Source: Hirudinaria manillensis
Lineage: Eukaryota > Annelida > Clitellata > Hirudinida > Hirudinidae
DNA length: 64,000 nucleotides
Reading direction: 5' to 3'
Assembly: GCA_034509925.1 (NCBI GenBank)
Contig: CM067526.1
Location: 8,886,244 to 8,950,243, forward strand
Shown here: positions 1-64,000 of the stretch, in pieces
How positions within the stretch are numbered: the stretch's first letter is position 1
How the letters are laid out: each line of letters starts with the position of its first letter
The notes under the pieces: model-generated
The model's database searches: none
What the model was told of the DNA's origin: nothing
What the model saw: only the letters and a program-made list of their open reading frames with translations
Translations under genes and position numbers: made by a program

Positions 1-1700
1 ATAGCCGTTCACTGTCCAAAGCGAAAGAAACTATTGCGTAACCAGGAGAGAATTATTAGCAGCAGTAGAATCCATGAAACACTTCCAGAAATATCTTTTG
101 GGCCAGCCGTTTTTGCTAAGAACGGATCACGCCTCTCTGAGGTGGCTGTTGAAACTTTAAAAACCCAGAAGGTCAAATGGCGAGGTGGATTGAAAGACTA
201 CAGGGTTTTCAGTTCAATATTGAACACAGGAGAGGTCAAATACACAACAACGCTGATGCGCTATCACGACGTCCTTGTCACTTAACTGCAGACACTGCAA
301 CAACGCAGAGAAAAAAAAAACAGGAGACCCGAAGGAATGTCGACAAATTCGTATCACGACTCCCGAACCTTGGACAGAAAGCGGGGTTACGAGATCTGCA
401 ATTAAGAGACGAAGCACTTGCACCCATACTACAGTGGATGGAGGCCGGGGGTGAAAACCAGATTGGCAACAGATAGCGGAGCACGGAGAAGTTACTAAGT
501 CCTATTGGGCACAATGGGATTCCTTGAGAATTAGTAATGGACTCCTACATAGGAAGTGGGAACAGAGGATGGCACCGACTATCACCTTCAAATAGTACTT
601 CCGAGATCTTGCGTCCTCTGAGGTGTTACAAGAATTCCATAACGGAACCTCAGGTGGACACCTAGGAGTGAAATAAAACCCATCAGGAAGGTGAGGGAGA
701 GGTTTTTTACTGGTTGCACTACAAACAAGACGTTGAGGAGTGGTGTAGAAAGTGCAATAATTGCGCAACCAGTAGAGGTCCTCAAAAGAAGACTAAAGTA
801 CTAATGCAACCCTATAATGTGGGAGTACCTTTTGAAAGAATAGCTTTGGATATTGCCGGACCATTCCCATGCATCAAAGAAGGGAAATCGGTACATATTA
901 GTGATCAGCGATTACTTCACCAAATGGACCGAAGCGTTTGCACTGCCAAATCAGGAGGCGGAAAATGTAGCTGATGCTCTCGTAAATAATTGGATTAGTC
1001 GATTCGGGGTGCCATTAGAGTTACATTCGGACCAAGGAAGGAATTTCGAGTCGAAAATATTTCAGAGCTATGCGAAAACCTTGGAATACATAAAACAAGA
1101 ACCACTGCATTGCATCCGCAATCGGACGGTATGGTCGAGAGATTTAACAGGACCATGGAACAGTATTTGTCAAAAATGGTAAGTGAACAGCAAGATGACT
1201 GGGACAGATACCTTCCACTTTTCCTTATGGCCTACCGGACAGCCGTGCATAAAACGACAGGAATCAGTCCATCGAAAATGACATTCGGGAGGGAGATTCG
1301 TCTTCCTGCCGATATGATGTTCGGAAGAGCAGAGGAACCTAAGTCGGCATGTGACTACGTTTCAAGCCTAAGAAATACATTGGCCGATACACACCAGGTT
1401 GCCCGGAAAAATATTAGTGTTAATAGCGATCAAGCCAAAGCGAGATACGATAGGCAAGCCAATGATATAAGCTTTAAAGAAAATGAACTAGTCTGGCTAT
1501 ACAACCCCCAACGAAAAAAAGGGAAGTCGCCAAAGTTACAAAAAGATTGGGAAGGACCATACCGAATCATAAAGAAAATAAACGACGTGGTATACCGCAT
1601 ACAGAAATCAGCAAGGACTAGAATGAAAGTGGTCCACAGCAATCGATTAGCAAAATACCACGGCGAGACAGAACAGCCTGTTCGGGACGAACAGATTTAA
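1..1700 (+). pseudogene. gypsy pol remnant: RNase H, linker, integrase
   Basis: Pol would reverse-transcribe and integrate the element. Visible pieces are RNase H with RTDHASLRWLL (about 124-156), its end ADALSRRPC (about 252-278), the integrase zinc-binding part with FHNGTSGGHLG (about 633-668) and CRKCNNC (about 750-770), core motifs ALDIAGPFP and HSDQGRNF, the third acidic residue in MVERFNRT (about 1131-1154), and a C-terminal DWEGPYRI (about 1545-1568). Reading frame changes near 155, 476, 680, 885 and 1090, so it is a pseudogene. The stop at 1698-1700 touches the polypurine tract. Frameshift positions are estimates from where motifs change frame. Confidence 0.9.
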
Positions 1701-1711
1701 GGAGGGGGCAA

Positions 1712-1950
1712 TGTTGGATCCCTGACATTAATTAATTAATTGAATAATTAATTAATTAAATAATTAATTAATTAAGTTTAGTTAATATTCAGAATCTTTT
1801 ATTTCGAAGTCGAATCTAGCGATTCGAGTCATTAGGCAGTTCCGATCAAAGACAAACAATCGACCAGGTCTCCTAAATATCTTTGCCATTAGTTTATTCC
1901 AATAAAGTTATCCTTACGTTAAATAATTCATCAGACCCCGGGTTACAACA
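1712..1950 (+). repeat. 3' LTR of the gypsy element (239 bp)
   Basis: It starts TGTTGGATCC directly after the polypurine tract and ends GGTTACAACA, giving TG...CA ends. The 5' part is a run of TTAATTAA-like repeats. It contains AATAAAG near 1901, a possible polyadenylation signal. The same start and a near-identical end (CCCCGGGTTA..ACA) are found in the LTRs at 8951, 11523, 13326, 14914, 16637, 23350 and the worn copy ending at 33358. Confidence 0.85.
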
Positions 1951-2036
1951 ATACTATCTAATTACTTTCTTGTGATCTTCAAATCACGCTTTCGGGTATA
2001 TATACAGTAGGTCTCTTCTGAAACAAAATTCTTCAT

Positions 2037-2420
2037 TTGCTACTGTTAATATATGTTATTGGACAACCTCACCGGCGTAGCCGAAAACCACCCCGATTTC
2101 CACATCATCTCTGGAATTGCTATGAGGATGGTTTGACGGCTTCGCCTAAAACTAACAATTCATGTGAGGGTTGGCACAGGGCATTTAACGAGTCTGTTGG
2201 AGCAAGTCATCCATCCATATGGAAATTTATCGAAGTCCTGAGGAAGGAACAGGCCCTTAATGAGGGCAAGTTCGAGCAACATATAGCAGGGACAAACACA
2301 ACAGTACCGAAGAAATGTTATCGAGATGCCTCTCTCAGACTACAAAATGTAATAAAAGACTACGAGAAAAGGAACATCATCGACTATTTGAGGGGCTTAG
2401 CTTATCATTTTAATTATTAA
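2037..2420 (+). pseudogene. MULE-type transposase C-terminal fragment
   Basis: An open stretch of 127 codons resembles the C-terminus of transposases of the MULE group that often carry FLYWCH zinc fingers. Key segments are LWNCYEDGLTASPKTNNSCE, followed by GWHRAFNESVG, HPSIWKFIEVLRKEQALN and a final IDYLRGLAYHFNY. The catalytic DDE region and zinc finger are missing, so this is a truncated remnant or a last exon. The start codon shown may not be the real protein start, since similarity begins about 15 codons in. It lies 0.7 kb upstream of the neuroglian signal-peptide exon and is not thought related to it. Confidence 0.65.
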
Positions 2421-2647
2421 ATAAAATCTTTAAATGTGTATGTTGTCTTTTTCTGTTCAAAATGGTCGTCCTCGTTTAGTAAATCTAAATTAGTAACCGT
2501 TTAAAATTTTTGGTGACTATTTGAGGGGCTTAGCTTATAATTTTAATTATTAAATAAAATCTTTAAATGTGTATGTTGTCTTTTTCTGTTCAAAATGGTC
2601 GTCCTCGTTTAGTAAACCTGAATTAGTGACCGTTTAAAAATTTCGGT
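2382..2647 (+). repeat. 133-bp tandem duplication over MULE 3' end
   Basis: The segment 2382-2514 (starting GACTATTTGAGGGGCTTAG) is followed at once by a second copy, 2515 to about 2647, with a few substitutions. Each copy holds the last codons of the transposase fragment, its stop and about 95 bp of 3' flank with an AATAAA. The sequence that follows has three spaced GAATTTTC words. Confidence 0.85.
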
Positions 2648-3131
2648 GAATTTTCCGTTCTATGAATTTTCTAGCGATGAATTTTCCGGATACCCCGTAG
2701 GCATCCATGGGTTGCATTGTCCTTAACGTAAATAGTTCAATAACCCTTTGATCTTGTTAAAAATAAATAACAATAACATAAAATAATTTCATTAATTTTA
2801 TAAATAAGCTGATCAAATATGCTGTAAAACCAAACGATTATCCGAAACGACATCTATTTTTCATTGCTGGTAATTGGATCACAAACTCAGCCAGATAATT
2901 GGACTATCAAAATAGATGTGGGCTGCACCAGATATCAAATCGTTTAAAGTGTGTTTGTTCCTCTAGTGCTTTTAGGCTTATTCCTTTTAGCGTTGGGCAT
3001 AATTTTCATTTTAGAAGAATTAAACAGAGTCATGGTGAGCATAAAACAATTTTTTTTTTGAAAATAATTTAAACTGGCTCACAAACAAGCACTGATTCCG
3101 TTTCGGTTATTCTTAACCATATTCTTTTCAG
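2648..3131. other. 5' flank of the neuroglian gene
   Basis: AT-rich sequence with no coding signal. It ends in the splice acceptor TATTCTTTTCAG at about 3120-3131. Any 5' untranslated exon or promoter would lie in or upstream of this stretch; I cannot pick one out. Confidence 0.5.
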
Positions 3132-3204
3132 ATGATGATATTGTTGGAGATTATTAGTTTTTCACTGATAAGCTCTAGTAGCAAATACAAAAAGGAATAT
3201 ACCA
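3132..3204 (+). CDS. Nrg: Nrg exon 1: signal peptide
   Basis: ATG is the first codon after a consensus acceptor (TTTTCAG). The exon encodes a hydrophobic leader, MMILLEIISFSLISSSSKY, then KKEYT, and ends before GTATGT in phase 1. The A left over joins GT of exon 2 to give serine. Confidence 0.8.
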
Positions 3205-6200
3205 GTATGTATTTGTCTGTATTATGCGAGACTGTAACTTCGCACTTGAATTTCAATGATATTTTATCAGTTACATAACTGTCTCAAAACATTTCATAAT
3301 GAACTTAGAGCTATTAAAAACTGTGAACCATAAATAATTTTTTATCAAATTTTGTATGTTTTTCAGAGGCTTTGATTAATGCGGACTTAGTTATTTTATT
3401 AACTGCAAAATCAAATTCAACACATATTCATTTTTTATTAATTTGTTTAAATTACTTTGTAACTTTATGGCAGACAAGTAGAAATAATTTCAAAAATCTT
3501 GCTTCTTAAGTGAAGAAAATATTTCGTAGTTAAAGTATATAATTAATAAAAAAAGTCTGCTGTAATAATTTTCTTTCCATTCAATTAACTCGGGTTGAAT
3601 AATATTTAATGGAGAAGGACAAATTGAACCTCGACTTCATACTATTGAGTTGAGAAATTCCTTTTGTAAATCTAAAACTACGGCATTAAAAAACTGAATG
3701 TAAGAGAAAATTTCATTTACGCAACTGTTGAATTTGCATTTCAATTTAAGATAGACAAATCTAATTGAAACATTTTCATCCAATTCTTCCCGTGGGTTAC
3801 TTTATTGATTCTCGGAGGAAAATGATAATTTTAAACCGTAGAAATTAACAAAATGGCCTTCAACGCTCGTAATATTTATCATCATTCTCCACTGCGGTAA
3901 ACACGCTTGTAATCAGAACTTACGTGGATGAAGATACCTTAAATTGCGTACACATGCACTTTTAAAAATGTAAGACATTTTAATTGCAGGAATTACATAA
4001 CAAGTGTATAAGGTAATCTAAAATATAAGTTATTATGTATTGTAGGTACTCCTAGCTATCAATTTAACTTACCGTACTTCATGATATTAATTTTATTCAG
4101 TTTAAATAATTAGGTACTTTCCCACCAACGATTTTGATACAATTCGAAAGAGAATATTATCACACACCTAAAGAACAACTGATCTTACCTTGCAAGGCAT
4201 CAGGGTTTCCAATCCCTAGGTGAGCCACATTCACAGATAATTTGCAATTTTGAAATTAAACATCACAATAAAATTTTACATTACTGTAAAATGGTATAGT
4301 TATTCATGGATAAGAAATGGAAACGTTATCAATGATTCTATTTCTCGAGTTCGTGGAGACTTGATGATCAAAAGTGGGTCCGAAGGATATTTTCAGTGCG
4401 TAGCTACGAATTTTCTTGGAAGTGCTTTCAGCGACATTGCACATGTCCGAGTTGCTTGTAAGATGCACTTTTATCAAAAATTATTTGGGTTCGACATTAG
4501 TTCTAATAAATTTTAGATCAAAACGAATTTAAAGTAGCCAATACAGATAAAATTGTAACTAATGCCACGTTGGGATCATTTATGATTTTGTATTGTGAAA
4601 TCCCATCTGGAAATCCAAAGCCTCAAATTTATTGGATTGTTCGGAAAAGACAATATTTGCAGATTATACAAGAAAGCGAAAGAATAACCACTGATTTTGA
4701 AGGTTAATCTTTTTAAAATATATTTACATCGAAAATACATATTGATTCAAGAGCGCGAAAGTCATGGAGAAGGCGATGCATCAATCAATTCTTGTTTATA
4801 TTTTATAAACTTATCCATTAACTATTTTATTAATTTATAAAAATACATAAGAATTATTCCCCATTGAGATATCTTCAGGAGTTTCGCATCCGGTTATCAG
4901 TTGGATGTTCATCGCCGTTTATTGGTGACCCGACAAAATATCATTCAGAATACAGAGGATAACTCACTTAATAAACAAAGTTTGGAACGGGATTTTAGGA
5001 CAACATCTCCATGGAATGAAACATTCAAAGTGGCTCCGGAGTTTTTTTTTTCCAAATCTTTACTATTCAAACATTAATGGATATCTCAGCTATTTCCTCA
5101 TTCTAATACAATCTACTATAAGTTAAGAAAGAAGCCTTATATCTTCAGTCTTTCCAGCTAAGATCGTTAATCACTGTTGATACCCGTATGGTAGCGTACT
5201 TTGGAACGGCCGTTCAAAATGCTGTCAGAGGTGTTTTTCCCTAGCCGTTCAAGTAGTTGGGTGCTTTTGTGCTTTGTTGTAATGATATGAGCTATTACTT
5301 CGAATGTCGGTAGGGCTGTTGATTGGTCGATCTCATCTTTCCAGTTCTGAACAGTGGCTTTGTTTCGGAGTACTTTTGAATGAATAGTGAGCATTCAGTA
5401 TATTCTTATTTTAGAGAGTTTACATTTTTCCATGGATCTTAGCGTCATCTTAAAACTTATATTCATATTATGTACATGTATCATATTATAGTCTTTTAGT
5501 GGTCTGATATGGCGCCATTCTGGGACTACTAGAAAAAAAATTATCTATGGGTTAAAGCTGTTGGAAAATCAAACACCTCCACAAAAAACCTGGGTCCAAT
5601 CCTGGGTTTCATTAACTAATTTATTCATAATGAGATGATGTGATGAATTAATTATTTTTTTAACGGCTTTCATGTACAGTGGTTGAAGAGAAACTTTATG
5701 ACCTACCACTTTTTTTTGTAATAAGCTTGATTTTAAAAGTCATACAAAGCTCAAAATAAGAGGATATGTATAGTATTCACATAAAATATAAATCTTAAAT
5801 TTTTTTATTTTGATTAAGAATTAAGTCTAAATTCAACAAGAAATCATTTTACAAGCATAGAAATATGCTTATGTCCACTCAGAAAAACTGACAATTTAAA
5901 TGTTATGTTAAATCAAATAAATTAATTTCTTACTAGCATATAGTTCTTCCTTTAAAATAATTATGTTCAAAATGACTTCTATACATCTGTTTTTCATTGA
6001 TTAAATGACGTTTTTGACGGTTTTTTTCATCCAGTTCCTTCCAGGCCGTCCAAATTGCCTCTTAACTCATTTAACTCATTCTTATATTGGCGACCATTGG
6101 CATATACAGCTCGTGAGAGAACACACCAGATATTCTCAATCGGATTTAGGTCTGGGGAATATGCAGGCCACTCCATAACCTGCATTTTGGACTCCTTGAA

Positions 6201-9200
6201 AAATGCTGTTGTTGCCCTTCAACCATGAATTGGAGCATTATCTTGCTGGAACATATATTTCTTTGTTCAAACAAAAGGGAGGAGATGATCCTTGAGCATT
6301 TTTGAATATTTCTGGGTGTCATGTCTTTCTTTCAGACGCACCAATTCAGTCCTCCCAGATGAAGAGATTCCTCCCCAGATCATCACAGAAGCTCCTCTAC
6401 GTTTTCTGCTAAAAGACATCTTTTTTAAGTCATGCCAGTAGTATTTAGAGCCATCTGGCATTCCATGTTCAATTTTTCTCATCTCCCACTTTTCATTATA
6501 ATTCACCGTCTCTTTGGCCAAAAGTAGACATCATTCCTTGTGATGATCATTCAGTGCTGGAGCTCGTTTTCTCATTTCAAACTTCAACTGGCCACTTGCA
6601 TTTAAATAGTTGCATATTGTCCTCACAAGGACATTTAATTCGAACTTCTCTGTTTTTGTTTACACGAAAGATTTACCTCGTGAAGCCTCTCTGATAAGAT
6701 GTCTCTGTTTTGAGAGTTTTCTTGGTCTTCCACCAGCATAATTCTTCCCATATGAATCTGGATCATCCAAAAAATGTTTGATAGCACCCCTTGAACTCTT
6801 TAGCAATCATTCTTATCGAACAATTTGCTTTCCTGAATGCCTTAATTTGCCCTTTCTCTTCTTCAGTCAAACTTGATCTGTTCCCCATGATGAAAATGTA
6901 TAATAAAGGAAGTATTGAATTTGAATCCCTATTATATAGCCTTCCAATGGTAATTTTATGCTTGATTTCTTTAACTACAATTTTGACAAGGTCAGATGGG
7001 CCTAAAAGGGAAGTGGTCATTTAATTATTTCTATGCCAAAATTCGCTCAATTACGTAATTTACAAGCATCATTGATCTAACTGAAAAGAAATTTTGAAGG
7101 ATGTCCATAAACTATAAGTTACATAATCGCTGTAAGTTTCAATAAGATATGTTTATATATAAGGATGTTAAGTAATAAAAATGAGTAGGTCTCAACATTT
7201 TTCTACCACTGTATTTTAAAGTTAACATTGTATAGAATTTGTTGTACATCTACACTGTAGATACAACGCGAGCTAAAAAAAGATTGAGAACTTGAGCTAG
7301 GCAATTACTCCCTAGCATATATATACATAGCGTTAAGTCGAATTGCCAATAAAAAGTTTTTGAAAACAAAGACTAGGTTTGTAATTTTTGGATGTTATAT
7401 TTGATTTGTCTTAATAACTGAATACATCGAACTAGGTAATCTCTACTTTACATATGTGGAACAAGGAGACTTTCAAGATGGATCTATATATCAATGTGTA
7501 ATTAATAATTCCTTGGCAAAAGTATTAACTTATGGGAAGGAACACAGCATTCAAGTTACAGAAAATAGCAGTGAACAGTTTTCTTAACTTGTCATGAAAA
7601 TATAACATTACGAATGTATTTTTATGCATCCTCAGATAATGTTAAATCTTTTCTTCTGTGGAAATCTCCTGATCACGACCTGGCTTTACAAGGGCAGCCG
7701 AAGAAACTGAAATGCATATTTGCCAGAAAGTTGGCCTTTCTTTTCAATTATAAATAAATTTATGCAGTTTATGATCGAAAATATAGCAATAAGTCGAAAT
7801 ATATATTATATATTATAAAGATAATATCATCTCGCCCCAAATGCAGGACAACTTCATTATATCGCGTGGTTGCATTCGTAGAAGTTTGGTTATTAGGCCG
7901 TTTTAGCGTTTTGCAAAGTCTACCTAGGGGATGCATAATCTTTGAATGATTAGTTATTTTAAAAACAATTCGTTCGTACATCTATTAATAACTTTGACGT
8001 CCGCGATTTTTATGACCGAATTATTATATTATGAGGGTGAGACACGACCAGAGTATCGAGACTTAAAAACTACCGCGACTACCGCTATTGGCGGTACTTT
8101 TCTATATACCTGAAGCAAGACAATTATCGGCGATAGCGATTACTTAAAAAGTAACACTGATACTAGCGTCGCGTTACCGATACCTCATAGCTATTTCACA
8201 GATGAAGATGGCCTTAGCAAAAAAAAATGTCTCGGCCCTTTGAAACCCCTGACGCTCTCCGAGAGTGGGCCGCATCGACATTATTAGTCGGATGTCCTTG
8301 TAGGTTTCCCGTACTGGATTTATCTTTCGGCTTTGAGAGAATCTCGTTGGCCTTCTTATGACGTCCGTTACTTCCAGTACTCTTGAAATCTTTCGTTAGC
8401 TTTTTCGCCGTTCGTTTTATTGCCTTTACGTGACTCTCAGCGGCCTTTTTATATCATGGTGGATAAAAGAGATCGGAGATCGACAAATCTTTCCAGTTCT
8501 TCTGCGGTGACCTTGGAAGACTTTTTTTGGTCTCTCATTTGCCAGCTCTGGAATGAGGCTGCTTCCGCAGCTTCTGACCTCCATGCCTTCATATCCTTCG
8601 TTCTTTCCCGGCCAATCCACGCGAGGAAGGAATACATACTTCATAATTTTCCGATTTTAGCGCATTGCTGCACCTTAGTCTGTCCACCCACGGAACAGGC
8701 AGTATCAAGATGATGGCATACGTTTGATGTTAACATAAACACCATATCTGGCCTCTTGCCACTCAATTAGCACCTGGGGTAGTGCCTCATCCTTTCTATA
8801 TTGGCCACGGTACAGCCTTTTGTCTCTGCAATGATCTACCCTCTTGGAGTTTGATCGATTTTCTTTCAGAAGTGTGCGGAGCCCTCGATCAGGAAATAAA
8901 TCTTTTGCCGCTTGGTAACAAAGGGAGTTGGTAAAAGGAGCATAATATATTGTTGGATCCCTGGATCCAGATAATTGAAGAATAATTAAAATTATATTGC
9001 TGATTAATTAATTTAGTAATTGTTGTATCTTGAATTACTTGCTGTGTAATTAAGGACTACTTGGGAATTGGAGATACTAAGCTACTTTATTACAAAGAAT
9101 GTGCCACTGCACTAACCTCAAAAAGATTCTGTATATTATCGAAATAAACTTAAGTAATAATAAATTCTTACAATATTATTACATTATCCACAACACCTCC

Positions 9201-12200
9201 CCCTCATATATAATTATAGATCTTCTTGCTTGCGTCGATCACGAGACGCTTAGGTGGACACGATGGCGTGTGGATCTTTTTGCTGGTTTTGGCATTGTGT
9301 CTTCTTGGGAGTGCTTCTCTACCATCGACTTGCCTCTGTCGAATGGCCAACACCACCCCCTTTGTCTTGCTGACTTCTCAATCTGTCCTTCTTTATTATC
9401 AGCATGCCAATTCCTTCTTGACACTGACAACTCCTTGACCTTGAATCTCTACCATCACTTGGAGAAGGAGAGTGAGATGGAGTACATCAATGGAACCTCC
9501 TTCGTTTACCCCCATGTTTACTGATTGAATCGCTTTGTTCATGGACTGAGTAAGATCTCCTTGGAACTCTACTCATCCACTTACTGCCTATTAATGCAGC
9601 ACTGCCATCTACGTTGGCCCGTTCTTGGCCAGTGTGATTACTGCAACAATCCTCTGCTTCCTCCTCCTTCTGAGGCAATGGGTTCCGGACTTCTTTGCTA
9701 GGGAAGTCTTGAGAATCCTCAAATGCTGACCTATCTTCAGCTACGACCGGATCAGCCTCGACTGTCTTCCCTGGTTCATCCAGGAGCTCGTTCACTCTCT
9801 CGACAGGATCAACATTAATCCTTTCCTCTTCCTCCTTCCATGCATCGCAGTGGACAGGAGTATCTGCCACCAAGGTCTCTGCGATGACCTCGCACATCAT
9901 GGCTTCTTCTTGGGCCTCGCCCACTACATCAACTGGAGCATCCACACTCCCTTCTTCCTCCTTCCACATATCGCAGTGGACAGGGATATTTGCCATCAAG
10001 GTCTCTGTGCTGACCTTGCACATCATGGGTTCAACTTGGGCCTCGCCCACTACCACAAGCGGAGTAGGCAGTGAATTAATTAATTGGTACTAGTCAGAGT
10101 CTTTGGTTATGAATCTAGACAAATAGATTTATCTCTAAAAGCAGATCGAGAGTTAGAGAAACAGCAGATTTCAAGACTTAGACATTTGAGCATTGTACAT
10201 CTTCCAAGCCATCTGAACACTTTCATTAAACCTGACCTTCCATAATTAGTTTGAGGACCCCGGGTTATTACATTGGTGTCAGGAGTGGGATTTAGAGTTA
10301 AAGGGTGTCCAAGAGTAACTAAGGCAAAGGCTTGATTATTTGAAAAGTGAAGGATGTCGTTGTACTTGGATGAATTGTACGTGCCTCGATTGAGACAAGA
10401 ATTGAGATCGTGGCCTGGATTGGCACGAAAGCTGAGATACGAGAGCGACTTGGGGCATGGCTGGCAGAGAATGGCCATGACCCGGAGGAATACGAATTCG
10501 AGGATCCATTTGATATAGAAATGGATGAATTTCGTTATTTTATGAAAAAGGCCGTAGATGAGTTGAGGAGGAGTATTAGGGGCGATTTGAAAGGCACAGC
10601 GGTTCCGCGTCAGGATGTCTCGTTGGTTTCGGGTGAAAACTCTACCGAGAAGAGTCCTGTTGGTTCTTTTGAGGAGAGCAAAGTGGTGCTTCCATCTTGC
10701 GAGGAACAAGAAGAGGAACTCTGCAAAAAGTTTACCAACAAAGAACAAATCATGTCCGTTGTTCCAGGTACAGTTTCTGGCAGCATTGGGATGGAATCAT
10801 TAGAAGACACACCCGACCACAATGCGTGCGTGTCTCCAGAAACTCTGTGCGTGATAGGAGACTCAGAGGATTTGCCGTTGGATCCCAAGGAGTCACCAGT
10901 TCAGGTCGAGACGTTAGCAGTGCCCAGAGAGTTCACAGAGGTGTTAGTAGAGCAAGTGAAGCCTTCGGAAGAGCCCATGGATTTACCGGCAGAGTCTGTG
11001 TTATTAGTACCGCCCGAGGAGTTACCAGTGAAGCACACGAAGTTGATGGTGGAACAAGTAGAGTCTTCAGAACAGCCCGTGGATTTACTAGCGGAACTCT
11101 TGAGATCAATTGGACCTGTGGAGTCTACGGAGGAGTCCGCGGAATTACCAGCGGAGAGCATGGAATCAGCTAAGTCAGTGGAGCCAGCGGATGTTTCGAC
11201 CCCATTGGAGATAACAGAAGGGAGTACTCGGAATTTCGGGAGTGATGGGAGACTGCCTAGCATGGAAAGTGGAGTAGGCGATCCTGTAGAGAGTTTGAGA
11301 TCTGGCGACATGGTGGAGCAGGAGGGCGTACATGGAAGTGGCGACGTTCCGCGACTGAAAGTTGCGGGACACAGGAGCCAAAGGGAGGAAACAGAAATCC
11401 CAGAAGAGGACCAAGTAAAAGGATCTGAGATTCGCAACCGTGAGTCGGATCCTATTCCTAAAGTGAAAATGAAAATGGGAATAGATGTCTGTTCGGGACG
11501 AACAGATTTAAGGAGGGGGCAGTGTTGGATCCCTGGATATATTGCTGATTAATTAATTTAGTAATTAATTAAATTGAGTGGCAATATAATTTGAGAATTA
11601 ATTAATTGGTACTATTCAGAGTCTTTGGTTATGAATCTAGACAAATAGATTTATCTTGAAAAGCAGAGCGAGAGTTAGAGAAACAGCATATTTCAAGACT
11701 TAGACATTTGAGCATTGTACATCTTCCAAGCCATCTGAACACTTTCAATAAACCTGACCTTCCATAATTAGTTTGAGGACCCCGGGTTATTACAATATTA
11801 TTTGAAGGACTTGCCTCATAATTTTAACTTTGTAATTAAAACTTTTTTTAGATTCCCCATTGTTATATTTTTTGCATATTCTTCAGGAGTATTTAAATAG
11901 TTCAAGATGGAGGTCTTGGATTGATTGAGCTTTAATGGCAATTTTCCTGAGCAAAAAATTTCCTCTCTCCTTGTCAGATATTTGTCTCCAGCCATTTATA
12001 AAATAATAAGTTTATAAATTTCAAATGTTTTCATTTAACTTTCGCTGGGTTTATATACTAAAGTTATTTAAAAATATTTTTTGGGTAATTAACAGCAGTT
12101 TCATGTTATATTGGTTTTAAAAATGAATGTTCTCGTGACGCCCCTGAAACGCTGTTTTGCATATTTTACAATTTCTAATTATCCACATTAGTTGCAATTA

Positions 12201-15200
12201 CACAGAATGTTTAGTGACTAATAAAATTACATAATATAAGAAAATTTAGCAAAATTTAACGGGTTTACAAGAAATTGTAGTTTGCCCCTGTGGTTTCTGT
12301 GCGCACTAATCTAGGGAAAACAATTACTAGTACTATTCATTTTTTAATATAAACAAAATTCATACATCATTTATAAACAACGCTATTTTCAGCCCTTTGC
12401 AGATGATTACATGGATTAAATTAAATTCAAATATTTCAAAAAATGTTAGAAAAAGGGGTCACGAGTTATTCTTTGTTACCGTTACATTTTCTGATCAGGG
12501 CATATATCGATGTTTAATGGATAAACAAACATGGTATGATACTTACTTGAGCGTCGAAGGTAATGTTGATAAAGCAAATGTGGTAAAACCATTATTACCA
12601 GAAAATATGCCTTAATTGAAAGTTCGGATTTTTGTAGCCGTTCCTACCTGGACAAATTTTGGGCAACATATGCCTGATAAAAGTATTTTGGAAGGAGAAT
12701 CATTAACTATTACTTGTAACGCCTTAGGTGTTCCAAGACCGGTCATTAAATTATATTATAACGGGAATCTTGTGCGAGGTATAAACTATTGAAATAGTTA
12801 TTTGATAATATACTGACGATAAAATAATTTTTATCTCAGAAAGTTTCATTTCAAAAATTAATGGGACACCTTTTATTACGATTGTGAATGTTACCAAGAC
12901 GGACTCTAAAGTTGTTCAATGCAACGCTAGTAACAAACACGGATATGTATTTTCCAATGCTTACATAAATGTTTTAGGTAAATTATTTATCTAAAAAAAA
13001 AACTCTAGAAAAATGTTACCTAACATAATTGCCTTTTAAAATAGCCGAACCTCCACAATCTTCGGAATCACATATAGAAGTAAAGGTATCGAAAGGCTCA
13101 AACGTGACATTGAGCTGCCCTGTTAATGGCTGGCCAGAACCAATCATTAATTGGCACTCAAATGTTGGGAAAATGGTCGCAACAAATATATCAACATATA
13201 CGATATTTGTTAGTATTTTGCCTAATTATATATTTTGTATTTATTTTGCCTAATAATATACAACATTTAAACTGTTATATAACACGAGTATAAAGGTTAC
13301 AAACGTCTCTTAATTTTAACAATATTGTAATAACCCGGGGTCCTCAAACTAATTATAGAAGGTCAGGTTTATTGAAAGCGTTCAGATGCCTTGGAAGATG
13401 CACAATGCTCGAATGTCTAAGTCTTGAAATCTGCTGTTCTCTAATTCTCGCTCTGATTTCCGAGATAAATCCATTTGTCAAGGTTCCTAACCAAAGAGTC
13501 TGAATAGCACCAATTAATTAATTCTCAAATTATATTGCCACTAAATTTAATTAATTATTAAATTAATTAATCGGCAATATAATTTTAATTATTCTTCAAT
13601 TTATTGGATCTAGGGATCCAACACTGCCCCCTCCTTAAATCTGTTCGTCCCGAACAGACATCTATTCCCATTTTCATTTTTACTCTAGGAATAGGATCCG
13701 ATCTTCCAACAATCTCATGGCTGCAAATCCCAGATCCATTTGCTTTGCCATCTTCTGGGATTTCTGTTTCCCCCCTTTTACTTCTGCGTCCCGCAAGTTT
13801 CAGTCGCGGAACATCGCCATTTCTATGCTCAACCTCCTGCTCCACCATGTCGCCAGATCTCAGACTCTCTACAGGATCACCTGCTCCATTTTCCTTGCTA
13901 GGCACTCTCCCGAAATCCCGAGCACTCCCTTCTGTTATTTCCAATGGAGCCGAAACATCAGCTGGTAAATCCATGGGCTGTTCTGTAGACTCTACTTGTT
14001 CCACCATCAACTTCGTGTGCTTCACTGGTAACTCAATGTCCTTCATCGGTAACTCCTCGGGCGGTACTAATAACTTCGCAGACTCTGTCGGGAAATCCAT
14101 TGGCTGTTCTGTAGACTCTACTTGTTCCACCATCAAATCCGTGCGCTCCACCGGCAACTCCACGTGACTCATCAGCAACTCCTCCGGCTGCACCAACAAC
14201 TCCACATGATCCACCGGCAAACCCACGGGCTCCTCCGAAAGTTCCACTTGCTCCACTAAAACCTCCGTGAGCTCTCTGGGCCCTGCTGACGACTCGACCT
14301 GATCTAGTAACTCTATGGGCTCCAACGTCGAGTTCTCTAAGTCTGCCATCACGCACAGAGTTTCTGGAGACACGCACGCACTGTGGTTGGATGTGCCTTC
14401 TAACGGCTCCATCCCAATGCTGCCAGAAACTGTACCTGGAACAAGGCACAGGATTTGTTCTTCGTTGGTAACCTTTTTGCAGAGTTTCTCTCCTTGTTCC
14501 TCGCAAGATGGAAGCACCACCTTGCTCTCCTCAAAAGAACCAACAGGACTCTTCTCGGTAGAGTTTCCACCCGAAATCAGAGAGACATCCTGACACGAAA
14601 CCGCTGTGTTTTTCAAATCACCCCTAATACTCCCCCTCAACTCCTCTAACTCTCTCAGCAACTTACTATATCGAGACTCGAATTCATATTCCTCCGGGTC
14701 ATGGCCATTCTCTGTCAGCCATGCCCCAAGTCGTTCTCGTATCTCAGCTTTCGTGCCTTTGCAGTCCAGGCCACGATCTCTCAATTCTTGTCTCAATCGA
14801 GGCACGTACAATTCATCCAAGTACTTCGGCATCCTTCACTTTTCAACTAAACAAGCTTCTACCTTAGTTACTCTTGGATACCCTTTAACTCTAAATCTCA
14901 CTCCTGACACCAATGTAATAACCCGGGGTCCTCAAACTAATTATAGAAGGTCAGGTTTATTGAAAGCGTTCAGATGCCTTGGAAGATGCACAATGCTCGA
15001 ATGTCTAAGTCTTGAAATCTGCTGTTCTCTAATTCTCGCTCTGATTTCCGAGATAAATCCATTTGTCAAGGTTCCTAACCAAAGAGTCTGAATAGCACCA
15101 ATTAATTAATTCTCAAATTATATTGCCACTAAATTTAATTAATTATTAAATTAATTAATCGGCAATATAATTTTAATTATTCTTCAATTTATTGGATCTA

Positions 15201-18200
15201 GGGATCCAACAATATGCAGAGCGACAAGAAAGGACACATTGTGCCTAGCAAATCATGTTGAGAAAAACTCCGTTTTTACTATAATAACTATGTGTTTTTT
15301 ATACGACATGATCAATGACAGAATGCAGCTATTTCTGAACATTTATGTCAATAAAATAACGCATGTGTCAAGCATAATGTATTTGATTGACCCAAATCTT
15401 GTGTGATGCCACCCGCACTTTTTCTTCTAAGCACAGTTTTTATCTTCTACATTTTCAGATCGACGAAATTTGTACAGTATTCCTTGAATTTGAACTGATA
15501 TGCCCACTTCTTTTTACTTGCTTTAAAATTGATATGTGGACGTTCAAATCTTGCGATCGTTTTTTCGATCAAATACTAAATGAGCTGAAATACCATCAAA
15601 TTTATGTCCTTTGGACAACACATGAATCAAGTTTTGACGTTTAAATTTGAAAAATTAACGTTCAAAACTTTCTAAATGATTCTCTCTAGATCCCGAGGTC
15701 CAAATGAGCTGAAATTTACTTGTATTTTGGATCACATTACACGAATCATAAACTTTAATTTCGTTCAATTTTAAAATAAATAAATACACGACTACAATAC
15801 TATATGACAAATATTAAAAACTTCTGACACCTAGGGAGTATGAGAAGTAACTATAGTAACTAGTTTACACTATAGTAACTATAATTATAAAGCAGATTAT
15901 GCTCAATTTTTTTTATAAACTTGCGACCTAATTTAGACTTTAATTCCTTTTATTTTTGACGAAACTATTATCGGATTTCAATGTGTACTGTTTTGCAACG
16001 TGTACCAAAGGAACTTAGTTTGCTTCAAGTATTTCAATCTACGAAATGATCAGCGGCATAGTATTTAGGGCAAAAGGATGGCTTATAGCTTCCTCGTTAC
16101 AGTAGTTTCTATGTCCGCTACTGGAGGAAAACCTTGGTCTTCCGGTCCCATATCCAGGCCTTTGGCCTCATCGACTCGGATTCCTGCGGTCGTGAAGTCC
16201 ATTTGGTCGGTCACGTCCGTTGATATCAGATGATAACATTGTGTAACAAGGTTTTTGGCGTCAGTTGTTATTTCGTAGCTAAGGTTGGCGTTGCAGAAAG
16301 TACCTATTGTAACTTTATTTTTTCTACCAGCCCATCAAAAGTTAAAATAAATGATCATGTTCAATTGTTTAGCTTCATACATTACTGTAAGAGTCAAGAT
16401 ATTAAAATTAAAGTGGACTTGCTCTCTGGACAGGACTACGATTATGTTTTTAGTCACTTTCTCGAAAGTGTTTCCATCACCAAAAAGACATACCTCGATC
16501 TCTCAATTCTCGACTCAATCGAGGCACGTACAATTCATCCAAGTACCGCCGCATCCTTCACTTTTCAACTAAACAAGCTTCTACCTTAGTTACTCTTGGA
16601 TCCCATTTAACTCTAAATCCCACTCCTGACACCAAATTTAATAACCCGGTGTCCTCAAACTAATTATAGAAGGTCAGGTTTATTGAAAGTGTTCGGATGG
16701 CTTGGAAGATGTACAATGCTTAATTGTCTAAGTCTTGGAATCTGCTGTTTCTCTTACTCTCGCTCTGCTTTTCGAGATAACTCTATTTGTTGAGGTTCAT
16801 AACTAAAGACTCTGGATAGTGCCCTGAACATTAATTAATTATGAAATTAATTAATTAGCAATATAATTTTAAATATTCTTTAATTAACTGGATCCAGGGA
16901 TCCAACAATATATATATATAGACCTGCTTGAGCAAAACGATTTTCTAAATTAAAATTAACGTCAAAAATTTTCAAGAAAAAGTTAAAAAGAAAAAATTGG
17001 CATATTATATGATTGCTCATTAGCATAATACTCATTATACTGAGCGATGTTTGACAGATAATTTGTGTTCATCATAGCACGTGTCTTATGACAACCACTT
17101 CGAATGTCGAGCCCATAACAAATATGGAGAAAAAGAAGTAATGTTTTTCGTTAGTGCTAAGAGTATGATTTTTAAATTATTAAATGATTTACTAGGTTAT
17201 TAAGTATGAAATTTCCTTTTTGAAAAATAGAATATGAAATTTTTATTTTATCGTACAATTTCCAATGCAATTACTTGCTATTTTCGTCCGAATAAATTTA
17301 GAAGATTTTATTGGCTATTGAGCTTGCAAGAATTTGAAGTCTAGAATTTGAAGTTTTTATTCTACGAAGTCTTTCTTGATTAAACGAGTCGAAAAATCCA
17401 AAAGAGTGGAAACGCTACTTAAGATGTATATGCGTTGACTGACCTAGAATACTTTTGACGAACTTTACAGAACACTATGATTAGCTTTAGAAGTTATTTT
17501 TCAGGCTAATGACATATGCTTAATTGTTAATTTATCCAATTTTGTTTTTAATGTTAGTTGAAGAGAAATACTTCTAGGAAATATGATTAATGAACATTGT
17601 CGAATAAATTTTGTTATTTACGATCCACCCTAGGAGTCAATCGTTTAAAATCGGTTAGAGATCGACTTTATTTAAATAGTTTTCCGTTATGTGTGAAAAC
17701 AAATGGCAGTCTCCAAGCTGCTTTTTACTGAAATGCATTGGATACTCGAGTGTATAATTCTCAAGCTTTAATTTTACTTTTTTAATTCAAAATTGACGAT
17801 TGTGTTATTCTCTTCCATTCTTGCTGCTAAATGTCACATTTTTTGACATATGTCACATCTTTGGATGGATTCATTTCCACTATCCAGTGCGTTAATCATT
17901 CACTTTTGACTTGAGACTGTTGGTACTATAAATCCTAAATCCTGTGGGTTATGTTTGGATTTTTGAGGGCCACTTCCATAACGAAAATGCGTTTAGTGTT
18001 GTTTTTGCACCTACTATAGTGCTGATAATTTTATAAATAATTTTAGTTGATCAACTCGTTCAGATTCCTCAGAAATCAATTCTGGGAATTGCCATTCAGT
18101 GATTGGATTTTATGTTCTAGATAGAGAAAGAACTAGCTACTTCACGAACAGCATTGTACAACAACATATGGCATAGAAGATTAGGCCATATGTACAGACA

Positions 18201-21200
18201 TTCACTTAATCACTTGACTAAGAGTGTGGCCACTGGTTTTCGGATAAAAGGAGGCAAAACTAACCTTCGTAAGGCTGAAGCAATTTGTCTTCTACTCGAA
18301 CTCACGTCTAGTACTCCAGATTTTAGTCAAGACAACAAAGGAACAGTAGATCTTGGATCCTGTTTTTCGACCAAAAACAAAGCATATAAGAATTCAACAT
18401 CACTTTGCCAGAGAGTGCTTAGGTGATATCCAAGTTGAAAGAGTGGCCACAGATGAAACGACATACTCACTGAGTGTGGCAAGGGAAACAAAACGCCAAG
18501 TGCAGAACATAGATGGGCATGTCTGAAATCAATTACCTTGTAAAGTAGGGAATTATAAATAATAAATCCTTAGATCCTTGTAATTTTTGGATTTCAAGGA
18601 CGACTTCTCTACTGCGTGTCTCTTAATGTGATTTTGGCAGCATGACCGTTATAATATTGATAAATAAAATATATTTATTTTCTGCAAATCAAAGAGCAAA
18701 GCAACAAAAATTTCCATTAGAGACCATGAGACGCATCTTATATCAAAACTGAACTAAAGACTCTCCTGGACGTCACCATCGCGGACCTGTGCATATTTCT
18801 AACTGAAATGCATTTCATAAAAGATCTCATATGTTAGCATGGAAAGAATTTTTGTGTATCGAAGTTTTCGCAAATATTTACCTCATATGTAGTAAAAAAT
18901 TCTTAAGGATACTCACTACAGCAAAGTCATAGAAATCAACTGTCAAACTTCGTTTCATACCTAATAGCCTAGTAATTTATCTTTACATTTTGTAAATTTA
19001 TTTTTGAAATTCAGATAAAACAAAAGTTAAACTTACTTCAAGCAATACTTTTGCTTATGAGGGAGAAGAATTAATCTTGTATTGTTCAATACAAGCTGAG
19101 GAATTACCTTTTTCAATAAACGTTACATGGTCGAAAAATGGGTTTGATTTGAGTCCTGATCTTACTAAAGAAATAAAGGCAAAGCAAAAACATTCTTTAT
19201 CAATCAATCCCGCTAAACTGAGTGATGGAGGTTTATATACTTGTAATGCTTCAACTTCATATGATTGGGGTGCAGATTCAAAGCAAATATTTGTAAGAGG
19301 TTAGATGATAATTAATGTATAATGAATCATGTATAAACAATTAATTATGCCACCATTTAAATTGCAACTTCTTAAAATAAACAATCAGGTCCTCCATTGC
19401 CACCTAAAATCATGCAAGTCTCAAATTGTTCTTCTCTAAACGCAGTTGTTTCATGGATCGATCACGGAACATATTTAGATCCAGTGATTGAGTATTTAAT
19501 CTTTAGGAAATCGTCTTATGATGACACTTATACGACTTTTGCCACTTCCAGGTATGTAACTGACTATTTTTTTCAAAGATAAACTTTTAAATTTTTTATA
19601 TAATGAATGAATTAACAGCTTAAATACAATATATTTATAAGCTGCATATAAAGCAATTCTAGTCACAAGTATAACTAAGGAAAATTTTCGACATCAGTAT
19701 TTATTTCTATTGCGGTAACTTTATTCACACACCAAGAACGGCGAAACAACAACAAGGAAGGGCGGGACCAAAAAAAAAACATTAAAATAATAACTCGAAC
19801 TATTTTAACAAAACAAGTTTTTTAAACATAAAAAACTCAACACCTTCTCATTTTGTTAAAATCCACCGAATTATTATTTAAGTCCCATTCTGTCCTTCAG
19901 CATGTTCAGCCTATCTTCACTAACTGGTTTTGTCAAGATGTCTGCAATCTGAAATTCTGATGAGACTCTTTTGACACACACATCGCCTTCTGTGACTTTT
20001 TCTCTGATGAAAAAATGTCTTGTCTTGATGTGCTTGGTTCTTTTGTGATATTCTGGATTCTCATCTAGTTTAACTGCAGCTTCGTTATCAACGTAAATTT
20101 CTGGTTTGTTAAAATATCCAGTAATGCCCTCTAACAATCTTTTCAACCAAATTCCTTCTCTAGTAGCTTCACTTGCAGCAACTACTTCTGCTTCAGTCGT
20201 CGATATGGCTACTGACGTTTGTCTTTGACTAAACCAACTGATAGCACCTCCAGAATAAATACAAACAACACCCGACGTAGATCTTCCCGTGGTAGTGTCT
20301 CCTCTAGGTTTCTAGAAACATTACTAACTGCATACGCTGCCAGGTCTTGTACTTGTCATTAGGTACATTAATGCGCCTACCGCTGATCTATATGGAAATT
20401 TGATCTCGTTTTGATCATCACGAACATCATCTGCCTTCTCAGATTTAATAATGGGTGTTGGACATGGGCGACATTCGTCCATTCCAAATTTCTCTAGAAT
20501 CTTTTGAGTAAAGTTTCTCTGAGTGATTTTTATTGAGCCATCAGATTTTTTGTTGATTTCAATTCCAAGAAAGAATGTAGCTGGTTTAGCAACAATTTTG
20601 AATTCTTTCTCTAATTTCTGCTTGAAATCTCTAAGATCTGATTCAGACGAGGCTGCAACAATTCCATCGTCGACATACAAAGCAACTAAAATTTTGCAAT
20701 GCTTTTTCTTTTGAATGAAAAGACAAGGATCTGCATCACTTTTCACAAAACCAAGATTCAACGAAAAATTTCCAAAACGTTTGTTCCAACATCTCGGAGC
20801 TTGCTTTAGTCCATTCAAACTTCTCTTGAGTTTGCATACCTTTTTAGAACCATCATCACCGTTTTGCTGAGGTGTGTACGGTGCTATCAGTCTTTGCGTG
20901 ATTCCATGACTGCGAAGGATATTTAGAACTTCGTCATTGTCGAATTCACCCCCATTGTCACTCAAAAATTCTTTCACATTATGGCCTTGACACTTTGCTG
21001 TAGCCAGAACCTCCTAAAGTGCTTGCTTGACTTCAGCTTTCTGTCTGATGAATGTGATGAATCTCATTTTACTGAAATGATCTTTGAAGACAACAAAATA
21101 TCGTTTTCTGTTAAACGATTCTCCACTGAAAGGACCACAGACATCTGCTGATAGGAGTTCACCTGGTTTACTGGTGGCATTCCTTCTTCCAAACTTTAAT

Positions 21201-24200
21201 CTATGAGATAGATGCAAGGTTCACATATCTCTGTATCAAGCTGAACATTGATGTTCAATTCTCTCTTTACAAGTTTTTTTACATGACGTTTGTCTTGGTG
21301 TCCAAATCGTTCATGATACAATTGAATTAGTGAACATTCACTGACTAGGTTTACCTCGGCTGGAGTTTCAGGACTAATAAGTGCTATCAGTCCCGCTTCG
21401 TATAAGGTACCATTTAACTGTATTGTCCCTTGAATAACTATTTTGCCCTGAATTCTTAAGCATCACTTTGTGGCAGTTGACTGAAACTTGCTCTGTAAAT
21501 TTTTGTCTTGAGCAGCTAGAACTGAGAAGAGATTTCTACTCAAACTCGGAACATATCAGACATCTGACAAGGTTAGTTCCTGTTGCTTATTGCTTGTTGT
21601 GACCAAAGTTTTCACTGTGCCTTTACCTACAGCAGGAAGAACCTCTTTTCCTGCAGTTTGTACCGTGTGTGGTACAGCAAACTTTTCGAAAGTTTCAAAA
21701 TTGTCTGAACTATTTGTTATGTGTTTCATTACTCCATTATCTATGAACCACTTATCATGAGTCTTAGCTGAAGATGCCTCGGTGATTGATGAGCACAATA
21801 CTGCATTCAATGTTTCACCATGACTTGTTCTGGATGATGCTGTTGCAGAATTCTTTGCAGGTCTTCCATCGGCGATCCACTTGCTGCACTGCTTTACCCA
21901 ATGACCAGCTCCATGACAGTAATTACAGTTGCCGACTTGCTTCTTCTTAAATGTCCTTGGCTTCTCAGACATTTGTTTCTGTTTTGAGGTGTTGGCAACT
22001 AGAATGTCATGCTGAGCTGAGTGTCATATCTGTCTTTAACTCTCTTTCAAACATGCACAGCTGAGTAACTAGTTCATCTAATGATTTCTTTTCATCACTT
22101 AGCATTAGCCAACTTGACTTGAAGATTTGGAAACTGATTGGCAGTATATGCATCACTTTGCATATTATTATTATTATTATTATTATCACATAAAGGCACG
22201 GGCGAACCCCTCGCCTAACACAAATTACTTAAGTAAACAAAAAGCAAAACCCTCCACATATCAAACAAACAATAAAACAACCAGTCACATCAAATATTTA
22301 CAATCCCCAAAAAAATCATCCAATAACATTTTGAAGATGTCCAGGTTTGGAGCACCGACAACCGACCGATATGAGCAACATCTCTGGTAATTTCTTTTCT
22401 CCTGCTTCTTGAAGACCACTATTTAGCTCGTTCCAAAGTGTTTTTAGTTTAGCTACTTGGCCTGAAACATCTACATTTGATATCCAACCAAAACTGAAAA
22501 ACTCACTGCAAATTTGAAAAAGCTGGTCTCTGGCTGATGCTTTAAAACTTCTTTTTAGCTCCTCCCAGACTTCTCTTGCAGTCTCTCTATCCATTATTTT
22601 CTGGTAGGTTTCTTCTGAGACAGCATTGGCTATAACTGATTTGACATAACTGTTAGCCTTTCTGAACTTATCTGAGATTTCTTTGTGAGCCTTTCTTTGT
22701 TCTTCTGTGGGATTTTCTGCTAGTTCGGATCTCAACAGTTTGCCATCGATAACGTCATCGTGATAGTCGATGTAGTCTCGAATTCGACGCTTCCACATCG
22801 GCCAATCAGTCGTGCACCTCAATGGCTTTATCTTTATTCCCATCGAGTCCATTTGACGTTATTTAAAAAACAGCACTGCTAATGTTAGAACTGACTTCAG
22901 AAAACTTTAACTTAGCGCTCGGGGAGCTCTGGTCCCATAACCTATTGCGGTAACTTTACTCACACACCAAGAACGCGAAACAACAACAAGGAAGGGCGGG
23001 ACCAAAAAAAAAAAACATTAAAATAACTCGAACTATTTTAACAAAACAAGTTTTTTAAACATAAAAAACTCAACAATTTCAATATTTAAATTTCGATTAT
23101 AACTAATGATTATTAATTGTGGCTGCTTTATTACATGATCCTGCTGGAGGACATTAATTTAAGAACTAGTGACACAATTATCGATTTGCAGCGTTAAATC
23201 CGAGCATCGTTCGATTCGGATGATCAGAACTTATAAAAACTACAAAATAGCATTTCAGGACCGCCTTAGACATGGGAACATCCGTTGTTAAAACGAATAA
23301 ATGTTTTTTTGGGCGCATCGAAACCACGCTTTGTGAAATTCTATAATATTGTAATAACCCGGGGTCCTCAAACTAATTATAGAAGGTCAGGTTCATTGAA
23401 AGTGTTCAGATGCCTTGGAAGATGTACAATGCTCAAATGTCTAAGTCTTGAAATCTGCTGTTTCTCTAACTCTCGCTCTGCTTTTCAAGATAAATCTATT
23501 TGTCTAGATTCATAACCAAAGACTCTGAATAGTACCAATTAATTAATTCTCAAATTATATTGCCACTCAATTTAATTAATTACTAAATTAATTAATCAGC
23601 GATATAATTTTAATTATTCTTCAATTATCTGGATCCAGGGATCCAACAGTATGTTCTAATTAAGTATTATATTTTACAGCAGAATACTAAAAGCTCATTT
23701 TTTACTAAATGCTTGGACAAACTATTCTTTCTACATTCGTTCAAGAAATATATTTGGACTCAGTTTACCCAGTTCGTTCAGTACAAATAATTGTTCAACT
23801 CCTTCTCGGAAACCAAACATTAATCCCACTGATGTGTGTGGGGAAAGTAGGGATCCAAACCTTCTTGTGATTACATGGAAGGTAATGGTAGCTAGATCTT
23901 TAATGCGGTTTATAAATAAAGTAATTTTTACGAAGAAAAATGCGAATTATTCTTACAACTTTGCTTATAACTAATCATTTTCGATGATTATAGGCTGTTC
24001 ATCCTCGTTACCATTTTGGAGAAAATTTTCATTATATATTAAAATTCAAGAATCTTTCTCACCCCCAAAAGAAACATTTAATTTTAAAATTTAATGGGTC
24101 AGCAACTGAGGCTATGATAAGAAATGCAGGAATATATTTGCCTTACAAAGTTTGGATTCATTCTTCTAACTTAAAAGGTGACGCCTCTTTTAATAAGAGT

Positions 24201-27200
24201 GAGGTGAAGTTGTTATACTCTGGTCAACATGGTAAATTTCAAGTTATGTAGCTCCAATGTGAATATTTATAATCATGGAAACTATATCAATTGTTCAAGT
24301 ACCTGCAGTCGCCCCAACAAATTTTAATCTTATAGAACTGACGTCAAATTCTGTAAAATTTAAGTGGGACAGCGTTGACGAATCAAAAGTTAACGGATTT
24401 CTCCAAGGATATCAAGTCAGTAATTGATTCAACAAGTCATGTAAAGTTAAATTTAACAATGCAATAATATTTCAATAGTTGAAGATGTGGAGAACTGATG
24501 AACTGAGAACTGATGATGAACATACGATAAATATTACGACGAATATTTGGTATCCTTGTCTGCGATATGTTGACAGAAAACTCATATTTAGACATAATTT
24601 GTCTAAAAGAATTGAGTTTCAATATCATAAACTAACCCCTGGAACAACATATGTAGCTGGGGTTGCAGCCATGAATGGTGCTGGATATACAGGTCATTTA
24701 AGTAATTTAGTGAAATTTCAAACAAAAGAAGGAAGTACGTTAAACACTACAAACATTTTTCTTAATACATTATTTATTAAAGTGCTTAATTTAAGAACAT
24801 TAAAAAAAAATTTATAATTAACATAAGTAATTAATATCCATATCCATATTGACCTGCACTCTTCACTGTGAACATTTCTTAATAAAAATATATTCTAAAT
24901 TACTAGTTTATTTCTAACTAAAATCACTATTGCGAGTTTTTGCAACAAACCAAGCCACCCTTAGAGTCACTTAAGAAAATTTCCCACGTCCTCACTCCTT
25001 TCCTTAAGTATACGAGTCATTAACGTTCAAATTTGTTCAACTCACGGGTCAGATTTCCGATTTTGGACCCATAATCATCTTCATCGTATGGACTAAAAGC
25101 GAATCTCATCATCATCTCAAAGCTTTTAGGCCAACTTATTCTCACACGCCTCCTTTCATACCTCAACAACAATAATTTTACTCCACCCCGTCAGTATCAT
25201 CGTATATCCTCGTCGACAAGCTGGACGAAACATTTGAATATTTCTCGAACTCTAATGGTTTTAGAACATATCTTTCAGAAAAAAAGTGAACCAATATTGT
25301 CATCGTTATCAACCAATATCCTGCACTTCATGCTTTCGATGTTCCTTAACGTCCTGCGATAGGACCGATTCTTCAAATTGTATGTAGCGGATATTGAAAG
25401 TATCATCTTCAAGAACCGTTTTTCAAAAATCCATCAATATCAAATCAAAACTCAGCATCAAATCGGTTACGACGCAATTCTGAGAAGACAGAAGCAATTT
25501 GTTTAAGTTCTGCCTCTCGACTCAATAAGGTTTGTAACTTCTCACTGTGTGTTCACAGACAGCCAGAAATTTGGAGGTCTTTAAACAATAAAAGCCCATA
25601 TCAACCTGGGGTCGCATCCTGCTGCTATGCCAAGCTTCGCATACTCAAAGAAACAAAGCCATTCTGCAACCCGCATTTTGTGACTTTAGAGCTCAGCAAA
25701 GAATTATGGAATGGTTACTTGAGCCTTTTTCATTCATTCACGAGAGTCAAATTAAATTCCGTCTGTCAAAATTGCATTTGTTCCTTCAAATCAGTCTGAG
25801 TCAATTTACAAAAGTTGATACCATGTACAGTTAGTAAAAGAAATTCGTAATGAGAGGAAGATTCAGATTTTGCCAATTTTGCGAGCTGAAAAGACAACCA
25901 AGTGACAATATTCAAGAACTTGCAGCGAAAATTAGAAAAGCCGCCACCACATGTGGTTTTCCTAAGATATGACCTACGAAGCTTTGCTAAATAGATGTAT
26001 AAAGCAGTTCTCAAGTCGCTCTTCAAAACTCCAGAAGATGAACTAACTTTCAATCGTGCAATTGCTTCTGAAGTTTTTAAAGTCGACAAAGCCAGCATAT
26101 ACAGCACGCTGGAAGACAATATGAAACCATTAAGGAAAATTAAAAAAGCTGCCAGAACCGGAATGTAGAATTCATACTGGGACGCATCATTTTAGTCCCG
26201 AAAGGAACATGTCCAAGATGTGAAAATGGACACCAAGCAAATGACTGCAGGCACCTCAGAGCAGCATGCAAACTTCGGTGGAATCACTGATCACATCGAA
26301 AAAGCGTGCCTTAAAAAGCTAACAAAGAGAAAGAAAGTCAGTTAAATTCACACAATTCCGAACCACGCCCCTCTTACTGAGATGTCATTTTTATTACATC
26401 GAATTGTTATGTCCCATTTCTCTGGCGGTAATTCTTAACTTTTTCTTTGTATAGATGTAGGAAACTCCTTCTCGGAGCTCTCCGACAAGGATCCTCAGAG
26501 GAAGTCCCACATCTTCGTACGTTTCGGCCCTTTGAAACCCCTGTCGTTCTCCGGGGGTGGGCCGCATCCGGTGATCAGCCGGATGTCCCTGTCGGTTTTC
26601 CGTGCGTGAACTCCCATACTTTCGGCTATGGAAGACTCTCTTTGGCCTCTTTATGCCGTCACTTGCCAGGCTGGAGCGACTACTAAAAGCTGTCGTTGGC
26701 TTCATTCCCTTACTGAAGCGAAGCCACCTTGCCCTTACGGTTTTCGGTGGCCTTACCGTCATCCCTACCACCCAATAATATATGTTGGACGCTAAATTTT
26801 CTTTAGAGTGGCGCACGGTAATAGGAATCTCTATCACCTGCTCCGCGCCTCTCGGACGATGGTGGTTCTATTCTGATCGGAGATCGGCGGCTTTCTCATG
26901 TCCTTTCGCTGTGGTTTCCTTGAAGACGTTTCCTTGCCTCTCATTTGCCATATCCAGAACGATGCTGCCTCCGCCGCTTCAGACATCCTTGTCATTGCCT
27001 TCGTCCTTTCTCGGCTAGATAGGCCTGTTTTGTAAGGAATGCGTACGTCGACTTGCCGACTACGCCCCTTGCGCCAACTTCTATTGGGAAGAGGTCAGTT
27101 CTAAACCTTTTCCCTTCCAGGTCCAACGCCAGATCTGCATATTTGTTTCAAATTCTTAACTTTTTCTTTGTATAATTATAGTGTATATTATTTTTAATTA

Positions 27201-30200
27201 CCATAATAATAGTTAATAATTTTTTGTTTTTTTTTTCGGTTTTAGGACGATAACATAATTTTATTGTTATATATCAAATTTAATTTTATTATAATTTTGT
27301 TCATAGAACCTGATAAAGTAAGAAACGTTAAAATAACTGAAATTGCCTCAAATCACCTTACTATCACCTGGGATCCTCCAAATATAGAAAATGATTTTCT
27401 TGAATTTGATGTAGAATACAGTTTTGGTAAGTATTCAACATATAATTAAATGACATAACTGGTTTGTTCGACTTACAAAAAACCGGAAAATAATTATTTC
27501 CGCAGTAGATAAATAATACTTGCACTCGCTCAATAAATATAATTTAAGATATAACTATTAATTTGGACATCTATTTATATTTTGATTTAAAAGTTTGTTT
27601 TATAAACATTTATAACTAGTATACAGTATCTGTCATAAGGTTGGGAGACTCGTTTTTTAACCATACTTTGTCGAGACAAGTCATATATTATAATACTTGA
27701 TATACACCTCGAATATATCGAATTCATAGTCCAACTACATCTTTTTTTTACAGGCAGAAGGAGCGAAACAAGAGCGAGTGGAACCAAACACCATTAATAT
27801 AATAATTCAAACAATTTTAACAAAACAAGTTTTTAAGCGAAAAACTCAACATATACCAGTCATATATATATGATAAGTAGATATTCATTAGCTACTAGGA
27901 AATATTTCTTTGATTTAAGACAACTATATTTTGTAATTTAACAATAAACTGGAAATACGATAAAAAAAATGAAAACCCTCATCTTGGAAGCAAAAAATTT
28001 ATTTTTTAGGTTGTGACAAACGTCGTTCAAAATATAAAATCAATAATGAGTTTTACTGACATTTTATTTTAAACGCTATACAGTGAGTGTAAAATGTTAC
28101 AAACCACCCTTAATTTAAATTTAATTTCTCTAGTATTGAAATTTTGATTTAATTTATAAACTTGTGCCAAATTTCTTTTTAATCAAACAAAAGATATGCT
28201 TAAATTATTTAATATGTCCTGTTTGGGTCATGTCAAAAGGTTATTTATTTATTATAAATCCAACACTTTGCTTGTTCGACTTTAGCCAAAAGAGAAGAAA
28301 AAACAAGAAAATCAGTGTAAGAGGAAATTATTTAAATCAAGTTCTGATATTGATGAGGTAAAGCATGAGACTATGCCAGAGTTTACAACTTCGAAGGGTA
28401 GAGAGTTCCACGATTTTACTATTGGAAAAGGAGTGTTTGACGTGCTAAAGGAGAATTTGTTATATTTAAGTTTAAATTTGTTCCCTCTTGTATTTGAGTT
28501 TTTCTGCACAGTTAGGAGAATTTTCAAGGGAGTCTACCAAGCCGTTAAGCGATTTGAAACAGAATGTCAGGGATATGATGCTAGAGATGATATTGACCTG
28601 GTAAACATTTTCTGAATTTTATGTATTTTATCGATCAGATATTTGTGATGTTCACACAGGTGAACCATACTCCTAAATTGGTCTAACATAAGTGCAAAAG
28701 GCAAGTTTGAGAATATTCTGGTCTCTGGTAGAAAAATAAGTCTTGATCAGTAATGCTTTCAATATGGGCCTCAAACTTCAAGCAGGTTACAATCCGTTAC
28801 AGAACTTTTACTAGCTTTTTCAAAGGAACAACATCATAATACAGTAAAACCTGTCTATAGGGACAGCTATACTTTGCACGGGAAAAATATCCCTATGGGG
28901 AGGTTGTCCCCTTTGTCAGGCTAAACTATGGGAAATAAAAAACCAACAAAATCATCATAAAGAAGTTGAAAAAAATACATTTAATAAAAAATATATTAGG
29001 GAGTCACAGAAATCACAGTTTATTAAAAAAAGTCAAGATTGAAGCTTGTTTCTATGTCTTTCAATCTTGCCTTCCAGATCTTATCCTGACCTCTGCATAA
29101 ATCCATTGAAATATCCAATGAAGGACTTGGCATACAGTAGCAACTGATTGGTCATGTTCCAAGCTTCTTGATGTAATAGTCAGTTCTGGATAGTCAGGTT
29201 CATGGAGATTTCTTAATTTTCAGAATTATTATCATAGTCTTTGCTGTTTGACATCCTTTTCATCCAGTGAAATGAATTCACGAAAAGTCATATCTGGAAG
29301 AAGAACAGAGACAAATTCATTCTGTAATGCCTCATTCTCAAAGCCTACCTTTTCAGTCTGAAATAGTTTCTAATGGAACTTCACTGATTTCTCCACTCAA
29401 AATGCAAAACTGAATGTAGTTTCATTTGTTAAATGACTCAAGCCATCCATGGCTGGCAGTAAATTTGCTGTGGCCCAACTAAAGGACCAGTTGCAGGCAT
29501 ATTCTTTGATCTGGCAGAGCAGAACCATTCAGACTCTCTAATTTACATCACTTTATTGTCATTTCATGTCTTTCACTCTCTTGCCCCACGTTCCCATTTC
29601 TTTTATATTTCCTCCTTCTTCATTCAGATGATTGATATTTGGTGCCTGCTAAATCCGAAATATTTGGAGAGTTTTGATTGCCATTTTCAAAACTTTTAAA
29701 CGCTTCCATTTTATTATAATATACCAATAACGAAAAAATAAACACAAAGATTGAAAGATAAAGGAGTTGGAACAAATCAAAACCAAAGATCAAACATGCT
29801 TTTCAAAAATTTACAAATTTAAAGCATTTAAGGAATTTTCGGAAAAAGTAAACATCCCTATTTACAATTTCGGAATCATTTCAGGCATGCTCTTAGTCAA
29901 GTTTGACGGGGTGTATATAAGCGTCAAATTGTATTGAGAAAAAATCTTTTCTAAAAACAAGTGGCCCTAAGGACAGGTTTTCCTTACTTCGTGTGCTCCA
30001 ATTCAAAGGTTTTACTGTATCTGAACAAGAAATCGTATTTTTTAACATAGGTAGACGAAGTGGATTCGTCAGAGAAAAGAAAAGCTCTGGTCTTTGAATC
30101 AGAAAATTTCTGCTTAGAACATTATCGAGCAATTCCAGAAGTATCTTAGCTGTTTCTAGTTGTTTTACAAAATCCAGAAGGCTATAGGATAAATAAGTCA

Positions 30201-33200
30201 GGGGAAGACAAAAAAAAACTCATGCCAAATTTAAATGAAAATTCCTCCAGCAAGCTTTCAAAGAAAATCTCTCGACAAAACAAGCTTGAACTTATTTATG
30301 CGTGAAAAGACAATCTGAGATTATTTCAACAAAATAAAAAAAAAACCGAGTATGAAAGATGTTTGAAGGTCCTGCCTCTCAAAGAAAAGTATGTGTTGCC
30401 AAGGATATGGTTGACTTTGTGGCTGAACCAAATAACTTTTCCTTCTATGAGAAAAATATTTGATTAGAGGGATCGGATGGCTGCCGTTATTGCTATAATT
30501 TAAATCTGGAAAAGAATACCTATTTTTGAAGTCAGCAGGGTGAAGGATCTCTCGTGATCTGGGGAGAAATTTCATTGAAAAGTAAAACTAATTCTGGCAT
30601 TGCTATAGGGAAAACAAAACTTCTATAATAAGTCCGAGTTGAAATGGTTAGTTTTCTGCAACCGTTTGGTAATAGCAATTCTGGATGTTTCGACAAGATA
30701 ACATTTCAATAAATGTCTAAAAGTTGACGAAAAAGTTTTTCCAGGAAAAGTAAAATCACGGAGTTGGCCAGCATAATATGATAAGGCTTATCGCCAGACC
30801 CATTTGAAAATATTTGGGGACGATTGATAAAGAAGTATATGAGGTGGAAAAGCATACAAAAAGAAAGAGCTTGAAGAGGTCATAATGAGAACATGGAATG
30901 GCCTGAAAAAATGTCTAGAAACACTCATTAAATCACTGAAAAATAAATATAAACTTTTAGAAAATAAAGGACACGTCATTAATTACTAAAAACGTTCTTT
31001 GAACCAAATTTAAATGTTACTTTTTGTTACTTAATAATTTAATAACTAAGCGCAAATTGAATTTGTCAAAAATATATAATCTTTTTCCTGGCGTATTTTG
31101 GACGTTTTGATGAACTCGTGGGCTCACGCGAAAACTTGTTTATTCAATACAAACGATATTTGGCACAAGTATGCAATACCATAGCTCACTTATTAATTCC
31201 GAATTTGGCATTACTTGAGAAGTTATTCGAAAAAATGTACACATCTTATTCAACCCTCAAAAGATTTCAAAAGCTACAAACATAAAGCCTCAGCTAAATA
31301 TTTAGGGCCCTTATTCGGATCAGCTCTTCAAGCGCTATATGAAGACCCACATCTTCAGGAAATCCACAATAGAGGCATAGAATCAAGGCGATTCTGATGC
31401 AGTGCATATGGCGCCTTACAAAAAAAAAATTATTATTACTAACATTTATCATTTTTTAACAATACAACCTCTAAATGTTGTAATATTGCCATAAAGATAT
31501 GCACAATTAATTCTTACAACATTGTACAGTGAGAGCACGAGTGGAAGAATAAAAAGATTTTAATTTTCGTTTTTTTTTTGACTAACCGATCATTCCTTTT
31601 CATTCATTATAGCAGATGAAACGTTCTACTCGTCAACAAAAACTAAATTGCATACCGACAAAAATCGTTGCAAGATATGTAACTTGGTTGAAAATACAAC
31701 ATATTCGATAGCAATTTATGTGTTAGCATCAGCGGATAGAAGTGAAGGAAGCACGGTAGTAGTCACTACTTTACCGAACACTTGTAAGTTATAAAAATTT
31801 AAATAAATTCTAAATTTCTCAATTATTAGTGATATCTAAATAGAAAGAGAACCCAAAAAATATTGAGTTTATTATTATGACTTTTTATTTTAATGTAGCT
31901 TTATCAATTCCTGTTATTGAGGAAATAGATACATCACAAAAGAGAGTGAACATTAGTTGGTCTTATAAAGGCAGTACATTTATTAATGGCGGATGTTATT
32001 ATTATATAGAATATAAGCAAGGTAAGATGGAGACTTCAACTTAAATTTATCTTAACTAGATTTATTTTGCATTTGATTTTGGACATTTTTGCATAGTATT
32101 TTTCTATATATAGAAAATTCCAATGACAACAAGTACTTGCAGTCTATGCCTGAATCAGATAAGTCATGGATAGTATTAAACGGTTTGCCGTTTGGATCAT
32201 ACAAAGTTAGAGTCATGGTAACCAACTTAAAGAGTGTAGTTCGATCAAGTTCAAGTGTCATTTATTTCCAAGGTCATTAATTATATATTAACGGTTGATT
32301 ATCTTGATTATTTCTTTAACAATTTATTTTTTTTTTTAATTTCAGACGAACCTCTTATCAATCGGACAAATTTAGTTTTTTCTATTCTTGGCATAATTTC
32401 TGCAATAGCTTTATCATTGACGATTATTTTAAAGAATTTTAAGAGGAATACCTACACGGGTAAAATCATTCATTGGTCATTTGTTGATATAAGGATTAGT
32501 AAAGTAATTGTAAAAAAAAGTCTAATTGCCTCCAAAATATTAAACGGATTGTTACTCGATGATTTAAACACATTTTATTAAAGTACGCTAGCAATTTATA
32601 AAAGACAGTGTTAGGGACCCTTTTAAAACCTTGCTAAGCTGATTAGCTTAGGGTTAATTCCTACAAATGTAAATCTGTAAGAATATGAGATTTGTATTTG
32701 TAACAATCTCTCAGACGGCAGATCAAAACTTCAATAAAAGTGTTAAAATTAAAATATTAAGCCGAGATATTGTATATGTATGAAATATACCACTAATATC
32801 CACAATATTTTTATCAATACTAAATGCAGTTCATCAAGAAGAGCTGGAAAACCTTAATGGGATTTCAAATTATTTTCATTCGCTGGAACGTGAAATTAGA
32901 AAGTAAGTTTGATTACTAATGCCTTAATCTAGACCATGCTTTACGGTCAGATTAGTACATTCATGAGTTTTTAATACTGCCCGAGAGTTCTCCGGAGTCC
33001 TTCAGCCCCTGACGATGACACTCGAGTCGAAACTGGCCAATGAGCCTCTTGAACTTTTTTTTTTACAAAATTGTAATAAAAGTTCGAGAAATTCGGATCA
33101 AGTGATTGATTGGAATCTCGACTTATTTAAACTACCTGTATTTAGTAAACATTGTGGAAAAAATTAGTAAAGTTGTAAACATGGGTCTATAATTAAAAAA

Positions 33201-36200
33201 TTAAATTTATATTATGATTGGTTAACTTTATTATTAAGCCGATCAATATTCAGAGTCTTTCGACATGAAAGACGGTCTTGAGCGTTAATAATGTAATTAT
33301 TAACTTAAATAAACTTTACCTCACATTAATTAGTTTGTGAATCCCCGGGGTTACAACAGTATTTCTACTGTTGAAAGTGGGCTTGTATATCAAAGTATGT
33401 TTGAATGAAATTTTAATCCATGTTATCTTAAAAGTAAATATTTATGATGCTAGAAACTCCTCCTCGGAGCTTTCTGACAGGGATCCTCAGAGAAGGCCCC
33501 CCATCTTCGAACGTTTCGGCCCTTTGAAACCCCTGACGTTCTCCAGGGGTGGGCCCCATCCGGTGATCAGCCGGATGTCCCTGTCGGTTTCCATGTGCGG
33601 ACTCAAAGCTTAGGCTTTGGAAGGCTCTCATTGGCCTCTTTATGCCATCGCGTGCCGGACTGGAGCGACTACAGAAAGCTCTCGTTGGCTTCTTTCGTCG
33701 CTGCACTAACTCGCTGAAGCGACGCCACCTAGCCCCTACGATTCTCAGTGGCCGTCTTTCCGTCATCCCTGCCGCCCAACAGTATCGATTTGGGCTTTAA
33801 ATTTTCTTTGCAGCGGCGCGCGGTAACAGACATTTCCGTCACCGGCTCCGCGCCTCTCGGGCGATGAATTACTTAGGTGGATTTAATCTGACCGGAGATC
33901 GGCAGCTTTCTCCGGTCCTTTCACTGTGGCATCCGAAGATGTTTCCTTGCCTCTCATTTGCCAGATCCAGAACGAAGCTGCCTCCGCCGATTTAGACATC
34001 TTTGTCATCGTCTTCGTTCTTTCTCGGCTAGATAGGCCTATTTTCGTGAGGAATGCGTATGTCGACTTGCCGACTATCCCCCTTGCACCAACTTCTTTTG
34101 GGAAGAGGTCAATTCTGAAACCTTTCGCTTCCAGGTCCACCGCCAGATCTGCATGCTTTCAGCGCATTGCAGTATTGCATTCTGTCCTCCCATGGGACCG
34201 TCAACTCCACCAAAATGTTCACGACGGTGACATCAACACCATATCCGGCCTCTTGCCACTCTCAATCAGCACCTGGGGATAGTGCCTCATTCCTTCAAAG
34301 TCGGCTGCGACTGTCCAATCGTTTGTCTCTGCAAGGATGTCCTTTCTTGGCGTTTTACATCGCTTTCTACAGAGGTGTGCTCAGCCCTCGCGCAGGAAGT
34401 AAATCTTCCGCTGCTTGGAGATTGCGCGCGATTTTGCTCTGGTTACTGCTGCTTTGGTGGTCTCACACACTTCTCGAAGGACCTGATTGTGTCGCCACGT
34501 ATACCGACCATGGGCAAGGGCGTATGTGCAGTTGCTGAGCATATGATGCAATGTCTCGGCTCCGTCGCAGAGTCCACATTTGGCGTCTTCTATTAACCCA
34601 TACCTCCTTAAATTGTCCTTGAAAGGCAACTGATCATAAATCGATCTTACCGCAAAGGCCAGCCGGAGCGGGGACAACATCCATAAATCGCTCCAGGATC
34701 ACATCCTCCCAAGTTGTCCACTTACCCTGGTGTGCTAACTGTACGGCCTTTGTGACTCGATCTTGTTCTTCTTTCTGCCTCCTCTCCTGGCCAATCATCG
34801 CACCTCTAGTCGATGAGCTGGCCTGGGACCATTTTTGGAAGTGGTTCCATCCCACTGCGTGACGGTCTGTCTGGATAGGACCTCTTACTTCTTCGAACAC
34901 CAGTACATTTACTGACTCGTCGATCTATTTCTGCGCTCGGAACTTCTTTCCAGATCTGAGCAGTGGATTAACTTCGCGGATCCTGTTGTCCGCGGAGTTA
35001 TTGAGCATCCACTGCGTTCGGATTTTGGAGAGTTTTGTACTCTCCACGATGGACCTAAGTGGCAGTCTAAGGCTCGCGCTCCTGCTGTAGAGGGCAAGCG
35101 ACGACAATGCTGGAGGTAAACCCAGCCATGTCCTGGTGTGCCGGTTGACTTTCCTCTCTAACCCCTCGACCGCCGATAGACCAATCTCATAGATGGTCAA
35201 AGGCCAAAGGAATCTGGGCAGGAGCACAGACTGCAAAAGCCACGCTTTGAAACGACCCTGGAGCGGCGCCGCCTCGATCGCTTACAGCCCCTTACTGGTT
35301 TGCGTGACTATGGCGTTCTTCATGCTCTTGTCGATGAGCGATTCGTCAAACATCCTTCCTAGGCTCTTCACAGGCTCCTCGGATACTGTGGGGATTCGTT
35401 GTCCCGCCACCTCGAAGAACGCGTCCCTGCAAATTTTCCCTCTAACCAAAGAGAGACTCCTGGACTTCGCAGGTTTGAAGGCCATACGACACCATCCTAG
35501 CAAGTCGTCCAGCTTGTCCAGGGTTTCCTGAACGATTCGCTTCCTATTCATAATCAGGGTGGTGTCGTCCATGAATGCCTTTATTGGAGGCATGTACACA
35601 CCCTTACCAATATGCGCCTCTGGAATGTCGGACCCAACTGCCTTCAGTAGGATCTGCATCTCCAGTACGAACAAGGTCGGAGAGATCTCACACCCCATGG
35701 CTATCCCGACCTCCAGAGGAACCCATTTCGTCGTGTACGCTTGGGTGGAGAAACGCATCATGAACCCGTTAAAATATTCCTGGAGGATATGGATAACGGG
35801 CCAACGTCTTCCACAGGAGTTGATGAGGCACCGACCCATATGCGTTTGCTAGGTCCAGCCACACTACGTACAGACTTAACCGGCCCCGTCCTGGCTCTCT
35901 GGATCGCCTCCCATATCATGTTCGATGCAACCAGGTACACCTGGAACTCCTCCCTTTTGGAAAGATATGTCAACGTAATGGTTAGCCATCACAAACTCTG
36001 TGAGCCTCGATGCCATTATGGAGAAGAATATCTTCCCCTCTACATTCAGCAGTGATATGAATCTGAATTGATTCAGATCCCTGGTGTCTTTCTCCTATGG
36101 AATATAGATGACCTCTGCCTTTTTCCATTCATCGTGGATCGTGGCGGAAGACTACGCCCCCTCGACGAGGGAATACAGCAGATACAGTGTCTTGGGGCAT

Positions 36201-39200
36201 CTCTTGTACAGGAGATATGGAACTCCATTGGGTCCTGGCGCTGAGCGGTTTCTCGCTTTTCTAACGACTCTTCTCACCTCCTCGAGTGAAGGAGACGCCA
36301 TACAAAAGGGGCTGGCTGGCAGCGGCGCCGCCGGAATGTCCAGCCTTTCCTGAAGAGCTTCGTGCTGGAGGAGGTCACTATAGGTTCTGACTAAGTGTTT
36401 CTCAAGTTTTTCTTGCTCTACAGTAAGCACACCCGATTTTGGAGGATCTAACAGCGATCTCCCATACTTATAGGGATCGCTGAAGAAGCTTCTCATAGCT
36501 CTCCTCTTCTCGTACTTCCTCTTCCGCGCTCTTTCAGCTCCGCGCAAGTCCCTCACACGTCTTTTAACGTCCTCCCATAGGACGGAGAGTCCTTCTCTCT
36601 CATCTTAGTTGGCCACTTTCCACCGCCGGCTGAGCGCCTTTTTCTCGCCCTTTAAAGGGCGGTTAATGTCGCGCTGTCGCCTGGATTCATACACCTTCTG
36701 AGGTTCCTTTGCAGGGATGACCCCAAACTTTCCGACACATTTGTCTTAAATGAAGTCGCTGAAGGACTTCACTGATCCATCCTTCAGGAACTTTCTTCAA
36801 CCCTCGCGTCAGCTGCGCATCCAGTCCTGACCAGCTTTCCTTATCGCTTCCTCGAGGGAACCTGATCCTAGCTTTCGGGGGGGGGGGTCTTGTCCTGGGC
36901 ATGAGGCTCGGACACACACGGAACTGTGGTGTGACTCCGGTCCGGTGTCGTCCGGCGTTTTAGCTACCCGCACCTTCGCAATGGCGACTTTGACGGTTTT
37001 TCGGACGGCGGAGCCCTCGCGGAGCATACTATTATACTAATACAAGAAGCAAAAGTCAATATTCAACTTTTGGTTTGATGTAGGAACTAGTATTACAAAT
37101 GTGCAATAAGCTGGCGAAGACATTTTGCTGAAGGACACCTTGATATTACCATCGACAACATAAAACCACTGATATAATCAAGTTATATGACACTGTTATC
37201 ATACCCACATTTGCATTTGTTACATTAACATAGTGAAAGCAGTTAGGAAGGTAATTGAGAAGGGAAACACCTTTATACTCTGGAATAAAAAGAAATCCTC
37301 AAAATGTTAAGGTTTTGGCAATCTTTTTAATATTTTTTCACACATGTGTGTTGATGCTGGAATTAAACATAGAAGCTACTGTAAATGCCTAATTGAATGA
37401 AAGATTCCTGTAATTGGATGGATTTTCAGAATGATCAATACAACTAGGAAAACGGTTATTTCCAACTGAGGAAAACCCACCCAATTTGGAAATTGAAAAG
37501 TGGAAAACAACTGCAAAATTTGAGTCTGGCACAATAAAAAAAATGAGTAAATGCAATTCTCTTTCAAACGAATAGAGCATGGAATACATTTCAAAAGGAA
37601 AGAGATGAAAGTCCACCCCAAATTGAAAATATAGAAGAGTTAGATAGACAATATATTCTAGTCTAGATGGGGTTCATGAAATAAAAATAAATTTTGAGAA
37701 GTTTGCGAAGCTATTGAGAGGCATATGCTGGTAATCAAATGCCAGTTTGTTAGCAAAATGCTGCCTCAGAGGATGTCAGACTCCTGAAAATGCTTTGAAT
37801 CATACCATTGACATGATTGACATGATATCAATCTATGCTACCAGATATCTGCTAGGTACTCCTAGAAGCTCACCAGTGGAGGAATGAAAGGAATAGTTTG
37901 TCTTAGCTTTGATGACAAGAGTCACCCTACATTGAATATGTGCATGGGATAGAAAAATCAAGAATATGATGTACTTCTATCATTTCCAAGCCTAAGCCAT
38001 GTTGAACATGTTGTTCCAGGATCAGGTAAGTCTAAAGGCATTTCACAGGAGATTTTGTCCATGAATGGCAAATCAAATAATTTTCAAATTATGATAGAAC
38101 ATCTCTGAATACAGGTAAGCAAAATTTGATTAATCTGGCAAATGGGACTTCATCTTCCCAGAACTCTTCAGTTAAGTTGTAATCGTTGTAAGAACAACAC
38201 CTATTTTCCTCTAAGCTCACTGATAGGGATCCTCAGATGAGGTCCCCATCTTCAAACATTTCAGCTCTTTGAAACTCCTTATGCTTTCTGGTCATCAAGA
38301 GCAAGAAACAGCTGCAATGTGGTTTACATATTATGGAATGAAATTGGGCAACCTTTCCAAAAGCAAAGAAATCAACCTTAAAGCTTAATTAACCTTTGGA
38401 AAAATAATTGAGGTGTATGTTAAATATATTAAACAAGAATTGGTTTTAGCACTGAATCAGTGTTGTTAAAAAAATCTATAAGAAATATGTACGACCATCA
38501 TGGATCAGCTTCAAACATGGTCCTCATAATCTAATATGAGTGAACTTTGATATTGTTGAGCTACATCTAAACAACAATCATGTTTTTTTAAACCAAAATA
38601 GAGCAGCTGCATATACTTTCTCATCGGTGTGCTAAAAATGTTCAACCGGTATTTGTCATGCTATAGGCATATAAACCAGCTTTAAGACACCTTGCATTGC
38701 ACCTTGCTGATTCCCATAACCTAAATGCATTTGCAGTGGAGGTTCCACCATTTTTTAATGCCATGTTATCACTGTCATTAGCATTTCTTATTCTTATTTC
38801 CTATGTCTCAAAGAGTTGAAGTACATTTATTTTAGACATTTATGATCAGTAAATCCTTGGGACAATGCATTTCTCAGAACCAGTAAGGGGCTTCGAAAGA
38901 GTTTTCAATGAGTTCCTCAGTGACAAAAACCAGGAAGTAGCCGTAGTCAGTAGGATGACCGACGGTCTGAAAGCGATTGGCTGAATCGCCGCTACAGGGC
39001 AGATTCAAAGTCTGGTTCCTGCATTTCGTTCTGCTACCAACACTAACCATCTACGAAATAGGCCTGCGGTCGGTAGAAGATATGGAAAGGAAAATAAATC
39101 GATGTGCAAGGAAATGGTTCGGGTCGCCGCCTTTGTTATCGTCCGTCGCCATGTACAGCAAGAGCACACGGTTGAGGCTGCCCTTCAGATCCATTGTTGA

Positions 39201-41414
39201 TGAATACAAAATCAGAGCGGAATGGTCGCTCAACAACTCCAGTAACAGCAGGGTCCGCGGTGTTATGCCGGAACTCCGGCTTAGGAAGAAAATTCAGAGC
39301 TCAGGAAGAGAAGTCTGAGGCAATTCTAAGCCCTCGAGTCGAAAAGCGGACCCTTTCAGGCAGGCCGCCGTGGAGTGGGATGGAACCACTTCTCAAAATG
39401 GTCCACAGTGAATGTGCAGACAAAAGCCGTCATGATAATCCAATAGAGAAACCAAGAGATGGTGACCGAAAGTATTGCGATGGCAGTGCAACAAAGCCAA
39501 CGAGGCTAGTGGACAATCTTGGAAGATGTCATATAAAGATCCATCACTATGGAAAGACATTTGGAAATAGCCTCCCCTCGGCATTCCTCATAAAGATCGG
39601 TCTATGACGTGCTTCCTTCCAGCTTGCAGATGTGGGGGTAGGCTCAAGGCGATGGCTGTGAACTCTGCGGAGACTGTATACAGTCAATGCATGCTTTCAT
39701 CTTGCACTTACGCCCTTGCTGACGGTCGCTAATGCATGGCGACATAATCAAGTCCAAAATCAAGCGGGTCGTGGTCGAAGGCGGCAAAAACGGCATGCTC
39801 CCAGGCAAATGCCCGAGAAATCGCGGCACCGGGAAAAATATACTTCTTAAGAGAGCTTAACACAGCATCGCAGAAAGAACATGGACCAAAGGAGGACCTT
39901 GCTGTCCATAGCCAAAGATTGGACAATTTTCAGCGGTCAAGCTGGTCGATTGAAAAGGATACAGCGCCCGTATGATGCACATAGAAGTCGGATTGAAAAG
40001 GGCTGGTAGGCAAGTCTATTTATGCCTTTCTCAGGGGAATGGGGCTTAGATACAGGAAGGGAAAGCATTTTGTCCATAAAATAGCCGAGACCGCAGATTC
40101 GGCTTCTCACTGGATTTGGATCAAGAAAGATGGCAGGTAAGCCCTAGGCAATGCGAGGCAAATTATCCCTGTCCATTTCATCAAAACAGACACCAAAAGT
40201 AAGACATCCCGGACAGCATTAATACTAAATTGACATAAGAAGCACTCAAACAGCGTATCTAAAACATCTAAACAAGTAAAAAAATTATATAAATACTATT
40301 TCTATTCAAAAGTTTAGTAAATCAGATCTTTAATAAGATTGGGCACAGTGAAAACGTCACCTGAAGAGAAAAGAAATATTATGGCAGTAAATTTAAAAAT
40401 AAAACTAGTGAATTTTTCTTTTAGAAAAATTTCCGAGCAGTAGAAATGTTTTTGTTATTTCTAAAACCCAGAAGGCTATGTTAGCTGTGGGAGATCTCAA
40501 AAATTCACGCCCAAGATGCAAAGAAGGCTCTTATATACTTCTTCAGTTTCCATAGCTATTCTCTCGGCAAACCAGCATAACAAGAATGAAATTAAATGTG
40601 CTATGTTATGAAAACTATGTATGGAAACAAAATAATTTTTAGTTAAAGAAAAGTGGAAAATTCAAATATGAAAGACGTTTGAAGGTCCTGCATCTCAAAG
40701 AAAATCACAGGAAAATACGTGTTGCGTGTTGAGTCAAAGGACTTCAAATTGGGGTTGATCAAGTAAATGTCGGATAGGTTTCTGCTACCGTTTGCTAAAT
40801 AACATTTGCCTAGATATTTCGACGAGATAACATCTCAATACAAGACGACGAAAACGTTTTTACAGGAAAAATAAATCAAGGTTATGAGTTGCCCAGCTTT
40901 ATTATCAGATCTCAACTCTTTTGAAAATATTTGGGCGCATATTGCTAATGAAGTATGTGAAGGTGGAAGCATATTTCACAAAGAAAAAGCTAGAAGAAGA
41001 TCATAATGAGAGCATGGAATGGCCTGGAAAAAATATCTAGAAAAACTTAAGTCAATGAATAATAAACATAAACTTTTATAAAATAACGGGCGATTCATTA
41101 ATTACTAAAAATGTTAAATAAAATATTTGGCACAGGTGTGCAAATTTCTTATTAATTCAGAATTTGACTTTGATAGGTCCAACAAAAGTATTGAAATTTT
41201 TTAAAAATTACTGGGGTTTGTAACCTTTTTACATGCTTTTTCAGGCTTATATAAGTATAATTATAAATGTATTGAGCATTTGTTAATATTAATATTGATA
41301 TTTTTGTCAGCAGTTTCAAGGAGTTCCTTGAAATCAAGCAATAGCTTAGATCAATATCAAGATCCAGATCTGGAGAGATATGGAGAAGATGGATCATACA
41401 ACGGCGTTTACTAA
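3132..41414 (+). CDS. Nrg: neuroglian / L1CAM-family adhesion protein, 24 coding exons
   Basis: Joining 24 exons listed separately gives 3561 nt (1186 residues and a stop) with every GT/AG junction in phase and no internal stop. Domains: signal peptide (about 1-18), Ig1 (25-112), Ig2 (113-219), Ig3 (220-306), Ig4 (307-399), Ig5 (400-482), Ig6 (483-577), five FN3 domains (578-1093), transmembrane helix (about 1103-1122) and a 64-residue tail. Domain number, order and total size match fly neuroglian and nematode SAX-7. Local matches to neuroglian include YSWIRNG in Ig1, NLLVITW in FN3-2, APTNF in FN3-3 and VHQEELENLNG in the tail. The family sits in the neuronal and epithelial plasma membrane and mediates cell adhesion and axon guidance, with the tail binding ankyrin. 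Introns hold nearly all mobile elements listed here. The last intron's acceptor is the least certain junction. Confidence 0.85.
3205..4113 (+). other. Nrg intron 1
   Basis: AT-rich, 909 bp, GT...AG. I see no gene or recognisable element in it. Confidence 0.6.
4114..4219 (+). CDS. Nrg: Nrg exon 2: Ig1, first half
   Basis: Acceptor AATTAG, donor GTGAGC. Encodes STFPPTILIQFEREYY and the first Ig cysteine in LPCKASGFPIP. Proline-rich PPTI followed by Q is where neuroglian Ig1 starts. Confidence 0.85.
4300..4457 (+). CDS. Nrg: Nrg exon 3: Ig1, second half
   Basis: Encodes the Ig tryptophan in YSWIRNGNV and the second cysteine in GYFQCVATNFLGSAFS. Donor GTAAGA. An 80-bp intron separates it from exon 2. 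Confidence 0.88.
4517..4702 (+). CDS. Nrg: Nrg exon 4: Ig2, first half
   Basis: Encodes LYCEIPSGNPKPQIYWIVRK, with the cysteine and tryptophan of the Ig fold, ending TTDFE in phase 1 before GTTAAT. Confidence 0.85.
4703..5676 (+). other. intron 4, left part; small unidentified ORF
   Basis: Mostly AT-rich. On the - strand 5167-5394 reads open for 75 codons, starting MLTIHSKVLRNKATVQNWKD. I do not recognise it and it has no neighbouring coding signal, so it may be chance or an old element piece. Confidence 0.35.
5677..7211 (-). mobile_element. Tc1-type DNA transposon (1535 bp) with inverted ends and TA duplication
   Basis: Left end CAGTGGTTGAAGAG and right end (reversed) CAGTGGTAGAAAAA form terminal inverted repeats, and TA flanks both sides (5675-5676, 7212-7213), the usual Tc1/mariner target. 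It lies in neuroglian intron 4. The transposase inside runs on the - strand and is broken. A different Tc1 family, with CAGTGAGTGTAAAA-type ends, is present at 28081 and 41237. Confidence 0.88.
6030..6888 (-). pseudogene. Tc1-type transposase, DD34E, broken
   Basis: The N-terminus MGNRSSLTEEEKGQIKAFRK begins the helix-turn-helix DNA-binding part; its ATG is at 6888. Further on are YYWHDL, GASVMIWGGISSSGRTEL, QDNAPIHG and SPDLNPIENIW, the second aspartate and the glutamate of the catalytic triad, spaced by exactly 34 residues. A stop falls just after QDNAPIHG, frames shift at several points, and the segment that should hold the first aspartate (FSDE region) is missing between WEMRKIEHGMPDG residues. 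It cannot make a working enzyme. Confidence 0.85.
7436..7570 (+). CDS. Nrg: Nrg exon 5: Ig2, second half
   Basis: Begins NLYFTYVEQGDF and carries the second cysteine in SIYQCVINNSLAKVL. The donor GTGAAC is weak but is the one that keeps phase (A + AT) with exon 6. Confidence 0.8.
7636..7729 (+). CDS. Nrg: Nrg exon 6: Ig3, first half
   Basis: Encodes FLLWKSPDHDLALQGQPKKL and then KCIFAR with the first Ig cysteine. The 65-bp intron before it is the shortest in the gene after that before exon 17. Donor GTTGGC is non-consensus, yet phase 2 matches exon 7 exactly. Confidence 0.78.
7730..8224 (+). other. intron 6, left part
   Basis: No gene. A GC-richer patch near 8065-8180 has CTACCGCGACTACCGC and a loose reverse partner GCGTCGCGTTACC, which could be the worn ends of a small DNA transposon, but I cannot define its limits. 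Confidence 0.4.
8225..8940 (-). mobile_element. RLE-type LINE, 5'-truncated fragment (family 1)
   Basis: Aligns by eye with 33480-34400, for example GGCCCTTTGAAACCCCTGAC at its left and the CCATATCTGGCCTCTTGCCA and TCAGCACCTGGGG-like words further right. It covers the 3' untranslated region and part of the endonuclease-coding end. All frames are broken. GC-richer than the surrounding intron. Confidence 0.75.
9021..9195 (-). repeat. LTR of element C (175 bp)
   Basis: On the + strand it runs TGTTGTATCTTGA to CCACAACA, bounded by TG/CA ends, and on the - strand it follows the polypurine tract. Its sequence differs from the LTRs of the B elements. Confidence 0.7.
9487..10056 (-). CDS. acidic repeat ORF of element C, function unknown
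   Basis: 189 open codons. The first 86 residues are two tandem repeats of about 43 residues, each running from VVGEAQ through MMC, ETL and PVHCD to WKEEE. The rest is rich in Glu, Asp and Val (VEADPVVAEDRSAFEDSQDF) and ends in KHGGKRRRFH. No enzyme motif. The composition resembles the Glu/Val/Pro-rich tail of the SAP-domain ORFs of the B elements, so it may be the equivalent protein of a related family. The true start may lie further right, beyond the truncation. Confidence 0.55.
   Translation of the reverse strand: MVVGEAQVEPMMCKVSTETLMANIPVHCDMWKEEEGSVDAPVDVVGEAQEEAMMCEVIAETLVADTPVHCDAWKEEEERINVDPVERVNELLDEPGKTVEADPVVAEDRSAFEDSQDFPSKEVRNPLPQKEEEAEDCCSNHTGQERANVDGSAALIGSKWMSRVPRRSYSVHEQSDSISKHGGKRRRFH
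10274..10292 (+). promoter_or_regulatory. primer-binding site of B1, complementary to tRNA-Leu 3' end
   Basis: TGGTGTCAGGAGTGGGATT starts 2 nt after the LTR. Its reverse complement, AATCCCACTCCTGACACCA, equals the conserved 3' end of animal tRNA-Leu (CAG/CAA type) plus CCA. Confidence 0.8.
10354..11552 (+). pseudogene. SAP-domain gag-position protein of B1, frameshifted
   Basis: Starts MSLYLDELYVPRLRQEL at ATG 10354, then loses frame near 10395-10415 by small deletions relative to the intact copy at 13585-14832, and continues open from 10410 to 11552. The open part has GTKAEIRERLGAWLAENG (end of the SAP motif), then a Ser/Glu-rich region and Glu-Pro-Val-rich repeats such as VEQVESSEQPVDL. 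The end runs through the polypurine tract and 30 nt of the 3' LTR. The SAP motif is a helix-extended-loop-helix that binds DNA or chromatin in other proteins; its job here is unknown. Confidence 0.75.
11523..11794 (+). repeat. 3' LTR of element B1 (272 bp)
   Basis: TGTTGGATCC start, GGGTTATTACA end, right after AAGGAGGGGGCAG. Followed by the ATAT duplication. Confidence 0.88.
11799..11850 (+). pseudogene. MULE transposase C-terminal scrap
   Basis: TATTTGAAGGACTTGCCTCA reads YLKDLPHNFN, like the IDYLRGLAYHFN end of the fragment at 2037-2420, and is followed by a similar AT-rich tail. Element B1 inserted right at its left edge. Confidence 0.45.
11851..12392 (+). other. intron 6, right part
   Basis: AT-rich, no gene or repeat recognised. 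Ends in the acceptor TATTTTCAG used by exon 7. Confidence 0.55.
12393..12559 (+). CDS. Nrg: Nrg exon 7: Ig3, second half
   Basis: Encodes PLQMITWIKLNSNI (Ig tryptophan) and GIYRCLMDK (second cysteine), ending SVEG at donor GTAATG. Joined to exon 6 it completes one Ig domain across a 4.7-kb intron. Confidence 0.85.
12638..12778 (+). CDS. Nrg: Nrg exon 8: Ig4, first half
   Basis: Encodes VPTWTNFGQHMPDKS and LTITCNALGVPRP. The position where Ig domains have the core tryptophan reads IKLYYNG, so that residue is replaced. Confidence 0.85.
12840..12977 (+). CDS. Nrg: Nrg exon 9: Ig4, second half
   Basis: Encodes FITIVNVTKTDSKVVQCNAS and NKHGYVFSNAYINVL, close to the NSLGYVYKDVYVNVL pattern ending neuroglian Ig4. 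Confidence 0.87.
13045..13208 (+). CDS. Nrg: Nrg exon 10: Ig5, first half
   Basis: Encodes SNVTLSCPVNGWPEPIINWH with cysteine and tryptophan, ending STYTIF in phase 0 at GTTAGT. Confidence 0.85.
13209..13325 (+). other. intron 10, left part, with Tc1-like terminal scrap
   Basis: 13290-13320 (GAGTATAAAGGTTACAAACG) resembles the terminal inverted repeat of the Tc1 family at 28081 (GAGTGTAAAATGTTACAAAC). Gypsy element B2 begins immediately after. Confidence 0.4.
13326..13623 (-). repeat. 3' LTR of element B2 (298 bp)
   Basis: On the + strand TGTAATAACCCGGGG to GGATCCAACA. The neighbouring CTGCCCCCTCCTT is the reverse of the polypurine tract. Confidence 0.9.
13585..14832 (-). CDS. SAP-domain protein of element B2, 415 aa, intact
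   Basis: Starts MPKYLDELYVPRLRQELRD at ATG 14832, 81 nt from the LTR edge. A SAP motif spans residues 5-40, with GTKAEIRERLGAWL as its second half. Residues 50-150 are Ser/Glu-rich with a few Cys; residues 150-300 are Glu-Pro-Val-Leu-rich repeats (for example VEQVESTEQPMDFP, found three times in variants). The last part, CSGRTDLRRGQCWIP, comes from the end of pol read in another frame, and the final 13 codons lie in the LTR. No zinc knuckle, protease or polymerase. It occupies the gag place; a structural or DNA-binding role is inference. Confidence 0.8.
   Translation of the reverse strand: MPKYLDELYVPRLRQELRDRGLDCKGTKAEIRERLGAWLTENGHDPEEYEFESRYSKLLRELEELRGSIRGDLKNTAVSCQDVSLISGGNSTEKSPVGSFEESKVVLPSCEEQGEKLCKKVTNEEQILCLVPGTVSGSIGMEPLEGTSNHSACVSPETLCVMADLENSTLEPIELLDQVESSAGPRELTEVLVEQVELSEEPVGLPVDHVELLVQPEELLMSHVELPVERTDLMVEQVESTEQPMDFPTESAKLLVPPEELPMKDIELPVKHTKLMVEQVESTEQPMDLPADVSAPLEITEGSARDFGRVPSKENGAGDPVESLRSGDMVEQEVEHRNGDVPRLKLAGRRSKRGETEIPEDGKANGSGICSHEIVGRSDPIPRVKMKMGIDVCSGRTDLRRGQCWIPRSNKLKNN
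14894..14912 (-). promoter_or_regulatory. primer-binding site of B2
   Basis: On the - strand TGGTGTCAGGAGTGAGATT, next to the 5' LTR. It differs at one base from the tRNA-Leu match of element B1. Confidence 0.75.
14914..15211 (-). repeat. 5' LTR of element B2 (298 bp)
   Basis: Same length and, by eye, same sequence as 13326-13623. Confidence 0.9.
15216..16490 (+). other. intron 10, middle; no identified gene
   Basis: AT-rich except a GC-richer patch at 16075-16220. On the - strand that patch reads open for about 50 codons (MDFTTAGIRVDEAKGLDMGP and on) without a family I recognise; it may be part of a lost retroelement. Confidence 0.4.
16496..16907 (-). mobile_element. Gypsy element B3, 5' end only
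   Basis: Holds the start of the SAP ORF (to about 16556), the leader, the primer-binding site (AATCCCACTCCTGACACCA near 16616-16634) and a 271-bp 5' LTR (16637-16907), all on the - strand. The rest of the element is missing. ATATAT follows the LTR. Confidence 0.8.
17078..17162 (+). CDS. Nrg: Nrg exon 11: Ig5, second half
   Basis: Encodes HVSYDNHFECRAHNKYGEKE and VMFFVSAK. It has the second Ig5 cysteine. Three donors are possible (17149, 17153, 17163); GTATGA at 17163 is chosen because it is a fair donor and keeps phase 1. Confidence 0.75.
17163..18130 (+). other. intron 11, left part
   Basis: AT-rich; no gene or repeat recognised. Confidence 0.5.
18140..18430 (+). pseudogene. copia pol scrap: gag-pre-integrase domain
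   Basis: IWHRRLGHMYRHSLNHLTKS followed by VATGFRIKGG matches the WHRRLGH motif that precedes the integrase in copia-type pol. The paired cysteines expected about 30 residues later are not clear. It is opposite in strand to the copia element at 19708-23075, so it is a separate, older copy. Confidence 0.6.
18431..19014 (+). other. intron 11, right part
   Basis: AT-rich with no identified gene; the first 100 bases may continue the copia scrap but show no motif. Confidence 0.4.
19015..19299 (+). CDS. Nrg: Nrg exon 12: Ig6, complete
   Basis: The only Ig domain here in a single exon (285 nt). Cysteines in LILYCSIQ and GLYTCNAS, tryptophan in VTWSKNGFDL. Acceptor AATTCAG, donor GTTAGA. Confidence 0.9.
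19389..19551 (+). CDS. Nrg: Nrg exon 13: FN3-1, first half
   Basis: Encodes PPLPPKIMQVSNC and AVVSWIDHGTYLDPVIEYLI, the first strands of a fibronectin III domain, ending phase 2 at GTATGT. Confidence 0.87.
19708..19842 (-). repeat. copia 3' LTR (135 bp)
   Basis: On the + strand TATTGCGGTAACTTT to AAAACTCAACA. Differs from the 5' LTR at about four places, mostly run lengths. Confidence 0.88.
19874..20320 (-). pseudogene. copia RNase H and end of pol
   Basis: The C-terminal part reads IYVDNEAAVKL, KRTKHIKTRHFFIRE and FQIADILTKP, all standard copia RNase H landmarks; stop at 19874. Upstream, SVAISTTEAEVVAASEATRE lies in a shifted frame. Confidence 0.88.
20324..20977 (-). pseudogene. copia integrase end fused in frame to reverse transcriptase
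   Basis: 217 open codons. Residues 1-40 are integrase (SDNGGEF, then APYTPQQNG). At about residue 41 the text changes to DDGSKKVCKLKRSLNGLKQA, which belongs well inside the reverse transcriptase. The integrase C-terminus and first reverse transcriptase motifs are lost. The catalytic YVDD is present in ALYVDDGIVAA, followed by FFLGIEI and KFPYRSAVGALMYL. Confidence 0.88.
21014..21480 (-). pseudogene. copia gag-pre-integrase and integrase start
   Basis: Integrase core is seen in ELLSADVCGPF (first catalytic aspartate) and FVVFKDHFSKMRFITFI (21014-21217). To its right, YHERFGHQDKRHVKKLV in another frame is the pre-integrase HxxH part. Frameshifts and a stop separate the pieces. Confidence 0.8.
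21556..21972 (-). pseudogene. copia zinc knuckle and protease
   Basis: CNYCHGAGHWVKQC is a CCHC zinc knuckle. The protease site reads WFIDNGVMKHIT; the family has DSG or DTG followed by A, so the Ser/Thr and Ala are changed and activity is doubtful. Confidence 0.85.
22007..22852 (-). pseudogene. copia gag, split by a LINE tail
   Basis: Starts MDSMGIKIKPLRCTTDWPMW at ATG 22852, runs to LPEMLL, is broken by an insertion (about 22165-22369) and resumes with ICKVMHILPISFQIFKSSW and LDELVTQLCMFERELK. Both halves fit the UBN2/copia gag family. Without the insertion the codons would join without loss. Confidence 0.85.
22165..22369 (-). mobile_element. short LINE 3' tail or SINE inserted in copia gag
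   Basis: About 205 bp between two gag codons. On the - strand it ends GGCGAGGGGTTCGCCCGTGCC followed by a run of ATA/TAA triplets. Trinucleotide 3' tails are typical of some LINEs. The target duplication is at most 3 bp by eye. Confidence 0.55.
22926..22942 (-). promoter_or_regulatory. copia primer-binding site, initiator tRNA-Met type
   Basis: On the - strand GGTTATGGGACCAGAGC directly follows the 5' LTR. Drosophila copia has GGTTATGGGCCCAG at the same place, where an internal part of initiator tRNA-Met primes. Confidence 0.7.
22943..23075 (-). repeat. copia 5' LTR (133 bp)
   Basis: Same ends as 19708-19842 and followed by the ATTTC duplication. Confidence 0.88.
23350..23648 (-). repeat. 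solo LTR of gypsy B family (299 bp)
   Basis: Complete LTR with TGTAATAACCC and GGATCCAACA ends and no internal sequence. Flanks are ATAT and GTAT, so a 4-bp duplication with one change is likely. Its right edge lies 31 bp before neuroglian exon 14. Confidence 0.88.
23680..23881 (+). CDS. Nrg: Nrg exon 14: FN3-1 end and FN3-2 start
   Basis: Encodes AWTNYSFYIRSRNIFGLSLP (FN3-1 F and G strands), then NCSTPSRKPNINPTDVCG and RDPNLLVITWK, which matches the neuroglian FN3-1/FN3-2 linker pattern. Donor GTAATG. Confidence 0.88.
23994..24231 (+). CDS. Nrg: Nrg exon 15: FN3-2, remainder
   Basis: Encodes HYILKFKNLSHPQKK and YLPYKVWIHSSNLKGDASF, ending LLYSGQH, in the place of neuroglian VVGYSGED. Phase 0 start, phase 1 end. 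Confidence 0.87.
24300..24415 (+). CDS. Nrg: Nrg exon 16: FN3-3, first part
   Basis: Encodes VPAVAPTNFNLIELTSNSVK and FKWDSVDESKVNGFLQGYQ, a typical FN3 start with G-Y. Phase 0 end at GTCAGT. Confidence 0.87.
24479..24734 (+). CDS. Nrg: Nrg exon 17: FN3-3, remainder
   Basis: Encodes LTPGTTYVAGVAAMNGAGYT and SNLVKFQTKEG, a standard FN3 end. The 63-bp intron before it is the shortest in the gene. Confidence 0.88.
24735..25690 (+). other. intron 17, left part
   Basis: No clear gene. The right end may already belong to the gag remnant that follows. Confidence 0.4.
25690..26330 (+). pseudogene. gypsy-type gag remnant with zinc knuckles
   Basis: Near 25845-25975 the + strand reads RFCQFCELKRQPSDNIQELA and KIRKAATTCGF, the conserved gag stretch where R/K-Q is followed by S/I-x-E-aliphatic-A. 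Near 26205-26300 CPRCENGHQANDC and a following CKL give a zinc-knuckle pattern. Stops and frameshifts are frequent. It is not the same lineage as the SAP-domain elements. Confidence 0.6.
26454..27150 (-). mobile_element. RLE-type LINE, 5'-truncated copy with 24-bp target duplication
   Basis: A 24-bp sequence (26430-26453) is repeated exactly at 27151-27174, bracketing the insertion. The content aligns with 33448-34160: 3' untranslated region at left, then the endonuclease-coding end up to the segment matching DLEAKGFRIDLFPKE. Frames are broken. It lies in neuroglian intron 17. Confidence 0.9.
27307..27426 (+). CDS. Nrg: Nrg exon 18: FN3-4, first half
   Basis: Encodes PDKVRNVKITEIASNHLTIT and WDPPNIENDFLEFDVEYSF. 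The tryptophan and E-Y are FN3 landmarks. Donor GTAAGT. Confidence 0.88.
27427..27744 (+). other. intron 18, left edge
   Basis: AT-rich; nothing recognised. Confidence 0.5.
27745..27851 (-). repeat. worn copia-type LTR
   Basis: GAGCGAAACAAGAGCGAGTG through ATTTTAACAAAACAAGTTTT to AAAACTCAACA follows the same order as the LTRs of the copia at 19708-23075 with substitutions. Solo or truncated. Confidence 0.7.
28081..28170 (+). repeat. left end of a second Tc1 family
   Basis: TA followed by CAGTGAGTGTAAAATGTTAC. The reversed right end of the remnant at 40330-41237 reads GTAAAAAGGTTACAAACCCC, a match. A subterminal ACTTGTGCCAAATTTCTT is inverted relative to ATTTGGCACAAG near 31155. Confidence 0.6.
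28312..28527 (-). pseudogene. C-terminal piece of a LINE reverse transcriptase
   Basis: Reads NTRGNKFKLKYNKFSFSTSN, then VKSWNSLPFEVVNSGIVSCF. The pattern RG...K.....FS...V..WNSLP..VV ends the polymerase of CR1/Jockey-type LINEs. The catalytic part is missing. Confidence 0.7.
28528..28841 (+). other. intron 18, spacer between elements
   Basis: Nothing recognised; may be interior of the disrupted Tc1 element. Confidence 0.35.
28842..30017 (-). mobile_element. Tigger/pogo-like DNA transposon remnant (1176 bp)
   Basis: Ends CAGTAAAACCTG (left) and, reversed, CAGTAAAACCTT (right), each next to TA (28840-28841, 30018-30019). The end sequence is like Tigger/jerky-type elements. On the - strand the interior has LPDMTFREFISLDEKD and further broken frames, like a transposase C-terminus. 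The catalytic region is not recognisable. Confidence 0.6.
30038..31110 (+). pseudogene. Tc1-type transposase remnant, second family
   Basis: Frame-broken but in order: LQNPEGYRINKSGEDKKKL (linker after the DNA-binding part, about 30170-30225), a YYCYNL and GSLVIWGEIS pair (about 30490-30570), and SPDPFENIWGRLIKK (about 30795-30840), equal to SPDLNPIENIWG of intact relatives. Many stops. The Tigger-like element sits between this body and the left end at 28081. Confidence 0.75.
31111..31612 (+). other. intron 18, right part
   Basis: Starts with Tc1 subterminal sequence (ATTTGGCACAAG near 31152); the rest is AT-rich without features. Ends at acceptor TTATTATAG. Confidence 0.45.
31613..31783 (+). 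CDS. Nrg: Nrg exon 19: FN3-4, second half
   Basis: Encodes CNLVENTTYSIAIYVLASAD and STVVVTTLPNT, the E-F-G strands of an FN3 domain. Joined across the 4.2-kb intron 18. Donor GTAAGT. Confidence 0.87.
31899..32021 (+). CDS. Nrg: Nrg exon 20: FN3-5, first half
   Basis: Encodes LSIPVIEEIDTSQKRVNISW and YYYIEYKQ, with the FN3 tryptophan and the E-Y. Donor GTAAGA. Confidence 0.87.
32114..32272 (+). CDS. Nrg: Nrg exon 21: FN3-5, second half
   Basis: Encodes WIVLNGLPFGSYKVRVMVTN and SSSVIYFQ. L-x-P-x-x-x-Y is the FN3 E-F loop. Confidence 0.87.
32346..32459 (+). CDS. Nrg: Nrg exon 22: transmembrane segment
   Basis: Encodes DEPLINRTN, then the hydrophobic LVFSILGIISAIALSLTIIL, then the basic stop-transfer KNFKRNTYT. 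Orientation is single-pass type I. Confidence 0.9.
32830..32902 (+). CDS. Nrg: Nrg exon 23: cytoplasmic tail, part 1
   Basis: Encodes VHQEELENLNGISNYFHSLE and REIR. The first residues follow the neuroglian YDVHDRELANG pattern just inside the membrane. Ends phase 2 at the strong donor GTAAGT. Confidence 0.82.
32903..33189 (+). other. intron 23, left edge
   Basis: No gene seen. Confidence 0.5.
33190..33358 (+). repeat. worn gypsy LTR, 3' part
   Basis: TCAATATTCAGAGTCTTTCG, CATTAATTAGTTTGTGAATC and CCCCGGGGTTACAACA align with the middle and end of the LTR at 1712-1950. The start is not recognisable. Confidence 0.65.
33883..34680 (-). pseudogene. LINE family 1: CCHC knuckle and restriction-like endonuclease
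   Basis: CGLCDGAETLHHMLSNC followed by RYTWRHNQVL is the zinc knuckle preceding the endonuclease. After it come RPDMVL (about 34240) and LTVPWEDRMQYCNAL, the acidic residues of the PD-type nuclease, then DLEAKGFRIDLFPKEVGARG and GKSTYAFLTKIGL. Stops and frameshifts fall between RPD and ELTVP. Confidence 0.8.
34634..35236 (-). pseudogene. LINE family 1: region between polymerase and nuclease
   Basis: Two open pieces: SVLLPRFLWPLTIYEIGLSA, WLGLPPALSSLALYSRSASL (34925-35236) and WNHFQKWSQASSSTRGAMIG (34634-34900). The motif LG.P..LS...LYS...L.LPL.S is shared with the reverse-orientation copy at 38977-39318. Confidence 0.8.
35282..36556 (-). pseudogene. LINE family 1: reverse transcriptase
   Basis: 36152-36556 has RSAPGPNGVPYLLYKRCP (motif 1). 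35282-35839 has VGIAMGCEISPTLFVLEMQI and the catalytic AFMDDTTLI (near 35560-35585). The first catalytic aspartate region lies in the frameshifted stretch 35840-36150, where DLTGPVLALWIA appears on the opposite strand only as a shadow. Polymerase palm order is normal. Confidence 0.85.
36640..37030 (-). pseudogene. LINE family 1: N-terminal region
   Basis: Two overlapping open frames (36687-36917 and 36809-37027) meet near a run of nine G/C bases at 36880. Reading includes GLKKVPEGWISEVLQRLHLR, EPQKVYESRRQRDINRPLKG. No clear zinc finger. The 5' end of the element is probably truncated here. Confidence 0.55.
37035..38660 (+). repeat. interspersed repeat, copy 1
   Basis: Much of 37260-37610 aligns with 46130-46500 in the 3' flank (for example TCTGGAATAAAA, TGGCAATCTTTTT, CATGGAATACATTTCAAA-like words). 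Further right, near 38600-38790, the + strand hints at a hAT-type transposase (PALRHLALHLADSHNLN in broken frames), but this is weak. Confidence 0.5.
38219..38290 (-). mobile_element. LINE family 1, 3' end scrap
   Basis: GATAGGGATCCTCAGATGAG and TTTCAGCTCTTTGAAACTCC match the 3' untranslated start at 33476-33535. Confidence 0.65.
38876..40170 (+). mobile_element. LINE family 1, degenerate copy in the opposite orientation
   Basis: 38977-39318 reads PTLTIYEIGLRSVEDMERKI, FGSPPLLSSVAMYSKSTRLR, matching the piece at 34925-35236. Further on are a knuckle remnant (SSCTYALADGR), KIYFLRELN, and GKSIYAFLRGMGLRYRKG, SHWIWIKKDGR, the end of the endonuclease. Stops are frequent. With the - strand copy at 33448 it forms a large imperfect inverted pair inside intron 23. 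Confidence 0.8.
40330..41237 (+). mobile_element. Tc1-type remnant, second family, with right end
   Basis: Aligns with 30150-31170: CTTGAAGGTCCTGC-like words near 40680, SNSFENIWAHIANEV near 40920-40960, ATGGAATGGCCTGGAAAAAA near 41010, ATTTGGCACAGG near 41130. The right end GGGGTTTGTAACC is the inverse of the left end at 28081. It stops about 85 bp before neuroglian exon 24. Confidence 0.7.
41321..41414 (+). CDS. Nrg: Nrg exon 24: end of cytoplasmic tail and stop
   Basis: Encodes SSLKSSNSLDQYQDPDLERY, then GEDGSYNGVY and TAA. Fly neuroglian ends S-M-A-E-Y-G...EDGSFIGQYG, so this is the homologous end. The acceptor TTTCAAG at 41320 keeps phase with exon 23. A stronger acceptor, TTTTTGTCAG at 41310, would require one more, unseen exon. 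Confidence 0.75.
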
Positions 41415-42990
41415 ATTTAAATTAAATTAATTTCTTTTATCCGATCGCAAATTTTTTCATGTAACATGTCGGAAGGGATATTTTCCTGCCTAACGGGAGG
41501 CACATGTTTAGTAAGTAATGCTCTATATATATTATACATATTCGATATTTATTTACTTGTAACAAAATTTATTAACTTCGTTGTTGTTTTACCAACAATT
41601 AACAGTAATGAATTGCACATCAGGAATAGATGAAAAGAAAAAAAAAACAGTGTTGAAATAACTTAAATTTATGAGGTTGTACATTATCACATTACTACCA
41701 GTTCCAAATATGATTGATCTTTAATAACTGTAGTTTAGTTGCTGAGCGGAAAAAATAAACTAAGTTCAAAAATTGTTTAAAGCCAACTTCTTTGAAATGT
41801 AACAATTATTATAGTTTGACTTTGTTAGCTTTATTTTTGAAGTTTTTTTTTGTGCAGCGCAATAAAATTTATTTCTTTTGCCCTGTTTGTAAAATTGCAT
41901 AAAATATAATTGTACCAGCTTCATCACTAATATTAGTAAAATGATCATGAAACACTTGTAAATTGAATATGCATGATATCACATCCTTATATCATTTCAT
42001 ACGACAAATCGATTTTTAGAAAATTTCAATTAAAAACTAAATTACTGAATTTTACCCTAAAGTAACTGCAACTGTAACGAGTTATTTTGATATAGTAACT
42101 GTAACTACTTTATTTTTGTTAGAATAGTTGTAACTAGTTATTTGTTTGACTTGTTACCACCACTATATGCATAATGTATAATAAAATTTCCAATTAATGT
42201 ATTTGGAGAAAAATATTTACCTGGTTATAAGTATAGTGCGGACATAAGGACATTCCATAAAATTGAGATTGAAACTTCAAAGGTGTGACATCAGTGAGGA
42301 ATTCTCAAAGGAGCGACCCCCGTTAAAGACTTTTCTGTCCTAACCTCCTGTATGGACTTTGTCTGGACTTTGCACCATGTTTTTTTTTTGAGGAACAAAT
42401 GTAAATTCGTCGTACTTAACAAGTTGTTATTGGATTTTGTTGAAGTAAAAGATAGTCTAGTTTATGCATTGACGGCCTTTTACACCCCCAAAAAAAAAAA
42501 GAAAAGAAATGCAAAACTGCAATAGAAATGCGCAAGTATTAACGAATCATGCTTATTGAAATAAACAAAAAATTAATATAAAAATAAAGTTTCATTTAAC
42601 ATAAGCAATATCCGCACATAACAATAGTAACAACTTTGCCAATAAAAAATAAATATCCTCATTACAGAAACCAACGTCATCGTAAATAAAAATAATCCAA
42701 TTCATATTTAACAGACTAGTATATTTAGTGTACATATTGAATTTTATAACTATACCAGCCGTTGAAAACAGATTCTATGGGTGCACTGCTTGGGGGTTTT
42801 CTCGGGCTAAATAGACGCAATATTGAAAGTTGATGCAGTTGTGTTGTTGTTTCCATAAGTTAAAGACGTCTTATAGGATCATAAAGCTAATTAATTGAAT
42901 CTATCGTAAATGAGGTGCTATAAATAAATGTTACTATTAATAAATATTAATTTTCCATCTTTCTCTGAGTACAAACTGGCTCTTCTATCT
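41415..42990 (+). other. 3' flank of the neuroglian gene
   Basis: AT-rich with no coding signal. AATAAA occurs at 41754-41759 and 41861-41866, candidate polyadenylation signals. 42060-42140 has irregular repeats of GTAACT and its reverse. Confidence 0.45.
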
Positions 42991-43004
42991 TGAATAGATC
43001 AGAG

Positions 43005-43070
43005 ATGATCTGCGCCGCTGTAGCTCGCGCGCACGGCGCTATATAAATGACATATTATTATTAAATTATG
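43005..43070 (+). repeat. LINE/SINE 3' tail
   Basis: GCGCTATATAAATGACATAT followed by TATTATTA is the tail shared by many CR1/L2-type elements. Confidence 0.55.
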
Positions 43071-43229
43071 TGCTACAATAGAGGAAACCTTCAGCAGAAA
43101 AAGTTCATCTGATGGAGAAAAATCATCTCCCCGCTTAAAGATATGACAATCCCTGTGTGAGATTGCTCACCTCTGTGGTGCTCTGATTCGCGATTCTTAT
43201 GAGATGGACGATATCTTCAGCCCCTTCAT

Positions 43230-43690
43230 ACACTGGCATACTCCATACGTAAAAAAGGACCACCATCATCCCTAAAAACTACAGACCCATCTCAATCACA
43301 TCAACCTGTTTTCGGGTAATAGAATTATCAACAAATAACTTAATTATTTACGGCATCACAAATTAATAGGCGCGGGACAAGCATGGGTCTGTTGGAGACA
43401 AATCTTGAGTGCACTCAACAGTGATCTGAGGCACTCCCAATGCAGGCGTTCCCCAAGGTAGTGTGCTAAGTCCTATCCTCTTCCTGATCTAGATCAACAA
43501 CCTTCCCGATCTCTTCGAAGGAACCAATATTGTTTGCAATTCGCCGATGATGTTAAGATTTATTGCTTCCCAACGTCGTCCCAAACCCAACCACAGTCTG
43601 CTCACGATAAAGTTGTTCAGTGGAGTGACAAATGGCACATGCAAATTGCACCTAACAAATGCTAGGTTCTCTCAACAGCTAGAAGGAAAG
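43230..43690 (+). pseudogene. degenerate LINE reverse transcriptase
   Basis: In shifting frames: KNYRPISITS, VPQGSVLSPILFLI, INNLPDLFEGTNIV, FADDVKIY and WSDKWHMQIAPNKC. These are ordered motifs of CR1/Jockey-type polymerases, FADD holding two catalytic aspartates. About 100 residues between the first two motifs are missing. Confidence 0.8.
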
Positions 43691-43714
43691 TAAATATTTC
43701 CGATCATCATAAAT

Positions 43715-43975
43715 ACAATTTAATTTTTATAACTATGGCTCCATTTGTAAACAAGGAAATCGCGTTATCATAAATCTAAATTTTGGATGTGGTGGAGACA
43801 CTTAAGCGAATCATTTATTTTTGAAAAAGGACATTTTCTGTAGATTTTAACATGGAATTTAAATTCGATGCACCTTAAAGATTGTCATCGTTTTAGCGAT
43901 TAAGTTGTCTTTACGACATCATAAATTCTTTTTATTAATAATAGTAATTTTTAATGAGCACACTATTTGGCAGGG
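43715..43975 (+). repeat. diverged direct repeat, copy 1
   Basis: Aligns by eye with 44960-45215: ATGGCTCCATTTGTAAACA against ATGGTCCCATTATAAATA, TTCGATGCACCTTAAAGATT against TTCAATGCACATTAAAGATT, and TTTTTAATGAGCACA in both. Confidence 0.6.
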
Positions 43976-44959
43976 CAAGATCTTTCTACCAAATGAAAAA
44001 TTGCGTTTCTATCTCAAACGCTTGCAAACTTTGCAGCTCAAAGTTCTTGCTAAAGCCATGCTAACTTCGTCGTTTTGCTTTCTTTGAACAACAAGCGTAC
44101 TAAAGGACCAACTCGGAGAAAGGATATCAAAAATACGATATGAGGTATGATGGGACTCTTCTATCCAATTATATTCGACTTCCACGATAAACCAGAAAGA
44201 ACACTCCCAAAGCACTCTATAAGATTTCCGAGTATTTGAAACCCGCTCTCCATAAACCATGAAATACCCATATTCTGCTTATTTTATTACACAAAGAACC
44301 TTAAGCAATGATAGTCCATAATTAAACAAATTAAAGATTGTTGCGCACTTTATTGGAGACATTAAAAAAAAAAGTCTGATAATTACGTCATAGACATCTT
44401 ATGCTAAAAAAACGAAAAGTAAATGCATTTTAAGTAATGGTTATTGGTTTTAAATACATTTAGTGGAGGAATGTGTAACGAATCTTCTGATCGATTTACT
44501 CTCGATTTTTCTCATACTTGAAATGAATGTTGTAATGTATTTCAAACCTTTTAAGACTTTTTTTAGCTTTTTACGAAAATAAAAGATTTTCTCTGGGCAG
44601 CCCGACATCAAAGGACAGCAACCATATCCTTATTAGTTTTGTTTGCTAGCCTGATACATAAACCTTTATATAACACACCAAATTATCTGTTTGTTAAACT
44701 AAGCTAGGTTATTTTATAATCAAACAGTCTATAAGTCTTTCACTTTCAACGTCCCAACTGTTTAGTGAATGTTCAAAAGAAATGACAATCAGCCATTGTG
44801 GAGGCCAGCAAACTCCTGAAAAGAAGAAATTAGATTATTCCAAACAATGGCATTGCAGGTTGTGGCACATAAATTACATTTTTAAAACAAATGAATTGGA
44901 CTAGGTATATGATTTAATGTAAGATATATTAAAAAGATAAATTAAAATGTCTTTAAGGT
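43976..44959 (+). other. intergenic, nothing identified
   Basis: AT-rich spacer between the two direct-repeat copies; no coding or RNA signal. Confidence 0.45.
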
Positions 44960-45215
44960 CTCATAAATGTTTATATTTTCATATCTATGGTCCCATTATA
45001 AATAGGAAATTTGGGTTATTTAAAATACTTTCAGTGGAGAATACAAAGAACCCCATATTTTTAAAAAGGTAATTTTTTGGCAGATTTTGAATACTGTTTC
45101 TGAATTCAATGCACATTAAAGATTTTCCTTTTTTTGGTGGATTAAGTCGTCTTTATTAAGCCATAACTTTATTTTTTTATAATAAATAATTTTTTTTAAT
45201 GAGCACAATATGGAT
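44960..45215 (+). repeat. diverged direct repeat, copy 2
   Basis: Partner of 43715-43975, about 1.24 kb away. Confidence 0.6.
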
Positions 45216-45999
45216 GATTTATGAAAGAGATAGAGGTCAGAACTATGGGGTTTTAAAAAAGTAAATTATATTAATTTCCAATAGTTCAAAAGGGGCTTAG
45301 AACATTTTGAAATTGTCGTGGGAAATTTTTCTGAGAACTCAAGATCAATAAGTGGTAAGAAAAATCTTGGATGTGGATATCGGCCCAAAAACTATTGAAG
45401 AAAGGATCAATGAATTCTCGTTCTAGGGTGAGCTCAAGTAAAATTTTGAGTTCATTCATTACTGAAATTTGTACTTCCGTAATTCTAGCAGGTGCATGAG
45501 AGCAAAATATTAAAATACAAGTGACATCAAAAGTTCATAGCCTATCAAGAAAAGTAAGGGCAGGGAATTGGCAAAAGTATGTGGTCGTATTATGGGGATG
45601 AAATTGTTTCCTTCTATAACTTTGATGGCCCTGATGGATGACAGCATTCACTGGCATGATTTAGGAAGAGTACTAGGATTATTGTCTAGAAATATTGCAG
45701 ATGCTTTGATGTTCTGGGGATGATTTTCAGCCTGCGGTCAGACAGAATTATCCTTTATTTCATGAAAAACTGGCACGCAAGGATTATAGCAAGAATCTGT
45801 TCCAGTTTTCTCATTCCATTTGCTTATGGTTTCCATAAAAATGACTTTGTTTTTGGTGTTTTCAGCAGGACAATATTTGTTACATAAAATAAAAATATTT
45901 TTATTGAAGCAGTTTAAAATAATGGCAATCTAATATTTATTCACTAAATTGAATCATATCAAAGCGACAAATATATATTAGGCAAATGTCAACACTGGT

Positions 46000-46550
46000 T
46001 TGGTATTCTGTTTGTGGGCTGAGTTAACTTGTCCTACTGCTACTATTGTGCTCATTTTGGAGGCAGTTTTTCATCACATTATAATAGCCTAGTGAGAATA
46101 GATTCAGGAGGAGAAGGGAAAAAACCTTGTGAAAATATTCTGGAATAAAAGGAATCCTCCACATCATAAGAGGGCTTGATATGATTTATTTGGCAATCTT
46201 TTTTTTTTTCATATTTGTTCATATAAATATGTTCATGAAGGAATTGAATATAGAAACAATTGTAAATGTCCCAATTGAACATAAGATTTCTGTAATTTGA
46301 GTGATCAATGGACTGATCAATACCAACTAAGGAAAATGGTTATTGGAACTATTGATAAAGTTGTGAGCAGAAATTGAAAAGTGATGAAAAAGAATACTGT
46401 AAAATTTGAATCTGGCGACAAGAAAGAAAAATAAGTGAATGCAGTTCTCCATAAAATGAATAAAGAATGGAATACATTTCAAAGGGCAGCTTATCAAAAC
46501 ATTGAAGGGGCACCATAAACACAAATCAGTCAGTTCAGTGAAAACCGCAT
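46000..46550 (+). repeat. interspersed repeat, copy 2
   Basis: Partner of the repeat at 37035-38660, same orientation. Similarity is clearest from about 46130 to 46500. Confidence 0.5.
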
Positions 46551-48685
46551 GTCTATAACGATGACTTTGTGATAAAACGTAAACCTTATGTTATGAATAG
46601 GACTGCCTTCACTCTTTTTGGATATTTGTGGCATGTGCCCTTTAAATATTTGCCTAGATATGTAAATAAAAAAAAATGATTTAATGTCACTCTTTATATA
46701 TGAAATCTTAATGCATTTTGTGCTTTATGTTCACTGTAATCAAGTATATTAATTCCTATGCAGGAGAAAACACTACACTAAGTGATAATAGGAATATGAA
46801 CTCAATTCATAACTTTGAGGCAAATATATGCAGTACAATGATTGCAAGACGCATCACATCTGTCTGAAAAGGAAGATAATTCAATTCCTCCAATATTTTA
46901 AGTGCCTTTTTTATCCAAGTCCCTAGGATGTCAAGGCACTGCCGCGCGCACATTAGGATAGACCGAGGTCACAACATAATGAAATAATGAGAACAAAAGA
47001 CAATTTAAAAAAAAAAAATGGCACAACTAAAATATTTAAGAATAACATTGAATAAAGCAAGATCAGTCACTTTACATTGGTATAGATTCAGTCTAGGTCT
47101 TCAAAAAAATGTTTCTCAAAAAAGGCAATATGCTAGAGAAAATCTGGTTTTTGACTAGTTAATTATATTCTTTATAGAACATTGACATTTTTAATTCTCT
47201 GAAATAATTGGAACATTTTATTTTTCGTGCCAGCATATTGTATAATCCCAAATGGGCTTGTGGCACTATTGGCCCCTGCCTGCAAAGATGAAATGAGGCT
47301 CACGGTGCGTATTACATATCACATATTATCATTACATAAAATTTCCTTTGATAGAAATTCCTTTGTAGATGTATGAATGATGCAAAAATGTCTAGCTTTA
47401 GCTGGTTAGCTTTATATAAAAGATACATTTCTTACATTTGCTTCCCATCCGCTCAGATTCTCGCTGGGGCCAAATTGATAATGAGTTTTTCTAAGTTCTA
47501 GCTAATTTTCATTCCTCCTTTCTTTATGCCAATAAACTTTCTAGCTTCTCAAAACTCTGACCTGGGAATCCTATTTCTTTCCGTTTTGCTTGGTGAAGAG
47601 TAAGCTTGGGAGAAATCGAAAATTTCTAAAAAGTTGACTAGATTTTAAGTATGCTTATAAAAATTCAAAATCATCCATATTGAAAAACATTTTCTAAATA
47701 AGCCAAATAACTGTACTAACCTATACTCCTGCAACTCTTTCAGCTGCCACTCTTAGCAGAAGGCAACCACAAGACCAGTAGGCTTCTGAAACACCTTTGG
47801 AAGCTTGCAGAAAGATTGCTCAAACAAATTTCACTATCGGTATCGCTCAGACGTCACCTTTACTTTTGATGGCCACAACTCTTGGGTTTGTGCTTGCTGA
47901 TATTTCCTGAGCCCATACTACCACAGCTCTTCAAATTTCCCTTTCCTCGCACCAACAACTTTGTCTGGCTTCATCACTTTAATAAAATCATTTTAATAAA
48001 TTTGGTACTGGCACAACAAAAAGCTTTTATGAATGAACAAAAATCAATAATATATTTTTTTTTAATTCATTTTGCTAAAGTAATACAGAAGTAATGCACT
48101 AGGGATTAGAAGATCACTTTACTGGTTTATTTAACCTGAAGCAAGGTATTTTTAGCTATTATAGTAGGCCATCCGCAAAGATTTAGAAATATAGAAACAA
48201 TGATGAAATAAACTTGATTGGGCATTCTGTAATTAATAAAAACTAATAAATTAATATTAACATCACATACAATAAATATCTTAATTATCTAAACTAATTA
48301 GTTCCCTAAATTTTATTCAGAGTGATCATCTTGCTAAAGGATCTTTCTGATGTCTTCTGAAAAGCAATTCACAATTATCCATGAATGTTACAGGAAAACA
48401 TATTCACCCCAGATTCTTCTTGGCCTTTTTCCACCTGGAAACCGCCACAAAAATATGGCATTACAAATAAAGTTTTTATTTCGAAATTCAGTTTTCAATA
48501 TCATGTAATATCTCTTTTAGTTGACTGTGTTTGGCCATAAAAGGCTTTATAATGATGAATTTATACAACGGATGAGTCAAATAGGTAAATGGAACTTCTT
48601 ACTTACTTCTACTTAATTTGTCAGAAGCTTGGCAAATAGAACTTTACCTAATATTTTTGTTGTAAAAAGTTTGCCTCCATTTCAG
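46551..48685 (+). other. intergenic, nothing identified
   Basis: AT-rich sequence without coding, RNA or repeat signal that I can support, up to the gap. Confidence 0.45.
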
Positions 48686-48885
48686 NNNNNNNNNNNNNNN
48701 NNNNNNNNNNNNNNNNNNNNNNNNNNNNNNNNNNNNNNNNNNNNNNNNNNNNNNNNNNNNNNNNNNNNNNNNNNNNNNNNNNNNNNNNNNNNNNNNNNNN
48801 NNNNNNNNNNNNNNNNNNNNNNNNNNNNNNNNNNNNNNNNNNNNNNNNNNNNNNNNNNNNNNNNNNNNNNNNNNNNNNNNNNNNN
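48686..48885. other. assembly gap of 200 N
   Basis: Exactly 200 N, probably an arbitrary gap size. The tandem array begins on its right side in mid-unit, so more units may be hidden. Confidence 0.99.
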
Positions 48886-51800
48886 ATAATAAGGTGGCCA
48901 GTTACATTCATTGGGGTTCGTATGCAGTGAGCAAGGATGTGAAGTTCCAAAGAAATGCGGTACCAAAAAATGCCGTCTGTTTGTGACAAAAATATAAATA
49001 AAGATATCGCACCATCTCAGGGGCATACGCATTTATCACGGACATGGAAAATATTGGCCAACATTGTCATCGATGACAGGAGATCCAAGTTGTACATGCT
49101 AAGTGATGTGTCAGTCCCGGATTGATAAAAACATCGAGCCTTGAAGAAGCTGAAGAAGAATAGCAAAAATAAGGACCTGGAGATTGAAATTAACCGGCAT
49201 GGGGATTGTGAAGTCTAAAGTAATTGTAGGAGCGCTCGAAACGATAGAAAAAGACTTTGCAAATGGTTGTGTAGACGAGAACTCTGCCAGGACGACCAGA
49301 GATCATCGGAGATTCAGAAGATCTCACTGCCCACAATCTTCGGAGAGTTCTTTGGCGAATCGCTGAGAGCTCAGCATTCATGCCTCACCGGCAATGAAGC
49401 CGATAAGTTAAACAAAATGACCGTAATAACCAGAAAAGCCACGGTTCAAAACACCGGTACGGGACAGTATTTTTGCTTATCGTTGTTTTTGCTTCGAATT
49501 TCTATCGAATTTGTGTCCCCCCCTGCTAACATTTTTAATGATTGGTGAGTGTAACTTCCGACAAAGAAAAGGGAAATACATAAATCTGGTGAAGTGAATA
49601 CGAACAGTTTCTTTTTGCTTTGTCATTTCGTTGAAACATCGCAGTTTGCAAAGGAATTCGTAACAAGTTTGTTCAAGTTTATTGGTTTTTGGTTTCAAAA
49701 ATGTTTGAAAAACTTTTAGGTCACGAGACTAAGGAAACTTTACGTTTATAAAAAACGTGTATTTTGTAACAGCGAAAGCGTTTAAAACCAAGAAAGTTCA
49801 TAAAGAGCGCAATTCTGCGGCTCTGAGTTCAAAACAGACGCGAGGATTAAAAATTCATCCACAAAAATATCATTGCCCATTCAAGTTGAAATTTATATAT
49901 GCGGTGGCAAAAATTGAACTTGAACTAAAAGCAAGGAAGGTTGCAAGGTGTAAACATTGAAGCACACAAAAAAGCGCAACACTAAATCATCAGGATAATC
50001 GCCATACCCCTTGAGGACCAGCCAATTCCTACCGGAGATGATGGTGATGAGCCGAAACGTCGCCAGGTTTGAAAAGAAAAGACCTACTGTGGCCATACAT
50101 AGATCGTGCCTCAAATCACTTTCAATAACTTTCAAGTTCGAAAAAATCAGAAATAAATAAATCAGATATAGCCAGTTATCTTCATGCCGTCGTAATGTAC
50201 TGCTTGTTCCGTCGAAAGAACCAGTAAACTGGTGGACACAGCAATTTATTTGAAAATAGCTAAGAATGCAACCATCTTTTCTAGCCGTCGCAGCTCGGGC
50301 AATTCAACAGATAAGAAACACTCAGACAAGAGACGTCTTGTAAGACAAGGAAATCTTGAAATAGACAGAAAATCTCTCCTCAAACGGCTCAAACAATCCA
50401 CCCAAAAGATCCGTCGAAAAGAACGAATCACAAACAATGCCAAAGGTCGAAAGTTTTTGAAAGCAAAAAAGAACTGAAAACTATTGAAAGGCAGAGACAA
50501 AGAAAAGTATTCAAGATTTGTTCAGGAAGAATCCGGCAGCAGTGGCATGGGCATTGTTGACAGAGGAATTCAAAGACAAATCAAAGGCAACTCCAGGAAA
50601 AGAATTGCTTGAGTCTTATTGGTAGCAAGTTTTCTCAGAAACGTCAATTGAAGATGATAGACAGTCGTTGGCATACAGAAGTATGGTTTAGAATTGCGTA
50701 GCCAGCAATTAGGTGAACTCTGCTATTCGAGATCTCCGCATCAGGACACGACTCTTTATTTGGACATAGAACATTGGATATTGACTTTGCAGTTCACAAG
50801 TCACTGTGGCTACTAGCCGGTTGTCCTCCGTCTTCGTCCAAAATCGGTATCGTCACATGCATTCCAAAAATAAGTGGAGCCACCAACCCGAGAGATCCAT
50901 TGCAGTGAGTCCAATCATTGGTCGACTCTTTCATAGGATCCTCCACATCGGATGACCTCCTTCGTTCCTTTGTTTCCGTGCCAGATGGTCTGGCAGGAAG
51001 AAGAGGGAACTGAAAAAGTTAAACTTCACTTTTATGAAAGACGTGTCTAAAGCGTTTCATTCGGTAACTCATTAATCAATCAAACAGTTGGGTTCAAATC
51101 GAGACTGCAGACGGAATCAGTAATCGCATTCAAGTGGGCAGAGGCGTCAAAGCAAGGAGATCCAACGCTTATTGATATGATCCTTAGCCAAATGGATAGG
51201 AGAAGTTGCCCGAAATTAAATGCTTTTTAATTTACCTTTGCTTATGACATTCTTGCTGATGTCTACAACGGACTACAGTTTGTTGTTGGAATACAGATGC
51301 TGCTTCAACTACTTGAAGGAGGAATGTCAAAAGTGGGATTAGCGAGGAGAATCCAACCAAGTGCGCTTCTCTACGCACCGAGATAACATCGCAAAAAGAT
51401 CGTGGAAAAAGAATCTTGACAACGGAAGCACTGCATCAAATATCGTTGAAACCTACAAATATCTCGGTATCGAGATTGGAGCACGATTATAACAATTATC
51501 AACAGCAGACAAAATTCAAAAAGACCTATAACTCCATTTAGCGCGCCCCTTGGGACCGCATCAGCAAGTCTGTATTCTCAGAACTCATCTATTGCCTGGC
51601 ATTGTGGAGAACGCTCCCAATGCATTCCTGGATGTCCCAGCCGACTAAGAGATCCCGGAATGCTTCAACTTTGGAAATGGATTCCGAATACAAGAAAATC
51701 GTCGAATATTGAGCAAACGCCATTGGTCCTAGCGAATGGCGCTAATCGATGAAATGATCTCAGGTCAATGGATCAACTGCGTGAAGGTTAGAGCCGAGAT

Positions 51801-51988
51801 CCTACACAACTTATCGCGGAATCGAGAGACAAGCTGTATTTGAGCACTCTGCCGGACTGAGGAAGTGGCTGGGCCCTAGTATACAAGCGGTGCCATGTCA
51901 CCGATGGTCCAAGACATGTCAGGCATAAATCCATTTTTGACAATGTTAGGTTTCACTGTGCTAGTAGCAATTGAATATTTGCACCGAC
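48886..51988 (+). mobile_element. tandem LINE array, unit 1
   Basis: Starts in the endonuclease part (RHNKVASYIHW point of the other units). Contains the C-terminal domain, then a spacer, zinc finger-like region, and reverse transcriptase, in the same order as unit 2. 3103 bp. The first 1.6 kb carry many single-base insertions relative to the other units; from about 50500 on it agrees closely with them. The polymerase catalytic spot reads FAYDILAD. Confidence 0.85.
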
Positions 51989-54983
51989 ATAATAAGGTGG
52001 CCAGTTACATTCATTGGGTTGTATGCCGTGAGCAAGGATGTGAAGTTCCAAAGAAATGGTACCAAAAATGTGTGGACAAATATAAATAAAGAATTGCACC
52101 ATCTCATGGGACCTACGCATTTATCACGGACAGGAAAATATTGGCCAACATTGTCATCGATGACAGGAGATCCAAGTTGTACATGCTAATTGATGTTTCA
52201 GTCCCGGATTGATAAAAACATCGAGCTTGAAGAAGCTGAAGAAATTAGCAAATATAAGGACCTGGAGATTGAAATTAACCGGATGTGGATTGTGAAGTCT
52301 AAAGTAATTGTAGGAGCGCTCCGAACGCTAAGAAAAGACTTTGCAAATGGTGTAGAGAGAACTCTGCCAGGACGACCAGAGATATCGGAGATTCAGAAGA
52401 TCTCACTGCCCACATTCTTCGGAGAGTTCTTTGGCGAATCGCTGAGAGCTCAGCATTCATGCTCACCGGCAATGAAGCCGATAAGTAGCCGTAATAACCA
52501 GAAAAGCCACGGTCAACACCGGTACGGACGTATTTTTTCTTATCGTTGTTTTTGCTTCGAATTCTATCGAATTTGTGTCCCCTGCTAACCTTTTTATGAT
52601 TGGTGAGTGTAACTTCCGAAGAAAAGGGAATAATAAATCTGTGAATTGAATAACACAGTTTCTTTCCTTTTTCATTTCGTTGAAACATCGCAGTTTGCAA
52701 AGGAATCGTAACAAGTTTGTTCAATTTATTGGTTTTTGGTTTCAAATGTTTGAAACTTTTGGTCACGAGACTAAGAACTTTACGTTATAAAAACGTGTAT
52801 TTGGAACAGCGAAAGCGTAAACCAAGAAAGTTCATAAAGAGCGAATTCTGCGGCTCTGAGTTCAAAACAGAGCGAGGATTAAAAATTCATCAAAATATCA
52901 TGCCCATCAAGTTGAATCTATATATGCTGGCAAAAATTGAACTTGAACTAAAGCAAGAAGGTTGCAAGTGTAAACATTGAAGCACAAAAAAAGCGCCAAC
53001 ATAAATCATCAGGATAATCGCCATACCCCTTGAGGACAGCCAATTCCTACCGGAGATGATGGTGATGAGCGAACGTCGCCAGGGTTTGAAAAGAAAGAAC
53101 TCTGGCCATACATAGAATCGTGCCTCAATCAATTTCAATAACTTCAATTCGAAAAATCAGAAATAAATAAATCAGATATAGCCAGTATCTTAATGCCGTC
53201 GTAATGTAATGCTTGTTCCGTCGAAGACAGTAAACGGTGACAGCAATTTATTTTGAATCGCTAAGAATGCAACCATCTTTCTAGCCTTGCAGCTCGGCAA
53301 TTCAACAGATAAGAAACACTCAGCAAGAGAGTCTTGTAAGACAAGGAATTTCTTGAAATAGACAGAAAATCTCTCCTCAAAACGCTCAACAATCCACCCA
53401 AAAGACGTCGAAAAGAACGAATCAAAACAATGCCAAAGGTCGAAAGTTTTTGAAGCAAAAAAGAACTGAAAACTATTGAAAGGCAGAGACAAAGAAAAGT
53501 AATTCAAGATTTGTTCAGGAAGAATCCGGCAGCAGTGGCATGGGCATTGTTGACAGAGGAATTCAAAGACAAATCAAAGGCAACTCCAGGAAAAGAATTG
53601 CTTGAGTATTATTGGTAGCAAGTTTTCTCAGAAAAGTCAATTGAAGATGATAGACAGTCGTTGGCATACAGAATTTTTTTTTAGAATTGCGTAGCCAGCA
53701 ATTTGGTGAACTCTGCTGTTCGAGATCTCCGCATAAGTACACGACTCTTTATTTGGACATAGAACATTGGATATTGACTTTGCAGTTCACAAGTCACTGT
53801 GGCTACTAGCCGGTTGTCCTGCGTCTTCGTCCTAATTCGGTATTCGTCACATGCATTCCAAAAATAAAGTGGAGCCACCAACCCGAGAGATCCATTGCAG
53901 TGAGTCCAATCATTGGTCGACTCTTTCATAGGATCCTCCACATCGGATGACCTCCTTCGTTCCTTTGTTTCCGTGCCAGATGGTCTCGTCAGGAAGAAGA
54001 GGGAACTGAAAAAAGTTAAACTTCACTTTTATGAAAGACGTGTCTAAGCGTTTCATTCGGTAACTCATTAATCAATCAAACAGTTGGGTTCAAATCGAGA
54101 CTGCAGACGGAATCAGTAATCGCATTCAAGTGGGCAGAGGCGTCAAAGCAAGGAGATCCAACGCTTATTGATATGATCCTTAGCCAAATGGATAGGAGAA
54201 GTTGCCCGAAATTAAATGCTTTTTAATTTACCTTTGCTTATGACATTCTTGCTGATGTCTACAACGGACTACAGTTTGTTGTTGGAATACAGATGCTGCT
54301 TCAACTACTTGAAGGAGGAATGTCAAAAGTGGGATTAGCGAGGAGAATCCAACCAAGTGCGCTTCCTCTACGCACCGAGATAACATCGCAAAAAGATCGT
54401 GGAAAAAGAATCTTGACAACGGAAGCACTGCATCAAATATCGTTGAAAACCTACAAATATCTCGGTATCGAGATTGGAGCACGATTATAACAATTATCAA
54501 CAGCAGACAAAATTCAAAAAGACCTATAACTCCATTTAGCGCGCCCCTTGGGACCGCATCAGCAAGTCTGTATTCTCAGAACTCATCTATTGCCTGGCAT
54601 TGTGGAGAACGCTCCCAATGCATTCCTGGATGTCCCAGCCGACTAAGAGATCCCGGAATGCTTCAACTTTGGAAATGGATTCCGAATACAAGAAATCGTC
54701 GAATATTGAGCAAACGCCATTGGTCCTAGCGAATGGCGCTAATCGATGAAATGATCTCAGGTCAATGGATCAACTGCGTGAAGGTTAGAGCCGAGATCCT
54801 ACACAACTTATCGCGGAATCGAGATACAAGCTGTATTTGAGCACTCTGCCGGACTGAGGAAGTGGCTGGGCCCTAGTATACAGCGGTGCCATGTCACCGA
54901 TGGTCCAAGACATGTCAGGCATAAATCCATTTTGACAATGTTAGGTTTCACTGTGCTAGTAGCAATTGAATATTTGCACCGAC
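51989..54983 (+). mobile_element. tandem LINE array, unit 2
   Basis: 2995 bp. Open pieces: 52190-52588 (DKNIELEEAEEISKYKDLEI and EINRMWIVKSKVIVGALRTL, the conserved LINE C-terminus), 52717-52980 (CGSEFKTERGLKIH, zinc finger-like) and 54293-54490 (EALHQISLKTYKYLGIEIG, polymerase motif after the catalytic site). The nuclease motif lacks RPD. A run of T at 53673 replaces AGTATGGTT of the other units. Confidence 0.88.
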
Positions 54984-57976
54984 ATAATAAGGTGGCCAGT
55001 TACATTCATTGGGTTGTATGCCGTGAGCAAGGATGTGAAGTTCCAAAGAAATGGTACCAAAAATGTGTGACAAATATAAATAAAGAATTGCACCATCTCA
55101 TGGGACTACGCATTTATCACGGACAGGAAAATATTGGCCAAACATTGTCATCGATGACAGGAGATCCAAGTTGTACATGCTAATTGATGTTTCAGTCCCG
55201 GATTGATAAAAAACATCGAGCTTGAAGAAGCTGAAGAAATTAGCAAATATAAGGACCTGGAGATTGAAATTAACCGGATGTGGATTGTGAAGTCTAAAGT
55301 AATTGTAGGAGCGCTCCGAACGCTAAGAAAAGACTTTGCAAATGGTGTAGAGAGAACTCTGCCAGGACGACCAGAGATATCGGAGATTCAGAAGATCTCA
55401 CTGCCCACATTCTTCGGAGAGTTCTTTGGCGAATCGCTGAGAGCTCAGCATTCATGCCTCACCGGCAATGAAGCCGATAAGTAGCCGTAATAACCAGAAA
55501 AGCCACGGTCAACACCGGTACGGACGTATTTTTTCTTATCGTTGTTTTTGCTTCGAATTCTATCGAATTTGTGTCCCCTGCTAACCTTTTTATGATTGGT
55601 GAGTGTAACTTCCGAAGAAAAGGGAATAATAAATCTGTGAATTGAATACAACAGTTTCTTTGCTTTGTCATTTCGTTGAAACATCGCAGTTTGCAAAGGA
55701 ATTCTTGTAACAAGTTGTTCAATTTATTGGTTTTTGGTTTCAAATGTTTGAAACTTTTGGTCACGAGACTAAGAACTTTACGTTATAAAAACGTGTATTT
55801 GGAACAGCGAAAGCGTAAACCAAGAAAGTTCATAAAGAGCGAATTCTGCGGCTCTGAGTTCAAAACAGAGCGAGGATTAAAAATTCATCAAAATATCATG
55901 CCCATCAAGTTGAATCTATATATGCTGGCAAAAATTGAACTTGAACTAAAGCAAGAAGGTTGCAAGTGTAAACATTGAAGCACAAAAAAAGCGCCAACAT
56001 AAATCATCAGGATAATCGTCATACCCCTTGAGGACAGCCAATTCCTACCGGAGATGATGGTGATGAGCGAACGTCGCCAGGGTTTGAAAAGAAAGAACTC
56101 TGGCCATACATAGAATCGTGCCTCAATCAATTTCAATAACTTCAATTCGAAAAATCAGAAATAAATAAATCAGATATAGCCAGTATCTTAATGCCGTCGT
56201 AATGTAATGCTTGTTCCGTCGAAGACAGTAAACGGTGACAGCAATTTATTTTGAATCGCTAAGAATGCAACCATCTTTCTAGCCTTGCAGCTCGGCAATT
56301 CAACAGATAAGAACACTCAGCAAGAGAGTCTTGTAAGACAAGGAATTTCTTGAAATAGACAGAAAATCTCTCCTCAAACGCTCAACAATCCACCCAAAAG
56401 ACGTCGAAAAGAACGAATCAAAACAATGCCAAAGGTCGAAAGTTTTTGAAGCAAAAAAGAACTGAAAACTATTGAAAGGCAGAGACAAAGAAAAGTAATT
56501 CAAGATTTGTTCAGGAAGAATCCGGCAGCAGTGGCATGGGCATTGTTGACAGAGGAATTCAAAGACAAATCAAAGGCAACTCCAGGAAAAGAATTGCTTG
56601 AGTATTATTGGTAGCAAGTTTTCTCAGAAAAGTCAATTGAAGATGATAGACAGTCGTTGGCATACAGAAGTATGGTTTAGAATTGCGTAGCCAGCAATTA
56701 GGTGAACTCTGCTATTCGAGATCTCCGCATCAGGACACGACTCTTTATTTGGACATAGAACATTGGATATTGACTTTGCAGTTCACAAGTCACTGTGGCT
56801 ACTAGCCGGTTGTCCTCCGTCTTCGTCCTAATTCGGTATTCGTCACATGCATTCCAAAAATAAGTGGAGCCACCAACCCGAGAGATCCATTGCAGTGAGT
56901 CCAATCATTGGTCGACTCTTTCATAGGATCCTCCACATCGGATGACCTCCTTCGTTCCTTTGTTTCCGTGCCAGAGCGTCTGGCAGGAAGAAGAGGGAAC
57001 TGAAAAAGTTAAACTTCACTTTTATGAAAGACGTGTCTAAAGCGTTTCATTCGGTAACTCATTAATCAATCAAACAGTTGGGTTCAAATCGAGACTGCAG
57101 ACGGAATCAGTAATCGCATTCAAGTGGGCAGAGGCGTCAAAGCAAGGAGATCCAACGCTTATTGATATGATCCTTAGCCAAATGGATAGGAGAGGTTGCC
57201 CGAAATTAAATGCTTTTTAATTTACCTTTGCTTATGACATTTCTTGCTGATGTCTACAACGGACTACAGTTTGTTGTTGGAATACAGATGCTGCTTCAAC
57301 TACTTGAAGGAGGAATGTCAAAAGTGGGATTAGCGAGGAGAATCCAACCAAGTGCGCTTCTCTACGCACCGAGATAACATCGCAAAAAGATCGTGGAAAA
57401 AGAATCTTGACAACGGAAGCACTGCATCAAATATCGTTGAAACCTACAAATATCTCGGTATCGAGATTGGAGCACGATTATAACAATTATCAACAGTAGA
57501 CAAAATTCAAAAAGACCTATAACTCCATTTAGCGCGCCCCTTGGGACCGCATCAGCAAGTCTGTATTCTCAGAACTCATCTATTGCCTGGCATTGTGGAG
57601 AACGCTCCCAATGCATTCCTGGATGTCCCAGCCGACTAAGAGATCCCGGAATGCTTCAACTTTGGAAATGGATTCCGAATACAAGAAATCGTCGAATATT
57701 GAGCAAACGCCATTGGTCCTAGCGAATGGCGCTAATCGATGAAATGATCTCAGGTCAATGGATCAACTGCGTGAAGGTTAGAGCCGAGATCCTACACAAC
57801 TTATCGCGGAATCGAGATACAAGCTGTATTTGAGCACTCTGCCGGACTGAGGAAGTGGCTGGGCCCTAGTATACAGCGGTGCCATGTCACCGATGGTCCA
57901 AGACATGTCAGGCATAAATCCATTTTGACAATGTTAGGTTTCACTGTGCTAGTAGCAATTGAATATTTGCACCGAC
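54984..57976 (+). mobile_element. tandem LINE array, unit 3
   Basis: 2993 bp. Same layout; C-terminal ORF 55203-55484, zinc finger-like ORF 55676-55978, polymerase words IPKISGATNPRDP near 56850. An extra A in GGCCAAACATTG shifts the nuclease frame and RPD is missing. Confidence 0.88.
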
Positions 57977-60962
57977 ATAATAAGGTGGCCAGTTACATTC
58001 ATTGGGTTGTATGCCGTGAGCAAGGATGTGAAGTTCCAAAGAAATGGTACCAAAAATGTGTGACAAATATAAATAAAGAATTGCACCATCTCATGGGACT
58101 ACGCATTTATCACGGACAGGAAAATATTGGCCAACAGACCTGACATTGTCATCGATGACAGGAGATCCAAGTTGTACATGCTAATTGATGTTTCAGTCCC
58201 GGATTGATAAAAACATCGAGCTTGAAGAAGCTGAAGAAATTAGCAAATATAAGGACCTGGAGATTGAAATTAACCGGATGTGGATTGTGAAGTCTAAAGT
58301 AATTGTAGGAGCGCTCCGAACGCTAAGAAAAGACTTTGCAAATGGTGTAGAGAGAACTCTGCCAGGACGACCAGAGATATCGGAGATTCAGAAGATCTCA
58401 CTGCCCACATTCTTCGGAGAGTTCTTTGGCGAATCGCTGAGAGCTCAGCATTCATGCCTCACCGGCAATGAAGCCGATAAGTAGCCGTAATAACCAGAAA
58501 AGCCACGGTCAGCACCGGTACGGACGTATTTTTTCTTATCGTTGTTTTTGCTTCGAATTCTATCGAAATTTGTGTCCCCTGCTAACCTTTTAATGATTGG
58601 TGAGTGTAACTTCCGAAGAAAAGGGAATAATAAATCTGTGAATTGAATACAACAGTTTCTTTGCTTTGTCATTTCGTTGAAACATCGCAGTTTGCAAAGG
58701 AATTCTTGTTACGAAGTTTGTTCAATTTATTGGTTTTTGGTTTCAAATGTTTGAAACTTTTGGTCACGAGACTAAGAACTTTACGTCATAAAAACGTGTA
58801 TTTGGAACAGCGAAAGCGTAAACCAAGAAAGTTCATAAAGAGCGAATTATGCGGCTCTGAGTTCAAAACAGAGCGAGGATTAAAAATTCATCAAAATATC
58901 ATGCCCATCAAGTTGAATCTATATATGCTGGCAAAAATTGAACTTGAACTAAAGCAAGAAGGTTGCAAGTGTAAACATTGAAGCACAAAAAAAGCGCCAA
59001 CATAAATCATCAGGATAATCGCCATACCCCTTGAGGACAGCCAATTCCTACCGGAGATGATGGTGATGAGCGAACGTCGCCAGGGTTTGAAAAGAAAGAA
59101 CTCTGGCCATACATAGAATCGTGCCTCAATCAATTTCAATAACTTCAATTCGAAAAATCAGAAATAAATAAATCAGATATAGCCAGTATCTTAATGCCGT
59201 CGTAATGTAATGCTTGTTCCGTCGAAGACAGTAAACGGTGACAGCAATTTATTTTGAATCGCTAAGAATGCAACCATCTTTCTAGCCTTGCAGCTCGGCA
59301 ATTCAACAGATAAGAACACTCAGCAAGAGAGTCTTGTAAGACAAGGAATTTCTTGAAATAGACAGAAAATCTCTCCTCAAACGCTCAACAATCCACCCAA
59401 AAGACGTCGAAAAGAACGAATCAAAACAATGCCAAAGGTCGAAAGTTTTTGAAGCAAAAAAGAACTGAAAACTATTGAAAGGCAGAGACAAAGAAAAGTA
59501 ATTCAAGATTTGTTCAGGAAGAATCCGGCAGCAGTGGCATGGGCATTGTTGACAGAGGAATTCAAAGACAAATCAAAGGCAACTCCAGGAAAAGAATTGC
59601 TTGAGTATTATTGGTAGCAAGTTTTCTCAGAAAAGTCAATTGAAGATGATAGACAGTCGTTGGCATACAGAAGTATGGTTTAGAATTGCGTAGCCAGCAA
59701 TTAGGTGAACTCTGCTATTCGAGATCTCCGCATCAGGACACGACTCTTTATTTGGACATAGAACATTGGATATTGACTTTGCAGTTCACAAGTCACTGTG
59801 GCTACTAGCCGGTTGTCCTCCGTCTTCGTCACATGCATTCCAAAAATAAGTGGAGCCACCAACCCGAGAGATCCATTGCAGTGAGTCCAATCATTGGTCG
59901 ACTCTTTCATAGGATCCTCCACATCGGATGACCTCCTTCGTTCCTTTGTTTCCGTGCCAGATGGTCTGGCAGGAAGAAGAGGGAACTGAAAAAGTTAAAC
60001 TTCACTTTTATGAAAGACGTGTCTAAAGCGTTTCATTCGGTAACTCATTAATCAATCAAACAGTTGGGTTCAAATCGAGACTGCAGACGGAATCAGTAAT
60101 CGCATTCAAGTGGGCAGAGGCGTCAAAGCAAGGAGATCCAACGCTTATTGATATGATCCTTAGCCAAATGGATAGGAGAGGTTGCCCGAAATTAAATGCT
60201 TTTTAATTTACCTTTGCTTATGACATTTCTTGCTGATGTCTACAACGGACTACAGTTTGTTGTTGGAATACAGATGCTGCTTCAACTACTTGAAGGAGGA
60301 ATGTCAAAAGTGGGATTAGCGAGGAGAATCCAACCAAGTGCGCTTCTCTACGCACCGAGATAACATCGCAAAAAGATCGTGGAAAAAGAATCTTGACAAC
60401 GGAAGCACTGCATCAAATATCGTTGAAACCTACAAATATCTCGGTATCGAGATTGGAGCACGATTATAACAATTATCAACAGTAGACAAAATTCAAAAAG
60501 ACCTATAACTCCATTTAGCGCGCCCCTTGGGACCGCATCAGCAAGTCTGTATTCTCAGAACTCATCTATTGCCTGGCATTGTGGAGAACGCTCCCAATGC
60601 ATTCCTGGATGTCCCAGCCGACTAAGAGATCCCGGAATGCTTCAACTTTGGAAATGGATTCCGAATACAAGAAATCGTCGAATATTGAGCAAACGCCATT
60701 GGTCCTAGCGAATGGCGCTAATCGATGAAATGATCTCAGGTCAATGGATCAACTGCGTGAAGGTTAGAGCCGAGATCCTACACAACTTATCGCGGAATCG
60801 AGATACAAGCTGTATTTGAGCACTCTGCCGGACTGAGGAAGTGGCTGGGCCCTAGTATACAGCGGTGCCATGTCACCGATGGTCCAAGACATGTCAGGCA
60901 TAAATCCATTTTGACAATGTTAGGTTTCACTGTGCTAGTAGCAATTGAATATTTGCACCGAC
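57977..60962 (+). mobile_element. tandem LINE array, unit 4
   Basis: 2986 bp. C-terminal ORF 58185-58484, zinc finger-like ORF 58643-58981. Here the nuclease motif is complete at the DNA level: GCCAACAGACCTGACATTGT reads ANRPDIV, followed by IDDRRSKLYMLIDVSVP. About 18 bp of units 2-3 near 59828 are missing. Confidence 0.88.
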
Positions 60963-63900
60963 ATAATAAGGTGGCCAGTTACATTCATTGGGTTGTATGC
61001 CGTGAGCAAGGATGTGAAGTTCCAAAGAAATGGTACCAAAAATGTGTGACAAATATAAATAAAGAATTGCACCATCTCATGGGACTACGCATTTATCACG
61101 GACAGGAAAATATTGGCCAACAGACCTGACATTGTCATCGATGACAGGAGATCCAAGTTGTACATGCTAATTGATGTTTCAGTCCCGGATTGATAAAAAC
61201 ATCGAGCTTGAAGAAGCTAAAGAAATTAGCAAATATAAGGACCTGGAGATTGAAACTAACCGGATGTGGATTGTGAAGTCTAAAGTAATTGTAGGAGCGC
61301 TCCGAACGCTAAGAAAAGACTTTGCAAATGGTGTAGAGAGAACTCTGCCAGGACGACCAGAGATATCGGAGATTCAGAAGATCTCACTGCCCACATTCTT
61401 CGGAGAGTTCTTTGGCGAATCGCTGAGAGCTCAGCATTCATGCCTCACCGGCAATGAAGCCGATAAGTAGCCGTAATAACCAGAAAAGCCACGGTCAGCA
61501 CCGGTACGGACGTATTTTTTCTTATCGTTGTTTTTGCTTCGAATTCTATCAAATTTGTGTCCCCTGCTAACCTTTTTATGATTGGTGAGTGTAACTTCCG
61601 AAGAAAAGGGAATAATAAATCTGTGAATTGAATACAACAGTTTCTTTGCTTTGTCATTTCGTTGAAACATCGCAGTTTGCAAAGGAATTCTTGTAACGAA
61701 TTGTTCAATTTATTGGTTTTTGGTTTCAAATGTTTGAAACTTTTGGTCACGAGACTAAGAACTTTACGTTATAAAACGTGTATTTGGAACAGCGAAAGCG
61801 TAAACCAAGAAAGTTCATAAAGAGCGAATTCTGCGGCTCTGAGTTCAAAACAGAGCGAGGATTAAAAATTCATCAAAATATCATGCCCATCAAGTTGAAT
61901 CTATATATGCTGGCAAAAATTGAACTTGAACTAAAGCAAGAAGGTTGCAAGTGTAAACATTGAAGCACAAAAAAAGCGCCAACATAAATCATCAGGATAA
62001 TCGTCATACCCCTTGAGGACAGCCAATTCCTACCGGAGATGATGGTGATGAGCGAACGTCGCCAGGGTTTGAAAAGAAAGAACTCTGGCCATGCATAGAA
62101 TCGTGCCTCAATCAATTTCAATAACTTCAATTCGAAAAATCAGAAATAAATAAATCAGATATAGCCAGTATCTTAATGCCGTCGTAATGTAATGCTTGTT
62201 CCGTCGAAGACAGTAAACGGTGACAGCAATTTATTTTGAATCGCTAAGAATGCAACCATCTTTCTAGCCTTGCAGCTCGGCAATTCAACAGATAAGAACA
62301 CTCAGCAAGAGAGTCTTGTAAGACAAGGAATTTCTTGAAATAGACAGAAAATCTCTCCTCAAACGCTCAACAATCCACCAAAAGACGTCGAAAAGAACGA
62401 ATCAAAACAATGCCAAAGGTCGAAAGTTTTTGAAGCAAAAAAGAACTGAAAACTATTGAAAGGCAGAGACAAAGAAAAGTAATTCAAGATTTGTTCAGGA
62501 AGAATCCGGCAGCAGTGGCATGGGCATTGTTGACAGAGGAATTCAAAGACAAATCAAAGGCAACTCCAGGAAAAGAATTGCTTGAGTATTATTGGTAGCA
62601 AGTTTTCTCAGAAAAGTCAATTGAAGATGATAGACAGTCGTTGGCATACAGAAGTATGGTTTAGAATTGCGTAGCCAGCAATTAGGTGAACTCTGCTATT
62701 CGAGATCTCCGCATCAGGACACGACTCTTTATTTGGACATAGAAACATTGGATATTGACTTTGCAGTTCACAAGTCACTGTGGCTACTAGCCGGTTGTCC
62801 TCCGTCTTCGTCCAAATTCGACAAATTTTTAATAAATTGACCAATAAAATAAATAATTTTAATAGTTTTAATAGTTTACATAATTTAAGCAATTTAACGT
62901 TCTAAATATTATTTTTTAATAATAATTTAAATAATTCGAACAATTTCACAGACCTGAGTGTCAGGATTCGTCACATGCATTCCAAAAATAAGTGGAGCCA
63001 CCAACCCGAGAGATCCATTGCAGTGAGTCCAATCATTGGTCGACTCTTTCATAGGATCCTCCACATCGGATGACCTCCTTCGTTCCTTTGTTTCCGTGCC
63101 AAGCGTTTCGTCAGGAAGAAGCAGGAACTGAAAAAGTTAAACTTCACTTTTATGAAAGACGTGTCTAAAGCGTTTCATTCGGTAACTCATTAATCAATCA
63201 AACAGTTGGGTTCAAATCGAGACTGCAGACGGAATCAGTAATCGCATTCAAGTGGGCAGAGGCGTCAAAGCAAGGAGATCCAACGCTTATTGATATGATC
63301 CTTAGCCAAATGGATAGGAGAGGTTGCCCGAAATTAAATGCTTTTTAATTTACCTTTGCTTATGACATTTCTTGCTGATGTCTACAACGGACTACAGTTT
63401 GTTGTTGGAATACAGATGCTGCTTCAACTACTTGAAGGAGGAATGTCAAAAGTGGGATTAGCGAGGAGAATCCAACCAAGTGCGCTTCTCTACGCACCGA
63501 GATAACATCGCAAAAAGATCGTGGAAAAAGAATCTTGACAACGGAAGCACTGCATCAAATATCGTTGAAACCTACAAATATCTCGGTATCGAGATTGGAG
63601 CACGATTATAACAATTATCAACAGCAGACAAAATTCAAAAAGACCTATAACTCCATTTAGCGCGCCCCTTGGGACCGCATCAGCAAGTCTGTATTCTCAG
63701 AACTCATCTATTGCCTGGCATTGTGGAGAACGCTCCCAATGCATTCCTGGATGTCCCAGCCGACTAAGAGATCCCGGAATGCTTCAACTTTGGAAATGGA
63801 TTCCGAATACAAGAAATCGTCGAATATTGAGCAAACGCCATTGGTCCTAGCGAATGGCGCTAATCGATGAAATGATCTCAGGTCAATGGATCAACTGCGT

Positions 63901-64000
63901 GAAGGTTAGAGCCGAGATCCTACACAACTTATCGCGGAATCGAGATACAAGCTGTATTTGAGCACTCTGCCGGACTGAGGAAGTGGCTGGGCCCTAGTAT
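60963..64000 (+). mobile_element. tandem LINE array, unit 5, cut by window end
   Basis: Same layout; C-terminal ORF 61171-61470, zinc finger-like ORF 61778-61963. RPD is present as in unit 4. It carries an AT-rich insertion at about 62821-62963. The window ends about 110 bp before the unit would close, so the array may continue. Confidence 0.88.
62821..62963. repeat. AT-rich insertion in array unit 5
   Basis: About 143 bp built from AATTT/AATAATTT words, absent from the other four units. It lies between TTCG and GATTCGTCAC of the unit sequence. Confidence 0.75.

Follow-up and report, generated by a model that had tools for sequence, protein, structure and literature searches.

The 64,000-nucleotide stretch of Hirudinaria manillensis DNA analysed here (the window; C1:8886244-8950243 of a 148.4-Mb genome in 23 contigs) ends in a tandem array whose ~3-kb unit is a decayed chimera of two LINEs. 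An R2-like LINE (LINE1) contributed ~82% of the unit, from its 5' part, and a second LINE (LINE2) ~18%, from its 3' end. The units share most of their lesions, and the array occurs in three assembled copies that differ in unit number and are each homogenised. Very probably, a LINE1/LINE2 hybrid formed, died and was amplified as DNA, and the arrays were then homogenised.

The window array (arr1) comprises five head-to-tail units from 48886 to 64187 (C1:8950430), the right end lying 187 bp beyond the window; unit borders were set at the start of the LINE 5' UTR. Self-BLAST and a repeat search revealed same-direction self-matches over 48886-64000 at offsets of ~2986-3142 with 91-99% identity. The self-comparison found no foreign sequence between the units, as the initial annotation had described. 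The features of the array are as follows:

48686..48885, no strand: scaffold gap of 200 N left of arr1 (N run)
48886..49438, + strand: incomplete copy ahead of unit 1, holding the 3' part derived from LINE2, at the noisy end of the contig
49439..52506, + strand: unit 1 (arr1_1), 3068 bp
52507..55502, + strand: unit 2, 2996 bp
55503..58502, + strand: unit 3, 3000 bp
58503..61488, + strand: unit 4, 2986 bp
61489..64187 (in the window to 64000), + strand: unit 5, 2699 bp, shortened by the flank
62821..62965, + strand: AT-rich 145-bp insert in the last unit

The second copy, arr2 (C1:7347947-7363726, minus strand, 15,780 bp), has five units and no N between its flanks, and the third lies on C15 (C15:119094-157980, 38,887 bp, ~13 units). 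Among the scored matches, the unit was not found elsewhere than in these three copies: each unit part has 23 matches within them, and matches of >150 bp elsewhere are only 70-83% identical (best ~40 candidates scored). The right flank is common to all three (C15:157981-161145, 99%), and the left flank to arr2 and C15 (C15:118630-119084, 97%), with ~1.65 kb extra in arr2. Unit position 1165 is the starting point of both arr2 and the C15 array, and position 1225 the end point of all three copies, thus both ends are closed in arr2 and C15. The array had initially been taken as open at both ends; this holds on the left within the window, where arr1 meets the 200-N gap, but not in arr2 and C15, nor on the right, where arr1 stops at 64187. 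Just outside the ends lie scrambled short pieces. Two of those on the left have a match in the unit (E 1e-5 and 5e-4). For the pieces on the right, the top unit match is not significant (E 0.07), but two of them align to LINE1 (E 9e-5 and 1e-3). In neither the unit nor the LINE1 search did any of the 50 control pieces reach E 1e-3. The 145-bp insert is present in 5/5 arr2 units and one arr1 unit, with no match in the C15 array and a relative (89%) at C1:3348906 (7/7 candidates scored).

The surroundings of arr1 and arr2 are long inverted near-copies. Within the stretches compared, the match spans 29.1 kb (96.1%) for the array end together with flank Y, and 11.5 and 13.1 kb (96.9 and 97.3%) for a block X; each region contains a 200-N gap. 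C15:1-1564 corresponds to window 7004-8500 (93%), and C15:36231-41232 to block X. The block order on C15 agrees with the left part of the window, X lying left of the array, and in the C1:7.3-Mb region X stands on the opposite side of a 200-N gap. The three copies may be unmerged haplotypes (alleles) or true duplications. As an observation in its own right, block X (window 22635-46997) has a ~97% inverted near-copy 1.6 Mb away at C1:7298501-7323043, partly present on C15 as well, which is one of three things: a haplotype duplication, a scaffold error or an inverted duplication. In addition, repeat blocks of ~200-900 bp, some direct and some inverted, cluster at window 10073-23653; one pair of them (13326-13623 and 14914-15211) is 100% identical.

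The left end of arr1 is noisy. The first five 200-base bins of arr1_1 contain 12-19 insertions, 0-1 deletions and 3-19 substitutions each relative to the other units, a pattern that stops near 50440; the first ~1.5 kb (48886 to ~50440) is probably unpolished contig-end sequence, an assembly error. At 180 differing columns, C15 agrees with LINE1 at 123, arr1_1 agrees with LINE1 at 18 and neither does at 39. Because these differences are mostly derived, mostly insertions, and fall in a probable unpolished contig end, the 91% identity of this stretch is probably not real divergence. The reading of the leading left piece as an ancestral, less deleted form was ruled out by the same prevalence of derived differences (123 against 18 columns).

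The initial annotation regarded the unit as a complete LINE carrying its own R2-like endonuclease. Instead, the unit joins two LINEs: similarity to LINE1 runs from the 5' UTR through LINE1 base ~4158, with ~840 bases of the R2-like ORF deleted, and switches at unit position ~1104 to a LINE2 3' end. The last ~540 bp, including the KYKDLEIEINRMW end, thus belong to the other LINE family. In unit 2 the parts are arranged as follows:

52507..54945, + strand: LINE1-derived (R2-like) part with 5' UTR, C2H2-region remnant, RT remnant and CCHC remnant (alignment to the intact relative L041)
54940..54955, + strand: chimera junction, GTTAGG/TTT/CACTGTG
54949..55486, + strand: LINE2-derived part, last ~170 ORF codons (RLE region, KYKDLEIEINRMW) and 3' UTR (80-83% identity to dispersed LINE2 copies)
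55487..55502, + strand: border of units 2 and 3 with TAA remnant, GTAATAACCAGAAAAG

An intact relative of LINE1, L041 (C1:7241000-7246500, minus strand), encodes a 1144-aa ORF with a C2H2-like CEFCGSEFKTERGLKIHQNH and FADD. Its C-terminus aligns to R2Bm up to residue 1131; against the R2Bm structure 8gh6 the match covers residues 416-1131 (phmmer, E 2.7e-110), and RVT_1 scores 4.3e-30. By this RT and endonuclease homology over the C-terminal two thirds, the LINE1 part is classed as an R2-type LINE, placed among R2/HERO/NeSL by homology rather than by a tree. In the one copy inspected it does not sit at the 28S rRNA target of R2 proper, as L041 lies between (TAA)n tracts. The LINE2 copy L014 (C8:2418000-2427900) has an 1184-aa ORF with YMDD, an RVT_1 match (1.2e-31) and KYKDLEIEINRMW near the ORF end; TAA tracts lie on both sides of it, and TAA also follows the LINE2 matches in L015 and L016. 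The YMDD motif marks R4/Dong elements. LINE2 is a second endonuclease LINE that may be R4/Dong-like, and PMC3774820 associates Dong with TAA. The two ORFs (L041 and L014) share 25% identity over 421 aa of the RT region.

Six unit fragments searched against Pfam gave no family reaching its curated cut-off. In a search up to E 1 for a 5'-end ribozyme, such as the HDV-like one that marks hybrid SIDEs, neither the array nor L041 nor L014 had a ribozyme match in Rfam, although R2 ribozymes may be too diverged for the Rfam models; a CrcZ match to L014 was rejected as a TAA run. Behind the L014 copy (L014:6762-7372), ~600 bp of (TAA)n give way to (GATAAT)n and (GACAAT)n repeats that are open in a frame encoding a DN repeat.

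A search for dispersed single copies, as the initial annotation had proposed, recovered the parent-type LINEs and not the hybrid. Many places in the genome carry LINE2 3' ends, 80-83% identical to the unit (38 scored of 482 and 40 of 406 candidates), and LINE1 relatives are likewise dispersed (40 scored of 113 and 40 of 88 candidates). For a 181-bp junction probe, 40 of 280 candidate matches were scored: 23 are full-length, all inside the three arrays, and the other 17 begin at probe base 76-91. No junction-crossing copy outside the arrays, and hence none of the dispersed copies expected of a hybrid SIDE, was present among those 40. This result argues against the alternative that the hybrid was once a non-autonomous retrotransposon like the Drosophila R2/R1 SIDEs, with the array as its sole surviving remnant. 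That reading, which we consider unlikely, would account for the order of the parts, which is that of the R2/R1 hybrid SIDEs described in passages of PMC3414825 and found there inside tandem R1 arrays too, and for the retention of the LINE2 3' end to near its TAA tail. However, the unit also retains ~2.4 kb of LINE1, unlike the SIDEs described.

The lesions support an element that was dead first and then underwent DNA-level amplification and concerted evolution. Compared to the LINE1 ORF, a C15 unit carries 38 deletions (839 bases) and 12 insertions, and compared to LINE2 7 indels, giving 57 indel lesions in total against the parent types, 42 of them frameshifting. These were scored in 20 units (five from arr1, five from arr2 and 10 of the ~13 from C15). 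The last unit of each array is truncated. On C15, the scored sequence leaves out the first 331 bases of the array and two stretches inside it; three incomplete leading pieces and two pieces with N were also set aside. Every eligible unit carries 32/57 lesions, and all eligible units except the noisy arr1_1 carry 50/57. The remaining seven vary beyond arr1_1: a 9-bp loss is exact in 10/17 eligible units, deletions near LINE1 2730 and 2761 differ in arr2-type units, a length difference lies beside FAYD, two lesions are altered in one further unit each, and a 1-base deletion occurs in only 2/20 units. Two substitutions that the initial annotation had listed among the shared disabling changes are present in all units scored:

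54239..54241, + strand: D-to-Y change in the RT catalytic FADD, TTTGCTTATGAC (20/20 units)
56612..56614, + strand: in-frame TAG (TGG-TAG) after EYYW, unit 3 copy (20/20 units)

Because 50 lesions are common (bar the noisy unit) and the catalytic site is dead throughout, today's units trace back to a single unit that had already died. Substitution rates against LINE1 at codon positions 1/2/3 are 0.170/0.151/0.218, a pattern read as mostly decay plus some older constrained divergence. Since the third position is more diverged than the other two, L041 is a relative rather than a proven parent, and some differences may predate the hybrid. Microhomology at the deletion ends is not significant (mean, P = 0.27; count of ≥3 bp, P = 0.059).

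Each array has been homogenised, with changed unit number (5 against ~13) and fixed outer ends. Units differ by 0-13 substitutions within C15 and by 0-7 within arr2, compared to 22-29 between C15 and arr2, and a comparison of nine C15 units with four arr2 units yields 24 fixed differences. Within arr1, 24/24 of these sites are C15-type in unit 1 and 22/24 in unit 2; units 3 and 4 are mosaics of the two types, and unit 5 is mostly arr2-type. A simple misjoin of C15-type and arr2-type arrays is not favoured as the source of arr1, as units 3 and 4 switch type several times. The initial proposal of DNA-level amplification after the death of the element is thus borne out by the shared lesions, the array-wise homogenisation and the lack of other sequence between the units; independent mutations in each unit, named as evidence to the contrary, were looked for, and the lesions are mostly common rather than private.

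The same data bear on an array built by retrotransposition, either by repeated insertion into the TAA ending an older copy or as a head-to-tail concatemer that arose in a single step through template jumps of an R2-type enzyme. Drosophila provides models for both, as PMC2718515 explains tandem R1 arrays by new copies inserting into the target duplication of older ones, and PMC3414825 suggests R2-enzyme template jumps from junctions; moreover, a TAA remnant is present at the unit border. The common lesions (50/57 bar the noisy unit), the catalytic site dead in 20/20 units and the few substitutions within arrays nevertheless make this origin very improbable, and retrotransposition could at most account for a first duplication. 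That a single copy was inflated into an array during assembly is hardly credible: although arr1 adjoins a 200-N gap with a noisy left end, and the assembly probably derives from the HiFi reads of the published one (mean length 18.73 kb according to PMC10671345), shorter than the 38.9-kb C15 array, such an artefact would not yield 24 fixed differences between arrays, nor three assembled places that differ in unit number and contain private variants and mosaic units, among them the 15.8-kb arr2 that is N-free between its flanks.

The amplified dead hybrid very probably arose as follows. In this genome, (TAA)n microsatellites harbour both LINE1 and LINE2. At one site the 5' part of LINE1 was joined to the 3' end of LINE2, either through a deletion between two adjacent copies sharing a (TAA)n tract or through a template jump by the reverse transcriptase. 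Deletion is favoured by the L041 locus, where LINE1 is directly followed, within the same TAA tract, by an element resembling LINE2 (45% identity over 221 aa); a template jump is favoured by the jumps and R2/R1 hybrids reported for Drosophila in PMC3414825. The hybrid decayed by many small deletions, frameshifts and substitutions, as the shared lesions show, and was then multiplied as DNA, probably through unequal exchange begun between the flanking TAA tracts. We infer this first exchange from the TAA remnant at the unit border: GTAATAACC stands where LINE2 should enter its TAA tail and LINE1 start after TAA. The remnant is only two repeats long, which counts against the scenario. Unequal exchange together with gene conversion would explain both the change in unit number and the homogenisation.

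The array fits a low-copy ~3-kb tandem repeat of macrosatellite-like character, with head-to-tail units, variable number (5, at least 5 and ~13) and concerted evolution. Satellite, the term initially used, is too strong: satellite DNA in the usual sense forms long arrays with many copies at many or heterochromatic sites, whereas the scored matches revealed one locus type, assembled three times with ~5 to 13 units per array. The unit of the human D4Z4 macrosatellite is of kilobase size. With a retro-derived tandem unit of variable copy number (PMC3616921), D4Z4 resembles the leech array, but its retrogene codes for a transcription factor, whereas the leech array has no open LINE protein.

R1 is an APE-type LINE. 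A LINE as the monomer of a tandem repeat had been called unusual at first, yet PMC2718515 and PMC3414825 already describe head-to-tail arrays of LINEs and even one array of a fusion between two LINEs. In the literature searched, we found no closer precedent than the latter, a tandem R1/R2 fusion array of Drosophila simulans given in one sentence of PMC2718515. Like the leech array, it joins two LINEs 5' to 3' in tandem, away from the normal target. It differs in combining R1 and R2 in a fly, and the passages that mention it give no analysis of decay or of the array; the leech array combines two RLE LINEs in TAA microsatellites, in ~5 to 13 units with array-wise homogenisation. The Drosophila 28S tandem R1 arrays likewise consist of tandem LINE copies at a repeated target, with target sequence between them; passages of PMC2718515 and PMC3414825 hold that they grow by new insertions, whereas the leech units share most lesions. 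The R2/R1 hybrid SIDEs also combine the 5' part of one LINE with the 3' end of another, but according to passages of PMC3414825 they keep little beyond the R2 ribozyme and are taken as mobile, whereas the leech unit is 3 kb long, decayed and confined to arrays. Similar to the leech unit, the Hebe LINE of a bdelloid rotifer was inactivated by internal deletions and not by 5' truncation (PMC2861651); the Hebe deletions carry microhomology, of which the leech deletions have no significant excess, and the Hebe abstract mentions no such array. According to PMC4640811, which also cites a Repbase report on HERO elements of a leech, RLE LINEs target microsatellites.

The array encodes nothing workable as a LINE protein and most likely has no function. 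It is very doubtful that it is maintained for a role, such as producing antisense or small RNAs that target both LINE families, each of which has copies with an intact ORF; if so, one locus would provide a built-in, two-target silencing template of variable copy number. The locus displays readable steps from mobile element to tandem repeat, with two identifiable parent types that have intact relatives, shared lesions that place death before amplification, and three copies differing in unit number and homogenised variants. It also suggests that microsatellite-targeting LINEs may seed tandem repeats, because neighbours within one (TAA)n tract have repeats on either side. The array thereby adds an example and opens no new class of system.

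Two further observations concern the genome at large. A full-length COX1 match at C9:3026446-3027786 scores equal to the mitochondrial contig C23, whose COX1 protein reads as annelid, and reflects either a recent transfer of mitochondrial DNA to the nucleus or a misjoin. Moreover, a ~4-kb element at C1:7391986-7396167 (L026:3986-8167), edged by short tandem repeats, has full or partial copies of 96-100% identity at no fewer than 32 other places (33 scored of 403) and looks like a young mobile element.
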